A stretch of 64,000 nt of DNA, taken from the NCBI RefSeq assembly GCF_910592395.1, contig NC_088315.1, forward strand, positions 13,931,808-13,995,807, in the 5' to 3' direction. The stretch's first letter is position 1. Each line of letters begins with the position of its first letter. The notes beneath the pieces are model-generated. The model ran no database searches and was not told the origin of the DNA. It was given only the letters and a program-made list of their open reading frames with translations. Made by a program: the position numbers and the translations under genes. This DNA is from Lineus longissimus (taxonomy: Eukaryota > Nemertea > Pilidiophora > Heteronemertea > Lineidae). Positions 1 to 64,000 of this stretch are shown here, one piece after another.

Positions 1-2750
1 TCCTTGTCAAAAATCGATGGAGAGGTGTATACACGAGTATGTGATTAAGTAAAATGGCTAAGGTCCTTCGCTTTAACTCATGTATTGAATGATAATGGGC
101 TCTTCGAAAACTACAAATATTAATGAGTTCGGCTCTTCATTCAGGACAAGAAAAAGTCGCTGTTTGGTAAGCCGGGCTTGCCAAATAGTCACTTCCATAA
201 ATGAATATCCCAATAAATATATTGTTATAATAAAATAAATATACCGTAATGAATACAAGTAGGGTCAGAAATATAATAATATTTGGTCATAGTTGCCATT
301 TCAATTATTTTCATAAAAACCAACGATTATTCAGTGTAAATAGGTTAATTTCAACTCCAATAATCTAAAACACAATATGCACGTGCTCTTGTTGACGGAA
401 ATAACTATTAATATCTATCGTGATGCTCATTGGTCGATGGATCTACCAATCCAAGCAATGCCATGATATATTTACCAAATCACGTGACATGTCTGTGGTG
501 CTGGTTCTTTAATGCCTTCCTGTTCGCCAACGTGCATTTGGGAAGATCCGCCCAATGGTTTGCACTCTGACATTTTTTCGTTTTGAGGCCCCTTTGTCAA
601 AGATAAAATAGGTTGTCACAGCAAAGATTCAAAGAGCGACCGCAATAACGAAAACAAGCGCTGACATAAAACGGCGGTTAATCGAAGGGTAGTGGCGTCG
701 AGGACGACGAGGGGACTGGCGCTGGCATACACGCCGGTGCACCGAATCAGCGTGATGATCGGAACGAACCGACCGAATTGTGGCTAAAACCCACCGATTT
801 GGGAATAAAAACTAATTTTCTGAAGATTCATAGTCAAATTCATATTTTGTCATACAGTATGTCTTCAGAGTTTACATATAAAGCACTTAACCGGCAATTC
901 TCTGTCCAAAAATAGTGTTCGTGGTACGTCCGAAATCCAATGATGGAATTTGATTGACCAATGTCTTGCCCGAAAAAGGTTTGAATGACTTTAAAAAAAG
1001 GGAAATGCGACGTTTTGTATAGATGCTTACAGCTGTGTCGCAACCTCTAAACCGATGGGTTCCAACTCCAATGTGGGATGATGTCGTGTTCATTATCATG
1101 GACCCTACTATTGGCAGCTGTAGGCCTACAACTGACCGACCGACATTGACTATGTCTGTAGTCATGGTAGTGTTGTTACGTTGTGTAGGTTATACATGTA
1201 TCATTGCCCTAAAATGTTTTGGCGCAGTTGACATGCCACAGATTTTTCTGGCCTAATTTTTGGCAATGTCAAAATCTGCATGAAAAATATCGATAGTTTC
1301 GGCAACTTCGCGACCTGTCCCAACAAAAAACTAATGCCGCAGTACGCACAACGGGCAACCCCTGCGATTACAAAATATTTTCCTTCACTAATATGTGGCA
1401 GCACGCCAGTCCAGTGTAACTTCTAGGAGGGCCGGGGAAGTCACAGTGTTACTGTTCCAAAAACCTACCTAGATAAAGGCAAATGAAAAAAAGTGCCGAT
1501 TGACCGTTCACAACAGGCAACCCCAACCCACCTCAACCGCACCACTTCCCAACATTCACAGGGGGTCAAATTTGCTTGTAGAGACAATATCACAATCCAA
1601 TCGTCATAAATGAGCAAATAAATCTAAATCAGCGGTCTTAGAAACGGATCACAAAGATCCAATTATGTAATTGTCTCCGCCATCGGCTGAGACTTAGGGT
1701 ATTATTCTCTTCAAGAATAATTATTTCAGCAAACTCTCGTCCCCAGGTGAAAGCTTCATGTACATGAACACGGCAATGCATTGCAAAACATCGATAAAAC
1801 GAGGGTGTCCATGAACTAAGAAGTCAATCTCGGTTACAGCCGCGTAAGTGCTATGGGCATGCATAGCGCAATACATGTAAATTTTCAACCAATAAACCTC
1901 GCCATACCGGCACGATAACTGGTGCCCCGCGTTATGTGTATTACATATTGGCTGCACATATGGAGGAACGTAATGGATAAAGACCAGGGACTAGTCCACA
2001 CCATCGAAGCATTTTTCTATAATACCGGTTAATATAATATAATATTTGGAGTTTATGGGCTGTGAAATAAGAAAAAACGGCAGTGAATTAAAGCAGCTGA
2101 GTTTCAAGAATGTGTTCTTCCCTTCTGGACACTTTATGTTGCCTTGATCAGTCGTATTTCGCACATAAACCATCGCTCCGCTGAAGTGAAAGTGCGATGT
2201 TTTTGTTTTGTTTTTGTCAACATGCATGGCTGTGTGCATTCACGGCTGATCGTCCATGCACTGGATTTTGGTCTGAGAGCACTTATAGTTCCTGGACGTA
2301 TAGTTAGTCCATGTTATTCGGTGAAAATGTGCTGTACCGACGTGGGTCTATAGCACTTTCCACAGTATGTGGCAAATTTAACACAATATACTGTAACCCC
2401 GGTCCCAAATATTTGTAGGCATTTCATTTCGCAGCATAACAACAAACGGGCCATTTCAACCAAATGGCAATAAAAACAATAAAAGCCACCCAAACATTTT
2501 CGGGATTACAGTATACTGCAAACCTAATCGCAATCATAACTATCACTTCAGCTTATGACGGATAGTTTGGGGTGTGGTCTACTTTCGTGACCTACTGACG
2601 TACATGTATTCAATAACCTTTTGAGCTAAGGTATTCACATTTGGTATCAAACTTTAGCTTATGTTGAGTACCTGAACTGACCTACATTCGCGACACACTG
2701 ACCTGCTAAAGGACGAAAATAGCTGCCATGTTTCCAGCACCTTAATTATT
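1..2750. other. gene-free stretch, nothing recognised
   Basis: Short ORFs on both strands overlap each other, match no family I know and lack consistent splice sites. I see no RNA gene or clear transposon end here. Confidence 0.5.
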
Positions 2751-2792
2751 TTGTCTTCCTTTCAGTTTCCTGCAGATGATGATGAATTGAAT

Positions 2793-3132
2793 CTCCTAAA
2801 TGTCAACAACGAGGAAATGCTGTCTAATAAGCCCGACTTGGTGGCCCACCAACCTGATAGTAACCACAGCTCCAGGTGTTATGACACAGTATTGATGCAA
2901 TGGAGACTATTGACACCAAAAACGCTTGCCAAAGACAACTGGATGTACCAACAAAAAACTGTCTCCTAAATGTCAACAACGAGGAAATGCTGTCTAATAA
3001 CCCCGACTTGGTGGCCCACCAACCTGATAGTAACCACAGCTCCAGGTGTTATGACACAGTATTGATGCAATGGAGATAATTGACACCAACAACGCTTGCC
3101 AAAGACAACTGGATGTACCAACAAAAAACTGT
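2793..3132. repeat. 170-bp tandem duplication
   Basis: Two adjacent direct copies (2793-2962 and 2963-3132) differ at only a few bases. The first is preceded by a pyrimidine tract and CAG at about 2765, so it could be read as an exon, and its frame stays open (about 70 codons, no recognised domain). The second copy has a single-base change that creates a stop in the same frame. The near identity points to a recent duplication. Coding status is unresolved. Confidence 0.8.
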
Positions 3133-3435
3133 CGGCAACCAAAAAATACTTGAAACTCCTATGCCTTATCTATTTAAAGGTGACATGTTTCCTTGACAAA
3201 AAGCTGTCAATATTGAACCTTCTTCAAACCAACAGTGCAGTCATGGGTTTCGACTCAGGTCATTGACCCACGTGACCCACTTGAATTCAATGAAAAACCT
3301 AAGCAATATGGAGTTGGCAACTCAAACTTGTCTATTTGAAATGATATTATCAACCCTTTTGTCATCAAAACAAAAACGTCAGGTTAAGTACTTCTTTCTA
3401 CTTATTAAATCTGAGCTAAATTCTGTCATTTTAGC

Positions 3436-3520
3436 TCATCTTGGTGAGCTTATGTCATCACGTCTTGTCCGTCGGCGGTCGTCCGTTGTCCTGTGGCTTG
3501 CTGGTTTGTGAAATCAAGCG
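3436..3520 (+). repeat. interspersed repeat fragment, AGCTCA..TGAGCT type
   Basis: The segment carries AGCTCATCTTGGTGAGCTTA followed by a stretch rich in CGTC and CCGT. From memory it resembles an abundant repeat of lophotrochozoan genomes. A related AAGCTCACCTGA motif occurs near 24080. Family and boundaries are not determined. Confidence 0.35.
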
Positions 3521-4119
3521 CATCGAAGCATTGGAGGTCTATTATGTTTCAGGCCGTATTCAGAAGGACCTTTCGATCGTTTGAATTTCTTACTATTGCC
3601 GCATGGGACGCTCTGGTTTTGTGCATGAAGTTCAGCTTTAGGAGGTGATATTTAAATAATTTGGGATTCCACTAAGAGTTCTTTGAAGAGTTAGCACCAT
3701 GTCTGTTCTATGTAAATGATTATGAAATCCATGTACAGTACAATGTACACTGCTTGTGCTCTTCGTTTTGTGTCTGTTTTCTCTATGGTTTTTCGGCGAT
3801 TATTTGCAATAATTGTGATCACTCCACCTTTATCATATAATGAGTTACAGATTTCAAAAAGTAGGTTTTGTATTTTTTATCAATACATACCGACTTAAGT
3901 TTCTGTACTACTGATACCTTAATCAGGAGCCATCACCACCTTTTAGGTGGCAGCACCACCACGGTGGTAATGATACGACATTCCTTCGAAATTCGGTGCT
4001 ACCATCTACAGTACATAGTGGCAGTGGCTCCTAACCAAGATAACGATAATTCCTTAACCAGGTAAAAAGATTTACACACCCAACCACTCCTGCCAACCTA
4101 CTGCTGGCATGTTTACAGG

Positions 4120-4620
4120 GCCTCTGCAGCAATTTTAGCTGTCATTGTTGAGAGGCGACAGAAACGTCGTCAGAAGCTGATACAAGAGTTGTGTTTGGTG
4201 GGAAGGTTTGACCACATTTCCCCTGTGCTGGTTCACCTGCACTGGCTTCCAGTCAAGTTCAGGATCCAGTACAACATTCTGCTCTTGGTGTTCAAGTGCT
4301 TGACTGGGGAGGCTCCGGCATATCACAGTTTCATGATTCAATTAAAGGATGATCGATCGCCAATGCCTTAGATCTGGATCAGCGATGTTCCTCGAGGTAC
4401 CTCGGTCAGGTGCCGAACTCTTGTTGTTCCTTCAGGGCAGCTGCTCCAAAATTGTTGAACCAACTGCCGTTAAGGCTTCGAATCACTGACCCCCCTCGAT
4501 TTTCAAGTCCCTCCTTAAGGCCCAACTATTTGCAGCTGCCTTCGGGAAAGAAAGCGCTCCAGAATATCCACCTGCTGAGTAATTAGAGCGCTTTACAAAT
4601 GGCAATATTGATTGATTGAT
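4120..4620 (+). pseudogene. CR1/L2-like LINE ORF2 3' end relic
   Basis: Reading + from about 4190 gives a peptide with the C-terminal signature of CR1/L2-type reverse transcriptases: a DHISPVL..LHWLPV block, then a LLLVFKCLTG block. After a stop and frame change comes a degraded APKLLNQLPLR block. The 3' end finishes in GATTGATTGAT, the kind of short tandem tail seen at CR1/L2 ends. Only the C-terminus is present, as expected of 5'-truncated insertions. About 60 bp just upstream (4130-4175) resemble the start of the Harbinger fragment at 13510. Confidence 0.7.
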
Positions 4621-4624
4621 ATTT

Positions 4625-6555
4625 TTCATGTACTGTAAAGTAAAGTGTAATTGTCTTTTTAGAGTTTTCACAAGTTGTACAGTTTTCTCATGACTTAGCG
4701 TTGTATCCACCAATCGTGGTAGGCTATATCAACAAATGGCATCTGGCCTTCATATGTATTCTACGAATCACCAAAAGCCAATCATTATCAGTGATCTAAC
4801 ATATTATTTTCATCAAGTTGCCATATATACATTTTGGATTGAAGGTCTTGGGACCACAAAGCAAAACATCAAATATCACCATTTAACCTTAAGAGCGCAT
4901 CAGCCCACATCTGTTTGATTGCTTTATAGCAGATTTGGGCTTAAACGTGATCAGATACATGATTGGTTGCTATCGATGTGACGTCATCACTATGCCTGAG
5001 CGGTCAGGTTTTATAGATGAGTCCAAGCGATACTTGTACATGTAATGTACTTGGAGAATGGCCCAAATTTTCTGTATTTGTTGTCAGTGCATGTGATAAG
5101 TATATGAGTAGACCATACAGTCTAGAATGATGTCTGTACACATGTACATATCTTTTGATATGCTTTCTCTTTGACTGGGACCCTTTTTGACTACTGATTC
5201 CCGTTATTTATGAACAATTGGGGAAGGATGGCGTCATAAGAGCCATGACCAATCAAATGTTAGTTGTAATATTTGGTTCATAAACACTTACAATGTCACC
5301 AATTATTTACGTGTTGGTAAGGATTAGCATCAAAAATGAGACGAAGTAAACACTGTGTTATGATCAAGTCCCTGCTCGCGATGAAACTTTCGGTGATCGA
5401 GAGCGTGAATTTCGATACGGAAATTTTTGACGTGGCTTAATACTAGCTTTATATCGTTTAAATCCTAGAATAGCCACCGTAATGACATTTACGAGTGATT
5501 TATATACAGCTGATCCTATATGTGCACAAATTCGAGATATTATCAGTCGGCCCATGTCTCGGATATGTAATTTTAAAGATAAGTTTTTCTTCTGAATAAC
5601 CCGATATGTGTAACAGACGCGCCTCAATCGACTTGCGTCGACACAGATAGCCTATCAATATTTTATGAAACATTTATTTTTGTATCTAATTCATGTACTT
5701 AGAAAACGTACACTGCAGGTCAGACAAATCATTTCCTTATAACATCAGTCTCGCGAGACGAGAGTTTGACAAAGAAACTGTACACGCTGTGATTGGTTAC
5801 CACAGTTATTTGAATGGTTCTGCTCATAAGTGGATTGTTATTCAGTGAGCTGTCGTCCGCTTGTCTGAAGTATTTCTGCACCTTGGACACCCCTTATTCT
5901 AATGCTCTGTACTGCAAAATAACATGCGGTTACGATTTTCCATCAATCCAGAAAGCAGATCGCCACTGAGAAAACTTTTTTCCATCACAGCTAAAAAAAA
6001 TTTCTCTTCCCGATGTAGCTGTGTAATGATGTGTGGCTAGCCAGGCGTCACTCGCCTTAATGCAATATGTGAAATGACTGCCAAGATGCAATCAAAGACG
6101 GTACGACTAAGGCTTGGTAGCTACTTTGCTTCCAGGTGATGACACCAACCCAATCAAGCATCATGATGGCCGCTTGTGCTGGATGTGAAACTAGATAGTG
6201 AAGCTTTGACTCACGACATCTTATATAGCCTAATTAGTGCTTCTGGCCATCTTGACTAAAAGAAATGATTGGAGGGTGTTCTCAACATGAGTTTCATGTT
6301 TTATGGCACTTTATCTACGAGAGGACCGAAGGAAAGGAGACAATATCATGCGTGGAAAAGATATAAACAAGCAGTCTTTAAAAAACACTGAAGGGGTGGT
6401 TCGAATTGTGGGCAGGGTAGGGACTGAGGTTTTTGCGCATATGATGGGGGCAATCTGGGCAGGAGTTGTTGAAATGTGATGTGGTATCATCAGAGGAACC
6501 TGTCATAGATGTTTTCATTGCAAATCTATATTGGTAGCAGCGTTCAGGAGAAATT
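4625..6555. other. gene-free stretch
   Basis: I see no gene, RNA or clear repeat boundary here. ORFs are short and unrecognised. Confidence 0.45.
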
Positions 6556-6564
6556 ACCGACACA

Positions 6565-7185
6565 CATACTGTATGCATTGAATTAGCTGGCCACCACCAG
6601 GAGATCAAAATAGGCCTATATTCATCATTATACATGTTCTAGGATGACTGGAGAAATAGACGCATGATCAGTCCCATAGGAATTTGTCCGCATTCAGTAG
6701 GCTATGAAGCTCAGGAATGCAATAGCATGCCGCGAAGTTACTATTTATAGCTCACAAGATCATTTGCATGGAAATTTATGACGTTTTAGTCACGTGACAG
6801 GCGGACATCGACACTTATTTCTACGCATTTGAGCTTATTCCAAAGTAAATTATCTTTGACCCTGCATTGTTTTTAGCATGAATAATACCATAGAGTCAGA
6901 GAGAGAAATATTCAGAACAATTATGTAGTATTTCCAACACTCGGACATGTGCCAGATTGAATCTAACTGCCCAAGTTAGAAAGCCTGAATCCATTACGAA
7001 ACCGCATTTTGTCCGACATTGCCTGTAATTCAGCGATGGGGAAATAGAGGGCAGCAGCTGCAGTGACGTCATCTTCGCGGAATGTTATTGCGAATTGATC
7101 TATAATGGCTTATTGCTAGAACATGTATAATGATAGCCCTATTCTGATCTCCTGGTGGTGGCCAGCTAAATGCATACAGTACTGT
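6565..7185. mobile_element. inverted-repeat element with a nested MITE
   Basis: The arm at about 6570-6642 (containing GCTGGCCACCACCAGGAGAT) is the reverse complement of about 7118-7185 (containing ATCTCCTGGTGGTGGCCAGC). Between them sits a complete copy of the 370-bp MITE family described at 6719. The outer element must therefore be older than the inner one. No coding capacity is seen. Confidence 0.7.
6719..7091 (+). mobile_element. 370-bp MITE family, copy 1 of 3
   Basis: Its ends are inverted repeats of about 18 bp, close to GCAATAGCATTCCGCGAA. The body is nearly identical to the copies at 35497-35865 and 61489-61861, all in the same orientation. It is non-coding, and the mobilising transposase is unknown. 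Confidence 0.85.
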
Positions 7186-7191
7186 ATTTAC

Positions 7192-9420
7192 CGTAATTCA
7201 ACTGTGTGGCGCACCAAATCAGGTGATTGGAAATTTCCGCCACGCTTACTCGCTAACTCAACTGGCTATCGATAGGCGGCAGCACCAACAAATTAGACGG
7301 CGCGGATTTTTTGGTTACTAAATGCTGAATTTCTGCAAAAATCAAGTTGCTAATCTACCAAATCAGGATGAAAGGCGAATATATCACTGTTAATGCGATG
7401 CTGCTGCGAAAAATTGTAGCACTTGATGGCGCCAGCAAGCTAAAATGTGTACATTCACATCGCGTATTGACAGCTTGACCTCCACAAGCAGACAACCGAC
7501 TCAATATAAGATTACCACGCTATACATCGGCAATGTATGGAACAAAATGGGTATTAAATAAATCATTTATTCAGCAGGTTATAGCGGCTATTAGTAAATC
7601 CAAGTGGGCGAATCAAGCTGAGATTAATCTGAGAGATCTAGGCAGAATAGGATTGTCTTTTTGGACGTTACAAACATGAGAACTAATTTGTTCACGCAGA
7701 TGCCTACATGGGACAATAGAGGAGTAAAAACGAACAACCAAGCACAGATGGTGGTTCGCAATATATACCACATCGATCTGGAATTTTCGTAAGCAGTGCA
7801 AAGGACAAGTGTGACAAAACGGGCACTCGTTGGAGGAATAATCGAAACTGACCTCCTGAATTTGAGAGACAGGTCAAGGTCAAATAGTTCTATGCACAAT
7901 ATTCAGCTTCTCCCATCGACTCAATGACATACATCGTGATGGTCAATCAGTGAACAAGTTTCTTGACAGAGGTCTAGTTATTGACTGCACCGTACTAGCA
8001 AATTATCCGAGATGCGTGCAGGTTGAAGTCGGACATAATTGCTTGAATGGCACAAGTTGATGGATTAAATTGCAATGAAAACCGAGTACAATGTCCAAGT
8101 ACAATTTCATTAAATAAAGTGTCCACTGTCAAAACGTCCTGTAGCAGACACCATTAGCATTTAATTACATCCATGGCCAAAATGATAATTTCTTAAATAA
8201 TTCATGTATAAGGCTTCCTGGGCTCAATGCAAATGCGGGTTAATGGCAAAATACAAAACTCACAAAATTAAAGTTGGTATGCATGCATAAAAACCCTAGC
8301 GGCTGAGTGAGAAAACGCAAACACCGGTCCGCAAATTCTTGAACGACCGTCAGCCGTGCTTCAAACGCCCTCAGATATGATAGACCACCGGCGATCCACA
8401 GTGACGATACCGTATACAGTAACAGAGCACTGGATGTGTAGCATCCATATAAGCATCGATTTACATATATTACTAAAAATACCCTTGCACCCTCGCACGT
8501 CGGATTCAAACAAAATTATTCCATAAAACCAGCCAAATATGGCGCAGGTGTTGCCTACAACTGTTTTCGAAGCGCAACTGACGATTTATGATAGTCACAG
8601 CGCTATCGATTTGCATGTTCAAAGACAAAAAACGAGTGGGAACTCTCTCTGCCAATACTGTCAAAGGGTAATTTCCAAAGGCCACTTTGAAACTGAAAAT
8701 GTTACAGATGGAACAATAGACCGTATGCGAAAATAAATTTCGGCCATTTTGAAAAGGCCTTTTCACAGGCAGCGTAAGTTTACCGTGACAATAAAGACCT
8801 TTTTCGAATCAAATCTTCACCAAAAGCATTCAAAATATCATGAACATTGGAAGCCATGGACAACTTCAAGTAAATTGCTTGAATGAGCTTGTATATTTGT
8901 ATTTTTGTGCCATGGTAAACATACGTTCCCTGCAAAATGGGCCTTTTAGAATGTCCGAAATTTCTTTTCGCAGGATGTCAATATAAATACACCATTCTGT
9001 CAAGCTTGTACGCGAAAAGAAAACATATTCAATCGGCTTCATGGCGTAAATAGTGTGGGCCAGACGTTAATGATTATATAATGATTATAAGGTAATTATT
9101 AATAATTATTATAAAGTCATGGAGATTGCGCCTCCAGTCCGCTTATTACTGTCGCAAAGCTGGATTGTAGGTTTACGGTATAGTCACTCCAGCAGCTAAA
9201 CTGTAAATGAAAAAAATATAAATCCAGATTCGTTAAGCTAACTTGGATTTTATGCACAGGAAAACTTTTTTGGGGAGAAAAAATAGTTTGCCTGGTTGAA
9301 TGAACAAACGGCTTGCCATAGTTGCAGAGAATTAATCTAGGGGATCACAAAAAACAAACATGACAATTTCGTAGCTTTTTCATTTTATTTGATGCGAGAT
9401 TCTACATGGGAACGGTATGA
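7192..9420. other. gene-free stretch
   Basis: No gene or transposon end could be supported. Overlapping short ORFs on both strands near 7.6-8.8 kb match nothing recognised. Confidence 0.4.
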
Positions 9421-9741
9421 GCATACAGTAACTACTTGTATTATTTGCCGTGGCAAGTAGGCCTAGTGATTTAAGCCCATATTACGGTTAATACAGTAGG
9501 AGTGTAGGTACCCAGAGAAACAGCCTATTGTAATAACATGAATCCCGGGATGATCAGGTATGCGTAATACACTGAACTAGGAATATGGTCTCTGACGAAT
9601 GTCTGTGGTTTTTTTCAGGTCCCTGATTATTAGTTATTCCTTTGATGACATTTTACGATGTTACTGTCACTTCAAATTGACATTCTTTAATCCTTTAATC
9701 CTTTGACACAGAACATGATTTGCTTGGTGACGTCCACACTG

Positions 9742-9990
9742 TTATGCAATTAAGATGATTGTAACAATGCAACACGCCCGCTGTACCCGCAGCTCCTGCT
9801 CATGGGCTAACCAATGGCGAAATGCCCTTGGATTAATGTCGGTAGCTCGGGTAAATGTCGTTGCATTTCTTGCGAATGCATGGCCAAGAAGATTCGCCTC
9901 CGCAAAATCATCAAGATAAGGTAGTCTCTCATTCAAGAATACGCGTGATGGCGCCGGCGAGGGCGAACGGGCACGTCATCCATGTCATCA
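9742..9990 (-). pseudogene. pogo-type transposase HTH fragment
   Basis: The minus-strand peptide (MNERLPYLDDFAEAN ... ATDINPRAFRHWLAHEQELR) aligns by eye with the psq-type helix-turn-helix at the start of the pogo-like transposase at 26062-26250 (SLAEKIRLLDDYENEN ... FAREHN ... LREEDDLR). A second copy of the same segment lies in opposite orientation at about 10095-10170. Both are isolated fragments. Confidence 0.5.
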
Positions 9991-10723
9991 GCAGGAACAG
10001 GATCATCTGAGTCTTTCTCTAGGTCTCTATTTCCCACTCCATGGCAGCAAGTATATGAACACTAACAGCAGCAAAACTGTCCTCTAACTGCAGCAAAACA
10101 ACATTTGCCCGAGCTACCGACATTAATCCAAGGACGTTTCGCCATTGGTTAGCCCATGAGCAGGAGCTAGGAGCTGCGGGATGACCAGCGGGCGACTGCC
10201 CATGGTCAACCGTCCTGGTATGTTTCATGGCTAAAATACTGAGGTGTGGATACTTGTTATAAAGAAAGTTTTCTTTTATAATGTTTCGCTGCATTGTCAC
10301 AATCATCTTGTTGCATAAAAGTGTGGACTTCACGACACAAATTATGTTCACTACCTCATGTTTATTTGAAGTGACAGTAACATCGTAAAATGTCATCAAA
10401 GGAATAAGAGGACTGATAAAAACCACAGACATTCGTTATACATGAACTCTAGTCCCTGTCGTAAGACACCATATGACTCCACCCACGTAGGTTGCTTCAT
10501 TATTGATCCAAACTGGTACGATTACTCTTCATGATTCCTGATTGGAACAGCTTCATCAGGACGTGATCAATTGGCGGCCACGCCAGGGTTTGAATTGGTG
10601 TGCCACGCATGGATTAGCGCGGCCTGGTCGGCTTTATGAAACACACATGAGCACTCGGATGAACTAACATTTTAATATTCTATTTAAAGGATCGTAATAT
10701 TTACGCGAAAAATCTTGAACAAT

Positions 10724-11270
10724 TTATACAGGGTGTCTCAAGACAACTGAAACCCCTTTCCTGCTAAGTCGCCACCTAGGCCGAGTTCTCCTTCCGTCCA
10801 TGAACTCAATACCATCGTCCCATTCTCCTTCATCAATTGGCAGTGGCCCCACACCATTCTCCCTATCATGAAAGGCCGCTTCAAAATCGTTCATGATAAC
10901 TGCTGCATCAACAGCATCCCAAGTCTGCCTCACGATATTGACAACATCAAGTAATGCGATTTTAGGACATTGTCTATCATTAGCTGTGTTTGCACTTCCA
11001 GTTCTTCCATTGTTTCTTATCATGTGACGTAAATGACTTCATTACGGTTACATCCATTGGTTGAGCGATGGATGTTCACCCGGCTGGAATGAAATCAATA
11101 GTTCCACTAATTTCTGTCACTGCATGTCCGAACATTTCAGTCCTATGTACCCGATATCTGTTCACGAGAATGAGGAACTGCTCACTGATTTCTGCCTCCA
11201 CATGGGACGAAACACTTCATCAAGCCAATGCTCTATACAACTTTCCAGAAATGGGGTGCTGTGTGTAAAC
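10724..11270 (-). pseudogene. pogo/DDE_1-type transposase C-terminal relic
   Basis: 10724-11023 on the minus strand encodes a peptide with the segments KIALLDVVNIVRQTWDAVDA and an acidic tail, like C-termini of pogo-family DDE_1 transposases. The segment before it (about 11060-11270) matches, in reverse, the locus at 45240-45480, where the DDE_1 hallmark CTSIAQPMDV is readable. Frames are interrupted. Confidence 0.6.
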
Positions 11271-11768
11271 TAGGTTTACAGGCCACCGTAGACAAATTCA
11301 CTGTAGTGAAATATGACATGCATTTATGGAGTCACGTGGTTTATATGTTCACCCTTATAATAATGTTGTAATAAAGATCACTTCGCATGTGGAGTCACAA
11401 GAAGCACGTAGTTCCTCTTGCGTTTGTCCCTGTGGGCTCTAACAGGAATCTGGTGTTTTAGTATTGATGTTTACAAATGCTGAGTGTCCGAAATAGTGAT
11501 GTCATAAGGGGAAACTGGGCCTTATGGTGGAGGGACCAAGGAGATAGTCATGGTTGACCAACACACTTGAATGCCTTTAATGACGGACAAGGGGAAAAAG
11601 TTAGTTCCAATGCAAGCCACCAAAATATTCCTTCCGACTGTTTTTCACCATTAACCTCCTACAACATTACGAACGTAAATCATCCCAAAACACTCCATTG
11701 CAGACGGACCGGATGGTTGCGAAAACTCCCTATTTTCACCGTCACGTTTATTCGACTTTATGGTATGT

Positions 11769-12213
11769 AAAGCCCGTAGCACACTAGCCGCCAACTTCGG
11801 CGTTCACAGGCGTTTTTTGCTGCAAGAGTCCTGAACGCCTGAAAAATCCCTAGTCTGCTACGAACGGCGTCGGCGAACGCGACTTGCCGCCACTTGCCGC
11901 AACTAAACGCCAAATATCTAACATGTTTGATTTTTGACGCGTGTCGCCGCGTTTGAACGCAAGAAGAAGCCAGGTGTGCTACGGATTGCCGCCTGAATTG
12001 GCGTCGGCGGCGAGGCTATGGCCAATCAGTATGCGTCTTGATGTCACATGATTTCAAAATGGCAGCCTAAAGTGGCGGAAAAGACGCTACTGGACGCCGA
12101 TTCTGGGCAGGTGTGCTCTGACCGGGATCCACTGCCCGCCAACTTCGGCGTCGAGAGGCGTCAGCTGAACGCTTCTTGTCGCCAAAGTTGGCGGCTAGTG
12201 TGCTGCGGGCTTT
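11769..12213. mobile_element. 445-bp MITE, Harbinger-like
   Basis: The ends are inverted repeats: AGCCCGTAGCACACTAGCCG at the left, CGGCTAGTGTGCTGCGGGCT at the right. The homologous pogo-like copy at 45003-45030 lacks this insert and reads straight through, giving an empty site around GGTATGTAAGGTTCC. Flanks are TAA on one side and TTA on the other, compatible with the 3-bp TWA duplication of PIF/Harbinger with one mutation. The body is GC-rich with repeated GCCGC motifs. Confidence 0.8.
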
Positions 12214-13275
12214 AGGTTCCTAACTATCCGGGTATAACTGACCAGACTCTATTATCGGAAGAAACTCGAAATGAATATGCAACTTACAGCAACGTCGGCC
12301 AATACCAAATTGGTTTTCAGACATTCACTATAGGCCAGTTTGCACAAAAGAGTATTCAACACCAGTGCATAATAAAAAGATGGGCTAAATTTAAATTTCT
12401 CCTTTGTAAGGTCTCTTACAACCGGGACAAGAATATTTCTGAAGTTATTAAATCTTGCTTAGTTTCTATATAGTTCAGTGTATTACGCATACCTGATAAT
12501 CCCATCATAATAGGCTGTTTCCCTAGGTACCATCACTCCTGCTGTATGAACCGTAAATTACTAGGCAACCTGCTGCGGCAAATGATACAAGTAGGTACTG
12601 GATTTGATCAGGTGAAAAGGTTTTGAAAAGTCCTTTAGATAGAATGTCCAGGACACAACGGATTCTAATATGCGATCAAGTCTCAGTTATTGACAGTTAT
12701 GGCCTCTATACGACCATATACCATAATCAGTCAGAATACAATAGGGCCCTACTCTTTTTCGAGGGTGACATTTCCTACTTCTACACTGGCTGTGTATGCT
12801 TTTATTCACTCGATGTATGTCCCTCTGTCCAATGCATAGCAGCACGCTGAATCGCTGTACGGTAGTCTAGTGAATGTTATCCCCTGAAGGTGAAACAATG
12901 AACGTAGTCAGTAACACGATTGAATGAACATACTTGTAATTCGAAAACGCTTTAGCGAGAAAACTTCACCAAATTATCAGCAAAACTCCAGATGATCAAC
13001 GGTGCCTCACCGTAGGATATGTCAAATGCACGCGGTCAGTACAAAAATAGTAGATAGCCATGTAATCGGCGCAGCGAATATTTAATGTGAATCGTGACTA
13101 GCATCTGTGTTTATTCAAACCACCTAAACTGATGAGCCAGACATCTTGGAAGTATCAGCAAGTTGACTTGCCCATCTTTTCTCTCATAGTCAGTCAGTCC
13201 ATATACTCGTAGAGGACTGTGATTTTGGATGATACGCCGCCATTTTTACCGTCATAAATTGTTGCCAACTACGAA

Positions 13276-14043
13276 TTACGAATTATATGTACACTAGTAA
13301 AATATTAGCAACATTTTACCAACATTTTACCAACATTTTTACAACAATTTAGCAACAAGCCCTTCAAGGCCATGTGTACACTAGCAAAAAATAGCAACAA
13401 ACCTTTTTTTTACAACATGTTGGTAAATTGTTGCAAACTTTTTAGCGGAAAACAGGTATTTTGGAGGGAAAATGGATGATTCCAAGGAGAGAAGATGTGT
13501 TTTGAGTGCTTCTGCAGCAAGTTTGGCTGTCATTGTTGAGAGGCGGAAGAGGCGGCGAAATAAACCAAAGAGAGTATGGACCAGGCCTTGGATCAGAATG
13601 AGGGTGGATCACGGGGCATATCACTGCCTGTTAAAGGAGTTGCAGCTGACTGACAAGCCATCATACAAAAACTTCCTGCGAATGGATGAAACTGCACTCG
13701 AAGAACTTCTTGAAAAGGTTTCACCACCCATTACGAAGCAAGACACTCACTTGAGAGTTGCTGTACCAACCGCTTGTTCAAGTCACATGACCTCAGGTAG
13801 ATCACAAGATGCAAATTCTATTTCTGATTGGCTGAAGAGTTTGCAACGTTTTTACAACATTCAACAAAGAATTGCATTGCATTTAATTTGCAACAATTTT
13901 ACAACAATTTTACAATATGTTGTGAGACGCGTTTTGCTCTGTACACACTAAGCAACGTTTTCGCAACATTTGTTGCAACTGAAAATGTTGTAAAAATGTT
14001 GCTAATATTTTACTAGTGTACACAGGCCTTTACGAATTATATG
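13276..14043. mobile_element. non-autonomous element with Harbinger fragment
   Basis: Inverted ends are readable: TGTACACTAGTAAAATATTA near 13289, and TAATATTTTACTAGTGTACA near 14003-14022. A second, slightly different end (AAGGCC.TGTGTACACTAG) lies at 13366, matched by 14030. The 14-bp string TTACGAATTATATG stands on both sides (13276-13289 and 14030-14043) and may be a target duplication or an older repeat. CAACATTTTAC occurs in short tandem copies near 13310-13340. The interior holds a transposase fragment (13472-13770). Confidence 0.7.
13472..13770 (+). pseudogene. PIF/Harbinger transposase N-terminal fragment
   Basis: The + frame starting with ATG at 13472 holds the block KRVWTRPWIRMRVDHGAYHC followed by SYKNFLRMDE. 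This is the region just before the catalytic domain in Harbinger-type transposases (usual form R.WV.P....R...G.Y..L..EL...D...Y.NF.RM). The DDE catalytic part is absent. The frame continues to 13951 but turns into TIR-proximal repeat sequence. It is a truncated relic carried by a non-autonomous element. Confidence 0.75.
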
Positions 14044-14226
14044 ATATTGATCATACAGGGTGATAGTTGGCCAGCCGATATATATACACATACATCTATA
14101 GTTACATTTTGTTTATTCCCCTAGTGTTCGGAGTTCTTTCTTCTGGCTACCCAGTATATGGACTTTTGCGTTTAAAATTGTTAGTGTCCACAATGTCATT
14201 GATGTCCTGGTGCAGCACAAATGGCT

Positions 14227-14261
14227 CTGGTCGTAATCATAATCAATATGATTACGACCAT
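14227..14261. repeat. 14-bp perfect hairpin
   Basis: TGGTCGTAATCATA, a 5-nt loop, then TATGATTACGACCA. No transposon body or gene is attached. It could be a deletion product of an inverted-repeat element or a structured element. Confidence 0.8.
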
Positions 14262-15273
14262 TGTGTTTCGGACATACGCTACCGCTAATGAATGTGGTGT
14301 GTATGATCGTTGTTAAAGTTGTCAGTACTTATGGCCTGACAGTTCACACGGTTACCGGTGAAGGGCCAGTCAAGTTAATTCACATTGGATATCTCTTGAA
14401 GTTTGCTAAAAAGTGAAATATAGGGGACTCACATATTCGGGTGAGTTTGCTTATTCTTTCGATAATTGACTTGCGGCGTAACTATATTGAGATCATCATT
14501 AAAATCCCCTTCTGTTAATAGTACATTTCAATAAGTTCATGGAGCCATGGCAAATTTCAGGCTGCATAGTACATTTGTATTCTATGCCTATGATAGGTTC
14601 AAATAAAAACTATTAAAGATGTGCGTGGCATTGTATTTTTCTCAATAAAAATAGATTTTGTTGATTCCTTTTTGCCATGCTCGACACTTACCATTGCTAT
14701 ACCTTAGCCAAGCAATAGCCTGCGAAGGGATCGCTTGACCCACCTTGGCACTCAAGCCAGAGTATTTTTAAATTCTTTCCACTAAGGGTAGCCCATCCAC
14801 GAATCAATGCTCGTATAGTGATTTTCTGACATGTTTGAGTTCATTTTAGAAGACTGTTTTGATATCATGCCCCATTTTATTTAATGCTTGAGCAGTATAA
14901 GGTTGGTGTAATGATGCCAGGGTTAAATTTAGCAAGATGTTAAGAGCGAATGCCGTCTTTTAAATGCATAATGAACCGTTGCTACACATAAGTGAAGTTG
15001 CAGTTCAGAAACGGATCATCCCTGGGCATTTCTTACGCAGATCGAGTTGGCTTCTTGTCATTCTTGTGGGTATCAGAAATCATTATCAGTTGTGCACCGA
15101 AAACAGTTGTGAGCTACATTTGTACTCCCGCGCAAAATTCGGAGATATTTTTGCTTGAAACCAACAAAACATGATCAGTTTGTGCCCATGTTTTCACTTA
15201 CTCTAGGCAAGTAATAGGTTGAAAAACTAAACAAAATTAATTAAGTTTATAAAGGTATTGATACCGAACTGGA

Positions 15274-15398
15274 GGTATTGGCTGTCTCACCCAAGCCGCG
15301 AGGATGGGGCTAAAATGTAGACCAAAACCGAGGCGTAGCCGAGGTTTTTCCCAATATTTTATCTCCACCCGAGCGGTCTGGGTGAGACAATCAATACC
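15274..15398. mobile_element. 125-bp inverted-repeat element (putative MITE)
   Basis: GGTATTGGCTGTCTCACCCA at the left and TGGGTGAGACAATCAATACC at the right are inverted repeats matching at 18 of 20 positions. The centre holds ACCGAGGCGTAGCCGAGG. Related GTCTCACCCAA and GGTGAGACA motifs recur at 15509-15628, suggesting a second, decayed copy. Confidence 0.65.
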
Positions 15399-16414
15399 GA
15401 CAGTGAGGTGTCAATTTCTACTCTAAAACATATCAAATTAAATATCGGATATTGTGGTTTTAAATGCTTTTGAATGGTTCCACATTTTGCACAAATCCAA
15501 GCTGTTATGGTTGTCTCACCCAAACCTCTGTGGTGAAAACGAGGCTATATACATTAGCCATTATGAAAATGAAATATTCTCACTCGGGTGTTTTAGAATA
15601 TCCAACTAATGGTTAAGGTGAGACACGCATTTTAACTTATGCCTCTCGAGTTAACCACAAACTGAAATTCCTTGAACTTATTGGTCCAACTGACTCACCC
15701 AGGGAATCGTTGGATTCTAAGATAGCCTGTCATTTGGACAATATCCATCAGGTATTATACATGCACTGTTTTTCTCTACGGAATACGTCCATCTGCTCTT
15801 GTTCCCCACTGAACCCCGTCAAATCATGTTTTAAGTGTAGTGTAAGAATGATAGATTTATTATCATGATCAGAGCTGTCATATTACAAGTGGGGCTGCAT
15901 GTATAGTGATGCTTTGAAAAATGTAATGTCTATGCTGTGAAATTATCTATTGATGCATTGGAAAGTTTAATGTTCACTGTGCATTGAGGTACTGCATGTG
16001 TCACAGCAATGCACGAAGACAGTGTACCCTGTCAACATATTGCAATGCGATGTGTCAATTTTGTCAATTTGTACAAATCATATTCTTTAATCAATAGATC
16101 CAACTTTAAGAATTTGAGCCCAACTTTTTTTAGCCTACCTATCTCAAACATGTTTTTAGTCGAATTGAAAAAGGTAGATACACGAAACTTCGTTATCTCA
16201 TTTTGGGAGTGTCCAGACAATGCCAGTTGTATCAACTTAAAGGCATTAATAACCTATTTGTAGCACAATATTTTGAACTACAATTGTACTACCACAGGAA
16301 GTTTGTCTATTGGTATAAAATAATTCTAATTTAGACACTTTAGATACCATTCTTAAAAAGTAGTGCAACAATATCCCTTTTTGGAAAACATTTTCATTTG
16401 ACTTGGGTTTTACT

Positions 16415-18043
16415 AGAGTCTTTAAAAAAGAGAGTCAGGCAACTAGGGACCATATGGCTTCAACAGCAAAACCGCCGCCTAATTCGGAAGACGCGCGTTG
16501 TGACAGAGCTCTCTCGGGTCACGTGGTACACCCAGGCCAATTTCGCACAACTGGACTTTGAACAAATCTTTGATCAGCTGAACATGGCCATTACAAACAA
16601 CCCGTTTTAAAGCAAACGCCTGCTTCAAAGTAACTGATCTCTATACAACTATTTAGATATAATTATATGACAAGTGATATGCTTCGCATTTTGCTTTACG
16701 ACAGTTTGAGGAGAAGGGATGGCACTGGTTTGAACATAAATTTTCGGAAAGCGTTTTTCTACTCCACATTATCACATATTTTTGTGGTCGGCAGTTTAGT
16801 ATGTTGTCGGTGCTGAATGGACCATCTTAAGGTATTACATTGTTCCATTTTGGTTGTCGTCTAATTGGATATTCATATCTTATTAATTTTGACCAACTGC
16901 AACCAGTTTGATAGCAGGTTTAATTTCGCGATCGCGGTAAAAAACGAAAAAAACATGAAAAAATGCAAAACGTCTCGTTTTTTGTGGTTAGGTGTTCACA
17001 TGTTAAGAAATCGCATTTATGTCTATTGATATTATTCTAATTTAATGAAGCTGTTATTTAATGGGATATTTTATAGTTTTGTGATTAGGAGCCCAGTTTC
17101 TAGTTTATTTAGATAAGAAAACGGTTCATTTTCTCATTTCTTTGCAATTTGTTATAAAAATCCATAATTATGTTGTAATCAATGGCAACATATACTGTAA
17201 ATTGTTTCTCATGAGGTGACTCAAAAATTGATGTGCACATCATAAATGTTTGTAAGGTTTAAGCATATTTGCGTGTTCAACAATATTGGACAGTATACTC
17301 ACACCACTTTGCGCTTGTGTGCCAAAATAAGCTCATCGATGGGAAAATGAACCGTTTTCTAATCTATTCCAAATCACCAAATTATCAAATATCCCAGCTT
17401 ATATAACAGCTTCATTAAATTAGAATACTGTCAATAGACATAAAATGCAATTTCTTAACATGTGAACACCTAACCACAAAAAACGAGACGTTTTGCATTT
17501 TTTCATGTTTTTTTCGTTTTTTACCGCGATCGCGAAATTAAACCTGCTATCAAACTAGTTGCAGTTGGTCAAAATTAATAAGATATGAATATCCAATTAG
17601 ACGACAACAAATGGAACCATGTGATATCTTAAGATGGTCCATTCAGCGCCGACAACATACTAAACTGCCGACCACAAAAATATGTGATGATGTGGAGTAG
17701 AAAAACGCTTTCCAAAAATTTATGTTCAAATCAGTGCCATCCCTTCTCCTCAAAACTGTCGAAAAGCAAAATGCGAAGCATATCACTTGTCATATAATTA
17801 TATCTAAATAGTTGTATAGAGATCAGTTACTTTGAAGCAGGCGTTTGCTTTTAAATTGGTTGTTTGTAACGGCTATGTTCAGCTGATAGAAGATTTGTTC
17901 AAAGTCCAGTTGTGCAGAATTGGCTTGGTTGTACCACGTGACCCGAGAGAGCTCTGTCCCAACGCGTGTCATCCGAAACGGGCGGCGTCTTTGATGTTGA
18001 AGCCATACGTTCCCGAGTTGCCTGACTCTTTATTTAAAAGACA
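16415..18043. mobile_element. 1.6-kb foldback element with arms of about 700 bp
   Basis: The left arm (16415 to about 17135) is the reverse complement of the right arm (about 17342-18043) with few mismatches. A loop of roughly 200 bp lies between. The tips resemble each other (AGAGTC..TTAAA..AGAGTCAGG and its complement). A third, internally deleted copy is at 43348-43963. Each arm holds a short frame reading inward from the tip, with TRV.TELSRVTWY.QAN and QLDFEQIF.QLN; it stays open in all three copies. No catalytic transposase domain is present. Confidence 0.85.
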
Positions 18044-18044
18044 T

Positions 18045-19020
18045 AAACTGACGCTTGGCCTGCACATTCTTTTGATTGGCAGCGGTGAGTAATTAATATT
18101 TTGTGGTTCCGTTGTTAATCAATCGATTAATCATATGTTAAGGTCGACGGCTGTTGGGCTGCTATTGGCATATGCGATCATTATTACCGGCATCGCGACT
18201 TAATGGATTTTTGCTCGAGGTCATAATACCAGCTATTGCGAGCCTGGCCAATTAAGCCACTGAGCACACAAGCTAAATTGGTCATGGCAGACCTAATAGA
18301 AATGGATAGGAAATATCAATAAAGTTGGTTTTCCGGGCAGGGTGTTAAAATAATCCCAGCTCCCGACTTCTGACACAATTCTATATGTCAAGGTATTTGC
18401 AGACAAAAAATGGAGCGATTTGGATGCAAATTCGATGTGTCCATCTATAGGTTGAAAATTTTGGTAAATTGTTAATGCTTAGCTCATTGCCTGTAAAGTG
18501 TAAATTCTTGAGAAATCGGGATTTGGGGGCTTTTCTAGCTGCGCTAGCCCTGAAACTACTCATTTGATATGAATTCCCGACTTCGGACCTGGTTAATATT
18601 ACACTTTTCAATTAGAATGACTTAAATTTTAGCAAACCGTCGATAAGTAATTAAGTACATGTACTTGTAACAATACGCGTAAAAAATTACTAGTATTCTG
18701 TAACACCTTACATTCAACCTCGTATTCATAGCCTGTTTATCTGATTTGTTGGACACACTACATGAGGTAGGATTAGAGAGTGTACTGTATTACGCTGGTT
18801 GTGCTCTGATTGGCTGAGGTGGTTATTTCTTATAGTTGGTGATGGCTGTCATACTATTCAGGTGGTGGATAGCAATGAGTCACAGTATAGTCTTGGCTGA
18901 TCCAGTGTTTCCCGATCCAGCTTTTTCGAATACCCTGAAGGTATTGGCTCATCGGTGCCGGCCTGACTAACTTACTGAACTTGCTTAATTACTGTCGTTT
19001 TCACAGCGCGTATTGGTACA
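18045..19020. other. gene-free stretch
   Basis: No supported feature. ORFs are short and unrecognised. Confidence 0.4.
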
Positions 19021-19023
19021 TTT

Positions 19024-19280
19024 CGTTAGCCTCATAGCATAATTGCCTAACTCATATTCATTTTGAAGGTTTTGAGAAAAATTAAAGAACCATTTTTTTA
19101 GACAACGCTTAGGAAATTTTTATTCGAACTTTAACAAAAACTTATAACAGATGTCTCAACATTTTTAAAACCATTAAATAAGTAAACAATGCTTGAATAA
19201 CACAGAAAAGTGACATAGACATAATATTTTCACATTATGGCCAAAAGATGACTTTAGGCAATTATGCTATGAGGCTAACG
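19024..19280. mobile_element. 257-bp MITE with perfect 27-bp inverted ends
   Basis: The sequence at 19024-19050 (starting CGTTAGCCTCATAGC) is the exact reverse complement of 19254-19280. ATTT stands immediately on both sides and may be the target duplication. The body is AT-rich and non-coding. Perfect ends suggest recent activity. Confidence 0.85.
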
Positions 19281-19659
19281 ATTTGGTAATTTATCACTTT
19301 TCTTTAAAATGTCTACAACAGTTCCCAGTCATAAAGGGTTGATGACAGTTAAGGGACTTGCATTGACAGTGACAGATCAAATGACCTCTTCAAATACTGT
19401 TGGAATGGACGAAAACGTATTGCTTTCCAGCCTCTGTAACCATTTCGACTATATTTTATCAATTCTTTATTCGCACCAGTGAGTACAATTCAAAACCGTG
19501 CAGACAAGACACTTGACAAACTGTCCTAAATGTAACATAAGTGGTAAACTAAACATTCCAATAGCATCAGTGCCTGGTAGAGAGGATTAAGTTGAGCAAT
19601 GATTAAACCAATGAGACATCAATTTAGAATACCGCAGTTCCCAAGCTTGTTTTGGAGAC

Positions 19660-20364
19660 ATGGTTAACCAATTTTATCGTAGATTGGCTTTTTCGGCTCA
19701 TCGAATTACATTTCATATTAGAAGGTATAAAAAATTTAGAGTGCAATTGCAAACAAACGACATTAATAAAATTATTCTGTCTGGTATAACGCGAATATCT
19801 GCCTATCGACAACGCCGATTCCGTAATGGACTTTTTTTCGATCTAGTTCCTATAATATATAAGGATCTCGTTGGTAAATTTTGGTTAACAGAACAAGATT
19901 ACTTACGTCATCGGGACCTTATTTTAATGATATTGACGAGATTTTACTTGCAAATGAAAAGGAAGTGTCCCCACTCTTGTCCTTTTTGGCATCTGGAAAA
20001 TGACTGTGATAAACACCGCTGGTGCGACTCTCTCATTCACTCACTGCGGCAACATGACGTGTTTGTCTACGTAATGACACGTCTACACTCTCCTTTGTCT
20101 TGGGCAGCTGTGCTCAGTGCATTCCTCCCTTCACCTGCTGACTCAGCATGTCTTGTCACTGCGTCCGCTGGTGCGAGGAAACATGCAAATCGGTTCCGCA
20201 CCTTTTCAGGGGTACATCTGTTGATAGTGAACTTTAATATTATCAACATCTTCGGTGCCAGAGAGTTGCATATGAATTACTACGTTGTTACTAGAAATGC
20301 CATAGCAAGGCCGGAAATTGACATAAACGGCAATGGACACTCGCCACTTGTCTACCAAAATTGA
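19660..20364 (+). CDS. unrecognised 234-codon ORF
   Basis: This is the longest open frame in the left half of the window outside transposon ends. The product is basic and aromatic-rich in its first half (RRLAFSAHRI, KKFRVQL, RQRRFRNGLFF). A central block has HSCPFWHLENDCDKHRWC, with Cys and His spaced loosely like a metal site. I recognise no family. No signal peptide or splice pattern is evident. In DNA of this base composition a frame this long is unlikely, though not impossible, by chance. It could be an unannotated exon, a decayed element ORF or chance. Confidence 0.3.
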   Translation: MVNQFYRRLAFSAHRITFHIRRYKKFRVQLQTNDINKIILSGITRISAYRQRRFRNGLFFDLVPIIYKDLVGKFWLTEQDYLRHRDLILMILTRFYLQMKRKCPHSCPFWHLENDCDKHRWCDSLIHSLRQHDVFVYVMTRLHSPLSWAAVLSAFLPSPADSACLVTASAGARKHANRFRTFSGVHLLIVNFNIINIFGARELHMNYYVVTRNAIARPEIDINGNGHSPLVYQN

Positions 20365-20369
20365 GAAAG

Positions 20370-23300
20370 ACGACCTGTCGTTCTGGAGCATAATCAAACT
20401 TGTCATTGATGCCAACATCGGTTTGTCAGTCACCTGAAACATAACCCTTAACATAAACGCAGACATGTTTGCTCAACGGTATTTTATAAGGCAAGTTTTG
20501 CAGGTGCTCGAAGTAAGATTGCTTCAAAAATCACCCCTTTTTTTCTTCCAACGGTTTAAAGTGAAATTATAGTCATACTTTGCGCGTGTTTTTTTTCTTT
20601 TTCTTTGAGATTCATAATGTTTAAGAGCCACATCTATAAGTTACCAGAAAAATTAATGAACTTACTTAACACAGCGTTTCACCATGTTTTAGGGGTATTG
20701 ATATCAACATCAAATCATGGGGAAGCTAAATAAAGTGCCTCTTATGCCCCTTTTTGTGAATTATTGCATAAAATTGAAATATTTCCGATAAATGTGGCCG
20801 ACGTTAAAGCATTCCTTTTAGTATATTAATAAGAAGTGAGTATGGCTGTCACATTTCATCATCATCATCATCGTCATAATTTCCGGCCTTGCGAATCTTT
20901 TTGGATCTTTGCCAATAAAAGTTATACTGAACTGCGCTTAAAGACTCGAAAATTAAATGCAAATAAACTCAGCTTGTGCCGCAAACAACAACAAGATTGG
21001 TCAAAATTAGTCATTATGTTTTGTGTACTTATATTTCGTCCCAGACATTAAGAATGGTCTTTGGTTTTAAGGAACCTCTTTTTTAGACATGGCCCGTTTA
21101 TTGCTGGTCATATTACAGAATATGCCAAAGATACCAACAATAAGACCCCTAAAATATAAGGAAATATATGAAGAAAAAAAGTTGTAAACATGTTGTAAAC
21201 ATGTTGTAAACATGTTGAATATAATTTCATTGAAATTTACACTTGTATGCCGCAAAATCCGTCAATAGATATTGATAGCATCGACGATTAGCAAGAAATT
21301 TCCCCGACTTGACCAGACATTTTAACAAAAGTCATCTGTCTTAAAAGTCATCTGTCTGGTCCCCACAATTCTCTTGGAATTAACTTGTGAAAATGACGTC
21401 AGGCGGAGAACTGACCCCGAACATGATTTGCACAGTGATTCTGGAAACATAAAACATATCCTTTTTTATCCACTACGGATAGTGCTGCAGATTTTGGGAA
21501 TGGTCTGTTATCCATACATGTATTTAGTAAACAGCGTTTTGGGTGTTGATATCAATGTTGAAATGCATTTAATGCATTAATAAGCACTGGTGTGATTAAA
21601 TCTGGGAAACGTTACCCTGCAATCTACTGTCCTTCTCTGGTAGGCCCGGCTGTTAGAAATAGATCTTGAGAAACAATACCATGTTGACATGTTGTTAAGT
21701 GTGTACTGATGTACATGAATCGGCATGTTAACATGCTGTAACGGGTTACCATGCTTTCTGACTACCGGGTCTGGTTCTTGACCTGACCGAAGATCACAAC
21801 AGATTTGTGTGGCCACGCACTTCAACATCAAATATTATTCTTTCATTCTTCTTTTTGTATTACATGTACACTTCGTATATATTGGCTCGCACGCGCATGG
21901 CTTTTGAAGAACCGGACAACAAATCAATAGTGTTTGATCATGGGCACATTGCATTAGCACATTGGCCACCAAGGTTGCTTACACAAGCTTACAAACCTTT
22001 GCCATTTGATGATAATCTAGAAACCTACAAACTGACAAATTATGCAATATTGTTATTACTTATTCGAAGTCAAAAGTATTTCAAATTGATGTATGCCTTT
22101 GATTCCTGTTGTTGCTGATATTAAATTTCTGTATCATGGTGTAAACCAAAGTATTATTTACATATTGAGAAGCTATTCTCGTGTTGTATTTACATGTAAT
22201 TTCAATGTGCACAAATCTAGCAAGGGGTATCTAATGTACAGTTCGGCTTCAACTTCGCTGTTAACACCTGGTTATTGAAGTACCGAATTTGACTGGTGTT
22301 TGCAATTCGATTGTAAAGTTCGAAGGCAGAAAACGCTTTTGACTAAAATTGGCTAAAACATGTCGTTTAATTTACTTTTAGCATGGCAATGCTGATTTTT
22401 TTAAACAAGAGTTTGCCAAAACTGTTGGTTTAAATAAAATCAATATTCCACAACATGGTTACATGTACATGAGATATTAAATGGAAGAAACGAAAGACAA
22501 AAATAACACAAAAGGTTATATCTATTGTAGCGATTAAAAAGCCTAATTCACATTCCGATATGCGACTGTTTTTGAAAGAATTGTGATAGTACTTAACATT
22601 TTAGCGATGTTGATACAAAACAGCTTCGGCAACACTTTTTGAATTTGATAGTGCTTTCATTTGCATTGTACGTACGCACGATTTTCCGAATTCGGGCGAC
22701 CCAGGTCCACCGTTTACATGCACTCATGAAAGCACCACCTGCATACGTACATGTATGCAGACTATCGTTAGTCGGTTGTGTATATAGCTAGACAATTACA
22801 CTGTTAAAATATCAACCATAATATGGTTGACATCTTATCGTACGAGAATGATTTAATTATGTAATAATTAAAATAACTTGAAGAGTGACAGGGACAATGT
22901 TCTGGATATTTGGAATAATGAGGATTAAATGAAACATATGAGCAGTAACACACCGCTAGGTTGAAACTCACAGTTGAAAATGGCAGTTAAATCAGAGTCC
23001 CACTACGAAGTGAAAATGAAATCAGATACATTTAGAAAAAAAAAGGTTTATCTTTCATGACTGGCTCACTGAGGATTAATGGTGGGATACATTTTGAGAG
23101 GGATTTCAACTCATAAAATCGTGTCACTCCTATTTTTGACAGCTAAATAGCATTATTCAACTTAGCAAGACTATTTTTTATCTATGCCATAACAATCAGG
23201 AGTTGTGTATCGGAGATGCGTGTTCGCAACCGCGCATGATAGAATATTTTGTCCAGGACACCTTATCCTAGGACGCGTTAAACTATAACTACGGATATAA

Positions 23301-24257
23301 TTCCGTAGTGCCAACAACAATCTCAAATGATTAGTACAGAGTTACTTAAATCTCGAATGTTCTGAAAAAAAAATTTTGCATCCGACATGCACGTCCGGCC
23401 AAGCATGGGTTCATTTTCAGGGGAACGAAATATCTGATTCGTCAACTTCGTTTTGTGTTTGTACATTATTGCGAAATGACGTCTTCCATATGAACATCAG
23501 AGTCACCGGAAAGCTTTTGTTTCTGTAACCATGCTTAACTCAGGATCCTTGTTAGCTCAGGGCTTGAGCGAATCATTGTGTCAAATCGTGTTGCTTTAGC
23601 TATTGACACTGAGCAAAGACTAGTGTGCATGTATTTGCTTTCATGTGTTCATTATTAATTGGTTACATTAATATTGCCTCGTGAAATACAAAAGATTTTA
23701 GCACGGAATTGTCATTCTTTGTGTCGCCTGACAATCCTATGCAATGTTAGCATAATGTAAGCAAATATCATGAAGCACCATGTGACTTTTCACTGTCAAT
23801 ATTTAGTAGTTAGTTTTCATTGTCAATAGTTAGAGTAGTTCGGCGCCTGTTCGATCAGAGATCCCTTGTTACGTTTTGCAATAGACAGCCATCATGACGG
23901 GGTGAACTACCTTATTCTAATATATTAATTATATGTACATGTAGACACAAACAAACTGCTGCAGGAAACAGGAGATTCTATTGATGCGCTTGCGTAATCG
24001 GCCACTCGGAATTGTTTTACACTAGGAGTCATATTTCACGAAGGTAAAAATTATAACAACGGGCCACCAAGACAAAAGCTCACCTGATTAGACTTACATT
24101 GTCATGTCAACACTGGACGAATATCTCATCCCAAATGGATAAAACCTATAGGGTGATCAATAAAAGAGGATATATTCCAATATTGTATTACGATCGAGAT
24201 AGCCTTTGACAGGAAAAAGTGCAAGTTGTTGCAAGAGTAAAACGCACATGACTCAAC
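20370..24257. other. intergenic stretch upstream of iGluR gene 1
   Basis: It holds a short (ATC)n run near 20863, a 12-bp motif (GTTGTAAACATG) repeated three times at 21181-21216, and AT-rich DNA. About 23090-23180 resembles 25155-25260 in intron 1 (both have GGGATTTCA.C.CATAAAATC), perhaps an old local duplication. Presumably the promoter of gene 1 is here, but I see no clear TATA box or initiator. Confidence 0.4.
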
Positions 24258-24336
24258 ATGGATTTTTACGTCCAGATTTTTTTTCTCGTTAACGTACTTA
24301 TCGGAATGGATTGCAGCGAGACGACTAAAAAAATTG
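24258..24336 (+). CDS. iGluR gene 1, exon 1 (signal peptide)
   Basis: ATG opens a 26-residue segment with a hydrophobic core (YVQIFFLVNVLIGM), typical of a secretory signal. The exon ends at donor GTAAGT in phase 1. I chose this Met because the core follows it directly and the phase fits exon 2. Confidence 0.85.
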
Positions 24337-27300
24337 GTAAGTACATATTTTGCTTTATTTCAGGTGTTGATTTAAAAGGGGTTGACAAATAGATTGACCA
24401 GCTATCTTGTTCTATTAATGTTTCTTAACAGAAATACTTTCGTAAGATATGATAATGTTGTCACTTTGAGTTCTAATTGCCTTATGATTTCAAGTTCTAG
24501 ACAAAATGGCGGTGCCTATGGTCAAAACCTACAGACATTTTAAAGTCTACATGCTCATGAATGCGATTCCAGGCCAATATAGATGCTTCATGAGTCGAAT
24601 CGTTGGTCGCCATAAGCGGGGGGGGGGGGCACTCCACTTGATCCGCGCCTGCATTGGCGTGTGACCCTCAAAAGTTTAATTTTGCAGTTAACATCGCAAA
24701 GTTCTACTATATTAAATAGGTGGCTAGTAGGAGTTTAGCGCTTACCTCTGACTCTATCAACCTTGATTTTTCAAATTACATTAAACTTGATTTCCATCGA
24801 TCGATGCTCGCTTCATTGGCTACCCTTAAAACCTTAAAAGATCCCGGTTGAATTGGGTGGCAATATTTGACCAAGCAGATTGAGATGGGAAGTACTATAC
24901 GGTGAAAGTGAAGAGACAATTTGATTTGACAATAACTCTCATTTCTTCAGAAAAGAAACCGTTATCACTCATCATATATTTTTGAATTGTAGATCCCATG
25001 ACCATTCGCTAGCATACTGCCACTTATTACGCAATCGATTTCATTAGCAGTGTTTAATTCCCTCAGTTCATTTACTTGGAGTCAGACGTTTGTTATCAGA
25101 TTTCAAAAATGGCACGTCAATGCCCATGACTCTTGGTGGATTAATAACTGTAACTGTTTATAGGGATTTCACCACATAAAATCATATCGCTGCTATTTTT
25201 GTGAGCAAGAAACCTTTTTACAAACAGTACTGAAGTTTAAACGTCGCAAGACTCTTTCTTACACTTTTTTCAAATGTTTTCAGGTATTCTCTACGATGGA
25301 AATGAGGAGTCGATGGAAAATGTCATCCGCTCGACCATCAACTTATTCACAAATGATTCTGCTGTTCAACTTACTGCTGATGTTAAAAAGATTGACCATG
25401 CTTCACCATTAGAAATAGGGTTCGAAGGTTAGTATAATGACAGCATGTAATCTATATTGAACATTACCTTATATATGACAGTCCAGTACAACCTCTCTAA
25501 TGCGGACACCCATGTGACTGGGCGTTGGTGTCCGTAATGTAGAGGAGTCCTTTATAGGGAGGTTATGCCATTATTGTCCAAAAGGTGTAGTCATGTTTAT
25601 GAACACGGGAGTCGTGAAGCCTGCATATTCCATATTCCATTTAGTTTGTCAAAAAAATGGATTCATGTGTAATGTGTATGAACATGGGGGTCGTGAAGCT
25701 TACATACTGTAAAATATGCGATAAGCGAACGGCCCACAAAACTGGTCGAGAGGAAATCATTGCGTATACATGTGCAGGTCCTTTGAAATAGGCCTAGATG
25801 ACGCTAATGACATGATTTATTGAGCATGTACATGTACCACAAAATCCATGTCTGATATCACTTTGAAATTAAATGACATTGAATAACCCGATTTAACGCT
25901 GGCCTACTCGTGCATTTAAGATTGTCAATCGCAAGTGTCAGCAAGAAACCAAGATGATGTGCACTATATTTTTTGGCATTTTGATAATGTTTTCTGATTT
26001 CTTTCATCCAATGGATAATGGCGACATCAATAATGTTGATGAGAATGTCGATGCCTTATAACCTCCTGCTCGGCGTCACCGATCGTATTCACTGGCGGAG
26101 AAAATCCGTCTGCTCGATGACTATGAAAACGAAAACATCAGGCAGCCTCATGGGATTTCATCGGCCCAGTTTGCCAGGGAGCATAACATCCTCTCCGGGA
26201 CTATGCGCCGATGACTCCGCGAAGAGGATGACCTCCGAGAGAGACATCGCGAAACTACGAGCAGGCAGGTCAACAGGCGCACACAAAGACAAAGGGGCAC
26301 TGGTGAGTGCTGTATTGTACTTTTAACAGAAAATTAACGCCATCTTCCATGTCATTTTCTTTTCAAATTTGATGTCCATGAGAACCTGGAACTTTAAATT
26401 TGAAATTGTTCTTTTCTAAAGTCCACATTGTTTTCTGCCTTATTGCCAGAGGTTGACAGGTCAGTTCGTGAATGGATGGCAACAAGGCGACAACAGGGAT
26501 GACCTGTCTCGGGCGACGACATGATGATTAAAGCTGAACAGTCTTTCCGAACATGGTGGGCAGACACTACTATCGTAGGTTAATGACAGTCTTCTCCCTT
26601 TTGTAGGTGATGCCTTTCCATTTTTGTTGATATGGGACATGTTCCCAGCCCATAGAAATGCCCAGGTTCAGCATCACATTGAAGATGCGCCTGGTTTTAT
26701 CCAGTTGGTTCCAGGAAGATGTACTTCTTTGGTCCAGCCATTTGATAAAACTGTCATCCGTTCCTTCAAAATTAACATGCGTAAAATGTGGAAGGCCTGG
26801 AAGATCCAAAGTAATGATGAACATGGTCGTTGTGAGCCAATTACTAGGGATACGCTTTTGCGCATTATCAGCGACTCCTGGGCCCCTACAACGGAAGAGG
26901 CAATCCATACGGCCTGGCGTGCGTGCGGACTGCTTCAAGGAGATGAGCCAGTGCCAGATCACGTTGATCAAGACATTATTGATTTTGGTAACATTGAAAT
27001 CGAAGACAATGATCTAGAATTTGTAGATTTGGACGAAGAATTGACTTAAACCCAGTATTAATCATCACATCCTGTTTGTCTTTCTTTTCATCCAATTCAA
27101 CTCATGAATGAGCCCAAGTACTTTTGCACGAACGCGGTAGAAGTCTACCACCAATAACCTCTAGGCTATAACCACATGAAAACGACACTTGTCATCAGCG
27201 TCATCTAGGCCTATTTCAAAGGACCTGAACATGTATACGCAATGATTTCCTCTCGATCAGTTTTGTGGGCCGTTCGCTTATCACTACATATTCCATTTAG

Positions 27301-30300
27301 TTGTATAGATATTAACTACTTCAAATAATTTGATGCCATTTATGTATATGTGTATATAAATATGTTTATTCGTACTTTCAAATTGAAACGTACAGTTACA
27401 ATTACAAATGATTGTGCAAAAAAGAATACAGAGTTGGGTGCAAGTGCAGAAATACATATATATAGTATAAATGTTAACCCGGACTGTAAACACCAACAAC
27501 ATACTAAACATATACCGTACTGTTAGATCAACCGGTACTCTAAGATCACCCGGTACTCAAAAACGTTATCAATATGTTAATCTCCTCTATTGTCAAAATC
27601 TGACCCCCTGTCTCCCTCATTTCAAGCAACTCCCTTACTTGGGTGGCAACCAGATTTTACTCTCCGATTTATTTCCCTTAGCATGACATATTCACCTGGT
27701 AGTTCATCCCTCTTCCAGCTATACCTTTGTACCAACTCAGTAATACTTTTCCCCACCGATGATGTGCTCCCGGCAAAGAGTAACCCAACAGTAACCTTCA
27801 CTAATGAATTTCCTGACTTCCTCAAACCACTGATGAATTTTACTAACCTCTTCTCCAACTGAGTTTGAATACTGCAGTCTTTAATAATGTCCGGTAACAA
27901 ATCGTTATGAGTGCGATAAGGCAAACACAATACCTGACGAATACATTTGTGCCACGCAATATATAACTCTTGCATGTATGGCTTCGGGACATCTAATAGC
28001 TGATAACCGAACAAAGACGTGCAAAAACTTTTGAACAATCTATATCTTATTTCAAAGTCGGCGAACCTAAACTGAGCCATTAATATGTTAGTCCGTTTGT
28101 AAAGATCATTTACTAAAACATGAACCCTTCTTCGACGAAGATCAGGGCCAATAACAATGCCCAAATTAATTTCTTCAGTAGAAATTTTAACCCTTGTACC
28201 CTCAAATACAATCTCTCCTGATGGGTCATCTGACCCGAAAATTAGAAATCTGCTCTTTGATGCGTATAAGATAACCTGAATTCAATAGAAAAATTATGAG
28301 CTGCACGATGGTGCTACCAGAATCACATCATCGGCATACGCACATTCACCACAAAATATGTTGCCAACATGGCAGCCGATTCCGTCAGTTTTTAGACTGT
28401 TGATAAGCTCTAAGTTTTGTACGCGAACTTGAAAGTAGTTAATTGGCATTTCTAGTGGAGGTAATATTAATTTGCCTACATTGATATATGCAGGTGGTGT
28501 TCGCACGCTACATATTACATAGACAGCGTACATCATTATAGTAATACTTGTTATTAGAGCACAAGGGGACAAACAACTCAATAGACTGCAATTAATGTTA
28601 CAATATACAGTAGCTTGGCAACGTGATGCACAGTGAAGATGATTAAACAATACATTCTGTTTTAATTAGGAGAGCAACAATTAAAATTAATAATTAAAAC
28701 AGAATGGATTGCCAAAAAGGTGTAGTCATGCTTATGAACACGGGAGTCGTGAAGCGTGCATATTCCATATTCCATTTAATTTGTCAAAAAAATGGATTCA
28801 TGTGTAATGTGTGTCAACATGGGGGTCGTAAAGCTTACATATTACATATTCCATTTAGATATTAACTACTTCAAATAATTTGTTTACTGTCCGTAATTGT
28901 GAGGTGATTGGACCAAAAAGTCACCATGGTCGTGTCCGCAATTCGGAGTAAAGAGGTGTCCGCCCTCCGAGGTTTTGGTTAAAGCAAATGACTTAGAAAA
29001 AAAAATCGGGACTGAACGAACATGTCCGTAATGCGGAGGTGTCCGCCTGGCAGAGGTGTCCGCAACCATTGTCTAATTCATAACTTCAAGATCAAGAAGC
29101 TGACCTCGTGTCGTTTTCATACAATAGTTGTTGAGGTAATAGGCAAGTTTTGCAGTCATTACGATCGAAACAGTGCGAAGTACGGATGTAAATTATGGTG
29201 TCATGATGAAATAGGAAAAGGTGACAACGAATACAGTGCAATGAATTAGAACTCTATACTAGTTTCGTCTCATTCCGTCATATTGTACACATGTATGCTA
29301 CTTCATTTTAATCGGCACTGGAACATCTTCTTTCGTACATAGTGGAATGTGGCATCGGGGCAATTTGCCGTCTTATTGAATTTGCTGTTTTTATCATGTC
29401 GAGCTTAGAAGAATCCCCCTAAAATGTGTTGATTCGATTATTTGTCAAAGAGCAAGAACTGCATTAACGAGAAGATACATGTACAATCATCTATGAGTTG
29501 TACGAATATCACTCATGTAGACAACGAGATGTACCACTGTTATGCAATTTAATTCCGACGACATGTCGTCAAGGTAGTGAATTAGTGTCGAATTCGTCAA
29601 AGACTCAATCGTATACTGTTTGCAATCGAGCCTCATTCCGGTAGATGTACTTCGCGATACACTTTTCATCATAGCATCCACAACTGACCACTGGTTTCAT
29701 CTCGCCACTGATTTTAAGTGTCTCTGTGGTCAATATAGTGAGATTCAGCTAAAAACCTTTCGGTCTCATAGTGTAGCTCGTCCAGAATTAGTTCTGAAGA
29801 GTAACTTTCAAGGTAAATGTGGTCTGGCATTTTAATCCATATATTCCCTTAAGAAAGATATGTTATTTACTCCTAGAATTCAAATAATTTGTATTACACG
29901 TACTTGTATGTTGTCGAAAAAGCCAAATGCTGACTAAAATTACAACATGTTTTTGGAAACAGTTCAGTTGCCAAAAACCATACGGAAAATGGGATCCACT
30001 GGCAAGAGCTTAGCATCAGTTATTTTCCGGAAAAAAACAAGAGTACGGAAGCAAACGACGGACGACACGGGACAAGCGTAACAGGCAACGACTTTTTATT
30101 AACTCCACCCCGCCTAGAAGCGGAGTCATGAATTTGCATTGGTGATAGTTTACGCCAATTAACCAATGACATCATCCTTTTCTGAAACTCTTTCAGCGTG
30201 CAAACTTTTAAAGAACAACGTCACGGCTATGATATCAGTTACCAGCAGTTGTGAAGCCCAGTACTACCTTGAAGACATGTTTACTAGCTTGAATCAGCCT

Positions 30301-33300
30301 CTGCTTGCTGTTGAAGGTAGCATCTGTGAACATCCCAAAATGATGCTGACAGGTTCTACAATCACCATGCACCCAGCTAGATATCACCTGCAGCAACTTC
30401 TTGGCATGGAACTCATCAAGCATCTTCATGTTGGAGCTATGACGATATTTTTTGATGATACTACAGGTATGTCATGCAATAACTGCGTCGGGGCTTTTGC
30501 GAGATTTTGATTTGACATCAGCGTCCTGGTGTTAATCTGGCATTTGCTGTATATGGAATCGATGTTATTGGAACGATGCCACTTTAACATCGTTTTGCTA
30601 CTAAAATGACATCAGGAAAAACGTGTTTTTTAATTGTAAACGGGTTTCCACCTGAAGAATCCTCATTCAAACTACCTTTATGGTTATTATAGTTGCATTC
30701 TGGGCTTCAAGTTAAGACGGATACTACGGCGTATCATGACAACTGAAGAAGGGTAAAATGATTATGAAAATGTGATAAATCTGTGTGAAGATCGTTCGAT
30801 ATATTCACTTTCAATCAGCTGACCATGAATTGTTTTGATCCGATAATTATTTCATTGAGATAGTAATGTGGAAACACCATACATAATTGCCCACCACAGA
30901 GGTTTTTAGTCAAAAGTTGAGTGGAACCAAGCACAAAAATTATCAGAAATATTGAAACATTCACCCTTACGACAATCAATCATTGATAATTCCTCTTTAA
31001 CGATGGCTAATTTCAATAATTTGCGCCTTGCTTATCTCAATGACCAATGTCACCCATGCTTTGCTGGAACGTTACGCTTTTTGTTCGGTAGTATGTAAAT
31101 GTTGAAACGAGCCAAATGAAACAAGCCAAACTAAACGATCCAAACAAACGTTTTAAACCTGAACTGAAAGATCCAGTTTACATGTAATATTCATTGCAGG
31201 ATTCGGTCAAGTATGTTTATGGCAAAAAATATAATGTCATTCACATATATCCATTCGATTTGGTTCATTTTAAGTTTTGCATGGTGTACCATGGAATGTT
31301 TCATTTTCTCGTTTAGTTTGGCCATGTTTAAAACTTAAACGAGCCAAATTAAGTGGGCTTGAGTAAATAAAAGTGCTTTTTCAGGCAAATATCAACCTAA
31401 CGCTTGCAATCATTTCATTAAAACGTGATCTTCAATTTCATGTTAAGAATGTTTATTTGGTTCGTTTAGTTTGGCTTATTTCATTTGGCTCGTTTCAACA
31501 TTTACATACTACCATTTTATTCATTTTCTGCGTGCATTGCATTGTCTTATCGATGTCAATATTTAACTACAATGTATAATAGATAATTCAATTGAACCTG
31601 CGAAAAAAATCATCTGATCGTGAATTGTACCGATAACGAAAGTTAGTTTTTACACAATCAAAGTTATTCGTCAACTTGACCTTTTTAAATGGTTACACCA
31701 TTTTTCTTCCGAAGTTAGTGTGACAAGGTCTGGCTAGATGTCGTAGCGGACAGACTATGATCCCACACGTGACTTAGTCTGTAAACCCCTTCGTCTCGAT
31801 TAATGTTGGTGGTTGTACGAATCCAAATCGCCTCCTCACCCATCACGTAAATCGTGTTGGCTCTCTCTCTACCACCTTGCTTTGTTTCCAATCGGTGTAA
31901 TGATTATCCTTGGCTGCACGATCTGTGATGGCCGAATCGTTGAGCTCGCTCAACGAAGATTTTCTATTGGCCAGAGTATATTTACGATATTTTGCAGTCT
32001 CTATGTCTTTCTGGTATTCTTTCAGCCTCACCGAGCATGTTCTGCTGTTCTGCCTGTCTCCCCGATATACGACTTTGATATACAAAGTCTGTAGTGTCAA
32101 GCATATCCCATTTCTCCTTTGATTTCGCCAACAATTGCCTTGGTGGTGTGTGTAGTGTGAGGATTCGGAAAGTGTGAATAAATCACTGTCCACTATGGTT
32201 ACCAAATCGGCGAGGAGACGACAGCAAATAAATTGAAAGCACAGGCAGATTCAACCGTGAATATTTCCTGTTCTATGTCACTCGACGTGGATTTGCTGGT
32301 TGGTTTATAACAAGCACTAAAATCAGTGTTATTGTAGCCCGAAGCCCAATTAAGGGTACACATTGCGCTAATATCTACCATATCCGCCTACGCTGTGATT
32401 ATCATTGCGCGGTCTGTGTAGTGTAGCATGAACCCCCGAATAGGAAGATGTGATAACAAGCACTTGGCTCAAAGTGGTTCATAAACGTGACTTAAAATGC
32501 AGTTAAAGGAGGCAGACTGTCTGTTATGGTTACATGTGGACACTGTCATGACTGTCAACTATGTTTATGGTGTAACCATAGCGGACAGTCACACAGGTGC
32601 ACAGAGGTAACCATAGCGGACAGTCTGCCGTATATTTTGAATTTTAAGTCACTTTATAGAACACTTTAAGCCAAGCGCTTGTTATCACATCTTCCTTTTC
32701 TGGTGTATATGCAAGACAACACAGCCCCAGCAATAATCTCCACAACTTAGGCAATCATGGTGGAAATAAGCGCAAATTGCGCCATTAATTTGGCATAGAG
32801 CTACAAAAAACATTGATTTATCTACTTATTCAGGACAGCTTTATCAATATAAACCTATTAACAACTGTGTTTAAGCTGTCATATAGAAATGCCAACCAGC
32901 AAATCCACGGCGAGTGCCATTGAACAGGAAATATTCGCGGTTGAATCTGTTTGTGCCTGTCCGAATCCACACACTGGTGTGGCCTACATGCTGTTGCCAT
33001 CCCTGCTATCCCCATGTACCGTTCTACTGTCTCGGTGACACCTTTGTACGTAAGGCAAGGCAGCTATTGTCGTTTAGTCCTGCTACCAGAATTTCGAGCG
33101 TCGCCTCTCTTCATCTCGATTCATGTTGATAACTTCACAAACTATCAGTCATGAGAACTGTTCGACGGAAAAACAACATCGATTCCCAGGAAAGCGACAG
33201 AGCCAGTTGAGATAAACACATACGTGTAGCACTCATGCTGCAGATGTGGTTATCCAAGTTGGTCGCCATCGTGTCGTACAACAAATCGCAAAACGCCAAG

Positions 33301-36300
33301 TTAATAAGATCAACCCAAATTGATTCGTAGAGCATTGGCTTTTTCTCTACAAACAAAATCAGATTTTCTTTCATGTCTACTGTTGCCATATTGACCTCTT
33401 GGACGTGTCTCGCCGACGCAAAGAAAGAGAAATGCCTCTGCATGGCTTACAAACTATTATTAGGCGGTATAACGAACATTCTGATTGGTAACCGTGCGGG
33501 TAATCGCATTAAAATCAGTCTGAAAGTGATTTCCAGCGATGATCGTAGCGGCTGACGTAATTTGACTGAATCGCACTGTACTGGTGGAAACTGTTATTGG
33601 GTAATCCATGAAAGTGATCCTCTGCGACCGTCGCAACGACAAACGGATCGCAAATCACTGCGATAACCGCGTTCGGTGGAAACAGCCCTTTAATCCGTGA
33701 AAGTGATCCTATGCGACCGCCACAACGACAAACGGATCGCAAATCGCTGCGATAACCGCGTTCGGTGGAAACAGCCCTTTAATCCATGAAAGTGATCCTC
33801 TGCGACCGCCACAACGACAAACGGATCGCAAATCGCTGCGATAACCGCGTTCGGTGGAAACAGCCCTTTAATCCATGAAAGTGATCCTCTGCGACCGCCA
33901 CAACGACAAACGGATCGCAAATCGCTGCGATAACCGCGTTCGGTGGAAACAGCCCTTTAATCCATGAAAGTGATCCTCTGCGACCGCCACAGCGACAAAC
34001 GGATCGCAAATCGCTGCGATAACCGCGTTCGGTGGAAACAGCCCTGCATGCTGATTTCTATTTTGTCCATTCGGGGAATGTTTGGTTGCGTTTATTATTT
34101 CAGGACGGATGTAGAGCACTGGATTAACGACTTCCAGCTATTGCTTTCGGATCCGATCAAGCGGAAAACTAGGTTTTAGAAGGCAATAAGTGGGACATTA
34201 TCTGGCGCATGCGTATTTGCAGTCTGTCTATATTCGCGTGGAATGAGACTTGCAAAATAAAAATTTCGGATATCATTAATTCTATATTTGTTGTCGATTG
34301 TTATTTAGCTTGGTTTTTATAGTTTTTTGCTTTGTTTGAAAAGTGCCAAAACAAGCTATGTGTTGACGTGATTTCAGCATTTTTTTGTGCGAATTGCGAA
34401 CATTATCATGTCTATGAGATAGTTCTCCTGTATTTCAGCGTTTTCGCCTCACCATACACTGCAATGCGATTCACTATGTCATGCGGTTGGAGCCTATTCC
34501 AAAATACACGTTGTCAGCGGTAGTTTTGGCAGAAGGAATGTAATGTGTTTCATATCAGAGCATTTTAGCTAGATGATAATATCAATGCTTGTATTTAGGA
34601 ATTTTTAAATTTCGGCCAGATGCCATTTGCCACTGCACAACCTTGTGCAATGGGCATCAAAATCACATTATACAGATCACGTATAGATTAGATTTTTAAT
34701 CCATATTATTACAGATTAATCACTAACATTGCTCGTTCATTCCCTAGGGCATAGATTCGTACAAGAACTTATATCTGTGTACACAGAATCCGTCATCAAA
34801 GTTCAACAGTTCTATTTCAAACGCAAGGACCAGCCAGACGACCACATCGCTAATTCTATGAAGATCATGAAGAATACATCGGAGCTGCATAAAACTGTCA
34901 TTGTGCTGTGTAGTAATTACAATGTCATACATATCTTACATCAGGTGAGTATCCCTAATTATAAATCTCGTTGGGAATAACGGCAAAATGCAATCAATTT
35001 GTAGGATCAACTTTGCCCATTTGTCACATGATTATAATGATGTGAAGTATTTCATCCCACACCCATGCAGTTATCAGTAGGGTTTTGCACTCATTTGACC
35101 TTTGACCTTAAATATTTTAATCATGGAGGTCATAAATCGCCTGAGCCAACGGGTGATTATGTCCATTTGCAATTCGTGGAACAAACTTGGCGTCTTGGTC
35201 GGCCGATTATGCCACCTATCAAACCAGAATTTACATGTAATCAAGTGAGTGTGCGACACGCAGTCTATCGAAATGTAATTTCATCCATTACAGGCGCAAA
35301 TAGCGGGACTTCTTCGACAAAACTTCTTCTGGATCATTGTTGGAAGAAACATATCAACTGATGAGGTCGGTGCGTATTCGCCCAGTGATAGCAACGTTGC
35401 ATTTATCCACGAGCACTATACCATTGTGCCAGATACCGAGTCCATGAGAGAAGGCGAGCATCTTCCAGTCCACAATGTAAGTTGAAACGGGAAAAAAGCA
35501 TTCCGCGAAGTTACTATTTATAGCTCACAAGGTCATTTGAATAAGATATTGATGACGTTTTAGTCACGTGACAGTCGGACATCGACACTTATTTCTACGC
35601 ATTTGAGCTTATTTCAAAGTCAATTATCTTTGACCCTGCATTGTTTTTAGCATGAATGATACCATAGAGTCAGAGAGAGAAATATTCAGAACAATTATGT
35701 AGTATTTCCAACACTCGGACATGTGCCAGATTGAATCTAACTGCCCTAGCTAGAAAGCCTGAATCCATTACGAAACCGCATGTTTGTCCGACATTGCCTG
35801 TAATTCAGCGATGGGGAAATAGAGGGCAGCAGCTGCAGTGACCTCATCATCGCGGAATGCTATTGGATCGAGAAACTCAGTCGAGTGTTATACGGAAAAC
35901 GAGTAACGCTAATGGAATACCGTGGATATATATCGGAGGTGAATTCGGGCAGAGAAGTGGATGAAATCATCAGAACCACCCTGGAGAATCAATTCACCAC
36001 ATTGCCGATCATCTTATCAGGCGTTCCATCTTGCCGAGCTTGCCTGTCCTGGGAAAGGACATTTTATTTAATAAAGTTAGAAAAACTATGTTCGGTGTTT
36101 CAACCGAATATTGTTGTGTTTATCTGGTAATGTATGTTGTGTTAATTCGGGAAGATCAGTGGCGTAGTGGTTAGAGCACCGGGCGCATAATCAGGAGGTC
36201 GTGGGTTCGATTCTCGGAAGGGGTTTCATCTTTGTGTACTTGAGAAAGGCAGAGCAACCTGCCCTAAACACGCTAAACGCAACGTCAAAGCAATGTTGTG

Positions 36301-39300
36301 TAATTACGTCATACATAACATTAAAATCTCGCCTAAAGTTTTTGAAACACACTTTCGACTTTTCTTTTCTAAATCATTTCTGCAGTGACCTGTTTTAAGT
36401 TATGTGCAAAACTACTGCAATTGAATGATTTAGTATAACCCAGTGTGATACGACTTCAACTTTATAACATTTCGAAAACATTTTAGAAATATATATTGCA
36501 GAAGTATTGACATTCCAACTAGTCTGAAAAATTGCTAAAATATTTTCAAAATTCAACAGTCACATTAATGAACGCATTCTTTATTTCTGCCTCCCAGGTT
36601 TTAGAAGCATCGGTGGCAGATGCAATATCGACTTTAGCCTTCTACTACCAGACCATCATGAAATGTAATGGAAGTACTAACGTTACACAAGCAAAAGCAC
36701 CCAACATGACGATGTGTAGTGAAATCGGCAGTGACGGCAAGTCTACAATAAGGAACACAATTGTGAATATGGTAAGGATTTACAATTGCCCTGTAGGGAC
36801 GATCCCCGTGTTTTTTAATTGTCTTTTGCTACATTACAAGAGGAAGCTTTAACGGGTGACTGCATGGTGGCCTGTACATAGTCATAATTTGGTATGACTT
36901 CACTTTGTCCTACTTTTTATTGGTACATGTATGTCACATTTTCTTTTGTTTTACTATCCGTTGGTTTTCTGATATTGAAAAAGGTGTTAAGTCTAGATCT
37001 ACCATTATAGACAATGCTCCAGGCCCTAAAGCAGGCCTACCAACAACTGCAACCAAACTATTAAGTGTTAATTTGAACCTCGATTGTATCAGATACTGGT
37101 AGATTCGGCAGGAATTTTCTCATTAGGTTTAAGAATTCCCATTGGCCACAACATGCCGAGGTTATTTGAAGAGTGGTCCACGCTGGGATTTTAAGTCACA
37201 AAAAAACTTCTGGTGAAGTACTGGTGTTGCGTTAGAAGTAGCCATTACAATCAGGTAACCCCCTGAAGAAAAAAAAGAAATTCTATTTAATGCAGTATTT
37301 TTTGTTTCCTGTACATTTTCCTGAACATTCATGAACTGAAATGTTTTTCCATAACTTTATCGAAATTATTGGCCCCTTACGCAACATAAAAAAAAACATC
37401 TCCAAATAGACACTTCAATGGCCTCAGCTTCATTGTGAACCATGGCGTCGTCACGCGGGAAAATGACGTCATACCTAGTATCGAGCCGAATGTCACACCT
37501 TGTATAACACGACAAAAAAAACATACTTCCTCACATGTAAGTCACTTGAATGATTTTATCCCGTCTAATGTTTTCCGCATTTTTTCTCAACATATTTGTA
37601 GTAGGTTATATAGGTGACTTACCTGAACGAAAAAATCTAAATCAAATCTAAATGAATTTACATTTCTTCGACAAGACCACTCTTACTTGGGCATACTAGT
37701 TTAGTCGTTTTCCCGGCTGACGCCGTATTGATTATTATTTTTATGTTATCAAATTGTGAAACATTGAAAATGGCAGTTCATCTTAAATACATGACACTCT
37801 AAATATTTGTACTGATATCCAGGGTAATGAAGTTACAAACTCCCTTAATTATCATTCATTTGGATAGATGAGACTTCATAGCTAATAACTTTAATATCGT
37901 CTATAATACTCGGTGAAACAAAAAAGATTTTATGTTACTGATTGCGAATATATTTTAAAGTATTGATTTGTTGTCTAGCAAATAACCGTGAAGCTGAAAT
38001 CCATAATACTATGCGAAATATTAGCCTGAAATTCATACATTTGTGGATAAAAACTACCTTTCGTTGCAGACCGATTTCAAAGGCTATACAGGTGTCGTGA
38101 GGTTTTCAGCTGGTGGTTACCGCGAGAATATATCCTTTGACATCCACAGTACACACACGGGCCCCGATGGTGTCACAACCATGAAGAAAGTGGCAACTTG
38201 GACAGAGGGCAATTTAACAGTGCCTGCTGAATTATTTCCAAATACTTTTAGCAGTTTGAACAAAAGGGAGCTAATCGTTGCGACAAGGGAGGTGAGAGAA
38301 ATACCCAACAACACAGCTTTCCTTATCACTTAAAGGCCTACGCCGTTTATGTATACACTGGTGTTGTATGTTCCAGAAGTAAATAGAATAAACATCGCCG
38401 CCCAACATTAAACAAACATGTCAGCGTGATGTGAATTGTCATGCAGAGTATATCTATATCGCTGTACACAACAGCGATTTTTTCAAATTTGTATTCAATA
38501 TGAATTTAGATGATCTCAAATTTAAGTTTATACTTCAATTTTTTAACGGCTGGTGTTGGCTTGAATCAAGAATAAAGTTACGCTACCTAGTAAAAAAAGA
38601 GGAACATTACATAGCTTGGTTGTTCAGACCGGCGTTAGTGCACTCTTAGAAATAAAGTAGTTTGGTTTGAGCCTTTGAAAACACAAATATGCTCACCGGA
38701 GAGGTCTATCGGTAAAATGAGATACCGCAGTAGGTCTTTCATTTCAAATACCGTTGTGTCAAAGATTGTACTGACGATGGCACTCATGTGTCTTTTTCGT
38801 GTTCTCCATAAGAGCAAGGTTTTTGCTTCCTTATCTTTCATAGTCATCCCTTCGAAATTGTGTGCTGACAAACCATGCTACTCCTCGCAGATATTAGTTA
38901 CAAACTTACAAATATTAAATAACAATAGTAGGTTCTCTGTCAAAATGACATTTCATACTAGAGGAAATAAAAATAAACTGGTGTAAATAGGATAGGCAAG
39001 ACTATGCTGTGGAGTAGGTAAGTGCAGTGAGAGCATCTTTCGAAAGAATTTTCTGATTTAGATAAACTGACCAAAATTTGGTCTATCACTGAACGTGCGT
39101 GTCGACGATAACCAATTCAAAAAGTAAACGATGCAAGGTGTCCAGCAGTGAAATTCTAAAAGTTCGGGCTCTTACCATGCTGCCTCAAACCTCCTTTGGG
39201 TACGCAGGGAAAATATGTTGATGTCTGTTAGACATTTATCTGCCTTGATATCTAATCGATATTAACTTTTGATATCTAATATTAGATGTCTTATGAAGTC

Positions 39301-42300
39301 ATACCTATCAGATATACAATAGACATGATAATTTTTTCCTAGTAAAAGTGCGTGATTTCGTGTTGCAGCTGTCTTCCTCTGAGAATTAAAAAAAAAAATT
39401 AGTCACTGTTCTAATCAGCAGTAGAACTTAATCGACAATAACATTTGGTGTCTATGAAATGTCTCAAGAAGTCTGTTGTTATACATTTATTCGATGTACA
39501 AGAGACATTTCCATATTTTGACAGCTTTGAAATGTTTTACTCTTTTCATATTCATGGTGACAATAATGTTGAAACACCCTTGAAAAACCGATGTGTCTCA
39601 TTTATGTATCGTCTTGCAGGCCACTCCGTTTATCTTTCGAGGAGCAGATCTTGAACCTCCCTTTGTTCAATTCACCGGGTTCTGCGTCGATATTTTGGAT
39701 GAATTGGCGAAACAGTACAATTTCTCGTGAGTTACCAAATTTTCCAAATTCTACGAGATAATTATGACCTAGAAAACAAACCAATCCATCTGTGGGATTT
39801 ATGATTTAACTAATTCATGATTACTGAAATATCAAGCTTTCGCTGATCACACGGTACTTTATGCTGCGTAACGCCTTTTGATTGTTTACGATTACTGCAG
39901 CTGTAGTGCCATTTGAGCGGGGGAATGTATAGATCGATCGATTTGCCAAGGTAACAGCTCTTCCATGCTTTAAGTCCTCCTGCCCTATCTGACGTTATCA
40001 CATTGGTTATTCTAATAGAATATGCCGGTGTGACAGCGGATATAGTCCCCCTGGAATCATAGTCCGGTAGCATTGTATTTGATCAATTAAGCAGCATGAT
40101 CTATTGTACCGCTAACCCTAACCAAAACATTTAGCAATGCGGGCTATTGTTACACGGACTATCAGCCCTAGGACTACTATCCCTTGCACACCTGTTCTGT
40201 GCGACAATAGACTCGCCGGTCTCGATGTGGCTGATGAAATTGAGGGCAGAAAGGAAACTAAAACGTGCCGTTTGCTGTATTACGTAAACGATGGATTCTA
40301 GCGAGTCTACTGTGGCCCAGACCAGTGTGATCATTCTGAAAAAAACAGTGTGGTTGTATACGGTCAATTGGTCAATCAATCACTTAACGTAATAATGAGA
40401 AGAAAAACCATGATATTCAGTAAACGTATGTAATATGATTATTTTATTTTTGTTTCCATCAGGTACAAAATGGTTGAATCGATAGATGGAAAGTGGGGTG
40501 CTCCAAATGAGGATGGTAGCTGGAACGGACTTATTGGTATGGTCATACGAGGGGTAAGTGTCATTTGTTGGCTCACTAGACGATCACCGATTCTGGCATT
40601 GTCTCATAGGTTTTGGAATTATATGTTTATATATACCGGATGGCCCTGGAACAACGTCCTGCCAGTAAAAGCTGAATAATATATCAACCAACCCCCGGCA
40701 ATCAAATCTTATATGCCTGAGTGTTATGCAGAAACTGTCATTAGGAAACAGAATTTAAATCAGTTGGTCAAAAGTGCCACATAAGGATATTACAATATCC
40801 TGAATCCCGACCTCAAGTTTTTTTGTATCCACTTCTCCAGTCAGAGTTTACAAACAGTAATGCCTGATTACATAAGATACTGTGGCCAGCCGATGGCCCG
40901 AATACCCTATATTCACCTTTCTAAGACCGGTTATGGATATTCGTTTTAAGTTAGATAGTATACCGATAGGCGTTCGATGCCTTTCAACATGCTCAGTTTG
41001 GATGGACAATGGCATCAAAGCTGCGGCGGACTCTCTAACACCTTCCAATGCCATGCTTTCAGTTTAGGAAAGCTCGAAACAGTAAATGAATCCAACTACA
41101 GGCCTATTTTCCGCCAATACTCAGCCTGAAATCGGTAAGGATTATGAACTTTGAAAGTAAATTATGTGTGCCGGTGTGACAGCGGATATAGTCCCCTGGA
41201 GTCATAGTCCGGTAGCACTATATTTGATCAATTAAGCAGCATGATCTATTGTACCGCTAACCCAACCAAAACATTTAGCAATGCGGGCTATTGTTACACG
41301 GACTATCAGCCCTAGGACTACTATCCATTGCACACCGGTTTATTACTTTTTATTCCCACTTTAGCTTTTAGTTATCATTTTAGGAAGCTGACATGGCGAT
41401 TGGACCATTCACCATCACTCATATTAGGGAGACGGTAATTGATTTCACAGCGTCCTACCTCCAGGACGGGGCGGGTATCATTATGAAGCGACCGGAGGAC
41501 GAGTCCAAGGAGTTCCGTATGTTTCGTCCCTTTCATTGGACAATCTGGTCGGCTATTGCTGGAGCCGTTTTGATGACTGGCTTGGGAGTTGGGCTAATCA
41601 ATCATTTTGAACCCAATGGTCGGTCAAGGAGGAAGGATGGAACTTTCATTAAGGATTTGGGAATACGGGGAAGCATATGGACGGCGTACCGGATTCTTAT
41701 ACATCAAGGTGGGTGAACCTTATGTTGGCTATACTAGGGAAATCATGTTTCTGATTTCTACTCAAAACAATTGGGCATTGTTGTTGGGTGATAGGATGAA
41801 TTAAATCTCGGAATTTGTAGTATTCACTATCATCAGTATGCATAATATTGAACTAAAGCCGTTTACGAAAAAAATGTACTGTCATGGTCCATTCGTAAAT
41901 GTTTTGTCCGCTTGGGGCTCATGGGGGCGAATTACTGTTCGGATTAATTTAAAATTTGGTTTTTAACATTTACCAATGGACTGTTGTTGGATTACCAAGT
42001 ATTAAGTCATCTTGCGTTTACAAAAGTGGTGTATACTCCAATCGGTATGCATAACGTGAAGTAAATACTAGTACTACCATTTTTTAGACATAATTCATCT
42101 TACGATGGCGGAGATGTTTAGAAATATTTGGGAAAGCATATACATATGCATTCTATTCAGCCGCTTGGGGTTTGTGCATCGACCAGAACTGTTGCTGAAC
42201 AGAAAAAGTCCCTTCCAATGCATTGAAAAACGCTTCATCGGCAAAGCAATCATTTTGCGGCAAGCCTAACTTTTGAATAGCGCAAATCAGATTCTTAATT

Positions 42301-45300
42301 GGCGGGCATTGCCAGGAATGACGAAAATCTATAGGGAGATATGACGAAACGCCTCCCTCACATGAACGTCTTTGGCCCAGAGAAAATTACGAAATCTCAG
42401 ATGAGGTACGATATTCTCATATCGAGGTACCTAACATCGCTTCATTGAACGCACCAGTCCACTCAATTCAATCACTAAAAACCGTATATCAACCTATTAT
42501 ACACTCGTCTTTCTCCCACCTCAGGTGCAATGGCTTTGCCGACGAGGCACTCCGGTCGGGTTGTCGTCGCCTTTTATTGGTTCTTCACAATTATCACCTT
42601 TGCCACATACACTGCTGACCTTGTCGCCTTCCTGACTGTACCGTACGTCCCCCCACCTATCCGAACGTTAGATGAACTCAGTCAACAAGACGAAATCAGG
42701 CCAATATGCAAGGAGGGCTCTAACCTGTACTACCTGTTCAAGGTTTGTATCAAATAGTCTTGCAGAGTGTACGCCCGAGACACGTCCACTGTCTCTCCAC
42801 TAAGTAGCCATGATTGTATCACTAAGGGAGAGTCCAACACACAGCAAACACGATTCTGATCATCCATTCATGGGTTGAAGGAGCAGCCCAATTCCATGTG
42901 TTCTGTATATAATGTTGCGACGTTGATCTGCGCAAAGATGTTATTTTTGCAAAATCTTATAAATCGGATCTGAGACCCTTATTGTAAGCATCCAACATAC
43001 ATGTATTACATTTTTCATATACACTGTGATACCAGAGTATTTCAAATAAAGAGTCAGGTCACGACAGTTTTTCTTTGATACCACCGCTCTCTCGGGAAAT
43101 TGACTGGAAGCCATAATTATGATGAAGCCATTTTAATGCAGCTACAAACTCAGCTGAGGTGCAAAACAATGATGGAACGACCAGAATTCAATGAAAAATA
43201 CTTTCTCTGCACCTGAGGTACACATATGAATACAGATACATACAGCGTAAATTATATTGATGAGAACGATCCAAGAATTTAGGCAGATGCGTTGATTAGC
43301 TGCTAATTGCCAAACATAACAATGATCAAACCACAATTAGGCTGCATGCACTCTCATCTGTTTGCAATTTGTTATAAAAAAACCATAATTAGGTTGTTAT
43401 CAATGGCAACATATACTGTAAATTGTTTCTGATGAGGTGACTCAAAAATTGATGTACACATCATAAATGTTTGTAAGGTTTAAGCCAAATTGCGTGTTCA
43501 ACAATATTGGACAGTATACCTCACACCACTTTGCGCTTGTGTGTCAAAATAAGCTCATCGATGGGAAAATGAACCGTTTTCTAATCTAAATAAACTAGAA
43601 ACTGGGCTTCCAAATCACCAAACTATCAAATATCCATCACTTCTCCTCAAAACTGTCGAAAAACAAAATGCGAAACATATCACTTTTCATATAAATGTTA
43701 TCTTTGACATTATATCTAAATAGTTTTATAGAGATCAGTGCCTTAAAGCAGGGGTTCGCTTTAAAACGGGTTGTTTGTAACGGCCATGTTCAGCTGATAG
43801 AAGAATTGTTCAAAGTCCAGTTGTATGGAATTGGCTTGGATGTACCACGTGACCCGAGAGAGCTTTGTCCCAACCCGCGTCATCAGAAATGGGCAGCGGC
43901 TTTGATGTTGAAGCCATACATTCCCTAGTTGCCTGACTCTTTATTTGAAAGACTCTGATAATACTAAGTATGTCGCAATTATTTTCATGAATCGGTAATT
44001 GACAAATTGAGTGATCAACGCATGAATATCTGGTCGTCTCCCAGATTTTACCTCAAATACCGCGCTTGAAAGCGATGGACCTTAATCATTAAACCAAAAG
44101 ACGAATAAAGTTCATTCAAGAATCGGTGTTTTTGATTGAAGGGAACCGTCGATCAGGCAGGTTTTGTAATTCTAGGTACGAAGGACGAAGTCTTTTTTAA
44201 TTCGTTTTATCGAAGGTGTGTTTGAAGTATTCCTTGATTCCTTGTGCTGCTTTGAAAGCTGATTTACGAGTGTGGTGTCAATGAATGCGAGCAGGACGTT
44301 GTTCATGAACAGATATTTTTGTACTTCGTCTTTGGTAATGATTGCGAAACCTGCGTACTACCAAGCACCATTTTAAACGAAGTACGCTCATTCGTCAAAT
44401 TCGCTAGGAACTTTAACCCGACATTAAGTATTGGAATTTTGTTTGTTTTTAACAGGACGCGGAAGGAGGTGCTTACAAACGAGTTTGGGAAATGATGGCG
44501 GGTAACCCAACCGTCCTCGGCAATGAAGAGGGCACTAAATTAGTTAATGAGACAGGTGCATGGGCGTTCATGACTGATTACACTCAGCTAGAATACGTCT
44601 ACAACAGGGATTGCGAAAACTACGTCCTTGCTGATGAGATATTTAACGTGGCTGGCTATGGGTTTGTTCTCCCAAAAGATTCCCCAATAAACACGGTGTT
44701 CTCTGCAAGGTTGGTATGACTATGATGTTTACTTAAAGGAGCGCTTAGAGTTTGGGGTTTAATAATATTGTAATCACCAAAGTCAACAGCAACGGACACC
44801 TTCTTTACGCTCTCGTTCCAGTTGTAAGAGACCTCGATCACAAAAGATAAAACTGGTGTTGAATATTCTTTTGTGCAAACTGGTCTATAGGGAATGTCTG
44901 AAAACCGAGTCGGTGTTGGTCGACGTTGCTATCAGTGGCATGTTGATTTCGTGCTTCTTCCGATATTGCGTCTGGTCAGTTAGGCCCGGATAGTTAGGAA
45001 CCTTACATACCATGCAGTCGAATAAACCTGACGGTGAAAATTGGAAGTTTTTGCAATCAATGAGCGTTTTGGGATGATTTACGTCCGTCATGTTGTAGTC
45101 GGCCATGTTGTAGTAGGCGTAAAACAATCGGAAAGAATCCTTTGACGGAACGCTGCTGTCCGGGTTTAGGGCAGGTAAAAAGCATCTTTCTTGTCCGAAA
45201 TATTTCTGAAAACGACTTGCCAAATTATGTTATGGTGACCTCATCCAAGACACGGGGTGGATGAACCAAGAAACTATAGAGCATTGGCTTGATGAAGTGT

Positions 45301-47447
45301 TTCGTGCCCATGTGGAGGCAGAAAACAGTGAGCAGTTCCTTATTCTCGAGGACAGATATCGGGTGCATATAGGACTGGAATGTTTGGACATGCAGTGACA
45401 GAAATGAGTGGAATTATTGATTTCATTCCAGCCGGGTGTACATCTATCGCTCAACCAATGGATGTAACCGTAATGAAGTCATTTACGTCAGATGATAAGA
45501 AACAATGGAAGAACTGGAAGTGCAAACACAGCTAATGATGGACAATGTCCTAAAATCGCGTATACGAGTGCTCATTGTTTGTTTCATAAAGCAGACCAGT
45601 ATGGTTGGTTATTTCCGCATAAATAGAGGTTGTCTCAAATATGCATTTTATGTGGTGTTATGACTCGAATAGACGTTTGGTGGCGCTCGTTTTAACGGAG
45701 ACGTACCTGAAATAAACATGGGCCAAATTCATAAAGGGCGTTTAAGGGTTAGACGTGTGTAACTTCTCCCTGATCAGTTTCAGGGCCTATTCATATTTTG
45801 CGAAGATTTACATGAAGGACCAGAATATGTCTATTCAGTAGTTAAACGCTGTTTTAAGCTAATCGCCCTTTATGAATTTGGCCCATTGTGTCTTATCTCA
45901 AATAGACATACACTCAAATAGACGTTTGGTGATGCTCTCAAATAGATATATATTGTCGTGTTTTCAGCTTTTTGTTAATAACTCGAATAGACGTTTGGTG
46001 GCGCTTTTCCGCAAAAATTGAAGTTCCCCAAATAGACGTTGTGTGGCGCTGGAATCAATTTTAACGACGGCAACAGCGATATTGACAGTATCATTGCGGT
46101 AAGCGGCGGTATTTCATGTATTGCATGTAAATTTGATGTACTTATGTATTGTCAGGAAATGCAGACAGCTAAATACACTGACAATCCAATTACAATTAAA
46201 ATGAAATGATATTTAGCCTCGATTTTCCTTAGATACGCGCGCAAATAGCCATGTGCACTGCTTAGAGCAATAACAATAATATCGTCGTTGCAGATAAACC
46301 AATTCCAAACTTGCTCCAGAATTGCCGCGCGCCAGCGCCACACAACGTCTAAATGGGGAACTTCCATTTTTGCGGAAAAGCGACACCAAACGTCTATTTA
46401 AATAGAGGTTGTCTCAAATAGACATTTTATGTCGTGTTATGACTCAAATAGACGTTTAGTAGCGCTCGTTTTAACGGAGACGTACCTGAAACAAACAGTC
46501 TATTTGAGTTATTGACATAAAGCTGAAAACACGACAATATATGTTTATTTTAGATACGAGCGCCTCCAAACGTCTATTTGAGTGTATGTCTATTTGAAAA
46601 GCGACACCAAACGTCTATTTGAGTTATTAACAAAAAGCTGAAAACACGACAATATATGTTTATTTGAGATACGAGCGCCACCAAACGTCTATTTGAGTGT
46701 ATGTCTATTTGAGATACGACACAATATGTTTATTTCAGGTACGTCTCCGTTAAAACGAGCGCCACCAAACGTCTATTCGAGTCATAAAATGTCTATGCGA
46801 GACAACCTCTTTTTATGCGGTAATAACCGCCCATAGACCAGGCCGCGCTAATTCATGCGTGGCACGCCAATTCAAACCATCTTTCGGCCGCCCGTTGATC
46901 ACATCCCGAGGAAGGTGTTCCAATCAGGAATCATGAAGAGTGATCGTATTATTTTGGATGAATAATGAAGCAACCTACGTGGGCGGAGTCATGGTGTCTG
47001 AGGACCGGGACTGGAGTAATTTGAAGTTGTTATAGCTATTATATTTGGTGATCATCACTGAGTAATAATAATCCTGTTCCACTCGTACTCCGCACATGTA
47101 ACAATTCTGTAAAAATAAATATATTGCAAGCCGACATTTATCTTTTCAGCATCGTAGCGATGCAAGAAGCAGGGGTAATTCAACGTTGGAAGAAGAAGTG
47201 GTGGTCAACTCAATCCGGAGCCGAATGCATCGTGTCAACGTCAAGCAGCACAGCACAGCCACTTGGGCTAGAGAGTTGTGCAGGGGCTTTTGTGGTTCTT
47301 GCAGCTTCAACGGCATTGTCATCACTGGTCCTTGTCATTGAGCTGGTGTTTAGGCGATGCACCAAAGCTTGCAGACGAAAATATGAACTCCGAGATACTA
47401 CACCTAGCAGCAAAAGAGTCGCTGGAAATAATAACGATCAAGCTTAG
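24258..47447 (+). CDS. ionotropic glutamate receptor, 13 exons, complete (853 aa)
   Basis: A ligand-gated cation channel subunit of the plasma membrane. Exons: 24258-24336, 25284-25427, 30197-30466, 34748-34944, 35294-35476, 36598-36771, 38070-38291, 39620-39726, 40463-40553, 41384-41708, 42525-42742, 44456-44709, 47150-47447. All junctions are GT-AG and phases agree, giving 2562 nt with one terminal stop. Domain order: signal peptide; amino-terminal domain (exons 2-7); S1 (exons 8-10); M1 (exon 10); pore loop (exons 10-11); M3 (exon 11); S2 (exons 11-13); M4 (exon 13). Length is usual for non-NMDA or epsilon-type iGluRs. The ligand Arg (ITHIRET) is kept. The pore Q/R site is His, and the M3 motif is TYTADLVAFL. 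S2 has Asp where AMPA receptors have Glu705. Subclass is unresolved; Epsilon-like is possible. Expression is untested. Confidence 0.93.
25284..25427 (+). CDS. iGluR gene 1, exon 2 (start of amino-terminal domain)
   Basis: Acceptor TTTTCAG and donor GTTAGT, phase 1 in and 1 out. The exon begins GILYDGNEESMEN, the usual first strand and helix of an iGluR amino-terminal domain. Confidence 0.88.
25715..27285 (+). mobile_element. degenerate pogo-like transposon in iGluR intron 2
   Basis: Inverted ends of about 85 bp, at about 25718-25802 and 27197-27284, share GATAAGCGAACGGCCCACAA. The insertion site is visible: the repeat it interrupts (CTTACATA ... CATATTCCATTTAG) is uninterrupted in the copy at 28832-28860. 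It carries the broken transposase at 26011-27049. Confidence 0.8.
26011..27049 (+). pseudogene. pogo-family transposase, inactivated
   Basis: Reading + from ATG 26011 gives a psq-type HTH (RRHRSYSLAEKIRLLDDYEN ... AQFAREHN ... LREEDDLR), broken by TAA at 26059 and TGA at 26212. A donor GTGAGT lies at 26303. A CENP-B-like segment follows at about 26450-26560 (REWMATRRQQG ... AEQSFRTWW), also with a stop. An acceptor precedes 26607, where the second half of a DDE_1 domain begins: LLIWDMFPAHRN, then GRCTSLVQPFDKTVIRSFK, then an acidic tail to TAA at 27047. The part with the first catalytic Asp is missing, so the element cannot self-mobilise. Confidence 0.85.
27600..28660 (-). pseudogene. CR1/L2-like LINE reverse transcriptase relic
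   Basis: On the minus strand, about 28440-28300 encodes GIGCHVGNIFCGECAYADDV, containing the RT active-site YADD box. The frame then shifts and resumes (YASKSRFLIFG, then 28164-27622 with AWHKCIRQVLCLPYRTHNDL), the post-catalytic region of CR1/L2-type ORF2. 5' RT motifs and the endonuclease are missing, so the copy is 5'-truncated and frameshifted. It lies antisense in iGluR intron 2. Confidence 0.8.
28700..28890 (+). repeat. second copy of the repeat at 25570-25710
   Basis: Both copies share GGTGTAGTCATG, ACACGGGAGTCGTGAAGC and AAATGGATTCATGTGTAATG in the same order. The two flank the pogo and LINE relics and probably were ends or internal repeats of a larger element. TCCGTAATGCGGAGGTGTCC near 29022-29041 and CTAATGCGGACACC near 25500 look like its decayed inverted termini, in the style of Tigger/pogo ends. 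Confidence 0.6.
30197..30466 (+). CDS. iGluR gene 1, exon 3
   Basis: Acceptor TTTCAG, donor GTATGT, phase 1 in and 1 out. It continues the amino-terminal domain (ACKLLKNNVTAMISVTSSCE ... MTIFFDDTT). It is equivalent in place and phase to 59665-59916 of gene 2. Confidence 0.9.
31087..31513. mobile_element. 427-bp MITE in iGluR intron 3
   Basis: Inverted ends of about 60 bp. The left begins GGTAGTATGTAAATGTTGAA and the right is its complement, ending TTCAACATTTACATACTACC. Both arms repeat GAGCCAAA/CCAAACTAAACG motifs. It is non-coding. Confidence 0.85.
32240..32965. mobile_element. foldback element in iGluR intron 3
   Basis: Two nested inverted pairs are readable. The outer pair is about 32240-32312 against 32885-32960 (CAGCAAATCCACG and GAACAGGAAATATTCGCGG in the right arm). 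The inner pair is about 32420-32545 against 32600-32700, with GTAACCATAGCGGACAGTCTGCC at the inner right. It is non-coding. Confidence 0.7.
33602..34045. repeat. 89-bp minisatellite, five units
   Basis: Five head-to-tail units (starts near 33602, 33691, 33780, 33869, 33958) differ at only a few bases. Each unit contains GCGACCGCCACAACGACAAA and GCTGCGATAACCGCGTTCGG and is GC-rich and CpG-rich compared with the intron around it. Open frames on the minus strand come from the repeat; 89 is not a multiple of 3, so it is not a repeated protein domain. Confidence 0.93.
34748..34944 (+). CDS. iGluR gene 1, exon 4
   Basis: Acceptor CCCTAG, donor GTGAGT, phase 1 in and 0 out. It encodes FVQELISVYTESVIKVQQFY and LHKTVIVLCSNYNVIHILHQ, part of the amino-terminal domain. 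The phase change from 1 to 0 is shared with the corresponding exon of gene 2. Confidence 0.9.
35294..35476 (+). CDS. iGluR gene 1, exon 5
   Basis: Acceptor ATTACAG, donor GTAAGT, phase 0 in and out, 61 codons. It includes QNFFWIIVGRNIS, the amino-terminal-domain core strand. Exon 5 of gene 2 (62844-63026) is also exactly 61 codons. A MITE begins only about 20 bp after the donor. Confidence 0.92.
35497..35865 (+). mobile_element. 370-bp MITE family, copy 2
   Basis: Ends AGCATTCCGCGA and TCGCGGAATGCT; the body matches copies 1 and 3. It sits about 20 bp downstream of the exon 5 donor of iGluR gene 1. Confidence 0.88.
36150..36222 (+). repeat. tRNA-derived sequence (SINE head or tRNA pseudogene)
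   Basis: It has an A box (TGGCGTAGTGG) and a B box (GGTTCGATTCT) with tRNA-like spacing, and CAT at the anticodon position. The acceptor stem does not pair, and no CCA or clear 3' terminator follows. A tRNA-derived SINE head, or a decayed tRNA, fits better than a working tRNA-Met. Confidence 0.55.
36598..36771 (+). CDS. iGluR gene 1, exon 6
   Basis: Acceptor CTCCCAG, donor GTAAGG, phase 0 in and out, 58 codons. It encodes VADAISTLAFYYQTIMKCNG and a stretch with N-glycosylation-type sites (NGST, NVT, NMT). It is the helix-rich part of the amino-terminal domain. Confidence 0.9.
38070..38291 (+). CDS. iGluR gene 1, exon 7 (end of amino-terminal domain)
   Basis: Acceptor GTTGCAG, donor GTGAGA, phase 0 in and out. 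It contains DFKGYTGVVRFSAGGYRENI, the F.G.TG.V.F...G.R pattern typical of the C-terminal lobe. It ends at KRELIVATRE, the linker into S1. Confidence 0.92.
39620..39726 (+). CDS. iGluR gene 1, exon 8 (S1 start)
   Basis: Phase 0 in, 2 out. It contains EPPFVQF and GFCVDILDELAKQYNF, the opening motifs of ligand-binding half S1. Confidence 0.94.
40025..40192 (+). mobile_element. 170-bp MITE, copy A (before exon 9)
   Basis: The left end CCGGTGTGACAGCGGATATA is the inverted counterpart of the right end TACTATCC.TTGCACACC. It is nearly identical to 41171-41338, in the same orientation. It lies in intron 8. Confidence 0.85.
40463..40553 (+). CDS. iGluR gene 1, exon 9 (S1)
   Basis: Phase 2 in, 0 out. 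It encodes YKMVESIDGKWGAP and GSWNGLIGMVIRG, the strand-turn of S1 before the agonist Arg. This small exon is bracketed by two direct MITE copies. Confidence 0.93.
41171..41338 (+). mobile_element. 170-bp MITE, copy B (after exon 9)
   Basis: It has the same inverted ends (CCGGTGTGACAGCGG and TTGCACACCGG) as copy A and only scattered differences. It ends about 45 bp before exon 10. Confidence 0.87.
41384..41708 (+). CDS. iGluR gene 1, exon 10 (agonist Arg, M1, pore-loop start)
   Basis: Phase 0 in, 1 out. ADMAIGPFTITHIRETVIDF holds the conserved Pro, Thr and Arg that bind the ligand amino and carboxyl groups. M1 is FHWTIWSAIAGAVLMTGLGV. SIWTAYRILIHQ begins the re-entrant pore loop and ends at the Q/R site, which is His here. 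Confidence 0.95.
42525..42742 (+). CDS. iGluR gene 1, exon 11 (pore exit, M3, S2 start)
   Basis: Phase 1 in, 0 out. PTRHSGRVVVAFYWFFTIIT leads into M3 with TYTADLVAFLTV. It then has PPIRTLDELSQQ, the usual S2 opening, and KEGSNLYYLFK. The last is the GST-loop position of AMPA receptors, with Asn for Thr. Confidence 0.95.
43036..43963. mobile_element. third copy of the 16.4-kb foldback family, internally deleted
   Basis: 43348-43963 matches the loop and right arm of the element at 16415-18043, lacking the segment corresponding to about 17400-17745. A decayed left tip (TTTCAAATAAAGAGTCAGG) stands near 43036. It lies in iGluR intron 11. Confidence 0.8.
44456..44709 (+). CDS. iGluR gene 1, exon 12 (S2)
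   Basis: Phase 0 in, 2 out. WAFMTDYTQLEYVYNRDCEN carries the acidic ligand-contact residue (Asp) and the first Cys of the S2 disulfide. NVAGYGFVLPKDSPI is the usual S2 hinge motif. Donor GTTGGT was chosen over GTATGA five bases further because only it joins exon 13 in frame. Confidence 0.92.
45235..45545 (+). pseudogene. pogo/DDE_1 transposase relic
   Basis: GWMNQETIEHWLDEVFRAHV, then FLILEDRYRVH in one frame, then (after a frameshift) FIPAGCTSIAQPMDVTVMKS. This is the hallmark order of pogo-family DDE_1 domains around the second catalytic Asp. The Asp lies next to an extra Glu in LEDRYRVH. It is broken and partial. Confidence 0.8.
45600..46834. mobile_element. 1.2-kb foldback element with 6-bp target duplication
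   Basis: The left tip (TATGGTTGGTTATTTCCGCA) is the inverted counterpart of the right tip (TGCGGTAATAACCGCCCATA). GACCAG stands on both sides. The related locus at 10630 has one GACCAG and no insert, giving the empty site. The inside is built of many inverted copies of AAATAGACGTTTGGTGGCGC. It is non-coding. Confidence 0.85.
45719..45885. mobile_element. 167-bp MITE nested in the foldback element
   Basis: Perfect 22-bp inverted ends: TGGGCCAAATTCATAAAGGG at the left and CCCTTTATGAATTTGGCCCA at the right. The complementary arm at about 46725-46750 lacks it, showing it inserted later. Confidence 0.88.
47150..47447 (+). CDS. iGluR gene 1, exon 13 (S2 end, M4, tail)
   Basis: Phase 2 in, stop TAG. 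It contains MQEAGVIQRWKKKWW (conserved S2 end), the second disulfide Cys (GAEC), M4 (FVVLAASTALSSLVLVIELV) and a short basic tail (RRCTKACRRKYELRD). The tail is about 35 residues and ends NNNDQA; I see no PDZ-type C-terminus. Confidence 0.93.
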
Positions 47448-47449
47448 TA

Positions 47450-48233
47450 ATAGATTTTGAGGGCCAATTGACAATGTATCAAGAGACAAAAAAATTGTAT
47501 CGGGAGGGGGGTGCCGCCTTCTATCCCAAAACACTTTTTTATCAGAAATCTGCATGTCAAAGAACATGTTCTTTAGGCGGCGTCTTGGGAAAAACAGTAG
47601 CCCCCCCCCCCCCCCGCTAAATACAACGAGTTCGTCATATTACCCAACAGTTATTTTACAAAGAAAACATAATATATTTTTCATTTGTGGCCATAAAGTT
47701 ATTTTCTTAAGGTAGTTTCTTCATCCATCGCATTGTTAGCCATAGATGCATACGCACCTCGGAATTTCTCGTTGAAGATAACACAGCCAAGATGAACTCA
47801 TACTGAAATTCCAGCGGTATTGCCTCCGTTTAATACCTTCACCCATACCACCGAAGAATTACGTGTAATTTTTCTGTATTTTGCGCGCCTCACTTTACCG
47901 TGCACCTCTCCCAAATTTGAACAGATTCTGCCGTATGCAATGTACAGTATCTCTATGCGGTAAATATAGCAGCATATGGTGAACCCGTTTTTCGATCGCA
48001 CAGACCTCACTTTCAATGGCCACGCTGAAGGGGTTATTGTCGTCCTGGGTACACATAAAGTGTACCCAGGTTCAATGTCGTGCAGTGAAATTGTACCCAG
48101 GGTCCACTTTCTATTCACAAACCAGGTTCCGATTTAGAGACCAGGGCACGAGCTGATCACCGAGATCTCGTCGGACGCTTGAATTACCGCGATTTAGGTA
48201 CGTTGGTTCCACGATCCTTCAGCGCCACTGCGC
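47450..48233. other. 3' flank of iGluR gene 1
   Basis: It contains a poly-C run of 14 at about 47602-47615. No AATAAA was seen close after the stop, so the 3' UTR end is not placed. No other feature is supported. Confidence 0.4.
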
Positions 48234-48237
48234 TGCT

Positions 48238-48668
48238 GAGACAAGACCACTAATGAATATTCATAGGTTGGAGGGTCCAGGCCTATCTATTAGACGAGTG
48301 CATGTTTTTTACTCTCAAGTACATATTTGGAGAGGTATTGAAAAAATATTTGCTGTGGCAAGTCTACAGATATAAATAAATTGTTTGGTAAAAAAAATAA
48401 TTTTGAATTTTGACAACCTGGCCATAGGGGGGTGGTTCAAATTTGGAGTGAAAATGGCCGAAATGGGTAAAAATGTCCACTTGTGTCAAACTTGTCAATT
48501 TTAAAAAAAATTTCCGTGGTCAATCACCAATTTCCATCGCACCAGTTACTCGCAAGACTAACACGTATATCATATCCGAATTTCAGTTTCACTACCTGAC
48601 GCATTCTTTGATGGCGGGCATTTTAAATAACTGGAAATGGCTTGGAAAATCAATTGTGGTCTTGTCTC
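48238..48668 (+). repeat. terminal module, left copy (431 bp)
   Basis: Perfect 13-bp inverted ends. It has about 63-69 bp (near 48272-48340) that the right copy lacks; elsewhere the two differ almost only by one G in a G-run. The immediate inner flank is TATT. Confidence 0.9.
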
Positions 48669-48956
48669 TATTTAGAGGGTTTTGGGTTACAGGTCAAAAA
48701 TAGTAAATGAGCTCTGAAATCCACAAAAACCGTTTGAATTGGCTGAAATGTGTTGAGAATGTGTGGACATATCATTGAAATTGGAAAATGTGGAAAAAAA
48801 GAAAATTCTCAAATTTAACCCCCCCCCCCCTGTCCTACAGGGCTTTTAAGTGAAAATGCCAAAAATTGAAATTTTCAAAAAATTTCAAATAATTTCAAAT
48901 TTTTCTACTTTTTTGGGCTAGATATGTTTCATAACAATCATCAATTGTGAATAGTA

Positions 48957-49550
48957 ATGAAAGTGTTGATTGTTTTGCATGTTATTTTCATTTTGGGAGG
49001 TGTCGGGCACAGAGCACGCTGGGTGGCAGGGTACCAAGCTTTCATTAATTTTTTTATTTCAGCAGGTGAATTCAAGAGAAAAGTATCTGAATTACGAGCG
49101 AGAATATTAGCAAAGACAAAAAGTAATGGTTTTTGTTTGAATTGGGAGGGGGCTAAACAAAAAAAGAGGGGGGTAACATACGGGTTTGTTAAAGTAAGTT
49201 TTTTGGATAAGCCGGTCACAATGACGGCACACCGGGCAATGTTTTTGTGTGACCATGATGAATTGAAATTCAAAACTGGCGCAGGTTATCATATAAGTCA
49301 TCTTTGTCATAATCCTCTGTGCGTGAAAGTCGAGCACTTGACAATAGAAAGAGGAAGGGTCAATCAAAGTAGAAAAAGGTGCAATGCCAAGAAAGTCTGT
49401 GCAGGCCATGGCAACCGCCCTAAATGCATTTTTCCTGGTAAGCTATATGTTGAAGTTGAAAGAAAATATCATTATATTGAATTGACATTTGAAAGTTTTC
49501 TTACCGCGATGGCAACCTCTTGGATGTCTTGGTGGCTGGTTGGATCTTGA
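48957..49550 (+). CDS. His-Me finger (I-PpoI-type, zinc-bound HNH) endonuclease ORF
   Basis: Predicted DNA-cutting nuclease. Residues 113-157 hold ISHLCHNPLC, EHL, VNQSRKRC, then C..GHGNRPKC. This gives catalytic-type His115 and Asn136, with two zinc sites: Cys60/Cys117/Cys122/His127 and Cys142/Cys148/His151/Cys157. This is the order seen in the zinc-binding loop family of homing endonucleases (zf-His_Me_endon). The ORF of 197 codons may not be the true gene: a strong acceptor (TTTATTTCAG, about 49062) and donor (GTAAGC, 49438) bracket the domain. An exon of about 125 codons in a spliced gene is therefore plausible. Possible later + exons are at about 51992-52045 and 52159-52275. Its 3' end overlaps the transposase by 50 bp. 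Confidence 0.7.
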   Translation: MKVLIVLHVIFILGGVGHRARWVAGYQAFINFFISAGEFKRKVSELRARILAKTKSNGFCLNWEGAKQKKRGVTYGFVKVSFLDKPVTMTAHRAMFLCDHDELKFKTGAGYHISHLCHNPLCVKVEHLTIERGRVNQSRKRCNAKKVCAGHGNRPKCIFPGKLYVEVERKYHYIELTFESFLTAMATSWMSWWLVGS

Positions 49551-51702
49551 AGGATCGCCGAAAGTAGGAGTGGTCGTAGTTTCTGCTGTTTGGGTCGAGA
49601 CATTTCCACTCTGGTACAGGCGGTCTGTCTCGTCGTGCAACAGCCTTCTTGACAGCCTTCCTTCGCAAGTCCGGCATTGTTATCATCACATGTTTCTTGT
49701 AGTCACCACCCCTGGTTTTGTTTTTCTTTTTCTTGAAGTAATCTGTTGCCCTGATGTTTTTCAAAACACCAGCTAACTTCTGGTGTCTAGCACTCCGTTG
49801 GTACCTGACTGTGTACTGCCTGTTCATTGCAATTCTGTCCAGCGCTTTCATTGGGCGGCAACAAGTATCGACTTCGATGTTGAACCACTTTAGTTTCCGT
49901 CGCCCGCTCTCGGCTATGTTATGGTTCATTCTGTGGGCTGCTGAATGGATACGAGGGGTTGAGTTCCTGCTCCTGGTCACAATCTTAGGATCGCTGGCCG
50001 ACAGACCTCGATTCTTGGACTCAACCCCCTGGGTTGTCACGCCAAGACTCAGCTGTCGCAACGCTCCTTTACTAAGGCATACCTCCAAAACGAGATGTAC
50101 CAAGTTCTTGTCAATCACTGTCATTTTAAACTTGGGAATCTCACCGTAAGATGACCATCGTGTTGATTTGTGCCACCAAGAACCAGTTGTGCCTGAGCAC
50201 AGTGAGAATTCGTTCTGTGGACAACCAGTGCAGTCACCACCATAACAGTTCACAACACAGGCAACAGTGTCATACAGGTATCCCATGATCCTGTCGAGAT
50301 CACCGTTGCAGCGCTTGAATAGAGATTGCAAAATCTTGGATGACCTTACCCTAAGATCATTCAGAAACGTTGTTTTTAACAGTGTTCTCTCCTCAGCAGT
50401 ACGTCCCGGGAACATACCTTTACTGAATTCAGCTCTATGTCCTGCACGCGTCTGGGCTTGATGCAAATGTATAGAGTCAAGTTGATGCTTCACCGTGAAC
50501 AAGCCGCCGAAGAGCTTTTTTGTTGCATCAGTTAACCCTTTGAATGAACTGGAATCACCATCTGTAGTCAAATGTTCTACATGTAGGCCCTGTTTCTCAA
50601 AAGTCTCGGCAAATGCAACCCCAAGATCATATTCTCTGAATGCATCTGCTTCAGGAAAGTTAGCCGTGCACTTCGAGTGTCGTTCATCAACGTTTGTGCC
50701 AGTGGCACCACATTTAACTTCAAAACCTTTCGCCCGCATTGCAGCCCCTATCCAGCAGAGTTTTGTTTTAACCTCAATGTCAATGATTTTGTGTTCATCT
50801 GTCACATTTTCAACACATAATCCAGTCATTGTGCTCGCACAACGGCCCATCTTGTTCCTCGAAGTGAGGTGTAAACTATTATAGCGTCCATCAGCTTGGA
50901 CATTGATTCCTGTGTCGTCCTGATTTCTTAGGCGCAGTATCCTTTTCAAGTTCTCTCGTATGTCTGCCATATCGGCCACATTCATTTTAACTGTTTCATC
51001 ACCAACCTTATTTGCCTGCTTTTGCATGATACTCCTACAGGGGGGCGGGATTCCCATCATGCTCAGTATGTAACTCATACTCTCGTTGCCAATCATTGTG
51101 TCCTGCAACGCAATCTGTAATGCAACATTTGGAAGAGCGGCTTTTCGTCCGCGCTTGCCAGTGTCTATGTCCTCAAAAAGTTTATACAATTTCGAATAAA
51201 AACCACAGTTTTTACACACAACAGTGACTGAACAACACACCCCCTGCTTACGTACCTCTCCATATTTGAATATCGGCTGACAGTTCACGTGATATTCGCT
51301 ATGGGCCCTGTTAACGTCGTTGAGCACATCCATCAGTTTGGTTGTCTGAACAACGAAACTCTCGTGATCATGCTCCATGGTCTCATCTGGTATCTCCATC
51401 TCATCATCAGTGTCTTCTTTCATGTTCAGCCGTAGTAAGTTGACATTCTTGGCAGTACGGTTATTGATATCCGGTATGTGTCTTTTGCCGTCGTGTCCCA
51501 TCGTTGTGACCTGTCCGTACTCCTGGGGCGTGAGTCGTCTCCATGCGGGTTGTAGGCCTACTTCTCGTTCGTCGTCGCTCACCACCTCGACACCTCCACT
51601 CCGCACGTGTCCGCTCTTGAACATTGTTCTCATTGCTGCATTCGATGCCCTAGGGCACCTCGGACCCCGTTTTCCTATCAATCTCCTCGCCTTTGTCCTC
51701 AT
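49501..51702 (-). CDS. Mutator-like transposase (733 aa, intact)
   Basis: Predicted DDE transposase that would cut and join the element's ends in the nucleus. An N-terminal basic and acidic segment (1-110) precedes a Cys cluster (C141, C156-C157, CKNC at 163-166). The catalytic fold follows: QADGRYNS (D271), LTTDGDSSSFKG (D381) and VESKNRGLSA (E561). FTVKHQLDSIHLHQAQ and a C..C..C insert (486-494, 502) lie between. A Lys/Arg-rich tail ends the protein. The pattern fits the Mutator-like transposase domain common in invertebrate predicted proteins. The frame is uninterrupted over 2.2 kb, unlike every other transposase here, suggesting recent selection or arrival. The start is the first Met of the frame; an earlier spliced exon is possible. 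Confidence 0.85.
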   Translation of the reverse strand: MRTKARRLIGKRGPRCPRASNAAMRTMFKSGHVRSGGVEVVSDDEREVGLQPAWRRLTPQEYGQVTTMGHDGKRHIPDINNRTAKNVNLLRLNMKEDTDDEMEIPDETMEHDHESFVVQTTKLMDVLNDVNRAHSEYHVNCQPIFKYGEVRKQGVCCSVTVVCKNCGFYSKLYKLFEDIDTGKRGRKAALPNVALQIALQDTMIGNESMSYILSMMGIPPPCRSIMQKQANKVGDETVKMNVADMADIRENLKRILRLRNQDDTGINVQADGRYNSLHLTSRNKMGRCASTMTGLCVENVTDEHKIIDIEVKTKLCWIGAAMRAKGFEVKCGATGTNVDERHSKCTANFPEADAFREYDLGVAFAETFEKQGLHVEHLTTDGDSSSFKGLTDATKKLFGGLFTVKHQLDSIHLHQAQTRAGHRAEFSKGMFPGRTAEERTLLKTTFLNDLRVRSSKILQSLFKRCNGDLDRIMGYLYDTVACVVNCYGGDCTGCPQNEFSLCSGTTGSWWHKSTRWSSYGEIPKFKMTVIDKNLVHLVLEVCLSKGALRQLSLGVTTQGVESKNRGLSASDPKIVTRSRNSTPRIHSAAHRMNHNIAESGRRKLKWFNIEVDTCCRPMKALDRIAMNRQYTVRYQRSARHQKLAGVLKNIRATDYFKKKKNKTRGGDYKKHVMITMPDLRRKAVKKAVARRDRPPVPEWKCLDPNSRNYDHSYFRRSFKIQPATKTSKRLPSR

Positions 51703-52158
51703 CTTGTCTTGTCTTTTCGTAACTTGTCTCTCTTTGCTTAAAATCGTACTCCTAGGAGATGTCTATTTCGGGATGCTTCCTTCAACAGACTGAAAATACA
51801 CAAGAAAGGACAAGAGATTACAAAAGGGTGGATGTTGATAGGACAATAGCAATGACAATGGTTGCTGTTGTGGAAGTGTCAGACTTGGATGTGACAGACA
51901 AGGAGATAACATATGGGTTAATCTTTTTCTCATTTCACACCTTACTAACAAGCTTTCCATGCTTATAATGCATCATATATTTGTTGTTTTTCAAATTTCA
52001 GACAAAGTTAATATTGTTCGATTTGAAATTTTGACATTTTCAGCATGATACGACTGTCACAACCTTGGAACATCCTTTAAAAAGACAACTTTTTTCCAAA
52101 AAATTGAAATTTTTGAATATTTGTCATGAATTAAAATTGTTTCAAATTCCTATTTCAG

Positions 52159-52275
52159 ATTGACTGTAGACCACTGGTGATTTGTCGAAGATTCGGTACC
52201 ATTCGATTAAGAATTCTACGAGTTAATGAGCTTAACTTGAAGACAGTCTGTAAACAATTTGAAGACGAAATATAA
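52159..52275 (+). CDS. possible small 3' exon within the 4.55-kb unit
   Basis: After a pyrimidine tract and CAG (52156-52158), a 38-codon frame (IDCRPLVICRRFGTIRLRIL ... FEDEI) ends in TAA. It could be a last exon of the + strand nuclease gene, but its phase does not match the donor at 49438, so another exon would be needed between. Weak support. Confidence 0.2.
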   Translation: MDCRPLVICRRFGTIRLRILRVNELNLKTVCKQFEDEI

Positions 52276-52429
52276 GGTAGGTTGTCCGTATCGGACAACA
52301 TTTTAAAACGTTAATAGCTCGCTCAAATCAAGTTCATTTTTGATGAAACTTGGTTATGTTAGTCAAGACATCTCAAATGCTTGGGAAAAGGCATATTTCA
52401 TTGATATCTCAAGATTATCCCTCTTCATT

Positions 52430-52791
52430 GAGACAAGACCACTAATGAATATTCATAGGTTGAAAAAATATTTGCTGTGGCAAGTCTACAGATATAAATA
52501 AATTGTTTGGTAAAAAAAATAATTTTGAATTTTGACAACCTGGCCATAGGGGGGGTGGTTCAAATTTGGAGTGAAAATGGCCGAAATGGGTAAAAATGTC
52601 CACTTGTGTCAAACTTGTCAATTTTAAAAAAAATTTCCGTGGTCAATCACCAATTTCCATCGCACCAGTTACTCGCAAGACTAACACGTATATCATATCC
52701 GAATTTCAGTTTCACTACCTGACGCATTCTTTGATGGCGGGCATTTTAAATAACTGGAAATGGCTTGGAAAATCAATTGTGGTCTTGTCTC
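52430..52791 (+). repeat. terminal module, right copy (362 bp)
   Basis: It has the same 13-bp inverted ends as the left module and lacks the internal segment of about 63-69 bp. The inner flank is CATT and the outer flank TGCT. Confidence 0.9.
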
Positions 52792-53029
52792 TGCTAATAT
52801 GAGCTGGATTTCAAAATAACTTCATAGGGTTTGCCCTTTTAATCTTCTCTAGACAACACAAAACATATTCACTTGTATCCTAAAACGCTACACTTGCCGA
52901 GATATCAGATCGCTGATAGAGATATTCAGTGGCATCACGCTGTTGTAACCATTGTCATGATTGTGTGTACAGCGATGTCGTTTATGAGTGAGTAATAGCC
53001 GATTAACTTCAGCTTGAAATAGATTGCAT

Positions 53030-53165
53030 ACAAATGCATGCTGTAATGCATGCTGTAATGTTGACAGCACAAAGGCGGTGGAGAGCGATGACTATCAGTC
53101 CAGACTTTCCCAGTCCAATCAAGTTTTGTAATCCATAGTTTTCCAATACCCTCTCTAAACATCCT
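53030..53165 (-). repeat. LINE 3'-tail-like repeat, copy 1 of 3
   Basis: GGTGGAGAGCGATGACT.TCAGT, then ACTTTCCCAGTCCAATC and AGTTTTCCAATACCCTC. The same segment is at 55925-56055 in this orientation and inverted at 55445-55503, where it follows a LINE ORF2 relic. The family is therefore probably that LINE's 3' end. Confidence 0.6.
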
Positions 53166-53357
53166 CATTTGATTGATTTGATTTGATTAATGTCATGCAT
53201 GTTCATCATATTCAAAACAGCAGAGAACAAAACCATTTATTTCGGTCTCATACACTGAAAAAAAATCGTTTTATTTAGCGACTCTTAGAATAGTTTTATA
53301 CAAGTTCGAACATCATTCAGCTGACGGAGTCACATTTAAGAGGCAGGTCAACAGCTA

Positions 53358-53360
53358 CTT

Positions 53361-53400
<40 letters not shown>

Positions 53401-53403
53401 TTC
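53358..53403. repeat. (CTA)n microsatellite
   Basis: An almost pure CTA run about 400 bp upstream of the GPCR start. Confidence 0.95.
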
Positions 53404-53786
53404 TACCATAACATGTACTACTGGTCAACAGCTAAAATCACTGTAGGCAATTTGGTTGTTAGTTCATATTTAGTTGGAGGCGTTAGTCTGTTGGCCCATG
53501 CGAGTCATTTCATGTACGGACTACTATCTACCCTCGTGTGGTCTTACAGTTTAAAGCATTTCCAGTTTAAACGCCAGATACAAGTGACCATGGGTTTAAC
53601 CATTAGACTAGCATCTTTTTTGTTCAACACCGTGATAATTGTTTCAGGTTCCAGCGACAAACAACACTCGTTGGCAGGTCGCTTAATATTTTATTCAGGA
53701 TTCAGGAGATCCTTGTTTTTTAAGTGTGAACGAACTAGCAGCACTTTGGAATATCACAAAATGAACCAAAATGTTGGATAAAAAAC

Positions 53787-54776
53787 ATGAGGATGTCTTC
53801 AAACCACATCACAGAAATTTATCAAAGAAAATCACTTACTCTGCTGGACCAAATACTAGAATTCGCCCAAAGCTACGTCACAATTATCATCGTTTTTCTA
53901 GGACTTTTCGGTAACGGACTCTCTCTCACTGTGTTCGTACGCTGTAGGAAGAGGCGAGATGCCAGTGTACAGTATTTAAGCTGCTTGGCTATCTCAGATT
54001 CGGCATATTTATTGGGGAATATGATCTTAGTGTGGCCCCAGCAGGGAATGCAATTCATTGTTGACTACACGCCAGTTGACATCATGAGAATCTCCACGTT
54101 ATCATGCAAATTATCTAATTACCTCCTCATGATAGCTGGATGCATGTCTTCATGGCTAATTGCGGCATACTCGATAGAGCGTGTAATAGTTGTTTGGTGT
54201 CCATTAAAAAGAGTCCACATCACATCACGTAAACGTGTAACTGTCATCGCAGTACTGTTCGTCACATCAGCTCTGACTAGTCTTCACCGGCCAATGTTAC
54301 AAAATATTTATTTCGATCACGGCATGACAATATGCTACTATATAGGTGGCGCCACAATGCAATTGGTTCTGTCACAGGTAGATTGGGTTTTGTATTTCTA
54401 TATACCATGCCTCGTCATTATTGTGGCCAACATCGCCATTCTCGTCGGAATTTTCCAAGGTTCGCGTAAACGTTCAACGTCCCAGGCAATGCCATCGCAT
54501 AAGGGAACATCTGATACGAAGGTTTGGTTGAGTCTCATGGTCGTTTCCACAACATACATCGTGCTCATGACGCCAAGTGCTTTTCTTTGGTTACTTTACG
54601 TTATTATGGCAAACTCAAACTCGACGCCACAATTTATGAATCTACTGGTAAAAGCTGCGGGATTCGGTAGCTTTATCAGTCTGTGTAATTTCAGCTTAAA
54701 CTTCATTATCTATGGCTTGACACTGCCTTTTTACCGGGAAGATATATATCGCATGTTCCGTTGCTCCAAAAAATAG
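53787..54776 (+). CDS. class A (rhodopsin-like) GPCR, single exon, 329 aa
   Basis: Seven-helix plasma-membrane receptor that would signal through G proteins. TM1 has GNGLSL (Asn43). TM2 has LSCLAISDS (the LAxxD position). TM3 starts after Cys107 and ends SIERVIVV, with ERV in place of DRY (Glu131-Arg132). Extracellular loop 2 has a partner Cys (MTICYYI). TM6 has MTPSAFLWLL without the full CWxP. TM7 has NFSLNFIIY in place of NPxxY, followed by helix-8-like FYREDIYRMF. The N-terminus is short with no clear signal peptide. The pattern resembles the expanded invertebrate peptide-receptor-like group (FMRFamide/TRH-receptor-like); ligand unknown. The ATG used is the first in the frame near TM1; Met3 is an alternative. 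Confidence 0.9.
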   Translation: MRMSSNHITEIYQRKSLTLLDQILEFAQSYVTIIIVFLGLFGNGLSLTVFVRCRKRRDASVQYLSCLAISDSAYLLGNMILVWPQQGMQFIVDYTPVDIMRISTLSCKLSNYLLMIAGCMSSWLIAAYSIERVIVVWCPLKRVHITSRKRVTVIAVLFVTSALTSLHRPMLQNIYFDHGMTICYYIGGATMQLVLSQVDWVLYFYIPCLVIIVANIAILVGIFQGSRKRSTSQAMPSHKGTSDTKVWLSLMVVSTTYIVLMTPSAFLWLLYVIMANSNSTPQFMNLLVKAAGFGSFISLCNFSLNFIIYGLTLPFYREDIYRMFRCSKK

Positions 54777-54889
54777 AAGTTGAAATGGAACTAAGCATGA
54801 TATTATTGTTACGTGACTGAATCTGTTGTTTCCCCTAGAGTGACGACGTGATCATTGTTTGTTTTTTTTTGGATGATTGACGTATGTTG

Positions 54890-55430
54890 CACAGGCAAAA
54901 TTCAGTGGTGTCGGCAGGTTGGATCACATTTCGCCGGTGTAAAAGGAATGGACGTCCTAGGAATGCAGGACCCCATACAATAGCTGTGTATTGTCAACGA
55001 ATGTGGTTAATGGTTTGGTTAGGGTTAGCTACATAATCTTCAACAAAGGAACTCGGCGACTCTATTCACTTCAACAAAAGGACCGGACTTAGATTCCAGG
55101 GGGACTTGCATTTCTTTTACACCGGTCTTAAACAGTTTACAAAGGTTGCGCGTCAAGGAACACAATGAATTTAAAATTATTTTCCTGTGCCACAAGTGTG
55201 TCATGGGGACGGCGCCACTGTATATACGGGAACATTTGCTTTTTGACCAGCCAAGGGCTAGTTTGGTGTCCTTTGGAGACGGAGCCTTTTCTTGCGTCGC
55301 TCCAAAGCTGTGGAACCGACTGCCAAACAGCTTGCGGACACTGACCAGCACCCATGTCTTCAGGGTCACTTAAAAACCTATATCTTTGCTCGGTACAATG
55401 TAAAGTGTCACTGATCACTTTAGTCACTGG
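54890..55430 (+). pseudogene. CR1/L2-like LINE ORF2 end, split by a MITE
   Basis: VGRLDHIS at 54910-54932 and, after the MITE, FKIIFLCHKCVMGTAPLYIR with SFGDGAFSCVAPKLWNRLPN to about 55375. This is the C-terminus of the same LINE type as 4120-4620. The 3' tail follows to about 55503. Confidence 0.75.
54934..55125 (+). mobile_element. 192-bp MITE inserted in the LINE relic, copy 1
   Basis: Ends CCGGTGTAAAAGGAATGGAC and TGCATTTCTTTTACACCGG are partly inverted (CCGGTGTAAAA). It splits the LINE's DHIS/PVL coding motif. The copy at 62365-62554 is about 95% alike. Confidence 0.88.
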
Positions 55431-55504
55431 CACTATAAACGGGTATTGGAAAACTATAGATTAGACTGGGAAAGTCTGGACTGACAGTCATCACTCTCCA
55501 CCGC

Positions 55505-57371
55505 CTGGAATTAATGAACTGGTGCCCTGACCCAGCTCATTTTCCAAAGTTGGTTCTCAAAGTTGATGAAACAGGAGCATCATGGAGCCAGAAAAAGTGG
55601 CAGAATCTTCCTCCGAAGGGGATCCAATCAGAATGGCAGGGTGCTGCATGGGTAAACTAGCCGTGCGTTGGATGTGCATCATTTAAAGGCATTCTAGTAA
55701 ACGAGTGACCGAGTGACTAGCCCCCTCCCCTGTTCTTTTATAACTTTTAACACACCTTCTTGTTCTTGTTCCTTGTCTAGCCAAAGGCTGACCCACACCT
55801 CACATTTCGTAACCTTTCTACAAAGTGCCTTGCCAAGGACCTACACCTCACAGTTGGTGACCCTTCTACTGCATGCCAAGTTACCCAAGGACCCACTCCC
55901 CAACTACCAATATAAGCACATGTTCTCAGCTCCCAATTTCCACTCGGACATCATAATGCTGACAGCACACATGCGGTGGAGAGCGATGACTGTCAGTACA
56001 GACTTTCCCAGTCCAATCCATAGTTTTGTAAGCCATAGTTTTCCAATACCCTCATAATATGATTGCTTTTTCTTTTTGCGCCCGCAAGTTTTGAAAATAT
56101 TTTGAAATAATAAATAATATTTTGAAAATATTCAAGAGATATGTTGGCGTTGGCTAATTTTAAAGCTACATTAAACAATTTGGTCGAATTATCTTTGCAA
56201 ACCCACGTTTGCTACGGCCTAACTCCAGAGGTTGTATCCGACCAGTTAGCTTCAACTCTTTCGTTAAACATCTGACTTCTAAGGAAGATGCAAACAGTCA
56301 TATCCAACCCTATATTTTGCAGGAGTGCAGGCTGGTTGACATCCTCCTTCGCCATGAAGCCTCCCGAATACTTTGTAGTGCTTGCGATAACCTTATATTA
56401 TATAGGTTTTGCACTTGCAAAGACTGAAATGAAGTTCCGTGAGTATAGGCAGTTTAGTTAAACAATTATTGAAAACTTCCTTGGTCAGTTTATTTTTCAA
56501 TGTGTTTAAATGCCTAGGCCGAACATGGTACATGTAGCTACATGTATTTCCAATAGAATCGTTCGTCTTTCATGAAAAGCCTTCGTGAAGCCGAATGATT
56601 CTTCTCAGAAAGGTCGTCAGAATCGGATATTAGTTGACACAGAAAGGGTTATAAACATGTACTTTAGTTTTAAAAATCCCTTGTCCATCTACCGCCGGTG
56701 TGCGTATCCATCTTTCACACCACGTACAGCTACCGTGAAAGGAGGAGACTTTTAAGGATGTTCACCGGCAAGTCGGCATGAGGGAATGAAATATCGATCG
56801 CATATTTACCAAAACTGTGCTACATGCAGCGGAAATAGATATTTCTTGTTTCCAGATCTCATTACCTGCATAATATATCATATGATATTGCGCAATTGGC
56901 ATTTATATTCCTCGACACTTCAGCAGCCGAAGTAGTTGAATTGATCGAGTGCCGTCGTCGGGCACCATTCAACCCCTAATTCACATATGCATGGTTGTTT
57001 TGATGTAAAATAGAACTAATTAACACAAATTATAAGATCGGATAGACATTACAAACTGAAAACAAAACGTATTGATCTAATTTACATGTGGCCGAAATTG
57101 TATAAATTGATGAATTTACTACTTTTGTCATTGTGGGAGTTATTCAAAATAAAAGGTATATAATATTTTTGCATTGCCTCGTTCTGTTTGCGCTGGTCTG
57201 CGACAAAAGGTGAGAAATGGTGGCGGGGGCTTTATGTTTGACCCGCATGGTCATTCTGCTTAAAATATGTGAAAAAGAAAGTTTTGCAGACTGCTTTTTC
57301 TGCAATCGAAACAAATATTAACATCATTCGTTAAACTTACAACTATTAGATTAGTTCACTTGCTTTTCCAG
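55505..57371. other. intergenic, GPCR to iGluR gene 2
   Basis: It holds a LINE-tail copy (55925-56055). The first exon (signal peptide) of iGluR gene 2 should be here. A hydrophobic run, CLVLFALVCDK, before a GTGAGA donor at about 57206 looks like one, but it lacks a Met and its phase does not fit. Confidence 0.4.
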
Positions 57372-57527
57372 TGGTTGTGACGGATGAAAATCGACCAGAT
57401 GTCAAGTTATCCGTTGACAAGGCCATGGTGGACATTAATGGAGATGAGTCGATTCTTTTTTCCTTTACACTCACTGCAGATTACGTGGAAATTACTTCCT
57501 CTGACCTTTACACAGTCACAGAAAAAG
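57372..57527 (+). CDS. iGluR gene 2, exon 2
   Basis: Acceptor TTTTCCAG, donor GTAATA, phase 1 in and out. It begins VVTDENRPDVKLS, the counterpart of GILYDGNEESMEN in gene 1. Confidence 0.75.
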
Positions 57528-60500
57528 GTAATAAATTGCATGTAGTTATGAACCACATACAATATGAAAAAAGAAAATGACGCGGAAACGGGGCATCTAA
57601 GCATATCATTGACCTTTCTATCGAACTAATCTGCCCATGGTTGTAGGCGCTTTCTGAACCGAATTAGAAAATTACGTTACAGTATACATGTTAACATCGC
57701 TTGACGTGAAGCGAGGCAAAAACGTGAAGGCCATATTTTCATACAGTTGGTATAAAATGTGAAAGCCTGTCTAAAAACTAAACTTTTTTCTTCTTTATAT
57801 TACAATAATAAGCTGTAAAAGTACGATCTCAGGTCAAAAATCCATAAAATTCTTGGTTAAGATCTCATTCAGTTTCGTGTACATGCGCATGAATATTCGG
57901 TACGAGATTCTTGTCAGATTCTTCGTAAAGATCTTTCTTTAAAAAGAGGTTGAAGCAAGCAACAGCGCCACCCGTAGCAGAAATAAGAACTGCTTAGTGA
58001 CGTCATGGTTTCCATATACGGCATCTCATTTGCATATTTTTACAACCTTATTTACTACAGGTTATAAATATTCCAGTAGCACGTGGATCATGCCGGGCGG
58101 CGCTGTCAGGTGTTTCCACTATGGGTTACATAATCGGCTACAAAGAGGCCAGTGTTCTTGTAAATGAAGTTAGCAATGATAGCGAAAGAATGTTAGTGCA
58201 TGTTACGCAGTCAATAGCGATAGTAGTGAGTTGGAGAGAGGAGAAAATGGAAAATGGAGAGAATAGTAGTATGGATTTCGAGTCCCAAGAAGAAACTTTG
58301 CAAAGTTTTCATCAAACTGATAATCATATTCCTTCCTTCTCTGTCTCCAACAATTAAAAGTTGCTGCAGTCAACCTGATGCGTTTATCCGCGAGCGAATC
58401 GACGAGACGAGGCATTTTTCAAGCATCCGAATGGTACCTTACAGATCCGCAAGGGGCGCGTTACCGAAAATGTTGCAAAAATCAATAACGTGATCGTAAA
58501 TATTGTCATATTTTTCAAGATGAGAGTATGTAAATGATACGCAAACGGTAAACCAATGAAAGGCCAGTATCTATTGAACCTTACAAGTGATTTGGGGGCC
58601 TTGAACTCCTTATATTTATCAATGAAACCTTATTCCCGCCTAAGGTTTTGACCTGGCCGTGCAAAACTCCCCTTTTTTTCCCGGGCAGTTTCCTTTAACT
58701 AAGAATCTTACAAGAATCATGAAACTATCATACCGGGTGGCTCAAAAGAAACTGGAACACACTTTACCTTTTATAACTTCTACAGTATTTTACACTGATC
58801 GAGTTAATAACGTTTGGTAGGGCTTATAACAGGGTCAATTCCAGTATGTGGAAAAAAAATCATATCCCATCCTCTGTATGGCAACAAAATGAAAATAGCC
58901 TGTTTAGAAAAGTAATGCTGGAATAATCACTCACTTTAAAAAACAGATGTTCAATACGACCTCCATTCCGTTCAGCTACAGCCCGCAGCCTCTGTTCAAA
59001 TGATTATAATGGCTTTCCTGCATTCATCAATACAGAGCTTTCATCCCATTTCTCACGGATCTTTTCTTTAAGTTCATTTTCTGGGAGTTTTTCTGCACGG
59101 CTTTTTCACACCTTTTCCGATGAGGAGTCAAACATTGTATAGTCCATTGGATTAAGATCAGGGCTCTGCGGTGGCAACTAGATCCCCCTTCCGAATAAAG
59201 TGAGGGGATATTTAATATTTGTTCCTGATGTGCCTGGGTAGCATGACTTGTGCGAAATGGAGCCCCATCCTGTTAAAAAATTTAATCATTATTTGGACAG
59301 AGACGACTGCAACCAGGAATTAATCTGGCACCACGATAATTGCTTGGCTCTGGCACTGCAGATTTTGACACCTCATTGGAAGATTTCTGCAGTTAGTTTT
59401 TGCAATGTCTCTTGATATTTATATGAAAATGTTACCACATGCTCCAATTAACTCCTTCATACCACACATAAAATGTGTAAAGGTCTAAAATCTAAAATTT
59501 ATGGCCTGATAAAATGTGTTCCAGGTTTTTTGCCACCCGATACATCCAGATTATACACAAACTGAAGATGATTAACTAAGAACACAATCATTGTCAGGAT
59601 TTTCGGACTTGGATTAGTTCTTGTCACCCGATACATGTGATTATGTTTTTACCTCTACCTTCAGTTTGTTCTACTGCCAACTTTAACTGGTCAGGGGTTG
59701 TGGACGCTACAGCTAATGGGAATTCATGCATTTTGGCCAATCTGGCACAATATTTGGATACACCCTTCATATCAATTAGTGGCCGCCGTTGTTACACGAC
59801 CGATGCGCCATCTATCCGCCCTCCGGATGACGTATATATGCAAGTAGCGGCTGCGGTTGCACTCTCTCAGAATGCAACCAGGGACAGCATAATCATCATG
59901 CATGACGACTCTTTCGGTAAGCAAAAATGGCAACCAAATCAATTATCTAATTGACAAGAAAAGAGATGATAGTAACTGTGGCTGATGAATAATTCATGAT
60001 ATGCTCTTATACATGTAGGCTACGTTATTTTCATTGAATAAAATGTACTTTTCTGGGAGGTGGGTGTAGCCACCTCTTCCCGAGTATTTCGGCACCTTCA
60101 TGCATTACTAACATGACTAAGACGTATATCATAGTATTTACTTCTTATAGACTTTTTTACTAGAAAATGTCACTCGAATTTTCGGTCATTTCACAAAAAA
60201 AGAAGCAGTTATTAATAAACAATTCTCTTTTATCTGAAACTTTGAGCCTCTGCAGTATCTAAACGATACTTTATACTTTGTCAGAATCGCTTGCCATTTG
60301 CAGCGAAATAAGTATGATTGTACTGATAATTGTTTAATGGACCCACATGCCTTGGAAGATCTGTTGATTTCCTGCAACTTTACCGCAGTTTCTCGAGGAC
60401 GAGACAACTCAGTTTCGTGGGTCTGGCCAATGAAAATACACAAATGAATCTGTTAAATAATGATCATCATAATCAAGGCGCCATGTTCTTCGAATATTGT

Positions 60501-63434
60501 TCGATATGCTTAGATCTGATCGTGCCAAGGGGCGTCCGCCCTTTGACGATGGTCATTGACACCTACTTACACATTTTAGCACCTGTCCATGACATTTTAA
60601 CAAAAATATCTAGAAATTGTTCCAATAGAAATTTCGGTCATTATCCTCATACACAATTAAATCATCACGCACTTTTTAGTAAGTAACTCACCTAGGACAG
60701 TAAATGGTCCCCGGAAGACTAGTTACAGTGAATGATATAACTTTCGTTACAGGAGGTAACGTCCTATTACCAGCAGAAGATTCAGCCCAAAGTCCGGACA
60801 TGTATCTCTACAAGATTCCATCTAAGCCGGCCGACATCTCAACGCTGCTGGAGAGGGTTATGACAGAAACCACTGCAAACGATTACATTATCATGGCCAA
60901 TAAGGACACTGTGGACGAAATCCTGTCAAAGGTAACCAAGAGAAAATGTATGGTTTTCATAATGGGTTTGTTGCAAATCGGGGGGGGGGACTATCGGCAG
61001 GCGCTACACTCTCAAAATTTATTGGTAAAAACAGAGTCTTTGCAAGACTTTGGTAAAAACAGCTAGTTTGGTCGTTCCTTTTGCACCACCTGTGAAATTA
61101 GTAAAACCTAACCATAAATTAGCTGTTCAAACTAAAAATAGAAGTGAAAACTACCATTAAAATGGTTAAGAATTATTATGTTGATAGTTAAAACTACTTC
61201 TTTCACAGTCGGTGCAATAGCAACTACCAGAGTAGTAAAAAAATACAATTAGATAGTTTTTTTGCTATTTAATTTTAAAAGTGTAGGAGGTTTCGTTGGT
61301 TGTCCTCAGGTGAATGATGTGCACAGTTCGGGACTTTGTTGTTTTAATTAATCAAGTGATTGATATATTCCTCGTACAAGCCTGAACAGTGTCTACGTTC
61401 TGTGACATAGGAGACACCCCTGTTGGCGACTTAGTAATCTCGCCTACGTGGCTCCTGCCTGTTAGTCTCCATTTAACGTCATAAGTTTAATAGCATTCCG
61501 CGAAGTTACTATTTATAGATCACAAGGTCATTTGCATAAGATATTTATGACGTTTTAGTCACGTGACAGTCGGACATCGACACTTATTTCTACGCATTTG
61601 AGCTTATTTCAAAGTCAATTATCTTTGACCCTGCATTGTTTTTAGCATGAATGATACCATAGAGTCAGAGAGAGAAATATTCAGAACAATTATGTAGTAT
61701 TTCCAACACTCGGACATGTGCCAGATTGAATCTAACTGCCCTAGTTAGAAAGCCTGAATCCATTACGAAACCGCATGTTTGTCTGTAACTTTGCCTGTAA
61801 TTCAGCGATGGGGAAATAGAGGGCAGCAGCTGCAAAGACCTCATCATCGCGGAATGCTATTGCTGGTGACACCAAAATACTCAATACATTGACACTGGCG
61901 CTAATATATCTTGTGTCCAAAGTTGCTACATCACATGTTGTTCAACCGGTCACAACAGGCCATTTATTCTGAAACGTGGACTGATGATGGAGCTAAAAAC
62001 TACATTGGAGGCTACTAATTGATAACGTTTCGTGTCAAACAACCACGCCTTTCTCTTGGTTCTGGATTATACTGCATAGAAGTGACATTTCAGAACAAGA
62101 AAAAACAGTCCTATTGGCAGTCTCTGATCCGCAACCACCCTGGAATAGAACCGATCAATAGAATTGAACCGGATCTAGCACAACGCAAATTATGCCCTTA
62201 AATTTGTCACTGAAACAAGAGAACGGATTAGGACTGTCAGCCATGGTCTAACTTATGTATGGTTAAACACGACCACTGAGCTTTTAATCACATAGAAATC
62301 TTAAAAGCCGATAACTCATTACAAAATCTAATAACTAGCCAAAATGTAGACTTTCCGGTTGGTACCGGTGTAAAAGGAATAGACGTCCTAGGAATGCAGG
62401 ACCCCATACAATAGCTGTGTATTGTCAACGAATGTGGTTTATGGTTTGGTTAGGGTTAGCTACATAATCTTCAACAAAGGAACTCGGCGACTCTATTCAC
62501 TTTAACAAAATAACCGGACTTAGATTCCGGGGACTTGCATTTCTTTTACACCGGGACCAGACACATGTTATTCAGTTCACTTGGTGTTGAAGCACCTTAA
62601 ACGTTGAGAGTTGTAAACCCATTCTATGTTGGCCTGTACCGAATTTGGTGTTGTAGGTATATATTCCCTTGATATCTTCCCTAGTGGTAAATACAATGTA
62701 CTTGTATTATAGCATCTACATGTACTCTCTCAATTACATTGCGTATATCTTGTACCCAAGAATAGCTTCAGCTGGTGTTTAAACTAGCACCTTCCTGCTG
62801 AAGGTGCTGTCAACTCGTTACAGTAAATTGTTCACTTTTCAAGGCTTCCGATCTTTCGATGATGAGTTCGTTGTATCGTTGGTTCATAGTATCACGAGAC
62901 CTAGAGAGTTTGTCTTGTAGCAAGTGTTCTGCCGGGAACGTTGTCCATATCCACCATTCAATAACAGATTATTCGACTGTGGCGGCTATCACTGGGCTGA
63001 CAGGCGTACCAAACGACCATCGAAAGGTAACTAGGCCTCTATTTAAATACGTTCTTCCTTGACTTATTTTCAAATATACGTCGATTTAAATCTTAAATAC
63101 CATTGTGACAACGCCGAGAACATGGTGAAGAACGTTAAAAAGCAGTCACACATGCAGAATGACTGCTCGTTCAGTGAACCAGTACAGAGTACAGAGTATA
63201 GAGTCCAACACCGGTGAATGTTCATGAAAGAGTTTTGATAACTTTGCCGTATTCTTCTTTCTTTAGCTTGATGCTATATATTCCTATGAGGCGGTTAAAG
63301 TCATGAGTCAAACCATCAACAAAATGATCACGGCGGGCACGTGGACTACTGGAGATCCATCACTTAAATGTTACCAGGCTACAAGTATAGTCGATCCTGT
63401 TCGTTTCAACATCTACAGAGACGAACTCAAGAAG
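57372..63434 (+). CDS. second ionotropic glutamate receptor gene, 5' part (runs off window)
   Basis: Five exons of an amino-terminal domain: 57372-57527, 59665-59916, 60753-60931, 62844-63026 and 63267-63434. Their phases (1-1, 1-1, 1-0, 0-0, 0-0) equal those of exons 2-6 of gene 1, and the fourth is 61 codons in both. Shared features include NVTAM/NFNWSG strands, IIIMHDDS against MTIFFDD, YIIMANKD against VIVLCSNY, and RWFIVSRDL against FWIIVGRNI. Exon 1 is not found, and the ligand-binding and pore parts lie beyond 64000. The 'complete' state is therefore unknown, but no internal stop is seen. Confidence 0.85.
58731..59542 (-). mobile_element. mariner-like relic in iGluR gene 2 intron
   Basis: The ends TACCGGGTGGCTCAAAA and TTTTTTGCCACCCGATA are inverted and flanked by TA. 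Minus-strand reading gives QDGAPFRTSHATQ and, in another frame, LNPMDYTMF, the marks of a mariner DD(D/E) domain. Several stops and frameshifts and the loss of the N-terminus make it inactive. Confidence 0.85.
59665..59916 (+). CDS. iGluR gene 2, exon 3
   Basis: Phase 1 in and out. It encodes VVDATANGNSCILANLAQYL ... PFISISGRRC ... DSIIIMHDDSF, an amino-terminal-domain segment equivalent to exon 3 of gene 1. Confidence 0.85.
60753..60931 (+). CDS. iGluR gene 2, exon 4
   Basis: Phase 1 in, 0 out. It contains DISTLLERVMTETTANDYII, MANKDTVDEILSK. Equivalent to exon 4 of gene 1. Confidence 0.85.
61489..61861 (+). mobile_element. 370-bp MITE family, copy 3
   Basis: Ends AATAGCATTCCGCGA and TCGCGGAATGCTATT, body as in copies 1 and 2. 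It lies in an intron of iGluR gene 2. Confidence 0.88.
62365..62554 (+). mobile_element. 190-bp MITE, copy 2
   Basis: Starts CCGGTGTAAAAGGAATAGAC and ends TTCTTTTACACCGG. Same family and orientation as 54934-55125. It lies about 290 bp before exon 5 of iGluR gene 2. Confidence 0.88.
62844..63026 (+). CDS. iGluR gene 2, exon 5
   Basis: Phase 0 in and out, 61 codons, the same size as in gene 1. It encodes SLYRWFIVSRDLE and NVVHIHHSITDYSTVAAITG. Confidence 0.85.
63267..63434 (+). CDS. iGluR gene 2, exon 6
   Basis: Phase 0 in and out, 56 codons (58 in gene 1). It encodes LDAIYSYEAVKVMSQTINKM. It is the last exon visible; donor GTAGAC follows. Confidence 0.8.
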
Positions 63435-64000
63435 GTAGACCAGTTTGCGTTACACGACTATTCAATGATCGTTATTTTTTACACTTATAAGGCAATAAGC
63501 TGAAAGAGTGTCTAAGACTTGCATCGTTCTTGGACACTGTGTATGTGTAAAGTTCCCAAGTCAACAATCTTGACAAAATCATATAAGATTCTGAATTAAG
63601 GTTTTATTCAGTTTCGTGTAGGTGTACCATTACCACAAGATTCTTGGAAGAATCTTAGTTACGATATGAACTAAGAACCTGACAAGAACCTCGTAGTGTA
63701 GATGAACACTAGAGTAAGATCTTAAGTTAGAATCCTATAAGATTCTTATCGGAATTTTCGACTTCGGTAGTTTTTAAATGTTCTCTGCTTAAACACCGCA
63801 TTTATTGTGTAGGTGCATTTTTATTTTGATAATTTAAGGAATTTTACGCGTATAGGTAATACTCGCGCGAATAAATGGAAGTACATCAACATAGACGTGC
63901 TGCTGAGGGAAATCCGTCCATACAGTCAAAGTCAATGTCCAGTCAAAGAATTTTTGTCATTTGCCTAAATTATGCCACACTACAGTGTTGCAAAACATAC
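63435..64000 (+). other. intron of iGluR gene 2 (to window edge)
   Basis: It contains AAGATTCTT/AAGAATCTT repeats near 63590-63740. A similar patch (ATTCAGTTTCGTGTA, AGATTCTT) occurs at 57865-57935 and short motifs at 58700, suggesting a further dispersed repeat. Confidence 0.45.

Follow-up and report, generated by a model that had tools for sequence, protein, structure and literature searches.

KolobokP is a lineage of the Kolobok superfamily that was described in 2022 (Kojima & Bao 2022, Mobile DNA 13:24, PMC9587614); it is presented there as an animal DNA transposon in which a transposase and a homing-type nuclease are located between repeated ends. Those ends, the long terminal direct repeats (LTDRs), are the defining feature of the lineage; they are about 450 or about 660 bp in length, carry inverted ends of their own (TIRs; 11–18 bp in the oyster families), and enclose an internal region (INT). 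The resulting LTDR-INT-LTDR arrangement is reported in 228 families from 7 phyla, with a target site duplication (TSD) of 3–5 bp; solo LTDRs and (LTDR-INT)n multimers are also known, and a 2025 bivalve paper cites Kojima & Bao 2022 for multimerisation. The transposase has a C/DxxH motif, a zinc finger between C/DxxH and the catalytic E, and a CCHC arrangement after the first D; in most families, a His-Me finger nuclease is encoded downstream of the transposase on the complementary strand. In the host table of the same paper (PMC9587614), Lineus longissimus is the sole species of Nemertea. Among open-licence PMC papers, the name KolobokP was found only in Kojima & Bao 2022.

We analyzed a window of 64,000 nucleotides of contig NC_088315.1 of L. 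longissimus, that is, the whole stretch of DNA available to the original prediction, and focused on a unit of 4554 bp with these features (coordinates are those of the window):

48234–48237: left copy of the TSD, TGCT, 4 bp, from the sequence
48238–52791: whole element, LTDR-INT-LTDR, 4554 bp
48238–48668, plus strand: left LTDR, 431 bp, with 13-bp TIRs at 48238–48250 and 48656–48668
48268–48337, plus strand: 70 bp of the left LTDR that are missing from the right LTDR (gap site in the right LTDR, 52460)
48669–52429: INT, 3761 bp, single copy within the window
48957–49550, plus strand: ORF of an I-PpoI-like His-Me finger/His-Cys box nuclease, 197 aa, PF05551 E=2.5e-13
49501–51702, minus strand: intact ORF of a DDD/E transposase, 733 aa, PF20700 E=9.5e-53 and an alignment with 14 relatives
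52430–52791, plus strand: right LTDR, 362 bp, with 13-bp TIRs at 52430–52442 and 52779–52791
52792–52795: right copy of the TSD, TGCT, 4 bp, from the sequence

The original prediction recognized a mobile unit resembling a composite transposon, in which paired modules enclose a transposase and a homing-type nuclease and the target is duplicated over 4 bp, and this anatomy is that of KolobokP; its statement that no described element has such a pairing is contradicted by PMC9587614, in which this kind of element had already been published. We conclude, with little doubt, that the unit is one monomeric KolobokP copy (LTDR-INT-LTDR) that was inserted whole with duplication of a TGCT target. The features shared with KolobokP include the LTDR-INT-LTDR order, the short TIRs on each LTDR, the RR..YY ends, a 4-bp TSD that is not TTAA, a DDD/E transposase that has the DxxH motif as well as two zinc fingers, an I-PpoI-like nuclease downstream on the opposite strand, the overall length, and a listed host taxon. 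The sole difference that we saw is the length of the right LTDR; the left LTDR (431 bp) roughly fits the published lengths, but the right LTDR (362 bp) does not as the result of a 70-bp deletion. Since the transposase is encoded on the minus strand, the left LTDR is the 3′ LTDR of the element and the right LTDR is the 5′ LTDR; the transposase and nuclease ORFs are convergent, and their 3′ ends overlap by 50 bp.

The TIRs of both LTDRs are perfect over 13 bp (GAGACAAGACCAC / GTGGTCTTGTCTC), and the termini of the element are GA...TC, that is, 5′-RR and YY-3′. The coordinates of the two directly oriented modules, predicted to be near-identical, were exact. TGCT abuts both outer ends, as predicted, and the identity of the flanks stops at 4 bp, with the fifth base different; given the base composition of the window, a random 4-mer match of the flanks has a probability of 0.0049. 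This TSD, in one copy of the element, is within the range for KolobokP. At the inner junctions the bases differ: TATT follows the left LTDR and CATT precedes the right LTDR, neither of which is TGCT, and neither LTDR alone has matching 4-bp flanks; a single TSD around the whole unit, together with inner junctions that are not TGCT, argues that the unit arrived whole. An accidental composite, in which two unrelated non-autonomous elements (MITEs) happen to flank an element with a transposase and a gene for a nuclease, is therefore extremely improbable: each module does have complete TIRs and could move alone, and solo LTDRs do occur (PMC9587614), but TGCT is located at the outer ends only and the same paper places this arrangement in families of several phyla. 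The modules that the original prediction called MITEs are the LTDRs by which KolobokP is defined; PMC9587614 also reports them on their own, as solo LTDRs. In the 64-kb window, we found neither further exact copies of the 13-bp TIR nor solo LTDRs or (LTDR-INT)n multimers elsewhere.

The transposase ORF, recognized as intact and of 733 codons in the original prediction, encodes the DDD/E residues D271, D383, and E561, a DxxH motif at positions 409–412 (D409-H412), a CCHC arrangement after the first D (C316, C331, H342, and C345), and a zinc finger between DxxH and E (C486, C491, C494, and C502). The Pfam family that it matches, PF20700, is named ‘Mutator-like transposase’, so the possibility that the unit is a true Mutator (MuDR/MULE) element was considered; we regard this as hardly credible. 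MuDR elements have a TSD of 8–9 bp, whereas the flanks in the window match over 4 bp only; the RR..YY ends also argue against a Mutator element. In addition, the transposase here has a zinc finger in the interval from DxxH to E, which MuDR, P, and hAT lack according to PMC9587614. The label ‘Mutator-like’ holds only as the name of the Pfam family; the zinc fingers of the transposase, the RR..YY ends, and the short TSD fit Kolobok.

The nearest named relative of the transposase is an uncharacterized protein of 450 residues, also from L. longissimus, that is 95% identical (407 identities in 428 alignment positions); the alignment begins at residue 292 of the 733-aa transposase. Because this relative is annotated in a species listed as a host in PMC9587614, the family may already be catalogued. 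A profile of the transposase alignment matched no PDB sequence at E≤1, and NCBIfam contains no family for either the transposase or the nuclease. In scans that detect close relatives only, none of 5 pattern matches to the transposase in viral contigs and none of 27 in prokaryote genomes was confirmed; for the nuclease, the same was true of the single pattern match in viral contigs.

The nuclease ORF has all of the zinc-binding and catalytic positions named in the original prediction. The predicted catalytic residues are H115 and N136, and the eight predicted zinc ligands are C60, C117, C122, and H127 and C142, C148, H151, and C157; the assignment of the ligands relies in part on what we take to be the ligand numbering of I-PpoI. 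The sequence match to I-PpoI is weak (E=0.022) and extends across the SHLCHN core; this core, the eight zinc ligands, and the catalytic His and Asn are shared with I-PpoI and other His-Cys box homing endonucleases, but those enzymes are located in group I introns whereas the nuclease in the window is carried by a DNA transposon. Equivalents of S97, H98, H110, E114, and N119 of I-PpoI, the residues named in PMC9587614, are present. A structure predicted from the single sequence had a mean pLDDT of 37 and did not provide a usable model.

Could the nuclease ORF instead be an unrelated host gene, or a functionless relic, whose location between the LTDRs is accidental? The protein search confirmed only 1 of 32 candidates as a relative (P0001, 99% identical), and the first ~40 residues cross a pyrimidine-rich, splice-acceptor-like stretch that ends in CAG (about 49045–49064), so the true start of the 197-aa protein is uncertain and an intron may be located there. 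We nevertheless consider this explanation very unlikely; the position and orientation of the ORF are those in most KolobokP families (PMC9587614), and its full set of His-Cys ligands and both catalytic residues are present.

The two LTDRs are in direct orientation and have 361 aligned shared bases with no substitutions. The right LTDR is the left LTDR without positions 31–100 (70 bp) and with one additional G in a G-run. The identity of the LTDRs and the fact that both ORFs are open suggest a recent insertion or, alternatively, a recent exchange between the LTDRs; exchange would homogenise them. The 70-bp gap either arose after the insertion or exchange or was carried along. A more specific proposal, that the element's own nuclease made a cut and end joining left the gap as a scar, we regard as a long shot: the only observations in its favor are that the LTDRs are otherwise unmutated and that TTG, a 3-bp repeat, is found at each end of the missing 70 bp, and chance easily gives such a repeat. 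If the proposal were true, the cleavage site of the nuclease would be located within LTDR positions 31–100, an LTDR lacking that site would be resistant to further cutting, and the homing step proposed for KolobokP would have a concrete target.

A 12-bp perfect palindrome (ATGAATATTCAT, positions 16–27 of both LTDRs) was examined as a nuclease target; among 1000 sequences obtained by dinucleotide shuffling of the right LTDR, however, 140 contain a palindrome of equal length, so we do not count it as evidence. What we take to be the recognition sequence of I-PpoI was absent from the LTDRs and INT on the one strand searched.

With these components, the following working of the element can be proposed. 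The DDD/E transposase would bind the 13-bp TIRs; if the outermost two ends were paired, the whole unit would move, and if both ends of one LTDR were paired, the same enzyme would move that LTDR alone, that is, excise a solo LTDR. The probable cleavage site of the I-PpoI-like nuclease is at or inside an LTDR, or at abutted TIRs on a circle, and repair between LTDRs after the cut may restore or multiply LTDR-INT units. The authors of PMC9587614 offer as a hypothesis awaiting experiment that the nuclease induces unequal crossover and cleaves the LTDR or abutted TIRs; partly homing-like behavior, as anticipated in the original prediction, is thus already proposed for KolobokP. Bacterial composite transposons and IS256-type elements also have paired ends that can move independently, and the best match to the fold of the transposase in a predicted model is ISCth4; in the window, however, the transposase gene is part of INT rather than of the end modules, and the element is eukaryotic.

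As a find, the locus is one more well-preserved KolobokP copy and carries little weight beyond that; in practical terms, such a copy could reasonably supply the nuclease for the biochemical experiment that, according to PMC9587614, is still to be done.

The window contains several other features. About 1 kb from the element, a single-exon ORF (53787–54776, plus strand) encodes a rhodopsin-family GPCR of 329 aa (PF00001 E=9.8e-18) for which only 4 relatives were found (36–41% identity). An 89-bp unit is present in five tandem copies at 33602–34045 (97% matches). Nested long inverted repeats at 16407–18042 have arms of 290, 169, and 146 nt that are 91–98% complementary and appear fold-back-like; related sequence is located near 43377–43964. 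At 45600–46990, inverted and tandem repeats, including a 115-bp unit, are densely nested, and parts of this region recur inverted near 10473–12366. Finally, a dispersed repeat of ~295 nt occurs in three copies (6720–7014, 35494–35788, and 61489–61783) that are 83–98% identical.
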